Below are positions 1 to 38,352 of a stretch of DNA of 38,352 nt, one piece after another. The DNA lies in NCBI GenBank assembly GCA_020057065.1, contig JAGVGM010000319.1, positions 1 through 38,352 of the forward strand, read 5' to 3'. Below the pieces are notes generated by a model. The model was not told the DNA's origin and made no database searches. It was given only the letters and a program-made list of their open reading frames with translations. This DNA is from Thermodesulfovibrionia bacterium. Lineage in GTDB: Bacteria > Nitrospirota > Thermodesulfovibrionia > UBA6902. Both the position numbers and the translations under genes were made by a program. The stretch's first letter is position 1. Each line of letters starts with the position of its first letter.

Positions 1-28
1 AAGGTTGTTTGCAGATTAATATCCAATT

Positions 29-57
29 GTAGGGGCGGGTTTCAAACCCGCCCCTAC
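29..57. repeat. G+C-rich palindromic intergenic repeat
   Basis: A near-perfect palindrome: 14-base arms (GTAGGGGCGGGTTT and its complement) around a single central base. A second, left-truncated copy lies between psd and pssA at 2229-2253. It stands in an otherwise gene-free stretch (1-455) in which I see no convincing gene, riboswitch or T-box. It can form a hairpin in either strand, but no T-run follows, so it is not a standard terminator. Confidence 0.75.
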
Positions 58-425
58 GGTTATCATATTCCTTCATCATATTGATACGCAGGTATTATCT
101 TTTATTGCATTTATAGCCACAACTATCCCAAAACTATTTATTAATGTTTGAAGTCTTCTATATTAAACGAAAGTTGATGTTGTTGATCCTGGTTAGTTAT
201 AAAGCATGGATGTTTAAATCACTCTGACAAACTTTATGAAAGCGTATGATCATTTATTTGCTCTCCTTTTCCTCTCTTTTGAAATTTATAGTCAAGTCTC
301 CACAACTGCGACATTACAGCAACTTATTCAGAAAACTTATATATGTTGAAATGTTTACACTTTCAAAAACCCCTTTAAATCTGATATTATTTCAGGGTCT
401 GTATGAGACGGGAATTATAATTTAG

Positions 426-1469
<1,044 letters not shown>

Positions 1470-1477
1470 GAACAGTG

Positions 1478-1505
1478 GTTAGTTGTCAGTTGTCAGTTGT
1501 CAGTA
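1478..1505. repeat. Heptanucleotide tandem repeat (GTCAGTT, four units)
   Basis: Four consecutive 7-base units, GTTAGTT then GTCAGTT twice and GTCAGTA, start 8 bases after the ilvC stop. This is one of several arrays in the window that share a 7-base period but not a sequence. No coding role is visible here. Confidence 0.8.
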
Positions 1506-1507
1506 AG

Positions 1508-1587
1508 AAAAAATCCCCCTTAATCCCCCTTTGTCAAAGGGGGAATTTATCCCCCTCTTTGACAAAGAGGGGTTAGGGGAGATTTTT
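1508..1587. repeat. Double-hairpin intergenic repeat before psd
   Basis: Two adjacent perfect hairpins: 9-bp arms at 1525-1533/1535-1543 (CCCCCTTTG) and 10-bp arms at 1552-1561/1563-1572 (CCCCTCTTTG). They are flanked by TCCCCCTTAA on the left and TTAGGGGAGATTTTT on the right. The right end puts an AGGGGAGA purine run about 11-18 bases before the psd ATG. A relative of the right half recurs at 4552-4587 before the patatin gene, and a related pair lies at 13681-13764 between oppD and oppF. Confidence 0.75.
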
Positions 1588-1595
1588 ATATAATC

Positions 1596-2228
1596 ATGTT
1601 CCAATTCGCACAAGAAGGTTATCCCTTCATAATCACATTTGCTGCATTCACGGCTGTGGCAGCTCTTCTCAGGATTCACTGGCTGACAGCGGTTTTCGTG
1701 ATACTTACGCTGTTCATGTTCTATTTTTTCAGGGATCCCGACCGGACCACTGCCCCTGAAAAAAATGCATTCTATTCTCCGGCTGACGGGAAAATTATCG
1801 TCATTACCGAAGCGAAAGAGGATGAGATATTACATGAGAATGCATTGAAGATAAGCATTTTTATGTCACCGTTGAACGTTCATGTCAACAGGGCTCCATG
1901 CGATGGAATGGTAAGAGAAGTAAAATACTTTCCGGGAAAATTTCTCTCTGCTTTTAAAGACGAGGCTTCAATTGTAAATGAGCATATATCCATGCTTCTT
2001 GAGAACGACAAGCACGGCAGGATTGTGGTAAAACAGATCGCAGGCTATGTTGCGAGGCGGGCTGTCTGCAGGGTAAAACCCGGGGATGCTCTTAAACAGG
2101 GACAGAGGTACGGTGTAATTAAATTCAGTTCGCGGCTTGATGTCTTCTTGCCTTTAAGTACTGCAGTTAAGGTAAAATCAGGCGACAAGGTAACGGCGGG
2201 AGAAACGGTATTAGGAACAATTAAGTAA
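1596..2228 (+). CDS. psd: Phosphatidylserine decarboxylase, short (archaeal/proteobacterial) type
   Basis: Decarboxylates phosphatidylserine to phosphatidylethanolamine at the inner membrane, using a pyruvoyl group made by self-cleavage. The 210-residue length fits the short PSD subfamily. Two hydrophobic segments occupy about residues 10-47, followed by FRDPDR, the conserved YSPADGKI and the LNVHVNRAPCDG motif. The self-cleavage region near the C-terminus normally reads phenylalanine-Gly-Ser-Arg before DVFLP; here it reads F-S-S-R (Ser178-Ser179), so the residue before the pyruvoyl-forming Ser is Ser rather than Gly. The next gene, pssA, makes its substrate. The start has only a distant purine-rich site supplied by the preceding repeat. 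Family assignment is firm; the effect of the Gly-to-Ser change is unknown. Confidence 0.92.
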   Translation: MFQFAQEGYPFIITFAAFTAVAALLRIHWLTAVFVILTLFMFYFFRDPDRTTAPEKNAFYSPADGKIIVITEAKEDEILHENALKISIFMSPLNVHVNRAPCDGMVREVKYFPGKFLSAFKDEASIVNEHISMLLENDKHGRIVVKQIAGYVARRAVCRVKPGDALKQGQRYGVIKFSSRLDVFLPLSTAVKVKSGDKVTAGETVLGTIK

Positions 2229-2253
2229 GGGCGGGTTTGAAACCCGCCCCTAC
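2229..2253. repeat. G+C-rich palindrome between psd and pssA
   Basis: Begins on the base after the psd stop codon. GGGCGGGTT (2229-2237) pairs with AACCCGCCC (2241-2249) around a TGA loop, and CTAC continues the match to the copy at 29-57. It fills nearly the whole 36-base psd-pssA gap. It could act as an mRNA processing or attenuation hairpin within the operon, but there is no T-run after it. Confidence 0.75.
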
Positions 2254-2264
2254 AAAAACACATT

Positions 2265-2987
2265 ATGAAAAAAGGAATTTATTTACTGCCAAACACATTA
2301 ACGCTTTGCGGGATGTTCTGCGGCTTCTATGCCATTCTTGCATGCTTTAAAGACCATTTTATATACGCTGCATGGGCGATATTGATAGCCAATATTTTTG
2401 ACGGGCTTGACGGATGGGTTGCGAGACTGACAAACAGCACAACTAAATTCGGGGTTGAACTGGATTCACTTTCAGACCTTGTGGCATTCGGAGTTGCTCC
2501 TGCCGTCTTAATTTATAGCTGGGGTGACCTGCATGCCTTCGGCAGGATCGGATGGGGAGCAGTATTTATCTATGTGATCTGCGGCGCCCTGAGACTTGCG
2601 CGATACAACGTACAGATGGTCACTACCGAGAGCAAGGCGTTTACAGGTTTGCCCATTCCCGGGGCTGGCACAGTGGTGGCGTCTCTTGTTTTATTTTATA
2701 GTGATGTATGGGGAAGTCCGGGAGGGAAGAATTATATTTTTCTTTTTCTGCCTTTCCTGCTTGCAGTGCTTATGGTAAGCACCATGCGCTTTCACGCATT
2801 GAAAGAGATAAACTTTAAAGAAAGGAAGCCCTTCTGGCTTCTTGTAGTTATAGGAGCGGCTTTTGTGCTTATATTTATGTACCCGGAAATAGTGATATTT
2901 ATTTTCTCAATTATTTATGTAATATGGGGGATCATTGAGGGAACATATTTGTTCCATAGAAAAAGGAAATTGAAAAAGACGATTTAA
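2265..2987 (+). CDS. pssA: CDP-diacylglycerol-serine O-phosphatidyltransferase
   Basis: Joins CDP-diacylglycerol and L-serine to give phosphatidylserine and CMP, feeding Psd encoded just upstream. The 240-residue integral membrane protein carries the full CDP-alcohol phosphotransferase signature DG-x2-AR-x8-G-x3-D-x3-D at about residues 46-68 (starting DGWVAR and ending ELDSLSD), with the four catalytic and metal-binding Asp residues present. Several hydrophobic helices fill the remainder, and the tail is lysine/arginine rich (HRKRKLKK). The gene lies 36 bases after psd, separated only by a palindromic repeat, and leuA begins 10 bases after its stop. Co-transcription with psd is likely. No strong ribosome site is visible at the ATG. 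Confidence 0.95.
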   Translation: MKKGIYLLPNTLTLCGMFCGFYAILACFKDHFIYAAWAILIANIFDGLDGWVARLTNSTTKFGVELDSLSDLVAFGVAPAVLIYSWGDLHAFGRIGWGAVFIYVICGALRLARYNVQMVTTESKAFTGLPIPGAGTVVASLVLFYSDVWGSPGGKNYIFLFLPFLLAVLMVSTMRFHALKEINFKERKPFWLLVVIGAAFVLIFMYPEIVIFIFSIIYVIWGIIEGTYLFHRKRKLKKTI

Positions 2988-2997
2988 GTGGACCATT

Positions 2998-4506
2998 ATG
3001 AGAACAATAAAAATCTTTGATACGACATTAAGAGACGGAGAGCAGTCCCCTGGAGCTTCCATGAATGTAGGGGAGAAGCTTCAGGTAGCAAAACAGCTTG
3101 CAAGGCTCGGGGTAGATATCATTGAAGCCGGATTTGCGATCGCATCACCCGGAGATTTTGAGGCCATCAAGACCATAGGCAATGAGGTGGAAGGCCCTGT
3201 CATCTGCAGCCTTGCAAGGGCCAAAGAAGAGGATATCAAGCGTGCATGGGAAGCGATCAGGGAGGCGCCTAAAAAACGGATTCATACATTTCATTCAACT
3301 TCTGATATCCATCTTAAACATCAGTTCCGTGTCAGCCGCGAAGAAGCCCTGAAACGCTCTGTTGCGATGGTACAGCTTGCAAAGAGCTTTGTTGACGACG
3401 TTGAATTCTCACCAATGGACGCAACACGAACCGATATAGGGTATCTATGCGAAGTTGTTGAGGCTGTAATTGCAGCAGGCGCTTTGACAGTGAATATACC
3501 GGATACCGTCGGCTACAGCATACCCAGTGAATTCGGAGCGATGATAAAGGCGATATTTGAAAAGGTTAAAAATATCGATAAGGCCGTGATCTCCGTTCAT
3601 TGTCACAATGATCTCGGGCTTGCAGCATCTAATTCTCTGTCAGCGGTCCTTAACGGGGCAGGGCAGATCGAATGCACAGTCAACGGCATCGGAGAGCGCG
3701 CAGGCAACTGTTCCATGGAAGAGGTTGTTATGGCATTGAGAACGCGGCGCGACATATTCAACGCCGATACAAATATCAGGACCGAGGAAATAATGCGGAG
3801 CAGCAGGCTTGTTACAAAGATCACCGGTATGTATGTCCAGCCCAATAAAGCCATTGTAGGCGCCAATGCCTTTGCACATGAGTCCGGGATACATCAGGAC
3901 GGTCTGCTGAAAGAAAAATCCACGTACGAGATTATCAGACCTGAAACTGTCGGACTTCATAAAACAAAATTCGTCCTCGGCAAGCATTCAGGAAGGCATG
4001 CCTTCAGGACCAGGCTGAATGAATTAGGATATACCTTGAACGACGAGGAGCTGAACAAAGCATTTGAGCGTTTTAAAAGACTTGCCGATCTGAAAAAGGA
4101 GATTTATGACGAAGATCTCGAATTTCTTATTACAGAAGAATTCACGACGGTGCCTGAAAAATACAGTCTTTTCGACCTTAATGTTTCATCAGGTATGAAC
4201 CAAAGACCAAATGCTGTCATTAAGCTCAAGATCAACGGAGAGATAATTGAAAAGACAGAGCACGGAGACGGACCCGTGGATGCCGTCTTTAAGGCTATTG
4301 CCTCAATAACGGATACAAAAAGCAATCTGCTTAAATATGAGGTAAAGGCTATTACGGGCGGGACCGATGCGCTCGGGGAAGTTGTGGTCTCACTTGAAGA
4401 AGACAGCAATTCGGTCAGTGGTCACGGCAATGATACGGATATCATAATCGCTTCTGCAAAGGCCTATATAAACGCCCTGAACAAACTGGCGGCGAGAAAA
4501 AGGTAG
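2998..4506 (+). CDS. leuA: 2-isopropylmalate synthase
   Basis: Condenses acetyl-CoA with 2-oxoisovalerate, the first committed step of leucine synthesis. The 502-residue product has the standard bacterial long form: an N-terminal TIM barrel opening with FDTTLRDGEQSPGASM (catalytic Arg and metal-binding Asp), the metal-binding His pair in VHCHNDLG (His201, His203), NGIGERAGN, an accessory linker, and the C-terminal regulatory domain (from about residue 365) with the Gly-rich GGTDALGEV, which mediates leucine feedback inhibition in this family. It starts 10 bases after pssA, with only a weak GGA ribosome site. leuC and leuD follow, but after two unrelated genes; leuB is absent from the window. 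Confidence 0.97.
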   Translation: MRTIKIFDTTLRDGEQSPGASMNVGEKLQVAKQLARLGVDIIEAGFAIASPGDFEAIKTIGNEVEGPVICSLARAKEEDIKRAWEAIREAPKKRIHTFHSTSDIHLKHQFRVSREEALKRSVAMVQLAKSFVDDVEFSPMDATRTDIGYLCEVVEAVIAAGALTVNIPDTVGYSIPSEFGAMIKAIFEKVKNIDKAVISVHCHNDLGLAASNSLSAVLNGAGQIECTVNGIGERAGNCSMEEVVMALRTRRDIFNADTNIRTEEIMRSSRLVTKITGMYVQPNKAIVGANAFAHESGIHQDGLLKEKSTYEIIRPETVGLHKTKFVLGKHSGRHAFRTRLNELGYTLNDEELNKAFERFKRLADLKKEIYDEDLEFLITEEFTTVPEKYSLFDLNVSSGMNQRPNAVIKLKINGEIIEKTEHGDGPVDAVFKAIASITDTKSNLLKYEVKAITGGTDALGEVVVSLEEDSNSVSGHGNDTDIIIASAKAYINALNKLAARKR

Positions 4507-4518
4507 GGGGGACTAATT

Positions 4519-4587
4519 CCCCTCTATTAAGAGGGGATTAAGGGGTGTGTTCCCCTCTTTGACAAAGAGGGGTGAGGGGAGATTTTG
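4519..4587. repeat. Double-hairpin intergenic repeat before the patatin gene
   Basis: Second copy of the 1508-1587 family. The first hairpin is CCCCTCT at 4519-4525 with AGAGGGG at 4530-4536; the second is CCCCTCTTTG at 4552-4561 with CAAAGAGGGG at 4563-4572. It is followed by TGAGGGGAGATTTTG, almost the same right end as the copy before psd. It starts 12 bases after the leuA stop and separates leuA from the lipoprotein gene. Confidence 0.75.
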
Positions 4588-4638
4588 TAAATAAGAAATG
4601 TTTATTTTCAGGTCAATAACAAAGTAAGCCATTAACTT

Positions 4639-5523
4639 ATGATAACAGATAAATATTTCCATAAATTTATTATTTTTCTTATTCTCTCCTTTTTCATCAC
4701 TTCATGTGCGCCGCAGATACTTCCGCCGTCTAAACCTGCAAAAATAGCCGTAGTACTCGGCGCCGGGGCATCAAAAGGCTTTGCGCATATAGGAGTTCTG
4801 AAGGTTCTTGAATCAAACAGGATTCCCGTTCATATGATAGTCGGCACAAGCGCAGGGAGTTTTGTAGGCTGTCTTTATGCATACGGTTACAACGCATTTC
4901 AGTTACAGGAGCTTTCATTTTCATTACAGCGGTCGGACATAATAGATTTCGGCATGCCTGATATAGGATTTATTAAGGGTGAAGCGCTGGAGGAATTTAT
5001 TAATAAGAAGACAGAAAATATTCCGGTTGAAAAGCTTAAGATACCCTTCTATGCGGTTGCCACTGATATTCAAAGCGGCAGTGAAATGATCTTCAGCAGC
5101 GGTAACACAGGTACAGTAGTCCGTGCGAGCTGCTCTATACCGGGAGTGTTCAGGCCTGTTACGATAGGAGACCGGCTTTATGCTGACGGAGGCATTGTGA
5201 GCCCGGTAGCGGTGGATGCTGCAAAACAGCTCGGAGCAGATGTCGTCATAGCAGTGGACATTTCCTCCGATGTTGACACTACCCGGCCGGAAGGGACTAT
5301 TGACATGCTGCTGAAATCTTTGACCATCATGTATTCCAGGATCGCTCTGACACAACTCTCACATGCTGATATAGTGATAAAACCAAAGGTGGGATATATA
5401 GGTTCAAGCGATTTCACAAAGAGACATGAGGCTATCCTTGAGGGAGAAAAAGCGGCGATGGAGGTTCTGCCTGAGATCCAGAGTATAATCAGGAAATTGA
5501 AAGAAGAAGGCCGCCTGCAATAG
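4639..5523 (+). CDS. Patatin-like phospholipase lipoprotein
   Basis: Predicted membrane-anchored serine hydrolase of the patatin/RssA family acting on acyl esters in the periplasm or at the outer membrane. A lipoprotein signal peptide ends in the lipobox I-T-S-C (Cys23). The patatin catalytic core follows: oxyanion-hole stretch GAGASKGFAH (41-50), nucleophile elbow G-T-S-A-G with Ser71, and the second catalytic residue Asp183 in YADGGIVSPV. A typical RssA-like tail with ITQLSHADIVIKP completes a 294-residue protein, normal for the family. The true substrate is unknown. It lies between leuA and thyA in the same direction, with no obvious functional tie to either. A strong ribosome site is not visible before the ATG. 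Confidence 0.9.
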   Translation: MITDKYFHKFIIFLILSFFITSCAPQILPPSKPAKIAVVLGAGASKGFAHIGVLKVLESNRIPVHMIVGTSAGSFVGCLYAYGYNAFQLQELSFSLQRSDIIDFGMPDIGFIKGEALEEFINKKTENIPVEKLKIPFYAVATDIQSGSEMIFSSGNTGTVVRASCSIPGVFRPVTIGDRLYADGGIVSPVAVDAAKQLGADVVIAVDISSDVDTTRPEGTIDMLLKSLTIMYSRIALTQLSHADIVIKPKVGYIGSSDFTKRHEAILEGEKAAMEVLPEIQSIIRKLKEEGRLQ

Positions 5524-5621
5524 CAGTTATTTGAGTAACATTAGTTATACAGGAATCAATGACTTTTTAGTGATATTTGTGATAGGCTAAATCCGCAAAA
5601 ATAAAAATTACAGGAGTGTCT

Positions 5622-6338
5622 ATGTTTCCATTTTGTATAAATGCCAAAACGATCTCTGATGCGTGGTTCCAGATAATCTACAATATCTTTGAAAATTCCT
5701 ATACACAGAAGATCCAGAAAGGTTCTTTCGAAAAAGAACAATACAGACTTCAATATCCGGGATTGGCTATTTTTATTGAACATCCGTCTGAAGACATGAT
5801 CCCTGTGATGCCGCCCGGATCAAATTTACCTGCTCCGACTACAATGGAATATATTGAAGATTATTTTGTAAATTACCTGATGAACCCTGAATTGTCGGAG
5901 AATGAGACTTACAAATACGCAAGCAGAATTCACTACCCTATGCCGAAAGGCGGCACCCAGCTCGAACGGGTAATAGAGACGCTGAAAGAAACACCTCTTA
6001 CAAACCAGGCAATAGTAGAGATAGGTTCGCCAGAAGACCATGACCTTTGTATTGGCAATGACGGGAAACTTGATCCGCCATGCCTGAGACTTCTTGATTT
6101 TAAAGTCGTGCCTGTTAATGATGAAAATATCCTTACTGTAAGCTGCTATTTCCGTTCCTGGGATCTATGGGCAGGCCTTCCAACCAACCTCGGCGGAATT
6201 GAACTCCTGAAAAGATATGTTGCGGAAGAGACTGACCTTAAAAGCGGACCAATGTATGCTTACAGCTCCGGCGCGCATATTTACGGCTATCAGGAGGATA
6301 TCGCGAGATTGAGGACTTTAAAAACAAAAAAATCCTGA
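5622..6338 (+). CDS. thyA: Thymidylate synthase, archaeal (methanogen) type
   Basis: Predicted to methylate dUMP to dTMP. The 238-residue protein is unlike the long bacterial ThyA at its N-terminus but keeps the catalytic half: nucleophile Cys154 in DPPCLRLLDF, the dUMP-binding stretch YFRSWDLWAGLPTNLGG (equivalent to the RSCD and GLPFN segments of ThyA) and AHIYGYQ near the end (equivalent to THLYSNH). This matches the short family known from methanogens. I chose the ATG at 5622 because AGGAG lies 5 bases upstream; an in-frame GTG at 5616 overlaps that site. It sits between the patatin gene and leuC. Whether it uses folate or a methanopterin-like one-carbon donor cannot be told from the sequence. 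The family is fairly certain; the exact cofactor is not. Confidence 0.82.
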   Translation: MFPFCINAKTISDAWFQIIYNIFENSYTQKIQKGSFEKEQYRLQYPGLAIFIEHPSEDMIPVMPPGSNLPAPTTMEYIEDYFVNYLMNPELSENETYKYASRIHYPMPKGGTQLERVIETLKETPLTNQAIVEIGSPEDHDLCIGNDGKLDPPCLRLLDFKVVPVNDENILTVSCYFRSWDLWAGLPTNLGGIELLKRYVAEETDLKSGPMYAYSSGAHIYGYQEDIARLRTLKTKKS

Positions 6339-6395
6339 GAGACGTCTCCGCCTGCTTATGCGGTTTCAGGTCAATCAACTTTTTCAGGAGGAACT

Positions 6396-7652
6396 GTGAC
6401 TATTACGGAAAAGATCCTTGCAGCTCACTGCAGCAGGAAAGAGGTATCAGCAGGGGAATTGATCAACGCGAAGGTTGATCTCATCCTTGCCAATGACATA
6501 ACCGCGCCGATCTCGATAACAGAATTCAAAAAGATCGGCGTGAAAAATGTATTTGACAAGGACAGGGTTGCTTTTATACCTGACCACTTTGCTCCTCAAA
6601 AAGACATCAAGGCTGCTGAGCAGTGCAAGATGCTGAGGGAGTTTTCAAGAGAATACGGCCTCAGCCTCTATTTTGAGGTCGGGAGGATGGGAGTGGAACA
6701 TGCGCTTCTTCCGGAGCAGGGGCTTGTGGTGCCTGGAGATCTGATCATAGGCGCAGACAGTCACACCTGCACATATGGAGGGCTCGGAGCCTTTGCAACA
6801 GGCGTAGGTTCAACAGATGTGGCGTCTGCAATGGCAACTGGTGAATGCTGGTTCAAAGTGCCTGAGTCCATGAAATTCATCTATTATGGAAAATTGAATA
6901 AATGGGTTGGCGGAAAAGACCTGATACTGCACACGATCGGCGATATAGGAGTTGACGGCGCTCTTTACAGGGCCATGGAATTTACAGGCGAGGTCATCAG
7001 TTCACTGCCAATGTATGCAAGGTTGACCATGTGCAATATGGCTATAGAGGCCGGAGGGAAGAACGGTATCATAGCGCCTGATGAAATAACTGAACAATAT
7101 GTTAAGGGCAGGGCCAAACGTGAATATAAATTTTATTCATCCGACAAAGATGCAAAGTATGTTGAGGTTAAGGAATATGATTGCTCAAAGATCCCGTTGA
7201 CCGTATCCTGCCCTCATTTGCCATCGAACACAAAGCCTGCTGCAGAGCTTTCATTGATCACAATTGACCAGGTAGTTGTCGGCTCCTGCACAAATGGAAG
7301 GCTTGAGGATTTGAGAGAGGCGGCACAGGTGATAAAAGGGAAGAAGGTCCATCCCAATGTCAGAATGATTGTAATTCCGGCAACACAGCAGATCTATCTC
7401 GATTCTATGAAGGAAGGTCTGGCGGAGATATTTGTGAACGCAGGGGCGGTATTCTCAACTCCGACCTGCGGCCCGTGTTTGGGCGGGCATATGGGGATCC
7501 TTGCAAAAGGTGAAAAGGCGATCGCAACGACCAACCGGAATTTTGTAGGCAGGATGGGGCATCCCGAAAGTGAAGTTTATCTCTCAAACCCTGCGGTTGC
7601 GGCAGCGTCAGCGGTAATGGGAAGGATAGCGGTGCCGGAAGAAGTGAATTAA
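6396..7652 (+). CDS. leuC: 3-isopropylmalate dehydratase, large subunit
   Basis: Isomerises 2-isopropylmalate to 3-isopropylmalate together with LeuD, using a [4Fe-4S] cluster. The 418-residue length and motifs fit the archaeal/thermophile-type (aconitase-like) HacA/LeuC family: [27 protein letters not shown] and [11 protein letters not shown]. Cluster ligands are Cys298, Cys358 and Cys361. The start is a GTG at 6396, supported by a strong CAGGAGGA ribosome site 4-5 bases upstream; the N-terminus [11 protein letters not shown] is typical. leuD follows after a 116-base gap filled by a long inverted repeat. The LeuC/HacA distinction is not absolute, but the leuA and leuD neighbours favour leucine synthesis. 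Confidence 0.96.
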
Positions 7653-7669
7653 AAGATCAAAGAGGATTT

Positions 7670-7749
7670 ATCCACAGATTTCGCAGATTGCACAGATTAA
7701 TAAAAAAATGCTTTAAAAGTAATCTGTGAAATCTGTGTAATCTGCGGAT
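7670..7749. repeat. Long inverted repeat of CACAGATT units between leuC and leuD
   Basis: Two 29-base arms, 7670-7698 and 7721-7749, are near-perfect inverted copies built of roughly 9-base units (CACAGATTT, CGCAGATTG, CACAGATTA) with a 22-base loop. On mRNA this would make a long stem just before the leuD ribosome site (AGGAGG), so it could affect LeuC:LeuD balance. A related inverted pair lies at 38113-38247. Confidence 0.8.
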
Positions 7750-7768
7750 TCATTTTTAGGAGGATACA

Positions 7769-8263
7769 ATGATTCTTAAAGGTAAAACATGGAAATTTGG
7801 CGACAATATAGATACCGATGCGATCATCCCGGCGCGTTACCTGAATACATCGGACCCGAAGGAGCTTGCAAAGCATTTGATGGAGGATGCTGACAAGGAC
7901 TTTCCCTCAAAGCTGAAAGCAGGGGATATGATTATTGCAAAGTCAAATTTCGGCTGCGGCTCTTCACGTGAGCATGCCCCCATTGCAATAAAAGCTGCGG
8001 GAATTCAGGCGGTGCTTGCGAAAAGCTTCGCGAGAATATTCTACAGGAACGCCTTTAATATCGGGCTTCCCATCTTTGAATCGGAAGAGGCTTCAGAAAA
8101 GATCGATCAAGGCGACGAGATCGAAATAGATGCAGATAAGGGTAAGATCAGGAATATAACAAAAGGTGAAGAGTATGCAGCAAAAACCATCCCTCCGTTC
8201 ATGCAGGAACTGATCTCCGCCGGAGGTTTGATAGAATGGACCAGGAAGCGGATCAAGGCTTGA
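7769..8263 (+). CDS. leuD: 3-isopropylmalate dehydratase, small subunit
   Basis: Swivel-domain partner of LeuC. The 164-residue protein is the compact small-subunit type and shows GDNIDTDAIIPARYL near the N-terminus (substrate-binding loop), NFGCGSSREHAP (about residues 64-75) and AKSFARIFYRNAFNIGLP. The start is clear, with TAGGAGGATACA directly upstream of the ATG. It pairs with leuC upstream despite the intervening inverted repeat. The following 234 bases (8264-8497) contain no gene or clear terminator that I can see. Confidence 0.96.
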   Translation: MILKGKTWKFGDNIDTDAIIPARYLNTSDPKELAKHLMEDADKDFPSKLKAGDMIIAKSNFGCGSSREHAPIAIKAAGIQAVLAKSFARIFYRNAFNIGLPIFESEEASEKIDQGDEIEIDADKGKIRNITKGEEYAAKTIPPFMQELISAGGLIEWTRKRIKA

Positions 8264-8497
8264 AGAGGCTTGATTAACTGAAACAGATAATGAGGCTACA
8301 GAAATATTATATAAAATTTTCTTTACTGCAATATATTAAGGCATTCTTAGTAAACTGTTGTGGTAACCTTCTTTAGGCTCTATATGTTAAAATTAAATAT
8401 AAATTTAAATTAGCGTACAGAGCGAAAAAAATGTCCGAACTTGTTATCCAATCTTAATCATATAGATTCTGCAATGAAAATTTAGACAGGAGTATAG

Positions 8498-10141
8498 ATG
8501 CTGCTTGAAAAAAGACGATCCGAAAGATCCGACATTTTTCTTATTGTAGAATATAAATCGTTCAATAAGACGACAGAGTATTCTCTGGGCGTAACAAACA
8601 ATATTTCCAGGGACGGATTCAGTCTCGATTCTCAGATATTCGACTTTGAAAAGGGAGAAACCATTGAGTGTAATCTTAAACATTCTGACAGTAAATTTTC
8701 TGTTTCTGCCATTGGAGAGATTGCTTGGAGAAAGGATTCCTGGTATAACTGTACGGCAGGGATAAATTTTAAAGAAATTGAAGAGAATGCAAAGAAGAGG
8801 ATATCAGATCTTGTAGCTGTAGAAAAAAATAAACTTACAGGGTCATATGTCAATAAAGACGGTGATTCCTTAATGACGCTGGAGAACCAGGAAAGATTTT
8901 CATCTCAAGCGAGTGTAGAGGAGAAAGATCTTTTATTTAAAGCGTTTCAGAGAACCGATAAGGATATTCCGGAGCCTGCAGATATAAATGTATATCAGGA
9001 CAAAGGGAAACCATCTTATAATGAACAGGCGCTCACCCATGACATCCCTGTAGCTTCTGAAATTAAGGAAAAGATAAACCGTTCATATATCCCGATAGTT
9101 ACGGTTATTATAATTGCTATAGGTGTTGTCTTGTATTTAAGATCCGGCAGTCTTAAAGAAAGGGATAATAGTATCATTCCCTCTCCTGCAAATCCGGAGT
9201 TCTTTCAGCACATTTATATAGACAACCCTTCAGTATCTGAAAGTGAGACTAAAACTAATACGTCAGCAAACCAGAAGCTTACTGAAACGGCACGATCACA
9301 AAATGCAATGATACTGGAAAATAAACAGGACAGATCCGACCAACCCTTAGATTTATCCACTAAGGTTCAGCCCGGTCATATCCCTTTGCAGAAACTACCT
9401 GAGACAGAACAGCTTCCAACAACAGGTACTAATAATGGAACTCCGGAACATTTCGCTGCAAAGACATTAATTCCCGATATTCCTGTAAAGACCGGGAAAG
9501 AAACTGAATCAGTTGTTGAGACAAAGATGGAACCTGTTTCAGTTCCAGCGTTGCAGCAGAAAAATATCACCACCTATAAAGACACATTCAGTGACAACGC
9601 GAATAACTGGGGTATATTTGATACAAATATGGCTTCCACCACAATCAAAAACGGTGAATATTTTATAGAGAATAAGAGGAAAAAAGGCCCGTATATTATA
9701 TTTTGCAGATATAATCTGCCAGTTGATTTAAACTTCGTAGCAGAAGCTTCCATAAGACCGGTGACAAATCCAGGCAACTATTCTTATGGGCTGATTGTAA
9801 AAAGTCCGGATAATCGTTCGTATGGGTTTGTATTTGGAGCAAAGGACTCTCTTAATAATTATACTTTTCAGATCAAAGAAAACGGGTTCTATTCAATCAG
9901 CAAGTATAAGAACGGCTCCTTACAGGAGCTGGCAAACGGAAAGATAAAAAAAACTGCTTACAATCAGGGTGGGATAAATGTTCTTAAAATTGCAAAGAAG
10001 GATAATAAGGTGCAGTTTTATATAAATGATAATATTATAGATGAGATCCCGGATCTGTCTTTCTTCGGGAACAAGGCCGGTTTTATTGTTGAAGGAGAAT
10101 TAGTAATTGCTGTTGACAATATTTTTACACAAATTCAATAG
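8498..10141 (+). CDS. PilZ-domain membrane protein with C-terminal concanavalin-like domain
   Basis: A 547-residue putative c-di-GMP-responsive transmembrane protein. Residues 1-115 form a PilZ domain with both c-di-GMP motifs: R-x3-R (Arg6-Arg10 in RRSER) and N-x-S-x2-G (Asn35, Ser37, Gly40 in NNISRDGF). A charged linker leads to a single membrane helix at about 197-216 (IPIVTVIIIAIGVVLYL). A long low-complexity Ser/Thr/Glu/Pro-rich stretch (220-355) follows, then a beta-rich C-terminal domain from about 360 (TFSDNANNWG...) resembling LamG/DUF1080-type jelly rolls. The predicted topology is PilZ in the cytoplasm and the jelly roll in the periplasm. Start ATG follows CAGGAG. The ligand of the outer domain is unknown. 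The PilZ call is solid; the sandwich domain is inferred from pattern only. Confidence 0.82.
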   Translation: MLLEKRRSERSDIFLIVEYKSFNKTTEYSLGVTNNISRDGFSLDSQIFDFEKGETIECNLKHSDSKFSVSAIGEIAWRKDSWYNCTAGINFKEIEENAKKRISDLVAVEKNKLTGSYVNKDGDSLMTLENQERFSSQASVEEKDLLFKAFQRTDKDIPEPADINVYQDKGKPSYNEQALTHDIPVASEIKEKINRSYIPIVTVIIIAIGVVLYLRSGSLKERDNSIIPSPANPEFFQHIYIDNPSVSESETKTNTSANQKLTETARSQNAMILENKQDRSDQPLDLSTKVQPGHIPLQKLPETEQLPTTGTNNGTPEHFAAKTLIPDIPVKTGKETESVVETKMEPVSVPALQQKNITTYKDTFSDNANNWGIFDTNMASTTIKNGEYFIENKRKKGPYIIFCRYNLPVDLNFVAEASIRPVTNPGNYSYGLIVKSPDNRSYGFVFGAKDSLNNYTFQIKENGFYSISKYKNGSLQELANGKIKKTAYNQGGINVLKIAKKDNKVQFYINDNIIDEIPDLSFFGNKAGFIVEGELVIAVDNIFTQIQ

Positions 10142-10213
10142 CCGAATAATGGTCATAAACTGAGCATATAAACAGACCCTAATTATTAAGAGAGCGATTG
10201 GTTTTCGAATGTT

Positions 10214-10912
10214 ATGAAATATTTAAAGTTACTCATTGCAGGATTAATTATTTTTAATCTCAGCAACTGCTCAACCATTAGCATAAACAAACAGGCAGCA
10301 AACCTTTCCTCGATCACAGTTAATAAAACATACCAGGTCAGGGTCAGATCGGGTAATCTTGCAATGGATAAACTTATATTTAAGACCGCATCGGCAGAAT
10401 TTGGGAAATACCTGCGTATGCATGGTGAAGAGCCGTTCAATACTGTTATTGACATAGTATTTATGAGCAAATCAAGAAAGGGTTTTGCTGGTGCTTCCAA
10501 CGGTTATGTCAATAATGTGCTTTATGGAAATTCATGGTATACAGGCAGTGAAACCTTTGGGTACCAGTCCATGGATACAGAAATTGCTTCTGGAGGACCT
10601 TTTACGTGGCAAAACAGTACAATGATAGTAACCATAAAGGAACTGGAAGGTAAAGTATTATGGGATGCCCTATATAATTATAAAGGTGATATTGAACTTT
10701 CAAGGCTGTATGTTAGTACTGCTGACGAGGCTGCGATGGCCTCCCTTGTAACAATAATAAAACTGTTTGAGAAGGATTTCATTATTGTCCCTTCTGCTGA
10801 AAATAGAAATAATAATAAAAAACCTGGTATAGCTTTGATCATAGAGAGACAAAAGTCTCCTGAGTCTCAAAAAGATCAAATTACTGAAGAAACTATTACT
10901 GACAAGAAGTAG
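10214..10912 (+). CDS. Hypothetical lipoprotein
   Basis: A 232-residue predicted lipoprotein with a hydrophobic leader ending in the lipobox L-S-N-C (Cys19). The mature part has alternating strands and small polar residues (GASNGYVNN, YTGSETFGYQ) and a conserved-looking segment ELSRLYVSTADEAAMASL. It vaguely resembles DUF4136/DUF4410-type envelope lipoproteins. The tail is highly charged and rich in Lys, Glu and Gln. It lies 72 bases after the PilZ gene and 77 bases before the FKBP gene, all on the + strand, suggesting an envelope-related cluster. No function can be assigned. Confidence 0.72.
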   Translation: MKYLKLLIAGLIIFNLSNCSTISINKQAANLSSITVNKTYQVRVRSGNLAMDKLIFKTASAEFGKYLRMHGEEPFNTVIDIVFMSKSRKGFAGASNGYVNNVLYGNSWYTGSETFGYQSMDTEIASGGPFTWQNSTMIVTIKELEGKVLWDALYNYKGDIELSRLYVSTADEAAMASLVTIIKLFEKDFIIVPSAENRNNNKKPGIALIIERQKSPESQKDQITEETITDKK

Positions 10913-10989
10913 ATTATTTCAAGGAATATTTTTATAATACTTCCTGTAATAAAATCCCTGAACAATACATTACATTAAATGGAGGCAAC

Positions 10990-11721
10990 ATGAGAGTCAT
11001 TATTGCGGTATTAAGTATCGTATTTTTAGCAGGTTCAGTTTATGCAGAAGAAAAAGCAGAAGAGAAAAGTGTTTTGAAGTCGCAGAGGGACAAGGTAAGT
11101 TACATCATTGGCATGGATATCGGTAACAATATTAAGAACCAGTCAATAGATATCGACCTGGATATCCTTTCAAGGGGGCTTAAGGATATATTATCCGGGA
11201 AAGAGCCGTTGATGACAGGACAGGAAATACAGGAAACCATGGAAAATTTTAAAAAAGAGATGATGGCTAAGCAGATGGAGCGGATGAAAGAGATCACGGA
11301 TAAGAACAAAAAAGACGGGGAGGCTTTTCTTGCCGGGAACATGAAGAAAGAAGGAGTGGTTGCACTGCCGAGCGGATTACAGTATAAGGTCGTAAAGGAA
11401 GGTACCGGTGCGATCCCTAATGCAACTGATACAGTAACTGTTAATTATCGAGGCACGTTAATTGACGGGACTGAATTTGACAGCTCAGAACGTCATGGTC
11501 AATCTGCATCATTTCAGGCTAACGCCGTAATCTCCGGCTGGACCGAAGCGCTGCAGCTTATGAAAGTCGGATCAAAATGGCAGTTGTATATACCTTCAAA
11601 CCTTGCTTACGGGGAACGAGGCGCAGGCCGTGAAATAGGGCCTAATTCTACTCTGATCTTTGATGTAGAATTGCTGTCCACTAAAGAAAGCACCGGCGAT
11701 CCACACGGCAATCACCCATAA
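10990..11721 (+). CDS. FKBP-type peptidyl-prolyl cis-trans isomerase (FkpA/Mip-like), periplasmic
   Basis: Catalyses proline isomerisation during folding of exported proteins. A signal peptide (residues 1-19, cleaved after VYA) precedes a helical dimerisation domain (about 25-120, matching FKBP_N with DKVSYIIGMDIG) and a C-terminal FKBP domain (125-235) with TVNYRGTLIDGTEFDSS, VISGWTEALQLMKVG, IPSNLAYGERGAG and STLIFDVELL, the usual active-site frame. Length 243 fits Mip/FkpA proteins. The start has GGAGG 6 bases upstream. It follows two other envelope genes and may assist folding of T2SS substrates or outer-membrane proteins; that last point is inference. Confidence 0.95.
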   Translation: MRVIIAVLSIVFLAGSVYAEEKAEEKSVLKSQRDKVSYIIGMDIGNNIKNQSIDIDLDILSRGLKDILSGKEPLMTGQEIQETMENFKKEMMAKQMERMKEITDKNKKDGEAFLAGNMKKEGVVALPSGLQYKVVKEGTGAIPNATDTVTVNYRGTLIDGTEFDSSERHGQSASFQANAVISGWTEALQLMKVGSKWQLYIPSNLAYGERGAGREIGPNSTLIFDVELLSTKESTGDPHGNHP

Positions 11722-11765
11722 TGCTTTCAAAATGCCGGGATAGAAGGTAATTAAGGATGTTCAAC

Positions 11766-11790
11766 ACCCTGTGGTCTTATACCGCAGGGT
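11766..11790 (+). terminator. Hairpin downstream of the FKBP gene
   Basis: ACCCTGTGGT (11766-11775) pairs fully, with one G-T wobble, with ACCGCAGGGT (11781-11790) around a CTTAT loop, 45 bases after the FKBP stop and between convergent transcription units. There is no T-run, so it is not a textbook intrinsic terminator. It may stabilise 3' ends or act on either strand. Confidence 0.5.
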
Positions 11791-11836
11791 ATCTCAAACA
11801 GGATTTAATCAGGACAGGAAACGCATAATTCATTAA

Positions 11837-11909
11837 AGCCACCGAGGGGAGTTGAACCCCTAACCTATGCATTACGAATGCATTGCTCTTCCATTTGAGC
11901 TACGGTGGC
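11837..11909 (-). tRNA. tRNA-Thr (anticodon CGT)
   Basis: Read on the - strand, a 73-base cloverleaf folds completely: 7-bp acceptor stem GCCACCG/CGGTGGC, D stem GCTC/GAGC, anticodon stem ATGCA/TGCAT with loop TTCGTAA (anticodon CGT, reads ACG), variable loop AGGTT, T stem AGGGG/CCCCT with TTCAACT, and discriminator T. CCA is not encoded. The gene begins 5 bases after the stop codon of the DksA-like gene on the same strand, so it is probably co-transcribed with it and released by processing. Confidence 0.95.
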
Positions 11910-11914
11910 GGATA

Positions 11915-12436
11915 TTATCCGCCTTCGGCTATTCTTTCCTCTTCTTCCTGACGGGTTTTGCAGTCTATGCATAATGCTGTGACAGGCCGAGCCTCAAGTC
12001 TTTTAGTGCCGATTTCGTTGCCGCATTCTACGCACATGCCATACTCTTTGCTGTCGATACGCTCAATGGTCTCTTCAATCTTTTTCAACAACAGGCGCTC
12101 CCTGTCTCTCAACCGCAGTATGAAGTTCCTGTCAGTCTCTGCTGTTGCCTGATCTCCCATATCAGGAAAATTGAGTTCAACTGGAAGTATGTTTAGTGTG
12201 TCCTCTGCCTCTCTCAGTAATGAATCTCTTTGAGACAAGAGCTTCTGTTTTATCTCCTGCAATATTTTTTCTCTTGGCGTCACAGTTCCTTCTTTTTTCT
12301 TTGCTGTCGTGTTTTTGGGTTTTGTTTTCATAATCTTTATTTTACTCTGTTTTTCAACTTTTTTTGTTTTTTGTGGTTTGGACATTTTTCCTGGTTTTAC
12401 TGTTTTTTTCTTTGCAGTTGCTGTCTTTTTTGGCAT
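11915..12436 (-). CDS. DksA/TraR-family zinc-finger protein with Lys-rich N-terminus
   Basis: Predicted RNA-polymerase-binding regulator of the DksA/TraR family. The C-terminal zinc finger has four Cys in the C-x2-C-x17-C-x2-C pattern (CVECGNEIG...ALCIDCK). It is preceded by a coiled-coil region (about 55-130) containing the family acidic/aromatic pattern around DMGDQATAETDRNF. The first 50 residues are an unusual histone-tail-like stretch made almost only of Lys, Thr, Ala, Pro and Ser. At 173 residues it is longer than most DksA proteins because of this tail. The start ATG has GAGGT upstream. It is transcribed divergently from oppD and followed at once by tRNA-Thr. The family is certain; whether it acts with ppGpp like E. 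coli DksA is not. Confidence 0.93.
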   Translation of the reverse strand: MPKKTATAKKKTVKPGKMSKPQKTKKVEKQSKIKIMKTKPKNTTAKKKEGTVTPREKILQEIKQKLLSQRDSLLREAEDTLNILPVELNFPDMGDQATAETDRNFILRLRDRERLLLKKIEETIERIDSKEYGMCVECGNEIGTKRLEARPVTALCIDCKTRQEEEERIAEGG

Positions 12437-12520
12437 GTATTTACCTCGAAAAAAAATATTTATATATTAAATAACTCATAAATTAACAAATTTACATTCA
12501 GTAAGTCAACTTGTTGTTTT

Positions 12521-12548
12521 TTTATAATACAGTGCCTTGACAAATCAA
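12521..12548 (-). promoter_or_regulatory. Candidate sigma70 promoter for the dksA-like gene and tRNA-Thr
   Basis: On the - strand, TTGATT (12548-12543) and TATAAA (12526-12521) are separated by 16 bases. This places the transcription start near 12514, about 78 bases before the ATG. The match is by eye only. Confidence 0.45.
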
Positions 12549-12677
12549 TGTCCTTTACTTTAATTTAGCCAATAAAATTGAGCTCGCTCAATATCCATTA
12601 TACGGCTTTTTAATATAAATTCTTTAACTGTATTCTGTTATAAATATAACAAAAAATAAATATGCTATTATAATCAA

Positions 12678-13673
12678 ATGCATTATCCCCTCCTTTCCGT
12701 CGAAGACTTAAATGTTTCGTTTACTTTTGACGAAAAATCCTTAAAGGCAGTTGACAGTATCGGTTTCAGAGTCGACCGTGAAGATTTTTTTGCAATTGTA
12801 GGAGAAAGCGGGAGCGGAAAGACGCTTACCGCGCTGTCTATAATGAGGCTTCTGCCTCCAAATGCCGCTTCCTCGGGAAGAATATTTTTTAAAGGCGAAG
12901 ATATTTTGATAAAAAGCGCTGAAGATCTGCGCCGGATGAGGGGCCGGGATATATCAATGGTCTTTCAGGAACCGATGACCTCTCTCAATCCTGTTTTTAC
13001 CGTAGGATTTCAGATCGCAGAAGTATTGTCAACACATTTTAATATTACAAAAAAAGAGGCAATGGACAGGACCGTTGAACTTCTGAGAAGTGTAAAGATG
13101 CCATCACCTGAGTTGCGGGTAAAGGACTACCCGCACCAGATGAGCGGCGGGATGAGACAAAGGATAATGATCGCCATGGCAATAGCCTGCAGCCCTTCGC
13201 TAATAATTGCTGATGAACCTACTACAGCGCTGGACGTCACAATACAGGCTCAGATACTTGAATTGATAGGGGAGCTGAAAGTGAAAAATGAGATGTCAAT
13301 ACTGCTTATCACGCATGATCTTGGCATTGTTGCTGAATGGGCACTAAGGGTGGAGGTGATGTACGCAGGCAGGATAGTCGAAAAGGCATCCGTCAAAGAT
13401 ATCTTTCTTAATCCCCGGCATCCTTACACAAGGGGACTGCTTGAATCGTTGCCTAAAAGAAAGGGGGAAAAACTGATCCCTGTACCGGGACAGGTCCCGG
13501 GATTGAATGAACTTCCCTCAGGATGCAAGTTTGCTCCGAGATGCCGTTATGTTATTCCTGCATGTCGGGAAAAAGAACCGGAACTAATTCTTGTAACACC
13601 CACTTTAAAAAAGGGGGACAATGGGGTATTTTCAGACCACTTCAGCAGATGCATAAGGGCGATGGAGATATGA
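12678..13673 (+). CDS. oppD: Oligopeptide/dipeptide ABC transporter ATP-binding protein (OppD/DppD type)
   Basis: One of the two ATPases that energise peptide (or nickel) import through an OppBC-type permease. It has Walker [10 protein letters not shown]-loop [13 protein letters not shown] signature MSGGMRQR, Walker [13 protein letters not shown] and the H-loop ITHDLG, then the oligopeptide-family C-terminal region with Cys residues in [12 protein letters not shown]...[10 protein letters not shown]. The last ~25 residues look odd: after PELILV, a stretch encoded by a palindromic-repeat-like sequence (near 13600-13633, CCCACTTTAAAAAAGGGGG) appears inserted before the final SRCIRA. No permease or binding protein lies in the window, so the substrate is not known. 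The ATG has no ribosome site; a TATAAT lies only 3 bases before it. Length 331. Confidence 0.93.
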
Positions 13674-13680
13674 GATGCCT

Positions 13681-13764
13681 CCCCTCTAATAAGAGGGGTC
13701 GGGGGTGTGTTTTCCCTTTTATCGGTTGCAATACACACCCCTTAAGCCCCTCTTTTTAGAGGGG
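13681..13764. repeat. Paired hairpin repeat between oppD and oppF
   Basis: Hairpins CCCCTCTAATAAGAGGGG (13681-13698) and CCCCTCTTTTTAGAGGGG (13747-13764) bracket an inner inverted pair GGGGTGTGT/ACACACCCC. The whole element is one large imperfect palindrome of the same family as 1508-1587 and 4519-4587. It lies within a pair of genes that normally abut. Confidence 0.75.
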
Positions 13765-13807
13765 AAAAGGCTAATCAGTACTTTATAACAGACACTATAA
13801 TAAGAAT

Positions 13808-14752
13808 ATGAAAGAGCTGTTAAAACTCGAAAACGTCAGGAAGTATTTCCCCGTGAAGGGCGGAAATGTCCTTAAGGCTGTTGATGATGTGAGTTTTGTT
13901 GTTCATGAGGCTGAGGTCTTTGGGCTTGTAGGAGAGAGCGGCTGCGGGAAATCGACGCTTGGTAAGCTGATCCTTAAATTAATTGAGACCACCGGAGGCA
14001 GGATCATCTTCGACGGACTTGATGTAACAAATGCCACGAGACAGGAACTTTCAAAAATAAGGAGAGGGCTGCAGATCATATTTCAGGACCCGCTTGCGTC
14101 ACTTAATCCAAGAATGAGAATCCTCGACGCCATCGGCGAGGCGCTCGTTGTCAATAATATTGTGAGAAGAAAAGAAGTGAAGGATAGTGTCGCGGACCTT
14201 CTTGAAAAGGTTGGACTCAATACCGATTCACTTTATAAATATCCGCATGAGTTCAGCGGAGGGCAGAGACAGAGGATCTGCATTGCAAGGGCCCTGGCAG
14301 TAAAACCTAAAATGATAGTTGCGGATGAGCCGCTTTCAGCGCTTGACGTATCCATCCAGGCACAGATCATAAACTTGCTCGACGACTTGCAGAAAGATTC
14401 CGGGCTTGCGTTTGTTTTTATAAGCCACAATTTACCTGCTATAGAGCATTTCAGCGATAAAGTTGCAGTGATGTATCTCGGCAAGATAGTAGAGATGTCA
14501 GGGACAGCCGAACTCTTCAAAGGGCCGATGCATCCCTATACTGAAGCGCTTTTATCAGCTGTGCCAAAACCTGAGTTCGGAGAAAAAGTGGAGAGGATTA
14601 TCCTTGAGGGTGATGTCCCGAGTCCGATCCATATCCCCCCGGGATGTCCTTTTCATCCGCGTTGTCCCAAAAGATTTGGATTGTGTGATAAAGAAATACC
14701 GGCTTTCAGTGAAGTTGAAAAAAACAGATGGGTTTCATGTCACTTGTGGTGA
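13808..14752 (+). CDS. oppF: Oligopeptide/dipeptide ABC transporter ATP-binding protein (OppF/DppF type)
   Basis: Second ATPase of the peptide importer pair. Walker A GESGCGKST, Q-loop FQDPLASLNPRM, signature FSGGQRQR, Walker B IVADEPLSALD and H-loop ISHNLP are all intact. The C-terminal oligopeptide-transporter extension has PPGCPFHPRCP and FGLCDKEIP, a Cys pattern typical of OppF/DppF. Length is 314 residues. It follows oppD by 134 bases, most of them a palindromic repeat, and pdxJ starts 51 bases after it. The transmembrane and binding subunits must be elsewhere. Confidence 0.94.
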   Translation: MKELLKLENVRKYFPVKGGNVLKAVDDVSFVVHEAEVFGLVGESGCGKSTLGKLILKLIETTGGRIIFDGLDVTNATRQELSKIRRGLQIIFQDPLASLNPRMRILDAIGEALVVNNIVRRKEVKDSVADLLEKVGLNTDSLYKYPHEFSGGQRQRICIARALAVKPKMIVADEPLSALDVSIQAQIINLLDDLQKDSGLAFVFISHNLPAIEHFSDKVAVMYLGKIVEMSGTAELFKGPMHPYTEALLSAVPKPEFGEKVERIILEGDVPSPIHIPPGCPFHPRCPKRFGLCDKEIPAFSEVEKNRWVSCHLW

Positions 14753-14755
14753 CAA

Positions 14756-14790
14756 TTTTAAATTTGAAATTTATAATTTAAAATTTGAAA
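14756..14790. repeat. Heptanucleotide tandem repeat before pdxJ (TTTGAAA-like, five units)
   Basis: Five 7-base units (TTTTAAA, TTTGAAA, TTTATAA, TTTAAAA, TTTGAAA) fill the oppF-pdxJ gap and run directly into the pdxJ ribosome site AAGGAGG at 14793-14799. Related in motif to the arrays in gspI and gspJ. Confidence 0.75.
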
Positions 14791-14803
14791 TTAAGGAGGA
14801 TTT

Positions 14804-15517
14804 ATGCTTCTTGGTGTTAACGTTGATCATATAGCTACTGTAAGAGAGGCCAGAAAGGATGTGGAACCCGATCCTGTGAAGGCCGCTGAACTTGCCATTA
14901 AGGGCGGGGCAGACGGAATTACTGTTCACTTAAGAGAAGACAGAAGGCACATACAGGACAGGGATTTGATAGAGGTGAGGAAGAGGGTGAAAAAAGTTGA
15001 GCTGAATCTTGAAATGGCTGCAACCGATGAAATGGTGAGAATTGCATTGAAAGTAAGGCCTGACATGGTTACTCTTGTTCCTGAAAAAAGGGCGGAGCTG
15101 ACAACCGAAGGCGGGCTTGATTTGAAAAAGAGCGGAAAGAAGATAAAGAAAGCTATTGATGTGATACAGGGTAAAGGAATGCCTGTGAGCCTTTTTATAA
15201 ATCCCGCGATTGCCGATGTTGAAATTTCAAAACAACTTGGCGCGACGATGGTAGAGATTCATACAGGCATTTATTCAAACGCAAAGGGGAAAAAGCAGAT
15301 TGAAGAATTGAAAAGAGTTAAGAAAGCAGTAAGCAGGGCACATGATATAGGACTGCTCGTCAATGCAGGGCACGGGTTAAATTACACCAACGTGAAAAAT
15401 ATTATCGCAATTAAAGATATAAGAGGGTTATACATTGGCCACAGCATCGTTGCCCGCTCTGTATATGATGGCATGGAGAATGCTGTGAGGGAGATGAAGA
15501 AGTTGATAGGGGTGTAG
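14804..15517 (+). CDS. pdxJ: Pyridoxine 5'-phosphate synthase
   Basis: Condenses 1-deoxyxylulose 5-phosphate with 3-amino-2-oxopropyl phosphate to make pyridoxine 5'-phosphate (DXP-dependent vitamin B6 pathway). The 237-residue TIM barrel has GVNVDHIATVREAR at the N-terminus, the HLREDRRHI loop with catalytic His/Arg, NLEMAATDEM, LVPEKR, EIHTG, NAGHGLNY (catalytic His) and IGHSIVARSVYDG (phosphate binding). The start is supported by an AAGGAGG site 4 bases upstream. In many bacteria pdxJ is directly followed by acpS; here about 3.9 kb of defence genes lie between them. Confidence 0.97.
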   Translation: MLLGVNVDHIATVREARKDVEPDPVKAAELAIKGGADGITVHLREDRRHIQDRDLIEVRKRVKKVELNLEMAATDEMVRIALKVRPDMVTLVPEKRAELTTEGGLDLKKSGKKIKKAIDVIQGKGMPVSLFINPAIADVEISKQLGATMVEIHTGIYSNAKGKKQIEELKRVKKAVSRAHDIGLLVNAGHGLNYTNVKNIIAIKDIRGLYIGHSIVARSVYDGMENAVREMKKLIGV

Positions 15518-15600
15518 TCGTTCAGGGACATAGGACAATGTTTTAATGTAGAATAAAAACAAGAGCTATGCGATAAAAACATTGATAAGGAGGTGTGGTT

Positions 15601-15828
15601 ATGCTTGAACGAATAACAATTGATCCAAAGATATGTCATGGGCAGGCATGTATAAGGGGAACACGTATTCCAGTTCATCAGATTCTGCATATGTTGGCAA
15701 ATGGTGATACTATTGAGGACCTGCTTGAAGAATATCCTTCTATTAAACGGGAAGATATTCTTGCTTGTATCGAGTATGCGGCATCTTTAACAGAAGATCA
15801 GATTATCCCTGATGAAGTGGTTGCATGA
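15601..15828 (+). CDS. DUF433 antitoxin-like protein
   Basis: A 75-residue protein (from this start) of the DUF433 family, small winged-helix/HTH proteins typically paired with a DUF5615 PIN-like partner as a toxin-antitoxin module. It shows the family hallmarks ITIDPKICHGQACIRGTRIP and the helical YPSIKREDILACIEYAA. I moved the start to the ATG at 15601, because AAGGAGG (15587-15593) is 7 bases upstream of it; an in-frame GTG at 15595 is too close to that site. Its stop overlaps the start of the next gene by 4 bases (ATGA), which indicates translational coupling. It lies first in the cassette inserted between pdxJ and acpS. Confidence 0.88.
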   Translation: MLERITIDPKICHGQACIRGTRIPVHQILHMLANGDTIEDLLEEYPSIKREDILACIEYAASLTEDQIIPDEVVA

Positions 15829-16187
15829 AGATTTTTGTTGATGAAAACATTCCTTCAATGACCGTTAGAGAACTGCGAAATCTCAATCATGAAGTTACGG
15901 ACATTCGTGGAACAGCAAATGAAGGAATGACAGACGATGACATATGGGATGTAGTTCAGAAAGACAAAAGGCTTTTGATTACTACAGATAAAGGCTTTGT
16001 GCAGAAACGGATGGAAAAGCATCAAGGCATATTGATTATACGTCTTAAACAACCTAACAGGTTCAAGATACATCAAAAAGTTATAAAGGCAATGAGTCTT
16101 TTTAAAGAGAAAGAATGGTCTGGTTTAACAGTCATGATGCAAGATATGTTTCATAGCGTTTGGAGAGCTAAAAAGATAAATAAATAA
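15825..16187 (+). CDS. DUF5615 PIN-like toxin
   Basis: A 120-residue PIN-fold-like protein, expected to be the ribonuclease toxin of the DUF433/DUF5615 pair. Acidic residues typical of the family are seen in KIFVDENIP (Asp6, Glu7), in NEGMTDDDIW and in LLITTDKGF. The start overlaps the DUF433 stop by four bases. There is no ribosome site of its own beyond coupling. Expected activity is RNA cleavage restrained by the partner, from family knowledge rather than from anything tested here. Length matches intact members. Confidence 0.87.
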   Translation: MKIFVDENIPSMTVRELRNLNHEVTDIRGTANEGMTDDDIWDVVQKDKRLLITTDKGFVQKRMEKHQGILIIRLKQPNRFKIHQKVIKAMSLFKEKEWSGLTVMMQDMFHSVWRAKKINK

Positions 16188-16265
16188 CGAACGGAATACT
16201 AAATCCCTTTCCCACCATTTTAAAAGACATCCAAATCATTTTCCACTAACAAACAGAAGGATTTC

Positions 16266-16274
16266 TGCTATAAT
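16266..16274 (+). promoter_or_regulatory. Extended -10 promoter, leaderless-type, for the restriction-modification gene
   Basis: TGCTATAAT (TG at 16266-16267, TATAAT at 16269-16274) lies 5 bases before the ATG at 16280. A start site about 6-7 bases after the -10 box would coincide with the start codon, and no ribosome-binding site is visible. No good -35 box is seen, as is common for extended -10 promoters. Confidence 0.5.
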
Positions 16275-16279
16275 TCTTC

Positions 16280-19027
16280 ATGTCCAAAGATTCCTCCAAA
16301 TACGGTCACGACAATCTGAAAACATACCTCAAGGAAATATTTGAGATCAACAAACGTGGGGACGCAAGGGAGGAAAGTTATTATTCTGTTCTTGAAGTAC
16401 TTCTTGATAATTACGCTGCTTCAATAAACAGGAAGCATATCAACATTACCACTCTGCCGAAAAAGACCGAAGCCGGTAATCCTGACTTCAGGGTGTGGGA
16501 TGGGAAACAGCATATCGTTGGGTATATTGAAGCCAAAGCCCCAACAGTTAAATACCTGGATCAAATAGAAGACACCGACCAATTAAAACGATATCTGCAT
16601 ACCTTCCCGAATTTGATATTAACCAACTTCTTTGAATTCAGGCTTTACCGGGATGGTCGGATGATCGATAGTGTTCAGATTGCCAGACCGTTTTTAATAC
16701 AAAAACTCAATACTATTCCACCTGTTGAAAAAGAGCAGGAATTTTACAGTCTCCTTGAACGCTTTTTTTCTTTCTCCTTGCCGCAGACATATACGGCAAG
16801 AACCCTTGCTGTAGAGCTTGCAAAAAGGACGCGGTTTTTAAAAGAGCAGGTTATCATTGAAGAGCTGAATGAAGAAGAGAGGATGGGAAAAGGATTTATC
16901 CTCGGCTTTTATGAGGCGTTTCAAAAGTATCTCATTCACGGACTTTCAAAAGAAGATTTTGCAGACCTTTACAGCCAGACAATAACCTACGGTCTTTTTG
17001 CGGCAAGGACACGCGCTGAAAACGGTTTTAACAGAAAACTTGCATTTGACTATATACCGAGGACGATCGGGATATTAAGAGATGTTTTTAAATTTATATC
17101 CCTTGAAGATTTACCTCCTCAGATGGAATGGATTGTTGACGATATATCCGAAGTTCTTTCAGTGGCTGATGTAAAACAGACACTTCATGAATTTTATCAT
17201 GAAGGCAAGGGGAGCGATCCCATCATTTATTTTTATGAAACGTTTCTTGCGGAATACGACCCGAAGGAAAGGGAAAAGCGAGGAGTCTATTATACTCCCG
17301 AACCTGTTGTCTCTTATATTGTTCGCTCTTTAAACATAATCCTTAAAGAATATTTTGGAAAGAAGGACGGCTTTGCCTCAGATTCTGTTACCGTATTAGA
17401 CCCTGCAGCAGGGACACTAACTTTTCTCGCTGAAACAAGTAAACTCGCTCTGGAAGAATTTACCTCCAGGTATGGGGAAGGCGGAAAAAAAGACTTTATT
17501 AAGACCCACATTCTCAAAAACTTTTACGCATTTGAATTGATGATGGCTCCATATGCAGTCGGTCATTTAAAGATGTCATTTCTCCTTGAAGAACTGGGAT
17601 ACAAGTTACAGAAGGATGACAGATTTAAGCTTTATCTCACAAACACCCTTGAGATGGAGGAACTTGAACAGACTTCTCTGCCTGGTATGGTTTCGTTGTC
17701 CGAGGAATCACATCTGGCGGGCAAGGTAAAGAAGGAAAAACCGATCCTTGCAATCCTTGGCAATCCACCATATTCAGGGCATTCAAGCAATATCGGAGAC
17801 TGGATAAGCAAAGAAATAAAGGCATACTTTCAGGTTGACGGTAAACCTCTCGGGGAGAAAAACCCCAAATGGCTTCAGGATGACTATGTCAAGTTCATTC
17901 GTTTCGCGCAATGGAAAATTGATCAGGTCGGAGAAGGTGTTTTAGGTTTTATTACTAACCACAGCTATCTTGATAACCCGACATTCAGAGGAATGCGCCA
18001 GTCACTGATGCAGAGTTTTGATGAGATTTATTTACTGGACCTTCACGGTAACAGTCTTAAGAAAGAAAAATGTCCTGACGGCTCCAAAGATGAGAATGTT
18101 TTTGACATTCAGCAGGGAGTGGCAATTGCATTGTTTATTAAGAAGAAGGGGATAAAGAAAAAGATTTCTCATTCTGAACTCTGGGGAGTCAGAGAAGATA
18201 AATACGCTTGGCTCAATAAAAACGATATAACAACAACCAAATGGAAAAAGATAATCCCTAAATCCGAATTCTACTTTTTTGTCCCAAGAGATGAGAGGCT
18301 TCTGTCACAATATCAAGCCTATCCGAAAATCACCGATATTTTCCCGGTAAACAGCGTGGGTATTGTTACAGCAAGGGACAATTTAACAATTAGATGGACA
18401 AAGGAAGAAATGTGGCAAACGGTTTTAAACTTTTCAAAACTTGATACTGAGTTGGCTCGTTCAGCTTATGATCTTGGAAAAGATGTAAGGGACTGGAAAG
18501 TTGAATTTGCACAGAAAGACCTCAAAGAAAGTGGATTGGATAAGAAGAAAATTGTTCCGATATTATATAGACCATTTGACATAAGATATACATATTACAC
18601 TGGTAAGTCTCGTGGTTTTCAGTGCATGCCCCGTCAAGATGTGATGCAGCATATGATGCAGGAGAATCTTGGGTTACTTACTTTAAGAAAAGGCCTTCCC
18701 AATTATGATTATTCATGGATTTATGCAGCAAATACTCTCGTGAGTCACGGTGTATATTACAATGGTAACCAAAGCACTGAATATCTTTTTCCTCTTTATC
18801 TTTATATCGACACAAAGAAACCCAAGAAGAGTAAATCATTAGGCAATGTCTTGATGCTATTTGAGCCGGAGACGCCTTATAAGATAAGAAGACCAAATAT
18901 TTCCGAATCTCTTTTGAAGAGTCTATCGTCAATATACAAGAAGGAGCCAACTCCTGAAGAAATCTTTTTTACATTTACGCCGTTCTCTACTCTGATGTTT
19001 ACAGGACAAAGTACGCTGAATTTCTGA
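16280..19027 (+). CDS. Single-chain restriction-modification enzyme (type IIG/ISP-like), frameshifted near its 3' end
   Basis: Combines endonuclease, adenine methyltransferase and target recognition in one chain. The N-terminal nuclease motif is P68-D69...E84-A-K86 (NPDFRVW and GYIEAKAP). A helical connector precedes methyltransferase motif I (DPAAGTLTF, from Asp374) and motif IV N-P-P-Y at 495-498. The rest resembles the type ISP C-terminal specificity region. No helicase is present. The reading frame is broken at a T6 run (18965-18970): after EEIFF the frame drifts into 43 or so unrelated codons, whereas the -1 frame continues YIYAVLYSDVYRTKYAEFL, a conserved sequence. One added T gives 1054 residues ending at 19443. 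This could be phase variation, slippage, decay or a sequence error. As written, the 915-residue product lacks the end of the specificity domain. Confidence 0.88.
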   Translation: MSKDSSKYGHDNLKTYLKEIFEINKRGDAREESYYSVLEVLLDNYAASINRKHINITTLPKKTEAGNPDFRVWDGKQHIVGYIEAKAPTVKYLDQIEDTDQLKRYLHTFPNLILTNFFEFRLYRDGRMIDSVQIARPFLIQKLNTIPPVEKEQEFYSLLERFFSFSLPQTYTARTLAVELAKRTRFLKEQVIIEELNEEERMGKGFILGFYEAFQKYLIHGLSKEDFADLYSQTITYGLFAARTRAENGFNRKLAFDYIPRTIGILRDVFKFISLEDLPPQMEWIVDDISEVLSVADVKQTLHEFYHEGKGSDPIIYFYETFLAEYDPKEREKRGVYYTPEPVVSYIVRSLNIILKEYFGKKDGFASDSVTVLDPAAGTLTFLAETSKLALEEFTSRYGEGGKKDFIKTHILKNFYAFELMMAPYAVGHLKMSFLLEELGYKLQKDDRFKLYLTNTLEMEELEQTSLPGMVSLSEESHLAGKVKKEKPILAILGNPPYSGHSSNIGDWISKEIKAYFQVDGKPLGEKNPKWLQDDYVKFIRFAQWKIDQVGEGVLGFITNHSYLDNPTFRGMRQSLMQSFDEIYLLDLHGNSLKKEKCPDGSKDENVFDIQQGVAIALFIKKKGIKKKISHSELWGVREDKYAWLNKNDITTTKWKKIIPKSEFYFFVPRDERLLSQYQAYPKITDIFPVNSVGIVTARDNLTIRWTKEEMWQTVLNFSKLDTELARSAYDLGKDVRDWKVEFAQKDLKESGLDKKKIVPILYRPFDIRYTYYTGKSRGFQCMPRQDVMQHMMQENLGLLTLRKGLPNYDYSWIYAANTLVSHGVYYNGNQSTEYLFPLYLYIDTKKPKKSKSLGNVLMLFEPETPYKIRRPNISESLLKSLSSIYKKEPTPEEIFFTFTPFSTLMFTGQSTLNF

Positions 19028-19080
19028 AGATAGATTTTCCGAGAGTTCCTTTTACAAAAGATTACAAGCTGTTTAAAAAG

Positions 19081-19443
19081 ATGGAAGAGTATGGCGAGAA
19101 ACTTGTCGGACTACATTTAATTAAATCATTCGAGATTGATCCACCAATTGCCAAATTTCAGGGCAATGGAACTAATAAGGTCGAAAAACCGAGATATGAA
19201 AATGGGAAAATATTTATAAACAATGATAAGTATTTCGAGAATGTTAAGCCTGAAGTCTGGGAATACCACATCGGCGGTTATCAGGTTTGTGAAAAATGGC
19301 TGAAAGACAGAAAAGGGAAAACATTATCTCTTGAAGACATAAAACACTACTGCAAGGTTGTAACCGCTTTGCAAAAGACGATAGAGATACAACAGGCGAT
19401 TGATGAGATTTACCCTGAAGTTGAGAAGGAGACCATTGAATGA
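19081..19443 (+). pseudogene. C-terminal fragment of the restriction-modification enzyme
   Basis: This is the detached end of the preceding gene's protein. The frame is open from 18970 (TAC ATT TAC...) although the first ATG is at 19081. It encodes RVPFTKDYKLFKKM, GGYQVCEKWLKDRKG and LEDIKHYCKVVTALQKTIEIQ, which are well-known end motifs of type ISP/IIG specificity domains. It is not an independent gene by content. Its stop overlaps the acpS start (ATGA at 19440-19443), so ribosomes reaching this end could re-initiate on acpS. Confidence 0.85.
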
Positions 19444-19811
19444 TCTACGGTATCGGCATAGACCTTGTTAAAATTGAACGCATGAAGGATGCTTACGAGA
19501 AATGGGGTATGAAGTTTTTTGAAAAGTTCCTGACAGAAAACGAGACCGCATACTGTTTCGATAAAAAAGACCCTTATCTTTCTGCAAGTGTAAGGTTTGC
19601 TGCAAAAGAAGCGCTTGTAAAGGCTATAGGTTCTGAGGTGTTTGTTAATCTGAAAGATGTTGAGATCATGAATGATGAGAGGGGCAAACCGTCGATAAAG
19701 GTTCATGGCGGGCTTGAGAAATTTTTCGGAGACAAGGGGATAAAGCATTGCCATTTGTCGCTCAGTCATGAGAAAGAGTTCGGGATTGCCTGTGTAGTGC
19801 TGGAAGTGTAA
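19440..19811 (+). CDS. acpS: Holo-[acyl-carrier-protein] synthase
   Basis: Transfers 4'-phosphopantetheine from CoA to apo-ACP, needed for fatty acid synthesis. The 123-residue protein has the two AcpS signatures: GIGIDLVKIERM with Mg-binding Asp8, and RFAAKEALVKAIG with Glu57. SLSHEKEFGIACVVLE ends the fold. The start overlaps the stop of the restriction-modification reading frame (ATGA), without a ribosome site of its own (only GAAGGAGA 8 bases upstream, inside that frame). It is probably the former direct neighbour of pdxJ. The convergent T2SS operon ends 27 bases away. Confidence 0.96.
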   Translation: MIYGIGIDLVKIERMKDAYEKWGMKFFEKFLTENETAYCFDKKDPYLSASVRFAAKEALVKAIGSEVFVNLKDVEIMNDERGKPSIKVHGGLEKFFGDKGIKHCHLSLSHEKEFGIACVVLEV

Positions 19812-19813
19812 AT

Positions 19814-19834
19814 AGCTACAAGCTGTCAGCTTTA
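19814..19834. repeat. Short heptanucleotide repeat (AGCTNNN, three units)
   Basis: Units AGCTACA, AGCTGTC and AGCTTTA at a 7-base period lie between the convergent ends of acpS and gspN. It is weak on its own but fits the period of the other arrays. Confidence 0.45.
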
Positions 19835-19838
19835 GCTT

Positions 19839-20618
19839 TTAGTTCATCGGCCCTTTGCTCGGTATTACGTAATAACCCGGTGAGACGATATATTTTCCGA
19901 TAAGCATTGACTCTATACTGTTGAGTTTTTCCATTGAAGGCATAAGCTCTAAACGGAGATCCATGATATTGTTCCTGATATCGCCCTTAAGTCGTGCATA
20001 ACCTTTGTCGCCTTCAAGGCTGACAGATTCAAACTTTATGTCGTTTCCTGTTACGGATAATGCGCCATTGATTCTGTGAAAGGAATTTATGAATGGAATA
20101 ATTATAGTGGATTCCTGCAGGTCCAGATCCGGGACCTGAAAAGTGATCCGGGCGCTTTTGTTTTTAAGAAGAATATCGGCTGATATATGTCCATTGGTTT
20201 TGATGCCAAGATGAGTCAGATAAGGGACCGCATTTAACTCAGTTCTTTCTATCTTTATTTCTCCTTCTGCAGGATATCTTAACAGGCCGTTGATATCTCC
20301 TGTCCCCATCTTTCCTTTGAATGAAAAGGCAAGCTGCTTTTTTATCATATAACTGGGATTAAGGCAGGCTGCAAGGTTTGTTATGGTCAATGCAGGCGAG
20401 TTGTCAAAATTCAGATCAAGACTGTCGGCATGCACTGTCAGGAAGAGGCCTTTTTTTAAACCCTTTAATGATGCATTGATACTACCCTGCCCGGCATTTG
20501 CTATCGCATCCTCAATTCTTTGCCGTATCAGGTCCTCCGGAACGGCAAAGAGCCAAACAAGGATGATAAATACCGGGATGCCGATTATGAAATACAGGAT
20601 GTAACGCAATTTAAGCAT
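19839..20618 (-). CDS. gspN: Type II secretion system protein GspN
   Basis: Last gene of the T2SS run. The 259-residue product has one N-terminal membrane helix (about 5-27, YFIIGIPVFIILVWLFAVP) and a periplasmic beta-rich, AsmA/lipid-transfer-like region (NASLKGLKKGLFLTVHADSLDL, GDINGLLRYPAEGEI). This matches the GspN family, an accessory inner-membrane T2SS subunit of uncertain exact role. It follows gspM by 9 bases and ends 27 bases from the convergent acpS. The weak sequence signal is balanced by position. Confidence 0.85.
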   Translation of the reverse strand: MLKLRYILYFIIGIPVFIILVWLFAVPEDLIRQRIEDAIANAGQGSINASLKGLKKGLFLTVHADSLDLNFDNSPALTITNLAACLNPSYMIKKQLAFSFKGKMGTGDINGLLRYPAEGEIKIERTELNAVPYLTHLGIKTNGHISADILLKNKSARITFQVPDLDLQESTIIIPFINSFHRINGALSVTGNDIKFESVSLEGDKGYARLKGDIRNNIMDLRLELMPSMEKLNSIESMLIGKYIVSPGYYVIPSKGPMN

Positions 20619-20627
20619 TTGATGTTT

Positions 20628-21143
20628 TCACGCCTTGCTTAACAGCGACACCGTCAGCTTCAAGATAAATTTATTAGGGTCTTCAAATGTGGTCCTTATA
20701 GCGCTGCTCTTTACCTTCAAGGGCACAGGGGAGTTGTCAATTTTATAAAGAAGGTTGACTATACTGTTGAGGTCCGTGCCCTGTATCTCAAGTTCTGCAT
20801 CTTCCTCCATATAGTCCTTTACCTTGTTCTTCTCAAGAGGTTTTATTGCCTTTGCCTTTATGCCGAGCGAGTTGAGCATCTGTTCCAGGACCGGCACAAT
20901 ACCCCCGGTCTTGGTTAAGCCGATCTTCTTCACTTTTAAATCAACAGTACTTTTTAAAGCGGTCACTTCTCCTGTCATTGACTGCATTTCTGCAACCCGG
21001 GATTTGAGAGTCGTGTTCTGTTTCTCAAGGTTTCCGGTATAAGCAAACGCAATGATTGCCGTTAAAGCAATTACAATGATTGCAAACGACAGCGCTAACA
21101 AAGATCTGTCAAAGAACAATATTTTTTGTACCTTTTTTATCAT
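20628..21143 (-). CDS. gspM: Type II secretion system protein GspM
   Basis: Inner-membrane assembly-platform subunit that partners GspL. The 171-residue protein has a short cytoplasmic N-terminus, one membrane helix (about 15-35, LALSFAIIVIALTAIIAFAY), a coiled-coil (ENQ-rich TTLKSRVAEMQSM) and a ferredoxin-like periplasmic domain ending in SVSLLSKA. The start overlaps the gspL stop by four bases, showing coupling. Assignment rests on topology, size and order as much as on motifs. Confidence 0.85.
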   Translation of the reverse strand: MIKKVQKILFFDRSLLALSFAIIVIALTAIIAFAYTGNLEKQNTTLKSRVAEMQSMTGEVTALKSTVDLKVKKIGLTKTGGIVPVLEQMLNSLGIKAKAIKPLEKNKVKDYMEEDAELEIQGTDLNSIVNLLYKIDNSPVPLKVKSSAIRTTFEDPNKFILKLTVSLLSKA

Positions 21144-22189
21144 GCGGTCTTTTCCTGCATAATTATTGTGAAGTTGATCTTTTTGTCGACAGTTGCATCG
21201 GAATTCAGGATCTTAACGCCTTCAAAAGGGCCTGTAAGACCGTTCCTGAATGAATCCACTTCTTCAAAGGATGAAGCAGTGCCTTTTAAGATCAGATTTT
21301 TCCCGTCTGCATTAAATTCATTGAGGAGAATATTCCTGCTCTTGAGGTTTGCAATATTATTCAGGATATCGAGAAGTGGAATACCTCCGAATAATGCGCT
21401 TTTCTCCTTCAGGACGGACAGGTTGCCTTTAAACTGTCCTACGGCATCGATTATCTTTTTGTCTTCAGGGAAAACGTTTTGATAAATTGCCTGTAATTGC
21501 TGCGCAAGCGCCTGATTTTCTTTTTTCCATGCTGCAAATTTTATGACCGCATGTGCACTCAGTATCAGCATTAATATTAAAATAAGCGAAGCGGTCAGCC
21601 GGATAGTTTTTTTCATCCGCTCAATATCACCTGTATAAGAAAGTGCATCCTGTCTGAGGTTTAACAATGGGGTTATGCTCTCTCTTTTAGATGCTTCAAG
21701 TCTCAATTCTCTGCTTAGAGATGATCCTTCAATGATATTTTCACTTTTTCCCCCGGAGATGCTCAGCTCTATTGATGTGACCGCCTTTGGTTCAAGACCG
21801 GCAGATGAAAAGGTTTTTATGATCTCTCCGAGTTTTGTCTTTTCAATGCAGACCGCAAGCACCCTGCAGCCGATGTCAAAGGTCTCTGTGATGATATGAT
21901 CAATTGAATAATCGCTGACACTGCCGAGCAGTAGGCCTTCAAGTTCATAGGAAATTGTATCTTTGATCTTTAACTTGTCGGAGAAAGGGAAGGTCAGTTC
22001 CCGCAAGGTTAATAAATTGAATGGCAAGCTTACATATGTCTGCTCCAGATTTTTATTCTGAAGCGGCATCAGAGAAGATGGATCCAATTTGCCTTCAACC
22101 GGAACCGTTACAGTGTCAACGTGTTCATCCTGTTCAAAGACAAAAAGGTTGATCTCTTTCTCTGTCCAGTCTATAAAACCTGTCCTCAT
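21140..22189 (-). CDS. gspL: Type II secretion system protein GspL (PilM/PilN-like)
   Basis: Links the cytoplasmic ATPase GspE to the periplasmic pseudopilus. The first ~190 residues form an actin-like cytoplasmic domain (start MRTGFIDWTEKEINLFVF, then YVSLPFNLLTLRELTFPF). A membrane helix lies at about 196-216 (LTASLILILMLILSAHAVI), and a periplasmic PilN-like domain follows with a coiled coil and a ferredoxin-like end. Length is 349. The start codon directly follows the gspK stop. It overlaps gspM downstream. Identification is good from topology and synteny. Confidence 0.9.
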   Translation of the reverse strand: MRTGFIDWTEKEINLFVFEQDEHVDTVTVPVEGKLDPSSLMPLQNKNLEQTYVSLPFNLLTLRELTFPFSDKLKIKDTISYELEGLLLGSVSDYSIDHIITETFDIGCRVLAVCIEKTKLGEIIKTFSSAGLEPKAVTSIELSISGGKSENIIEGSSLSRELRLEASKRESITPLLNLRQDALSYTGDIERMKKTIRLTASLILILMLILSAHAVIKFAAWKKENQALAQQLQAIYQNVFPEDKKIIDAVGQFKGNLSVLKEKSALFGGIPLLDILNNIANLKSRNILLNEFNADGKNLILKGTASSFEEVDSFRNGLTGPFEGVKILNSDATVDKKINFTIIMQEKTA

Positions 22190-23086
22190 TTACTCTTCTC
22201 TCCAGGATTGTATTTTCTTAGATTTATCCACAACGCTCTCGATCACTCTTGTGATTTCGTTGACTGTTGCTTTGGTGGTGATCTTGAAATCAGAACTTGT
22301 TGTTGTTATATAGCCCAAAAGGTTTGTCCCTGGATTCCCAATTTCTACATTTGATATATCGGATGTTTTCTTGAAAGGAGTAATTTCTCTATAATCAATA
22401 ATACGTTTTGCAAGGGTTTCTGTCATGTTTTTAAAGCTTACAAGCACAGGCAATTTTGCTGTGTTGATATTAATGAATATAATATCAGACCTGCCATATA
22501 CAGTTATATATGGACGAATTATTTCAAAAGTCTTTTTGTCGAATCCAGGTACAAGTTTAAGTTCATCTATGCTCTGGAGAAACATATTTTTTGCATTGTT
22601 TTCCGAATCAGTAAGTCCCTCTCTCGGCTCGCTGTCAGAGTCTATCCAGTCCGCAATTACAAGAGCAAGTTTAGGGTTAATGTTAAGGTATTCAAAAAGC
22701 TTTTGCAAGTTGGTTAAAGGATTTTGAGTAGATGTACCCTTATTTAAAATACTGTTAATATTAAACTTTGCATTCTCGTCTTCAATCATAATTATGAGAT
22801 GAGTGTTTGACCCAAGATCCCTTTCAACAGAAAACTCGACCTCACTTTGTGTGTTATAAGTTTTATTGAGTTCTATAATGTATTTAGAGCTTAGCGTTTG
22901 GCCTGATTTGGCGATAAAAGATGCCTTCTGCGCATTAGTCCAGTTGGACAAGGCAGCAGTGTCTATATAAACCTCGTATGCAAACTCGACCACAAGCGCT
23001 ACGAGTATCGTTACGATCAGCACAGTAATGATAATGGCTGAGCCGTTCTGTCCTCTGTCCCCTGTCTTCTGTTCTCTGTCTTTCAC
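22190..23086 (-). CDS. gspK: Type II secretion minor pseudopilin GspK
   Basis: Largest minor pseudopilin, caps the pseudopilus tip with GspI and GspJ. The GTG start overlaps the gspJ stop by one base (TAGTG). The leader (KDREQKTGDRGQNG) is encoded by five ACAGNNN heptamers at 23045-23079. Cleavage is predicted after Gly15 (NG/SAIIITVLIV), followed by the hydrophobic helix. The body shows the GspK-typical helix-hairpin-helix and metal-binding loops: DWIDSDSEPREGLTDSENNAKN, ELKLVPGFDKKTFEIIRPYITVYG, NINTAKLPVLVSF. Length is 298 residues. Position +5 lacks the Glu of other pseudopilins, as is normal for GspK. Confidence 0.93.
   Translation of the reverse strand: MKDREQKTGDRGQNGSAIIITVLIVTILVALVVEFAYEVYIDTAALSNWTNAQKASFIAKSGQTLSSKYIIELNKTYNTQSEVEFSVERDLGSNTHLIIMIEDENAKFNINSILNKGTSTQNPLTNLQKLFEYLNINPKLALVIADWIDSDSEPREGLTDSENNAKNMFLQSIDELKLVPGFDKKTFEIIRPYITVYGRSDIIFININTAKLPVLVSFKNMTETLAKRIIDYREITPFKKTSDISNVEIGNPGTNLLGYITTTSSDFKITTKATVNEITRVIESVVDKSKKIQSWREE
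23045..23079 (-). repeat. Heptanucleotide repeat encoding the GspK leader (ACAGNNN, five units)
   Basis: On the coding strand: ACAGAGA, ACAGAAG, ACAGGGG, ACAGAGG, ACAGAAC, exactly in register. They code for the charged leader between the start codon and the predicted prepilin-peptidase site. Gain or loss of one unit would shift the frame. Confidence 0.85.
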
Positions 23087-23724
23087 TACTTTTTCCTTAA
23101 CTGCGGTCTTGCGTATTCCGTAAGCTTTACCTTTTTCCCGTTATCATCAAACTCAATGCTTACTCTCACAATATCCGGCAACCTGCCCGTGTTCGCACTA
23201 TTCCATGTCTTTACCCATTGATTATTGGAGAAGGTCTCAACGCTAAAGCCGTCTATCGCTTCAATAGTTTCCATAGGGTACTCTTTAGATTGAATACCTG
23301 CAGGAGATTCTTTTTTTAATAAATTAAGTTTTCCGTCTTTTTCTTCTACATAATATGAAATTGTATTTAGTCCGCTGCCCTTAAAAGTGAATGCCGTGAG
23401 ATTCAGCTCAGATGTGCTTTTACCCATTATATCCCTGTCCTTGATCACAAAAGCTGTTTTATCCTCAGTTTTTTTAATGGCACCCGGACTTTTAGGCAAA
23501 GCGCTTTCTATCTCCCTGCGTATAATGTCAAGGGCTGTTCTGGCTTCATGATATTTCAGCGACACATTCTCAAAGCGTTCCAGCACGCTGTGGACAGAAA
23601 AGAATGAACTGTAGACAGCGCCGAGAACTATGGTCAGGAGGGTGAGGCTGATGAGGATCTCGATGAGGGTGAAACCCTTAGATTTGAAATTTGAAATTTG
23701 AAATTTGAAATTTAGAATTTTCAT
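23086..23724 (-). CDS. gspJ: Type II secretion minor pseudopilin GspJ
   Basis: Minor pseudopilin of the pseudopilus tip complex. The leader KILNFKFQISNFKSKG ends at the cleavage site G/FTLIEILISL, with Glu at +5, then the usual hydrophobic helix and LGAVYSSFFS. The globular part has RTALDIIRREIESALP, matching GspJ. The leader is coded by four perfect AAATTTC heptamers (23683-23710). The start lies 6 bases after the gspI stop. Length is 212. The C-terminus overlaps gspK by one base. Confidence 0.93.
   Translation of the reverse strand: MKILNFKFQISNFKSKGFTLIEILISLTLLTIVLGAVYSSFFSVHSVLERFENVSLKYHEARTALDIIRREIESALPKSPGAIKKTEDKTAFVIKDRDIMGKSTSELNLTAFTFKGSGLNTISYYVEEKDGKLNLLKKESPAGIQSKEYPMETIEAIDGFSVETFSNNQWVKTWNSANTGRLPDIVRVSIEFDDNGKKVKLTEYARPQLRKK
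23683..23710 (-). repeat. Heptanucleotide repeat encoding the GspJ leader (TTTGAAA/AAATTTC, four units)
   Basis: Four identical 7-base units inside the gspJ coding region, 14 bases after the ATG. Because 21 bases make three units and seven codons, the peptide reads KFQISNF periodically. It is the same motif as the array in gspI. Confidence 0.9.
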
Positions 23725-23730
23725 CTACGG

Positions 23731-24099
23731 CTATTGAACTCCCATTCTAACGATTTCATTAAGAACCACCTCTTTTCCCTGTCCCTTAACGACTGTTTTC
23801 AGCTCGACCATGGCGGGGTCGTCCGTAGGGGATACAATGGTCTCATATGTAAGATCGGTACCGTCGATAGCGCCTTTGGAATTAACCGGGTTGGTTTCGA
23901 TGCCGGTCATTTTTTCCTTTGCCAATTGGACCATATGAGTTGTAATGATATTTTCGTATGAAACTTTGGAATGATAATTGACCGTGTGGAGTACCGTTAC
24001 AAGAGTTAAACCAATGATCGCAAGGGCGATCATGATCTCGAGCAGGGTGAAGCCCTTCTTTGAAATTTGAAATTTGAAATTTGAAATTTTATAGAACAT
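23731..24099 (-). CDS. gspI: Type II secretion minor pseudopilin GspI
   Basis: Minor pseudopilin that starts tip assembly with GspJ and GspK. Cleavage motif KKG/FTLLEIMIAL with Glu+5, then AIIGLTLVTVLHTV and the GspI-like LAKEKMTGIE. I favour the ATG at 24099 (122 residues, overlapping gspH by 11 bases, GAGGG close upstream); the longer frame from an ATG at 24126 adds nine residues and has no ribosome site. The leader YKISNFKFQISKKG is coded by four heptamers. The gene ends 6 bases before gspJ. Confidence 0.92.
   Translation of the reverse strand: MFYKISNFKFQISKKGFTLLEIMIALAIIGLTLVTVLHTVNYHSKVSYENIITTHMVQLAKEKMTGIETNPVNSKGAIDGTDLTYETIVSPTDDPAMVELKTVVKGQGKEVVLNEIVRMGVQ
24059..24086 (-). repeat. 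Heptanucleotide repeat encoding the GspI leader (TTTGAAA/AAATTTC, four units)
   Basis: Four identical 7-base units between the gspI start codon and the prepilin-peptidase site. It matches the gspJ array, so recombination between the two (376 bases apart) is conceivable. Confidence 0.9.
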
Positions 24100-24601
24100 A
24101 TCCCTCGAGGATTTTTGTCCTTCCATTTAAATGATTAAAAATGACGGTATATTCATATTTATTTTTTATCAGATGTACTGTTACGGGTTCTTCAGGGCCG
24201 AGGGGCCCGAACTCGATAGCAACCTCTCCTCCGGTGATTTCGCCATGTGAAGGAATTATTATGTCTTTGAACATAACCTCTTTCCCCATCTGAAAAGAAC
24301 GGGATTCCTTTTCGCTCTCAAAGGTGTAGGAATTGTTATCAAGATTGAATTTAACGGTATAGATCAGTTTTTTGCCGGCGGCTTCATCGTATATATATCT
24401 CAATGTGCTGCTTATGCGCCTCGCTTCAGACTTTAAGGCCCTCTCTCCCTTATCCCAAAAAGACGGCATTACCAACGCTGTGGTAAGAGAGATAATGAAA
24501 ATGACGATAACAAGCTCTACAAGGGTAAAAGCTTTTCTACTCGTAACTCGTAACTCGCAACTCGTAACTTGTTTACACGTCCCAGTTCGATATATCTGCA
24601 T
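24089..24601 (-). CDS. gspH: Type II secretion minor pseudopilin GspH
   Basis: Minor pseudopilin. Cleavage motif RKA/FTLVELVIVIFII, with Ala rather than Gly at -1 and Glu at +5, then PSFWDKGERALKSEARRISSTLRYIYDEA typical of GspH/FimT. I chose the ATG at 24601, which lies inside the end of gspG (29-base overlap) and gives 170 residues; an upstream frame reaching 24691 would overlap gspG by over 100 bases. The leader includes VTSCELRVTSR, coded by GTTACGA-type heptamers. The Ala(-1) is unusual but tolerated in some prepilins. Confidence 0.88.
   Translation of the reverse strand: MQIYRTGTCKQVTSCELRVTSRKAFTLVELVIVIFIISLTTALVMPSFWDKGERALKSEARRISSTLRYIYDEAAGKKLIYTVKFNLDNNSYTFESEKESRSFQMGKEVMFKDIIIPSHGEITGGEVAIEFGPLGPEEPVTVHLIKNKYEYTVIFNHLNGRTKILEGYVL
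24539..24573 (-). repeat. Heptanucleotide repeat encoding the GspH leader (ACTCGTA, four units plus one degenerate)
   Basis: Units on the + strand: ACTCGTA, ACTCGTA, ACTCGCA, ACTCGTA, ACTTGTT. The array's far edge coincides with the last base of the gspG stop codon and its near edge with the codons just before the GspH cleavage site. The motif is unrelated to the gspI, gspJ and gspK arrays although the period is the same. Confidence 0.85.
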
Positions 24602-25010
24602 CGTATCCTTCTCCGCCGGGCTGCCCGTCGGCTCCGTAAGTGATAATATCATAATCGCCTTTGGATCCCGGAGATATATAAATATATTCATTTCCCCATG
24701 GATCCTCAGGAATATTTCTCTTCTCCAGATATCCTCCGGACCTGTAGTGTTCAGGGACCTGGCCTGTAACCGGCGGTGAGATCAATGAACCGAGTCCCTG
24801 TTCAGTGGAGGGATAAAATCCATTGTCCGCTTTGAACAGCCTGAGCGCTGTCTCAAGATTTTTCATCTGGACTTTTGCGTCCATCACCTTTGCGTCATCC
24901 AGCCTGCTGATAAGACGCGGCGCAATGAGCGCTGCAAGAATTCCGATGATGATCAGGACCACCATGAGTTCGATAAGGGTGAACCCCCTCTGTTTACTAT
25001 ATTCTTTCAT
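24573..25010 (-). CDS. gspG: Type II secretion major pseudopilin GspG
   Basis: Main building block of the T2SS pseudopilus. Short leader KEYSKQRG then /FTLIELMVVLIIIGILAALI, with Glu+5. The globular domain carries the major-pseudopilin calcium-site loop: ALRLFKADNGFYPSTEQGLGSL, EDPWGNEYIY and the end loop DGQPGGEGYDADISNW. Length 145 is typical. The start has AAGGATAT upstream. Unlike H, I, J and K, its leader contains no heptamer repeat. It is first in the G-to-N half of the locus and divergent from corA. Confidence 0.97.
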   Translation of the reverse strand: MKEYSKQRGFTLIELMVVLIIIGILAALIAPRLISRLDDAKVMDAKVQMKNLETALRLFKADNGFYPSTEQGLGSLISPPVTGQVPEHYRSGGYLEKRNIPEDPWGNEYIYISPGSKGDYDIITYGADGQPGGEGYDADISNWDV

Positions 25011-25054
25011 TCTATATCCTTTTTAATAAGATTGAATTAAACCGGGTGATTTTC

Positions 25055-25083
25055 TTGATACTTTGTGACTCTTAGTCTAAAAT
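25055..25083 (+). promoter_or_regulatory. Sigma70-type promoter for corA
   Basis: TTGATA (25055-25060) and TAAAAT (25078-25083) are separated by 17 bases, predicting a start near 25090 and a 5' leader of about 38 bases. The start codon has no strong ribosome site. Confidence 0.65.
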
Positions 25084-25127
25084 ACCCACAAACGGATTAT
25101 CAACTTAAACCTTTCGATGATTGAACA

Positions 25128-26192
25128 ATGTCAGAACTAATTACAAAACGGTCCAGAAAGAGCGGGCTTCCACCCGGAACGCTTGTTCATATAGGCAGGA
25201 AAAAAGCCGGAAAGACGAAAATCACGGTCCTGGATTATGATGAGACTAATTTTCAGGAAAAGGAAATTGAGAAAATAGATGAATGTATTCAATTCAGGGA
25301 CCGGCCGACCGTAACCTGGATAAATGTGGACAGTGTTCATCAGCCTGAGGTCCTTGAAAATATCGGGAAATGTTTTGCATTTCATACGCTTGTGCTTGAG
25401 GATATACTGGACACTGATCAGCGGCCTAAGATAGAGGATTATAACGAGTACCTGTATATCGTATTGAAGATGCTCTATTACAATGAAAAAATGAGTGAGA
25501 TAACTACCGAGCAGATAAGTCTTATTGTGGGACCCAATTATGTGATCTCTTTTCAGGAGGGTATAGAAGGGGATGTTTTCACACATCTGAGGGAGCTGAT
25601 CAGGAATGACAAGAGCCGCATCAGAAAAATGGGGGCTGATTATCTTGCTTATTCCTTAATTGACGCAATAGTTGATAATTATTTTACGATCCTTGAGAAG
25701 ATCGGGGACAATATCGAACTCCTTGAAGAAAAACTTGTTGAAAATCCGACAACTAATGTAATGCATGAGATACATATGCTTAAAAGGGAGATGATCTTTT
25801 TAAGGAAGGCAGTTTGGCCTCTGAGAGAAGTCATCAGCGGTATGGAGAGGGGCCATGCACTCATACAGGACTCCACCCGTATATTCCTGCGGGATGTTTA
25901 CGACCATACAATTCAGGTTATCGACACTGTTGAAATATACCGTGATATGGTCTCGGGAATGCTGGACCTCTATCTTTCGAGCATAAGCAACAGGCTGAAT
26001 GCGGTTATGAAAGTTCTGACGATAATTACGACTATTTTTATGCCGTTGACATTTATTGCCGGTATATATGGAATGAATTTTAAATACATGCCGGAACTTG
26101 AATGGCGGTTAGGTTACCCGGTGATCTTGATTGTTATGCTTGCTATCAGTGTTATGATGCTGTTCTTTTTCAGAAAGAAGAAATGGTTGTAG
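25128..26192 (+). CDS. corA: CorA-family magnesium/cobalt transport protein
   Basis: Inner-membrane pentameric divalent-cation channel (Mg2+, Co2+, possibly Ni2+). The 354-residue protein has the large cytoplasmic N-terminal domain (VTWINVDSVHQPEVLENIG, LEDILDTDQRPKIEDYNEYLYIVLKML), a long helix, then two C-terminal membrane segments. The family signature Y-G-M-N-F lies between them, followed by the acidic periplasmic loop MPELEW, and the tail is FFRKKKWL. It is on the strand opposite to the T2SS genes and splits that locus between gspF/DUF1361 and gspG. It converges with DUF1361, with 14 bases between the stops. Its own promoter is visible. Confidence 0.96.
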   Translation: MSELITKRSRKSGLPPGTLVHIGRKKAGKTKITVLDYDETNFQEKEIEKIDECIQFRDRPTVTWINVDSVHQPEVLENIGKCFAFHTLVLEDILDTDQRPKIEDYNEYLYIVLKMLYYNEKMSEITTEQISLIVGPNYVISFQEGIEGDVFTHLRELIRNDKSRIRKMGADYLAYSLIDAIVDNYFTILEKIGDNIELLEEKLVENPTTNVMHEIHMLKREMIFLRKAVWPLREVISGMERGHALIQDSTRIFLRDVYDHTIQVIDTVEIYRDMVSGMLDLYLSSISNRLNAVMKVLTIITTIFMPLTFIAGIYGMNFKYMPELEWRLGYPVILIVMLAISVMMLFFFRKKKWL

Positions 26193-26206
26193 CAGCCGCT
26201 AAATGA

Positions 26207-26890
26207 TTACTCTGTCTTTCTATTCGGGAACATAAAAAAGATGACACATAAGTATGCAAGGATAAAGAAAAGACTGAATAATATTATCATGCTGTAGATC
26301 CCCGGATAAAGATGCGGGTTGAGGACAATATTATTGATCTCGGTTAACAGAGTTTGAGGTTCAGTAAAAAGGTGCCAGCTATTGTAACGTAAATATCTTC
26401 CGAGGTAGACGCCGAAGCTGCTCAGTATTATGGCGATCATTACAAATAACCAGCCCCATATCCTGCCGAGATTATTTTCCAGCATAATATGAAACATCCT
26501 TAAGGAAGCAAATCCGAGTATCAACCCTGTCCACGCGAATGAAAATAACATGAGGATATCTATCCAGGATGGAACGCCATAGACAAATCTAAAGTGTTTT
26601 ATATCGGTAATTATATATGGAGCGTTCGGATAGAACAGCAGCCATAACAAGACCAGCAGCACATAAAAACTTTTCCTGCAGTGATCCCTGAAGTTCTGGT
26701 AGATCAGGATGGAAAAACAGTATGGTATTATTGCCAGCAATAAATTCCATAACATATAGTCATAATCAAAATTGCCGGAGACCTGGATGCGGTAAAAAAG
26801 AATTCCAATACAGAACAGTATGGAAAGTATCAGTACCAGACTCTGCTGAAGAAAAGGAACTCTGTATATGATTTTTTTTATATTCGACAT
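26207..26890 (-). CDS. DUF1361 integral membrane protein
   Basis: A 227-residue protein with about seven hydrophobic helices. The hallmark of the DUF1361 family, LLFYPNAPYIITDIKHFR, is seen around residues 84-101, together with GRYLRYNSWH near 165. The function of the family is not known. It follows gspF by 30 bases on the same strand, so it is probably transcribed with gspC-F, but nothing ties it to secretion. It separates gspF from the gspG-N group. Confidence 0.88.
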   Translation of the reverse strand: MSNIKKIIYRVPFLQQSLVLILSILFCIGILFYRIQVSGNFDYDYMLWNLLLAIIPYCFSILIYQNFRDHCRKSFYVLLVLLWLLFYPNAPYIITDIKHFRFVYGVPSWIDILMLFSFAWTGLILGFASLRMFHIMLENNLGRIWGWLFVMIAIILSSFGVYLGRYLRYNSWHLFTEPQTLLTEINNIVLNPHLYPGIYSMIILFSLFFILAYLCVIFFMFPNRKTE

Positions 26891-26920
26891 TTTATTCCAA
26901 GTAAAAACAGGTTTGTCAGC

Positions 26921-28093
26921 TTAATGCATTATCTGATTCAGCTCAAATATCGGGAGGAGGACCGCGACAACGATGAAGCCGACGATCAACCCCATTACCA
27001 ATATGAGACTTGGCTCAAGGATACCTATAGCGCCCTGAAGTTTTCTTCCAAACTCCGCCTCATAAGATTCAGAGGTCCTTATTAAAACCTCTGCAAGTCT
27101 CCCTGTCTGTTCTCCTGTTGAGATTATCTGTAAAAGGGTCGGCGGAAAGCCTTCGAGGCTTGATGACAGCCTGGCCCCCTGTGAGACCAGGGTCTGGGCG
27201 GACATTATTCTATTTTCCAATACAACATTGCCGGTTGCCTTTGAAGTAAGCTGCATTGATTTCAGGATAGGCAGTCCTCCTGCAAGGAGAAAGCCCATTG
27301 TCATACTGAAACGCAGCATATAAAGACCCATGAGAATGCCTGTCGGGTCTTTAAGGAGAATACTGTCGATCATTTCCTTTTTGTTCTTCCTGACCCATCT
27401 GAATAACATAACAACGCCCGCAGTCATTAAAAGCAGGAGCCACCAAAAATTTTTAAACACGTTACTGGTCCAGATGAGGACCACTGTTATAAAAGGCAGT
27501 GAGGCTGATGTATCTTCGAATATCTTTGTTATCTTGGGGATGACAAAGGTGAATAGAAATACCAGTATCAGTATGCTCACAGACGCCATAAAGATTGGAT
27601 ATATAAGCGCGGTCTTGACCTTGCTTTTAATACTGCTCTCATTTTCAAGAAAGTCAGCGAGTTTCAAAAGTACCTCAGTTAACTTGCCGCTGCTTTCCCC
27701 TGCCGCTATCATGCCCGTATAAAAATCAGGGAAGATGTCGGGATAGGCCTGCATGGCGCGCGCAAGGGATGCGCCGGCGGACAGACTCTCTTTCAGGTCT
27801 ATGAGTATATTCTTCCAGTTGTCTTTTTGCTCTGATGATAAGGCGCCAATGGATTCTGTAAGGGGGACCCCGGAGGCCAATAAGGTCGAAAGCCTTCTTG
27901 TGATGCTTGCGAGAATTAGCGGGGATAATTTACTCGACAATAATGTCTGCTTTGTTATGGCGCCGGAAATCTCCTTTGGAAAGATGCCCTTTGATTTTAT
28001 CTTTACAGCGGCGTCTTTTTGACTGTCGGCTTCGATAACCCCCCCGGTCTCAAGTCCTTCGCTGTTATATCCACGATATTTGAAGATCGGCAT
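26921..28093 (-). CDS. gspF: Type II secretion inner-membrane platform protein GspF
   Basis: Polytopic centre of the T2SS assembly platform, contacting GspE and GspL and feeding pseudopilins into the growing pseudopilus. The 390-residue protein starts MPIFKYRGYNSEGLE and has the two homologous T2SSF repeats: LSTLLASGVPLTESI...GMIAAGESSGKL, and FLLAGGLPILKSM...ISTGEQTGRL. Three hydrophobic segments lie at about 166-190, 215-235 and 362-384. The tail reads LPIFELNQIMH, a typical end. It is separated from gspE by a 68-base spacer full of heptamer repeats. Confidence 0.96.
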   Translation of the reverse strand: MPIFKYRGYNSEGLETGGVIEADSQKDAAVKIKSKGIFPKEISGAITKQTLLSSKLSPLILASITRRLSTLLASGVPLTESIGALSSEQKDNWKNILIDLKESLSAGASLARAMQAYPDIFPDFYTGMIAAGESSGKLTEVLLKLADFLENESSIKSKVKTALIYPIFMASVSILILVFLFTFVIPKITKIFEDTSASLPFITVVLIWTSNVFKNFWWLLLLMTAGVVMLFRWVRKNKKEMIDSILLKDPTGILMGLYMLRFSMTMGFLLAGGLPILKSMQLTSKATGNVVLENRIMSAQTLVSQGARLSSSLEGFPPTLLQIISTGEQTGRLAEVLIRTSESYEAEFGRKLQGAIGILEPSLILVMGLIVGFIVVAVLLPIFELNQIMH

Positions 28094-28102
28094 AATTTTA
28101 GC

Positions 28103-28162
28103 TTTCAGCGGTCAGCTTTCAGCTCTCAGCTAACTGACTGCTGATAGCTGACCTCTGACTGC
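28103..28162. repeat. Inverted heptanucleotide arrays between gspE and gspF
   Basis: Units on the + strand: TTTCAGC, GGTCAGC, TTTCAGC, TCTCAGC, then a TAAC spacer, then TGACTGC, TGATAGC, TGACCTC, TGACTGC. Two four-unit arrays at a strict 7-base period, roughly inverse in motif (TCAGC against GCTGA/TGACTGC). They extend from the gspE stop codon almost to the gspF start, so the spacer is essentially only repeat. Confidence 0.8.
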
Positions 28163-29685
28163 TAAACATCACTGTCCTTCTGTGTTACCCTTAGAACTTC
28201 TTCTATTGTTGTAATACCGTTTATGATCTTTTCAACTGCATTTCTCTGCAGAGTCTTAAATCCTGATCTGACAGCCGCGGCCCTTATGGCCTGCGCATCT
28301 TTTCTTTCCGAGATCATGGTCCTCACCTCAGGCGTGATCTCGAGAAATTCATATATACCGGTCCTGCCGAGATAGCCCTTGCCGAGGCATTTTTCACAGC
28401 CTTTGCCGCGATATAGATGGGTCGGAAGCGGATCAACTCCGAGATAGTCTGTTTCCAGTTTGGACGGTGTATATGATTCCCTGCAGTGAGGACAGACCAC
28501 CCTGACCAACCTTTGGGCCAGAACGCATACGAGTGATGACGCCACAAGGAACGGCTCTATTCCCATATCTATCAATCTCGTTAAAGCGCTCGGCGCATCG
28601 TTTGTATGCAGGGTGCTGAGCACCAGATGTCCTGTCAGTGATGCGTGGATCGCTATCTCTGCTGTCTCGAAGTCTCTTATTTCCCCTACCATCATTATGT
28701 CGGGGTCCTGTCTCAATATGGACCTGAGTCCTGCTGCAAAGGTCAAACCTATTTTGGGATTTATCTGCATTTGCCCGATGCCGCTGAGCTGGTACTCGAC
28801 CGGGTCTTCAACTGTAATGATATTTCTCTCTTCCGTATTAAGTCTGAGGAGAGCGGCATAAAGGGTTGTGGTCTTGCCGGAGCCTGTAGGCCCTGTTACA
28901 AGGATAATTCCGTTTTGTCTGCAGAGGGAGTCTTTGAAGGCAGATAATATATCATCCGAAAGTCCGAGTATCTCGAGACTTAAAACACCCGAGCGCCTGT
29001 CAAGCAGCCTGAGGACTGCTCTTTCACCGAGAGCAGTCGGTATTATGGAAACCCTGATGTCAATGTCTTTGCCGCCTATAAGAAGTTTTATGCGCCCGTC
29101 CTGCGGGAGTCTTTTTTCCGCAATGTCGAGAGAGGAGAGTATCTTTATCCTTGATATTAGGGCCTCCTGAATTACTTTCGGGGGGCTCAGCACTTTTCGT
29201 AAAATGCCATCTACCCTGAATCTTACATCAAGTCCTTTTTCGTATGGTTCAACATGTATATCGCTTGCCTTTTCCTTTACAGCTTCCATTAACAGGGCAT
29301 TAAGTAAACGTATAATAGGCGCCTCTTCAGTAAGCTCGAGCAGGTCCCTGGGTGATTCAAATTCCGTTGCTATCATGGAAAGGTCTTCACCCTTAATGTC
29401 GCCCATAACTTCATCGACCCTGCTGGTCCGGCTGTAGATGCGGTTGATGGCGTCAATGATCACCTTTTGCTCTGCCATGACAGGATGTGGTTTCAGGTCC
29501 AGGCTTCTTGCCAGGTCCCTTAGCGCAAAGATACCGCGGTTGTCACAAACAGCGGCTATAAGCTCCTCATTGTGACGTCTCAGGGGCAGCAGGACATTGC
29601 CTTTTACAAAGGAGAGAGGGAGGCTCTGCAGGAGTGAGAATTCTATTTCTTCGTCTTTGATAGTATCAATCTTATCATTTTGCAT
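28162..29685 (-). CDS. gspE: Type II secretion ATPase GspE
   Basis: Hexameric cytoplasmic ATPase that powers pseudopilus assembly. The 507-residue protein has the N-terminal GspE domain, ASDIHVEPYEKGLDVRFRVDG (about 140-160), Walker A GPTGSGKT at 265-272, Asp box and Walker B (MMVGEIRDFETAEIA), the His box TGHLVLSTLHTNDA, and the zinc-binding tetracysteine loop CPHC...CEKC. The start overlaps the gspD end by 11 bases. All catalytic parts are intact. Confidence 0.97.
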   Translation of the reverse strand: MQNDKIDTIKDEEIEFSLLQSLPLSFVKGNVLLPLRRHNEELIAAVCDNRGIFALRDLARSLDLKPHPVMAEQKVIIDAINRIYSRTSRVDEVMGDIKGEDLSMIATEFESPRDLLELTEEAPIIRLLNALLMEAVKEKASDIHVEPYEKGLDVRFRVDGILRKVLSPPKVIQEALISRIKILSSLDIAEKRLPQDGRIKLLIGGKDIDIRVSIIPTALGERAVLRLLDRRSGVLSLEILGLSDDILSAFKDSLCRQNGIILVTGPTGSGKTTTLYAALLRLNTEERNIITVEDPVEYQLSGIGQMQINPKIGLTFAAGLRSILRQDPDIMMVGEIRDFETAEIAIHASLTGHLVLSTLHTNDAPSALTRLIDMGIEPFLVASSLVCVLAQRLVRVVCPHCRESYTPSKLETDYLGVDPLPTHLYRGKGCEKCLGKGYLGRTGIYEFLEITPEVRTMISERKDAQAIRAAAVRSGFKTLQRNAVEKIINGITTIEEVLRVTQKDSDV

Positions 29686-31597
29686 TTTGTATTTTGACTG
29701 TATAATTCGGCTCTGCGTAAAGGACCTCGGGAAGTGATGAAAATTCCTGAACAGCGGCTTCTACTTCCTGTTCAGGCTTAAGAATAATATGATAAGCATT
29801 TATTCCTTCCAGGTATTTTTTTACCGAGGCCCCCTTTTGTGCTATGATTTCGAGGGCCTTTTCTTTTGAAATATCGTCTTTGAATTTCACAATGATCTCG
29901 TCAGGCGTATAAAGTTTTTCCCTTTTAGAAAATTCCTGGTGTTTCTCTTCTGTTATCTTTGAAAGTTCATCTGATTCTTTTATGATATGCGGTGAAAGGA
30001 AGACGAGGAGATTTGTCTTGTTTTTTGAAATGCTCTTGGACTTAAAGAACCATCCCATAATCGGGATGTCTCCTAAAAACGGCATCTTTGAAACACTTTC
30101 CTCATCCTTTTCCTGCATCAGGCCGCCGATTACAACAGTGCGTCCGTCTTTTACAACAACAGAAGTTTTAGTTGAGCGTTTGGTTGTTGTAGGACCTACT
30201 GACGTAATAATGCTTTCAGTGGCGTCTTTGAGATCTGATATCTCCTGATATATATCAAGCTTTACATAATCTCCCTCTGTTATCTGGGGTGTAAGCCTGA
30301 GAGTAATACCAACATCCTTTCTTTCTATTGAACTTAATATCGTATTGGCAGAGGCTGCATCGCGCTCTCTTTTTGATATGAAGGGCACATTTTCACCAAC
30401 TATTATCTCAGCCTCTTTATTGTCAGATGTAAGGATCTGCGGTGTTGAGAGGATATTCACTGTGTCTTTGAAATCATTCAGGCTGAAAAGCGCTGCAAAG
30501 CCCGGAGCTGTGAGGTTCGATTTGGAAATGGTTCCGCTGGAACTAATTGATGTAACAGGGATATCAAGGAAATTACCCATTCCGCCTACTGAAAATCCTG
30601 TAAGGCCGTTAATAACGGAAAGCAGTGTATCTGTGCCTACGTTCCCGAATCCCCCGATTGCAACAGGTTCACCATTATGTCTTACTGAAGCCCTCCATTT
30701 CGCACCGAGTTCTTTAAGTTTATCTATCGAAGCCTCAATGATCATGGCCTCAACAAATACCTGCTTTCTCCTCCTGTCAAGGGTCTTGATGACCTGGACA
30801 ATATTTTCATATTCAGACGGCGGGGCTACTATGATAAGGGAGTTAGTTGTTTTGTCGGGTGTGATGCTGAGCGTCTGGGCGGCTTCGGGCTTTTGCTTGT
30901 CACGCTGTGCTTTATAAACGGCCTGCATGTTCTTGAGTATTCCCTCGAGGACTTTTGCAAGGTCTGTTGCGTCTGCATTCTCAAGAAAGTAAACATTTAT
31001 CTTTGTCTGTTCTTCCTGCGCCGAGGGCTGGTCTATTAATTTAAGGATAGAAATTATTTTTTCAATATTGACGGCAGAATCAACAACGAGCAGCAGATTG
31101 CCCGGGCCGAAGGCCGATATATGCCCGTCTTTTGAGACAACAGAACGGAGGAACTGTACAGCATCATCCGCTTTTATATGCCGGGTAGGTATAAGTTTTG
31201 TTATGTATGCTTCATTGACCAAGACCTTCTCATCTGTAGATATCCTTCCCTCTTCTTTCGCCTGGGAGGAAAGGATTACCTTATAGGTTTTGGGCCCTGA
31301 CTCGATAATGGTGTAGCCTTTAAGGTTAAGTACGGAAGTAAAGAGAGAGAAGGAATCATCAATAGATAGTTTTGCAGGGGCTATTATGGTGATCTTTCCT
31401 TTGATCCTTTCGTCAAAAATAAAGTTGATCCCGCTTATTTCACTTATAAATTTGATAACAGTGGGTATTTCGACGTCAACGAAATTGAAGGCTATGTTAC
31501 CGCTTGATCTCTTATCTTCAGAAAAGGAGAGGGAAGGGGTAAATGAAACAACTAAAGAGAGCAGGGAAATGAGACAGAATATTTTAAAAGTTTTCAT
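29675..31597 (-). CDS. gspD: Type II secretion secretin GspD with C-terminal propeptide-like domain
   Basis: Outer-membrane secretin through which folded substrates leave. Signal peptide at 1-26. Periplasmic N0 domain (IAFNFVDVEIPTVIKFISEI) and N1-N3 domains reach to about residue 300. The secretin core holds ILTSDNKEAEIIVGENVPF, the gate region, and VVIGGLMQEKDEESVSKMPF...GDIPIMGWFF, ending LVFLSPHII at about 545. Beyond this, residues 564-640 form an extra domain starting TPDEIIVKFKDDISKEKA and ending LPEVLYAEPNYTV. It resembles the N-terminal propeptide (inhibitor I9/fervidolysin-like) of subtilases and stands where other secretins have the pilotin-binding S domain. GspD is certain; the domain match is by recognition only. 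Confidence 0.96.
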   Translation of the reverse strand: MKTFKIFCLISLLSLVVSFTPSLSFSEDKRSSGNIAFNFVDVEIPTVIKFISEISGINFIFDERIKGKITIIAPAKLSIDDSFSLFTSVLNLKGYTIIESGPKTYKVILSSQAKEEGRISTDEKVLVNEAYITKLIPTRHIKADDAVQFLRSVVSKDGHISAFGPGNLLLVVDSAVNIEKIISILKLIDQPSAQEEQTKINVYFLENADATDLAKVLEGILKNMQAVYKAQRDKQKPEAAQTLSITPDKTTNSLIIVAPPSEYENIVQVIKTLDRRRKQVFVEAMIIEASIDKLKELGAKWRASVRHNGEPVAIGGFGNVGTDTLLSVINGLTGFSVGGMGNFLDIPVTSISSSGTISKSNLTAPGFAALFSLNDFKDTVNILSTPQILTSDNKEAEIIVGENVPFISKRERDAASANTILSSIERKDVGITLRLTPQITEGDYVKLDIYQEISDLKDATESIITSVGPTTTKRSTKTSVVVKDGRTVVIGGLMQEKDEESVSKMPFLGDIPIMGWFFKSKSISKNKTNLLVFLSPHIIKESDELSKITEEKHQEFSKREKLYTPDEIIVKFKDDISKEKALEIIAQKGASVKKYLEGINAYHIILKPEQEVEAAVQEFSSLPEVLYAEPNYTVKIQNAK

Positions 31598-31623
31598 GTA
31601 ACAGGCCTTTCATCATTTTTCAT

Positions 31624-31637
31624 AAAGCTGAAAGCTG
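31624..31637. repeat. Short heptanucleotide repeat between gspC and gspD (AAAGCTG, two units)
   Basis: Two identical 7-base units followed by TCAGCTT, which can pair with them, form a small hairpin-capable element in the 94-base gspC-gspD gap. Confidence 0.5.
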
Positions 31638-31691
31638 TCAGCTTCTTTGTACCCTTAGCATTCTACTATTAACTGTAATGTTTATCAATTA

Positions 31692-32582
31692 CTACCTTAT
31701 CCTGTAATTCATGGAGATATTTTGACCGCTTCTTATTACATCAAGGTCGATGTTGCTCATGCCCTTCAATGCAGACATGGCCTGTATCGCAACTTCAGGG
31801 TTAGAGATCTCAAGTCCGTTTATTCTTAATAATATGTCACCGTTCCTCAATCCGAGACTATGATAGATCCCTCCAGGGACGACTTCACTGACTGAAAAAC
31901 CTTCCTGCCTGCCGTCCTTTATATTGGGTAAAAGCCTTGCGTGAGTGAGTATCTGCTCGGGATTTTCAAGAGCCTTTTGTATCCTACGGCTGTCGAGAAT
32001 ATATTCCCTTTCACCTATCTGCTTCGCAAAAGACGGCTGCGTGGTTTCCTTGCTTTGCCCCTGAGGGATTTCGGGATTCAGGGCAGCTTCAGGCATTGTA
32101 ACTGTGTAATTTGCAGAGTCACGCTCTATTTCGACTGAAGATCTTTCTATCTTTTTCAGCCTGCCGTAATTGAAGACATTCTCTCCAAGCCTGATAATTT
32201 CCTGCCGGCCCTGTGCTTGTGTCCGATCCTCAAATATCGCGTAATTGAGGTTGTTTGAACCAAATGCGGTCCCAACGAGGATAAGGTCTGAAAGGGAAAA
32301 AGCAGGGGTTTCTTTTTCCTCTGACTGTGCCACAGTTAAAGGGCGGAGCGTCATTGGAGGGCCGAATGGATTTTTTTCAAGTACAGAAGAATATTGTATG
32401 AGATTTTTCTTGTCCGTGACAGGCTGACGCGATGCTTTATCTTTTGAAACTGCGGCCGGCAGATCTTTTTTTAACAGGTTAAAACTGATGATATCCCGGA
32501 TAAGGAGGAGAACAGCGATTAATATGACGGCAGACAGGAAATAATTAATAAGGCGGAGTTTTCCCGTAGAAAATTCAAGCAT
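31692..32582 (-). CDS. gspC: Type II secretion inner-membrane protein GspC
   Basis: Connects the inner-membrane platform with the secretin and contributes to substrate choice. The 296-residue protein has a short N-terminus, one membrane helix at about 12-34 (INYFLSAVILIAVLLLIRD), a linker, the homology region (NPFGPPMTL to LGENVFNYGRLKKIERSSVEI, about 70-160) that binds GspD N0, and a C-terminal PDZ domain (about 225-290: VVPGGIYHSLGLRNGDILLRING). First gene of the gspC-D-E-F run. No ribosome site is apparent; the promoter-like boxes lie very near the ATG. Confidence 0.94.
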   Translation of the reverse strand: MLEFSTGKLRLINYFLSAVILIAVLLLIRDIISFNLLKKDLPAAVSKDKASRQPVTDKKNLIQYSSVLEKNPFGPPMTLRPLTVAQSEEKETPAFSLSDLILVGTAFGSNNLNYAIFEDRTQAQGRQEIIRLGENVFNYGRLKKIERSSVEIERDSANYTVTMPEAALNPEIPQGQSKETTQPSFAKQIGEREYILDSRRIQKALENPEQILTHARLLPNIKDGRQEGFSVSEVVPGGIYHSLGLRNGDILLRINGLEISNPEVAIQAMSALKGMSNIDLDVIRSGQNISMNYRIR

Positions 32583-32587
32583 TTTAT

Positions 32588-32616
32588 AGCTTAAACTTTT
32601 GCCGGTTCTGTGTCAA
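32588..32616 (-). promoter_or_regulatory. Candidate promoter for the gspC operon
   Basis: On the - strand, a perfect TTGACA (32616-32611) lies 17 bases before TAAGCT (32593-32588), a weak -10 that keeps T1, A2 and T6. The predicted start is at or next to the gspC ATG (32582), so the transcript would be nearly leaderless. Confidence 0.4.
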
Positions 32617-32664
32617 TGAATGAGGTGGTGTCAGATCTACATACTGATGAGTTTATTAGTATAA

Positions 32665-32769
32665 CCTCATATAACTTCATCTGAAGACGGCGAAGATGCG
32701 GTCCTTTTACTTAAGCCTGTCGAGTCGCAAGCGCTTTTAATAAAAATAAGAGAGATATTGGATAAGTAA
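32665..32769 (+). pseudogene. Remnant of a response-regulator receiver domain
   Basis: An open stretch ending in TAA at 32767-32769 translates to a piece ending EDGEDAVLLLKP then VESQALLIKIREILDK. The Lys-Pro followed by a helix of this kind is the standard end of CheY-like receiver domains (the beta5-Lys-Pro-alpha5 unit). There is no start codon and the frame is closed just upstream, so only about 30 codons remain. It sits directly before a sensor-kinase operon, which suggests loss of a cognate receiver. The rest of 32583-32914 shows no other gene. Confidence 0.55.
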
Positions 32770-32914
32770 CCTGCCTTAATCAATAAATTACATTGAAACA
32801 ATTTCAACCCCTGCAGCTATCTAAGAAATTACTAAAGTGCAAAATATTTCTTCAGATTTTATCAGACTGTTGAAAAACGCCGTGATTGTCATTGCGGGGA
32901 GCGAATTCGTTTTT

Positions 32915-32943
32915 TTGATAAAATTGCAGAATAGAGATATAAT
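32915..32943 (+). promoter_or_regulatory. Sigma70-type promoter for the binding-protein/kinase operon
   Basis: TTGATA (32915-32920), a 17-base spacer and a perfect TATAAT (32938-32943). The start would be near 32950, with GAAGGAG (32964-32970) then placed well for the ATG at 32979. Confidence 0.75.
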
Positions 32944-32978
32944 TTAACAATAAATCAATATCTGAAGGAGATTTTAAT

Positions 32979-33920
32979 ATGCAGAGAAAAATCATTTTGT
33001 TTATTCTTATCGCGTTCGGACTCATCGCAAATGCCGGGTGCGAGAAGAAAGAGAAACCTATAATGATCAGCCTTGAGAAAAAAGAAGTATTAAAGGAAAA
33101 AACCAAACCGAGCTACAGCAATTCAATGCGTATAGCAGTCGGAGGAATGATTACACCTAAAGAAGGTTTTATCTACTACAAGAATTTACTGGAGTATATT
33201 GAAGAAAAGACAGCAAAAAAAATTGATTTTGTTGACAGGGAAAGCTACGAAGATATTTACAATCTTCTAAAAATCGGTGAGATCGACGCCGCTTTTATCT
33301 GCAGCGGCCCTTACGTAGATGGTAAAAAGGACTACGGGCTGGAACTCATTGCAACACCTCAAGCGTATGGAGACACCGTCTACTATTCGTATTTTATTGT
33401 TGCAAAGGATAGCCTCATAAAAAGTTTCGATGAGCTGCGCGGGAAAACCTTTGCATTTACCGATCCCCTGTCAAACACCGGGACCCTGGTGCCTAAGTAT
33501 ATATTGTCAAAGATGAACGAGACTCCCGATTCGTTCTTTAAAAGCTATATCTTCGCGCAATCCCATGACAAGGCCATCCAGGCTGTAGTTCAGAGAATCG
33601 TTGACGGAGCAGCAGTGGACAGCCTCGTATGGGAATATCTTAACCGCACAAATCCGGACTTGACAACAAAGACACGAGTTATCATGAAATCACCTCCATA
33701 TGGAATTCCTCCTGTCGTAGTCAGACCCGGTCTTGATCCGGAGACAAAGAAGCAGCTGCAGCACGTCCTGCTCACAGCCCATGAGGATGAAAAAGGGAAG
33801 AAAATCCTGAGTAATATGATGATAGACAGATTTGTTGTAATTGATGACCGCGCCTATGATTCCATACGAAAAATGAAGGCCTGGGTGGCAGAATATAATA
33901 AGAAAGGAAAGAGCAAATAA
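32979..33920 (+). CDS. PhnD-like periplasmic substrate-binding lipoprotein
   Basis: A 313-residue phosphate/phosphite/phosphonate-type binding protein (PhnD/SsuA/transferrin fold). The leader ends in the lipobox N-A-G-C (Cys21). The mature part starts with a short linker, then SMRIAVGGMITPKEGFIYY, LLEYIEEKTAKKIDFVDRESYEDIYNLL, EIDAAFICSGPYV, DELRGKTFAFTDPLSNTG and VDSLVWEYL, all in the order of this family. No permease follows; instead its stop overlaps the start of a sensor kinase by one base (TAATG). It therefore probably acts as the ligand-sensing partner of that kinase-like protein. The ligand is unknown. Confidence 0.9.
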   Translation: MQRKIILFILIAFGLIANAGCEKKEKPIMISLEKKEVLKEKTKPSYSNSMRIAVGGMITPKEGFIYYKNLLEYIEEKTAKKIDFVDRESYEDIYNLLKIGEIDAAFICSGPYVDGKKDYGLELIATPQAYGDTVYYSYFIVAKDSLIKSFDELRGKTFAFTDPLSNTGTLVPKYILSKMNETPDSFFKSYIFAQSHDKAIQAVVQRIVDGAAVDSLVWEYLNRTNPDLTTKTRVIMKSPPYGIPPVVVRPGLDPETKKQLQHVLLTAHEDEKGKKILSNMMIDRFVVIDDRAYDSIRKMKAWVAEYNKKGKSK

Positions 33921-35758
33921 TGTGGTTTAGAAAAATGACATTGAAAACAAAAATCCTCCTGGGCTCTCTTTGTATAGTCCTTATCATGGGTATAGCGATC
34001 ACCGGCTTTATAATAACCTCGGTCCGGCCTAAACTCCTTTCCAAGCTTCAGAAAAAGGGGATATATATTGCACAAAACATAGCTGTACAATCTATCACCC
34101 CGATCCTGACTGAAAAAATTTTTGAACTAACTATGATGATCAATGAACAAAAGAAACAGGCAGAAGACATCGAGTACATATTCATACTTGACAGAAGTGG
34201 CGCCGTGTTGGCCCATTCATTTGGCGAAAGATTCCCGGTACAACTGAAAGATATAAATCACATCACGGCTGGAACACCGTACAGAACTTATTATTTAAAT
34301 ACTGAAAAGGGGAAGATCACCCATATTGTCATCCCTTTAATTAATGGTAAGGCCGGCTCACTGCATCTCGGCCTTTCGCAAAAATCCATCCAGCAGGATC
34401 TCAGCGATATTTTGATGACACTTGTATTGTTCATCTTTGGGGTGCTAATTGCAGGGATCGTTATATCATTCATATTTGCTCGATTCACTGCAAAACCGCT
34501 ATCTGACGTTACATCAGTGCTCAGGAAAGCAGGCAGTAGAAATCTGTACCAGAAGCTTAATGTCAGCACTAATGATGAGATAGGTGAGATAGGACGCGCC
34601 TTCAACAACATGATAGATTTGCTCACGGCAGCAGAGGAGGCGCTGCAATTCTCGAAGGCCCTTCAAACAGCTCAACAGGAAACATCACCCGATGGGTTAC
34701 TTGTGGTTGATGAAAAAGGAAAAATATTTTCTTTCAACCAGCGGTTCGCTGATATGTGGGGAATCCCGGACGAAGTTTTGAAATCAAGCTCTGAAGAACA
34801 GGTCTTGCAGTACATGTCAAAAAGAATAGTTCACTCTGAGGAGTTTCTAAAACGGGTACAGTATCTTAATAAGCACCATCAAAAGAAATACTCTGAAGAG
34901 ATCGCCCTGGTCGAGGGAGTCACCTTTAACCGCTATTCTGTCCCGATCTTTGGAGCAGATGACAGATACTATGGCAGGGTCTGGCGTTCCCACGATATCA
35001 CCAAACTGAAACAACTTCAGGAACAGCTCCTGCAGGCGCAAAAAATAGAAGCCGTAGGAAAGCTTTCTGCTGGAATAGCTTATGACTTCAACAACCTCCT
35101 GGCTACAATTATCGGCTATGCTCATATTACCCTTATGAAATTAGGAACCTATGATCCGATATTGCCCAATATTGAACAGATAATTAAAGCTGCAAACAGG
35201 GCTGCCGAACTCACAAATGGTTTAATTGCATTCAGCAAGAAGCAGACTATGGATATGAAAACAATAGACCTGAACAAGGTCATAAACAAGGTTGGAATAC
35301 TGCTTAATAAGCTGATCGGCGGGAATATAGAACAGATAACAGAAACTGCAAATGGGGAGTTAACCGTCCTTGCTGACTGCGGACAAATAGAGCGTGTACT
35401 TATGAACCTTGCAATAAATGCACAGTACGCCATGCCCGAGGGCGGGAAATTGATCATCAGGACTGAAAAAATTGAAATTGACGCTGAATACATAAGGACA
35501 CATGGCTTTGGAGAACCAGGGATATACGCTGTCATTTCTGTAACAGATACCGGCGCCGGCATGGACAAGAATAAGATAGACAGGATTTTCGAGCCATTCC
35601 CTGCGACAAACGAAGTTGGCAAGGAAATAGAGCCCGGCCTTGCCGTGGTGTACGGCATAATAAAGCAGCATAACGGATATATCAATGTCTACAGTGAGAC
35701 GGAGAAGGGAACCACATTCAAGATATACCTCCCATTGATAAGAGTTACATCCCTTTAA
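33920..35758 (+). CDS. Sensor histidine kinase-like protein lacking the phospho-acceptor His (probable pseudokinase)
   Basis: A 612-residue membrane sensor. Membrane helices lie at about 12-35 and 163-190 around a periplasmic sensor region. HAMP follows (about 190-245), then PAS (about 255-375), a HisKA-like helix and a HATPase domain (about 480-608). The HisKA motif normally reads G-I-A-H-D-F-N-N-L; here it is GIAYDFNNLL, so the phospho-acceptor is Tyr388 (codon TAT, one base from CAT). In the ATPase domain the N box is NLAINAQYAM (Tyr where Asp is usual), DTGAGMD (G1) and FEPF are kept, but the G2 box, normally GTGLGL, reads KEIEPGLAV (567-575). Autophosphorylation therefore looks impossible. 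The gene is coupled to the binding protein upstream. It could be a signalling pseudokinase or an early pseudogene. Confidence 0.9.
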   Translation: MWFRKMTLKTKILLGSLCIVLIMGIAITGFIITSVRPKLLSKLQKKGIYIAQNIAVQSITPILTEKIFELTMMINEQKKQAEDIEYIFILDRSGAVLAHSFGERFPVQLKDINHITAGTPYRTYYLNTEKGKITHIVIPLINGKAGSLHLGLSQKSIQQDLSDILMTLVLFIFGVLIAGIVISFIFARFTAKPLSDVTSVLRKAGSRNLYQKLNVSTNDEIGEIGRAFNNMIDLLTAAEEALQFSKALQTAQQETSPDGLLVVDEKGKIFSFNQRFADMWGIPDEVLKSSSEEQVLQYMSKRIVHSEEFLKRVQYLNKHHQKKYSEEIALVEGVTFNRYSVPIFGADDRYYGRVWRSHDITKLKQLQEQLLQAQKIEAVGKLSAGIAYDFNNLLATIIGYAHITLMKLGTYDPILPNIEQIIKAANRAAELTNGLIAFSKKQTMDMKTIDLNKVINKVGILLNKLIGGNIEQITETANGELTVLADCGQIERVLMNLAINAQYAMPEGGKLIIRTEKIEIDAEYIRTHGFGEPGIYAVISVTDTGAGMDKNKIDRIFEPFPATNEVGKEIEPGLAVVYGIIKQHNGYINVYSETEKGTTFKIYLPLIRVTSL

Positions 35759-35938
35759 AAAGTTCAAAAAGTGAAGTGAAAGATAATAAACCTTGCTTGA
35801 TATCCACCGGAAAAACATAAACAAGTTTTCTGAAGAAGATACAGACTTTTTGTTTAAAACCTATAAAGTCCAAACAGCTTTTTGAGAAAAAGATGAGGGG
35901 GGGGAGATACAAAGCTATTAATTCATAATGTCCGTGTT

Positions 35939-35981
35939 CCAGTATTCCGTAAACCGTCTTTACGGCAATTGCGAAAGCCAT
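35939..35981 (-). pseudogene. 3'-terminal remnant of a second cooC-like gene
   Basis: On the - strand, codons read A-I-A-V-K-T-V-Y-G-I-L-E-H-G, matching S-I-A-V-K-T-V-Y-G-I-L-D-S at the end of the intact cooC. Over 33 bases (35939-35971 against 37297-37329) 30 are identical, and the three differences are all silent third-position changes. This points to a diverged paralogue rather than a copied repeat. Nothing else of the gene remains; the frame beyond drifts into unrelated sequence. The rest of 35759-35938 shows no gene. Confidence 0.7.
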
Positions 35982-37180
35982 TGATATGCAGGAGTAATAA
36001 GTATCTTGTTCCTGTCATTTGACACAAGCCGATAACTGTCTCCCTCGCTGGTAAGCTGTACTGCCGGCACATTTAGTGCGCGCTGGAATAACTGCAGGGA
36101 TTTCGACGGCTGTTCATCAGCCATTTTGGCTTCAATCAGAAGGACCGGCTCTCTGTTGTTTGCAAGCAGAAAATCAACTTCCTGTTTCTCCTTGTTCTTG
36201 ACGAAGTGCAGAGAGAAAGCGCCGTATCCCATGTCATTCCATAATGTGACCGCCCTGTAGAGTTCCAGCGCAACCATGTTTTCAAATCGTGCAGAAGGGT
36301 CCTTTATCCTTGGAGCATCCCAAAGGTAAACCTTCCTCTCCTTCTGAATGGCGCGTGTTATCTTGTCTGTCCATGTCGGAATGCTGAAGACAAGAAAAAA
36401 TCTCTCAAAAACTTCAAGCCAATTTCTGACAGTATTGTAAGATACCTTGAGATCATTTGCGAGTGACTGAACAGAAAGCGGGCTGCCTGTTTTAGAGGGA
36501 AGCAGAAAATAAAGCGTTTCTATATTTGAAATGGCTTTTATATCAACAAGGTCCCTTATATCCTCCCGGATCAACTGATGCGAATAGGTGTTTGACCACC
36601 GTCTGTATGTTACTGCCTTTTCCGACAGATATGGTTCAGGAAATCCGCTGAGATTTGAAAGCATATCCCATATTTCTTTATGTTTCTTCACCTGCCCCAT
36701 GCTGATATATAATGGATTGCTGAGAAAAGCCTCTATTGAGATATTTACTCTTCCCAGTTCAGCTATAGTGAAAGGGAATAAATGGAACATATAATACCGC
36801 CCTGCCAGAGAGTCGCCGCCTTTCTGATATATATCAAGCCTGCCGCTCCCGGAGACAAGGAATTTGTAGCTTTCATGAAATTGATCGTATATGCCTTTCA
36901 GATAGTTTTTCCAGTCCTTGTATTTATGAATCTCATCAAAGATGATCATAGGAGTTGAAGAATCCTTTCTCCTGATGCCTTCAAAAAAGGAAGGATTAGA
37001 AAAAAAGAGTGTCCGGTGTTCAGCAATATCCCAATTGAAATAATAGTTATTTGTATAAGTGCGTGAAATAAGTTTTGAGAGCGTGGTTTTACCGGCCTGA
37101 CGGGGTCCAGCGATAAAAACCATACTCTTCTCAGAAGAAAGTTCCTGCCAGATCTTAATATAAAACTGACGGTTAAACAT
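35960..37180 (-). CDS. AAA ATPase with DUF4143 domain
   Basis: A 406-residue stand-alone ATPase of the AAA_14/DUF4143 type. Walker A is GPRQAGKTT (25-33), Walker B IIFDEIHK (80-86), sensor-like FLVSGSGRLD, then DLKVSYNTVRNWLEVFERF (winged helix) and the DUF4143 nuclease-like part with VDFLLANNREPVLLIEAKM. The family is often sporadic and mobile and its cellular role is not settled. The last codons (SQLP and the stop) are out-of-frame sequence of the cooC remnant, so the gene's end was acquired at its insertion point. The promoter overlaps twin repeats and appears leaderless (see separate entry). Confidence 0.93.
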   Translation of the reverse strand: MFNRQFYIKIWQELSSEKSMVFIAGPRQAGKTTLSKLISRTYTNNYYFNWDIAEHRTLFFSNPSFFEGIRRKDSSTPMIIFDEIHKYKDWKNYLKGIYDQFHESYKFLVSGSGRLDIYQKGGDSLAGRYYMFHLFPFTIAELGRVNISIEAFLSNPLYISMGQVKKHKEIWDMLSNLSGFPEPYLSEKAVTYRRWSNTYSHQLIREDIRDLVDIKAISNIETLYFLLPSKTGSPLSVQSLANDLKVSYNTVRNWLEVFERFFLVFSIPTWTDKITRAIQKERKVYLWDAPRIKDPSARFENMVALELYRAVTLWNDMGYGAFSLHFVKNKEKQEVDFLLANNREPVLLIEAKMADEQPSKSLQLFQRALNVPAVQLTSEGDSYRLVSNDRNKILITPAYQWLSQLP

Positions 37181-37186
37181 GTACTA

Positions 37187-37245
37187 ATTTTACACATCAC
37201 TGAAAAATAGTCAAGACTATATTTAATTAGACTGAAAAATAGTCA
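37187..37245 (-). promoter_or_regulatory. Leaderless-type promoter and twin 15-bp repeats of the DUF4143 ATPase
   Basis: On the - strand, TTGACT (37214-37209), a 16-base spacer and TAAAAT (37192-37187) end 6 bases before the ATG at 37180. The start of transcription would be the start codon itself, and no ribosome site is present. A 15-base sequence (TGACTATTTTTCAGT) occurs at 37213-37199, overlapping the -35 box, and again at 37245-37231, 32 bases apart (three helix turns). It looks like a pair of operator sites. Confidence 0.6.
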
Positions 37246-37276
37246 TTGTATATTCCCAGGCGTGATGAAAAAATCA

Positions 37277-38044
37277 CTACGGAATCCGGCAGGAATCCAG
37301 TATTCCGTAAACCGTCTTCACAGCGATTGAATCGGAAGGAAGTTCAAACACAGCCTTGCCTTCAAGGTCGAGGTGAAAGATGTTATCGTCTTCCGGTACG
37401 TTAAATACGTTCTCTAAAGGTAATCCAAAAGTTACATTTTTAAGTTTATCGAAGTTTTCATCGGATACCCTGTTTACAATTAACTCGCGACGGCCTATGT
37501 CCAGCGCAAGTTCATCAACAAGGCCGTTTATCCTCTTTGCGGTCTGAATCCCTTTTTGTGTAGGGTCGCTAATGATAAGCAGAAGGTCCACCTTGTGCGT
37601 TGTTCTTCTGCTCAGATGTTCCATTCCGGCTTCATTATCTATAATTACATAAGGATATTTTTCAGAGAGTTTGTCTGTGTACTTACGGATTATATTATTT
37701 GCAGCGCAGTAACATCCGGGACCTTCGGGTCTTCCCATTACCATGAGGTCGAAGCCCTTTGCTTCAATGACTGACTGCTGGACCTGATAGTCAAAGAGCT
37801 GTTCCATGCTCATCCCCCCCGGCCTTGCTGCTCCGCTTCTGACCGTTGCAAGTGATTCTTCCCTTAGGCTTCCTATGGTTGCGTGTACGTTAACGCCGAG
37901 CGCCTCATTAAGACATGAATTGCTGTCAGCGTCAACGGCAAGAATAGCTTTGTGCTTTTTTTCGATAAGGTAACGGATTGTTAGTGCGGCAATGGTTGTC
38001 TTTCCTGTGCCGCCTTTACCTGCAAACGCAATTACATATGCCAT
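37277..38044 (-). CDS. cooC: CooC-family nickel-insertion ATPase (CO dehydrogenase maturation)
   Basis: MinD/CooC-type ATPase that helps insert nickel into the CODH C-cluster. The 255-residue protein has the deviant Walker A GKGGTGKTT (9-17), the switch I region VDADSNSCLNEALG, the Cys-x-Cys pair that binds metal between subunits (Cys111, Cys113 in GPGCYCAANN), and DNEAGMEHLSRRTT (switch II). NRV and EDD loops for nucleotide binding follow. It ends VKTVYGILDSCRIP. This argues for CO dehydrogenase/acetyl-CoA synthase metabolism in the organism. The start is an ATG without a good ribosome site. A relict of a second copy lies beyond the neighbouring ATPase. Confidence 0.95.
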   Translation of the reverse strand: MAYVIAFAGKGGTGKTTIAALTIRYLIEKKHKAILAVDADSNSCLNEALGVNVHATIGSLREESLATVRSGAARPGGMSMEQLFDYQVQQSVIEAKGFDLMVMGRPEGPGCYCAANNIIRKYTDKLSEKYPYVIIDNEAGMEHLSRRTTHKVDLLLIISDPTQKGIQTAKRINGLVDELALDIGRRELIVNRVSDENFDKLKNVTFGLPLENVFNVPEDDNIFHLDLEGKAVFELPSDSIAVKTVYGILDSCRIP

Positions 38045-38112
38045 ATGATAAGGATATAATTTTATGATTATTTATTCAATGACGTAAAGATACTTTATAT
38101 TATAAAAAGCCT

Positions 38113-38247
38113 TTGGCCACAGATAAACACAGATTAACACCGATAGAACAAAAACTTATTTATTTTATAATTCACCCAAAAGGTGAGATCTGAAATTCTT
38201 GTCACTCATTTAAAAATCTGTGTCAATCAGTGCAAATCAGTGGCTAA
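38113..38247. repeat. Inverted repeat of CACAGATT-type units
   Basis: Arms at 38113-38144 (TTGGCCACAGATAAACACAG...) and 38216-38247 are imperfect inverted copies, built of ~10-base units like the arms of the leuC-leuD element, with a 71-base centre that contains no open frame. It fills most of the 300-base gap between cooC and the next gene. Confidence 0.65.
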
Positions 38248-38280
38248 CTTTCGTGGGTCTGCGACATAAAAGTTGGATAT

Positions 38281-38309
38281 TTGCAAAAACGATTAAATTG
38301 CCTTATAAT
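38281..38309 (+). promoter_or_regulatory. Sigma70-type promoter for the gene starting at 38345
   Basis: TTGCAA (38281-38286), 17-base spacer, perfect TATAAT (38304-38309). A ribosome site AGGAGG (38334-38339) follows, giving a leader of about 30 bases. Confidence 0.75.
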
Positions 38310-38344
38310 CTGTTAGCTGTTAAGCTATCAGATAGGAGGCGATT

Positions 38345-38352
38345 ATGGAACA
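38345..38352 (+). CDS. Start of an unidentified gene, cut by the window edge
   Basis: ATG at 38345 follows AGGAGG by 5 bases and a clear promoter. Only Met-Glu and part of a third codon are visible, so the product cannot be named. Confidence 0.6.

Follow-up and report, generated by a model that had tools for sequence, protein, structure and literature searches.

A catalytically degenerate histidine kinase with tyrosine at the acceptor site, co-encoded with an ArrX/AioX-type oxyanion receptor in Thermodesulfovibrionia

A 38,352-nucleotide stretch of Thermodesulfovibrionia DNA, hereafter the window, encodes a histidine kinase homologue in which the phospho-acceptor histidine is replaced by tyrosine and the ATP lid is degenerate. 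To judge from these lesions, it is very unlikely to have kinase activity. The tyrosine and a broken lid recur in the only full-length orthologue found, and both genes are open and constrained by selection. The protein is therefore called a pseudokinase here; it probably signals by another route and is not junk. It has a somewhat better than even chance of being a kinase-dead, receptor-gated regulator that acts in trans through its DHp domain. Sequence shows the anatomy of the gene, the lesions in common, how selection acts, to which family the receptor belongs and how the two halves discussed below are related, and the conclusions on the pseudokinase rest on two sequences, both from metagenome-assembled genomes, with 6% contamination in the bin that holds the window. 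The features are listed in Table 1.

Table 1. Coordinates of the cassette and of the adjoining receiver remnant in the window.
Feature	Position	Strand	Evidence or remark
Receiver (REC) remnant SEDGEDAVLLLKPVESQALLIKIREILDK*, hybrid-kinase receiver tail, middle absent	32680..32769	+	92% over 25 aa to L032 REC
ArrX/AioX-type periplasmic oxyanion-binding lipoprotein, 313 aa, lipobox Cys21	32979..33920	+	Pfam Phosphonate-bd 1.3e-61
Predicted pseudo-histidine kinase, 612 aa	33920..35758	+	First base is last base of receptor stop codon
sCache_3_2 periplasmic sensor domain, residues 40-165	34037..34414	+	Pfam 3.8e-11
HAMP domain, residues 186-235	34475..34624	+	Pfam 4.6e-10
PAS domain core, residues 254-302	34679..34825	+	Pfam PAS_8 2.4e-6, PAS 9.6e-6
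DHp domain, residues 368-447	35021..35260	+	HisKA match; omega 0.108
Tyr388 codon TAT, phospho-acceptor site	35081..35083	+	Motif GIAYDFNNLL; common to L034
Asn392, H+4 position, retained	35093..35095	+	Alignment; phosphatase role from PMC3510030
N box LMNLAINAQYAM: N496 and N500 intact, D503 to Tyr	35399..35434	+	Compared with close homologues
G1 box DTGAGM, intact	35546..35563	+	Compared with close homologues
F box/ATP lid/G2, residues 560-574, degenerate: FPATNEVGKEIEPGL	35597..35641	+	Conserved-column comparison, AF2

The receptor belongs, by sequence, to the ArrX/AioX-type oxyanion sensor subfamily, and it may bind an arsenic oxyanion. The initial annotation had called it PhnD-like, and the NCBIfam PhnD model does match it, far under its cut-off. 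When compared with PDB structures, however, the receptor is much closer to ArrX (2.9e-56) and AioX (1e-40) than to PhnD (7e-12). Moreover, alignment to the residues that PMC5908839 gives for the AioX pocket shows that the pocket is kept, with Y90, C108, Y135, S165, T167, H196 and D214 at the corresponding positions. C108 is the counterpart of AioX Cys106, and PhnD has no such cysteine. An identity as the PhnD transport protein was rejected on these grounds. The orthologous receptor is 79% identical, with serine in place of T167, and in both species the receptor gene overlaps the pseudokinase gene by one base.

The pseudokinase frame begins with ATG and runs for 612 codons with no internal stop, and the domain order is sCache-HAMP-PAS-HisKA-HATPase_c. 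The sCache_3_2, HAMP, PAS and HATPase_c matches all lie above their Pfam cut-offs, while HisKA is slightly under its own (24.2 versus 26.9 bits). The protein stops at residue 612, right behind the CA domain, and has no C-terminal receiver. In the AF2 model (mean pLDDT 84.7), the DHp and CA folds are kept and the PAS fold reaches about residue 360, and confidence is below 50 at residues 562-564 in the ATP lid. Foldseek searches with this model return ordinary kinases, including CckA and ZraS.

Several claims of the initial annotation are upheld by the sequence, namely the open 612-codon frame, the tyrosine at the acceptor site and the broken G2 box, which reads KEIEPGL at 35621-35641. All 25 close intact homologues have the acceptor histidine, FF[TS]T and G[TS]GLGL, so these lesions are not due to chance. 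An additional lesion, missing from that annotation, lies in the F box, which reads FEPFPATN where intact kinases have FEPFFTTK. The annotation had also counted an N-box tyrosine as a catalytic lesion. The tyrosine is indeed there (NAQYAM versus NARDAM), but it occupies the Asp position, away from the catalytic Asn, and the orthologue still has NARDAM. Both N-box asparagines, the G1 residues D543, G545 and G547, and D389 are retained. Among the features of an active HisKA kinase, the H-box histidine and the F box/lid/G2 region are thus absent, and the N-box Asn and G1 are present. At 65 near-invariant kinase-domain columns, the pseudokinase departs 17 times and the orthologue 13 times, compared with 0-6 departures in each intact homologue. 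The departures cluster at residues 561-573, in the F box and ATP lid, with 7 of 10 columns affected versus 10 of 55 elsewhere in the pseudokinase (Fisher p=0.002) and 7 of 10 versus 6 of 55 in the orthologue (p=0.0002), this block having been selected post hoc, after inspection of the data. For catalytic residues chosen in advance, the departures show no significant concentration (p=1.0 and 0.52), and the enrichment belongs to the contiguous lid block only.

Searches for orthologues covered the genus (10 genomes), the class (230), the phylum (346) and a GTDB-wide contig collection, the last scanned with exact peptide patterns that distant orthologues may escape. The sole full-length orthologue found (L034, on G009:C88) is from the same genus and is 63% identical. 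Its frame is open and its motifs are GIAYDFKNLL and KERGQSL, so that Tyr388 and the broken lid are common to the two proteins, and D503Y is private to the window species. A sequencing error behind Tyr388 was rejected because a second, separately assembled genome has it too. Similarly, tyrosine is not a frequent H-box polymorphism of the phylum, since the DNA pattern for GIAYDF[NK]N is found in 2 of 346 genomes, which are those of the pseudokinase pair, and in none of the 344 others. In the phylogenetic tree, the pair forms one clade (100/98) within the intact CckA-like hybrid kinases, with L032 from a third species (G006) as its sister (97/87). The transmitter is 63% identical to L032, which is itself an intact CckA-like hybrid kinase. 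The surroundings of the receptor-pseudokinase pair differ between the two species, the window cassette lying at a type II secretion (T2SS) locus and that of G009 at a mutS2 locus.

Codon comparisons indicate that catalysis is relaxed, yet the pseudokinase is under constraint against decay, as the initial annotation had proposed. Between the two pseudokinases, omega is 0.18 for the sensor, 0.22 for both HAMP and PAS, 0.11 for DHp, which is the most constrained part, and 0.26 for CA; for the receptor it is 0.067. These values are approximate because dS is 0.9-1.8, and neutrality is rejected for the receptor and for every pseudokinase domain. Both frames have stayed open through about 1.2 synonymous substitutions per site, and neutral drift simulated at 0.1 substitutions per site produced a mean of 5 in-frame stops, with 0 of 200 runs free of stops. 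A set of 16 reciprocal-best intact-kinase pairs between the same two genomes served as a control for identity. The CA identity of the pseudokinase pair (0.54) is the lowest, against 0.62-0.87 in these controls, while the DHp identity (0.76) is inside the control range of 0.72-0.95. The ratio of CA to DHp identity was rejected as proof of a relaxed CA domain, as intact pairs such as L212/L172 show an equal ratio. A simple pseudogene is disfavoured by the lesions in common, the open frames and the omega values. The intact-His orthologues and frameshifted sister copies that the initial annotation had named as the mark of a decaying gene were not found for the pseudokinase in the genomes searched, and stops, frameshifts and neutral omega are absent from it in both species.

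Alignment of the DNA upstream of both cassettes revealed remnants of a receiver. The copy in G009 is frameshifted and without a clean start, and that of the window is reduced to a tail, its middle seemingly lost between two similar short stretches (GEDAV/DEDAV). Both are nearest to the receiver of L032, with identities of 70% for the G009 copy and 92% for the window tail. The two halves of the G009 copy have omega values of 0.18 and 0.31, and so its break is probably recent. In G006, L032 adjoins a methyltransferase-like gene and mutS2, and in G009 the receiver, receptor and pseudokinase all adjoin mutS2. The mutS2 locus of the window genome (C291) retains the upstream flank (77% identical in nucleotides), to which an intact 137-aa free-standing receiver (L226, G000:C291, 990-1403) is attached. 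G006 has the whole hybrid kinase at this place, and at C291 the transmitter-coding stretch of about 1.8 kb is absent. Omega between the C291 receiver and the REC of the G006 hybrid is 0.23. Among the genus hits, this is the only intact free-standing receiver near L032; the others lie in kinase-length frames, save for a 44% match in a 150-aa frame (G009 C86). Because the transmitter and the receiver are both closest to L032 and C291 is without a transmitter, a single hybrid kinase appears to have come apart into the dead transmitter and the free receiver, and the C291 receiver could be a partner of the pseudokinase. Past the pseudokinase end, in another frame, the sequence YIPLKSSKSEVKDNKPC at 35746-35796 faintly resembles the pre-receiver linker of L032 (E 2.4) and is possibly a trace of the lost junction.

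In the mechanism favoured here, the kinase inactivity, ligand, docking, target and direction of effect are inferred. The lipoprotein would bind a periplasmic oxyanion, whether arsenate, arsenite or phosphate, and would dock onto its membrane partner from the same gene pair, at the sCache domain. From there the signal would pass through HAMP and PAS to the dimeric DHp domain without autophosphorylation, which is precluded in this scheme because the acceptor histidine is tyrosine and the ATP lid is gone. The DHp domain is proposed to act in trans, its target being the relay to which related CckA-like hybrid kinases belong, and the protein would have been kept because this domain still binds partners. 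By origin, the protein would be the transmitter portion of a hybrid kinase, split from a receiver portion that stayed behind. The DHp domain might bind or dephosphorylate a receiver, the H+4 Asn being present, or it might pair with and control an active kinase, like RetS, or like DivL for CckA. The initial label of a non-phosphorelay unit is tentative, since the pseudokinase may still take phosphate off a receiver or govern a different kinase. Two observations count against the favoured mechanism: D389, which is required for kinase activity alone, is also retained, and the CA omega of 0.26 represents more constraint than a passive relic needs. The retention of N392 does not discriminate, because all close homologues keep it, and the receiver, being broken in G009, is not a required partner there. 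The next two explanations are specific forms of this mechanism, and the likelihoods assigned to them overlap with its own.

A phosphatase-only sensor, whose DHp domain strips phosphate from the receiver of another hybrid or from the C291 receiver under the gating of the oxyanion receptor, is a possible but somewhat unlikely form. The H+4 Asn is needed for phosphatase activity in CrdS, HK853 and others, and in CrdS the histidine is dispensable, with the H371A protein retaining phosphatase activity and shortening the half-life of CrdA~P from 53.5 to 2.6 min (PMC3510030). Furthermore, the DHp domains of EnvZ and NtrB alone suffice for this activity (PMC3510030). Both pseudokinases have kept the H+4 Asn while the neighbouring, otherwise invariant Asn391 is lysine in L034, and the window genome encodes an intact free-standing receiver from this lineage. 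However, DivL, the precedent for tyrosine, is without phosphatase activity (PMC4211667). D389 is retained although phosphatase activity can do without it, and the receiver is broken in G009.

DivL of Caulobacter is a well-studied pseudo-histidine kinase with tyrosine at the acceptor site. The pseudokinase resembles it in having a HisKA-type DHp domain with this tyrosine, a PAS domain ahead of the transmitter, a conserved CA fold and a CckA-like lineage context. DivL binds ATP weakly and has neither kinase nor phosphatase activity; instead it exerts its effect through CckA and binds DivK~P (PMC4211667). An allosteric partner of this kind, or of the RetS kind, would dock on or pair with an active CckA-like hybrid and shift its activity with no chemistry of its own. 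The well-conserved DHp dimerisation region and the five intact relatives in the same genome (45-56% identity) are consistent with it, as is the CckA-like character of the transmitter (5idj, 4e-42). Nonetheless, such a role is unlikely on balance, since the DHp identity to these relatives may be too low for heterodimers and DivL is not a close homologue (4q20, 1.7e-4), so that homology with it was rejected. In contrast to DivL, the pseudokinase also carries a receptor-coupled sCache-HAMP sensor and a destroyed ATP lid, and for it a partnership of the DivK or CckA kind is hypothetical. RetS affects GacS in Pseudomonas by pairing as well as by dephosphorylation (PMC12189002), and its regulation of another kinase as a kinase-like protein is a possible mode here. 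The pseudokinase has a different sensor and no attached receiver, and its partner is predicted only.

A related proposal, held to be doubtful, is that a hybrid kinase was split, its receiver becoming free-standing and its transmitter, joined to the oxyanion receptor and minus histidine and lid, now reading or erasing the phosphorylation of a receiver. The transmitter belongs to the CckA-like hybrid group (NCBIfam CckA model 9.5e-78, far under its cut-off), but differs from its members in lacking an attached receiver, the acceptor histidine and the ATP lid and in having other input domains. If the proposal is true, evolution would have arrived by convergence at an arrangement like DivL-DivK, in the form of a split hybrid with a receptor-gated DHp domain whose signal comes from an oxyanion in the environment.

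Slow decay, in which loss of kinase function in the common ancestor would have left a vanishing protein with only recent or residual constraint still visible, is improbable. It would agree with the low CA identity, the lineage-specific lid changes in each protein, the additional D503Y in the window species, the broken neighbouring receiver and the occurrence of the gene in only 2 of 10 genus genomes. The open frames at this divergence, the rejection of neutrality in each domain, the stops that neutral simulation always yields and the low omega of the receptor gene argue against it. Finally, a tyrosine autokinase that places the phosphate on Tyr388 is extremely improbable: the pair does conserve this residue and retains N500 and the residues of the adenine pocket, but the F box, lid Lys and GxGxG are gone from both proteins, in different ways, and DivL demonstrably lacks kinase activity (PMC4211667).

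The favoured regulator would thus represent an independently evolved tyrosine pseudo-histidine kinase whose origin can be traced through an intact hybrid, a free receiver, a broken receiver and a dead transmitter in related genomes. Its receptor ligand can be guessed, and it offers a case in which to ask how a histidine kinase serves the cell once kinase function is gone. As in AioXSR and ArrX systems, the gene for a receptor of this subfamily, with the pocket Cys, precedes that for a membrane sensor kinase (PMC5908839). Unlike in those systems, no response regulator gene follows the window pair and the kinase is predicted to be dead. The window genes scanned include none for arsenic metabolism.

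Related receptors lead operons throughout the genus and family. In five cases in genus genomes (L104, L105, L106, L107 and L109), the ArrX/AioX-like receptor gene lies directly before that of an sCache-HAMP-GAF-GGDEF-type protein, apparently wiring an oxyanion receptor to c-di-GMP synthesis. Most others are followed by histidine kinases, and one is followed by a HisKA_2 kinase. Receptors of this type sit above differing outputs, which include synthesis of c-di-GMP, kinases that are active and one that is dead. Two receptor-linked kinases are encoded in the window genome itself, so active-looking relatives coexist with the pseudokinase. One, on C224, has GVAHEINNP and GTGLGL but no Cache domain, and the other, on C7, has sCache and GTGLGL, its receptor being truncated by the contig end. 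In G187, an intact kinase whose sensor-HAMP-PAS layout is related carries a receiver but lacks an adjacent receptor gene. There are also related sCache-HAMP sensors whose output is HD-GYP or GGDEF and beside which no receptor was found; one of these (L116, 2271-4634, reverse strand) adds PAS and GAF domains and an HD-GYP-like HD_5/HD output.

Around the cassette, no tandem repeats were found, and a scan of the window for sigma-54 promoters gave nothing beyond chance. A sigma-70-like site at 32915-32943 matches 11 of 12 positions and is only suggestive as a promoter, the scan total being no higher than in shuffled sequence. On the reverse strand, 21140-31597 and 31692-32582 hold the type II secretion genes C, D, E, F, G, K and L, with CorA-like and DUF1361 genes intervening. 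Further upstream, 16280-19027 encodes a Type ISP-like restriction-modification protein of 915 aa with N6_Mtase and Type_ISP_C domains.
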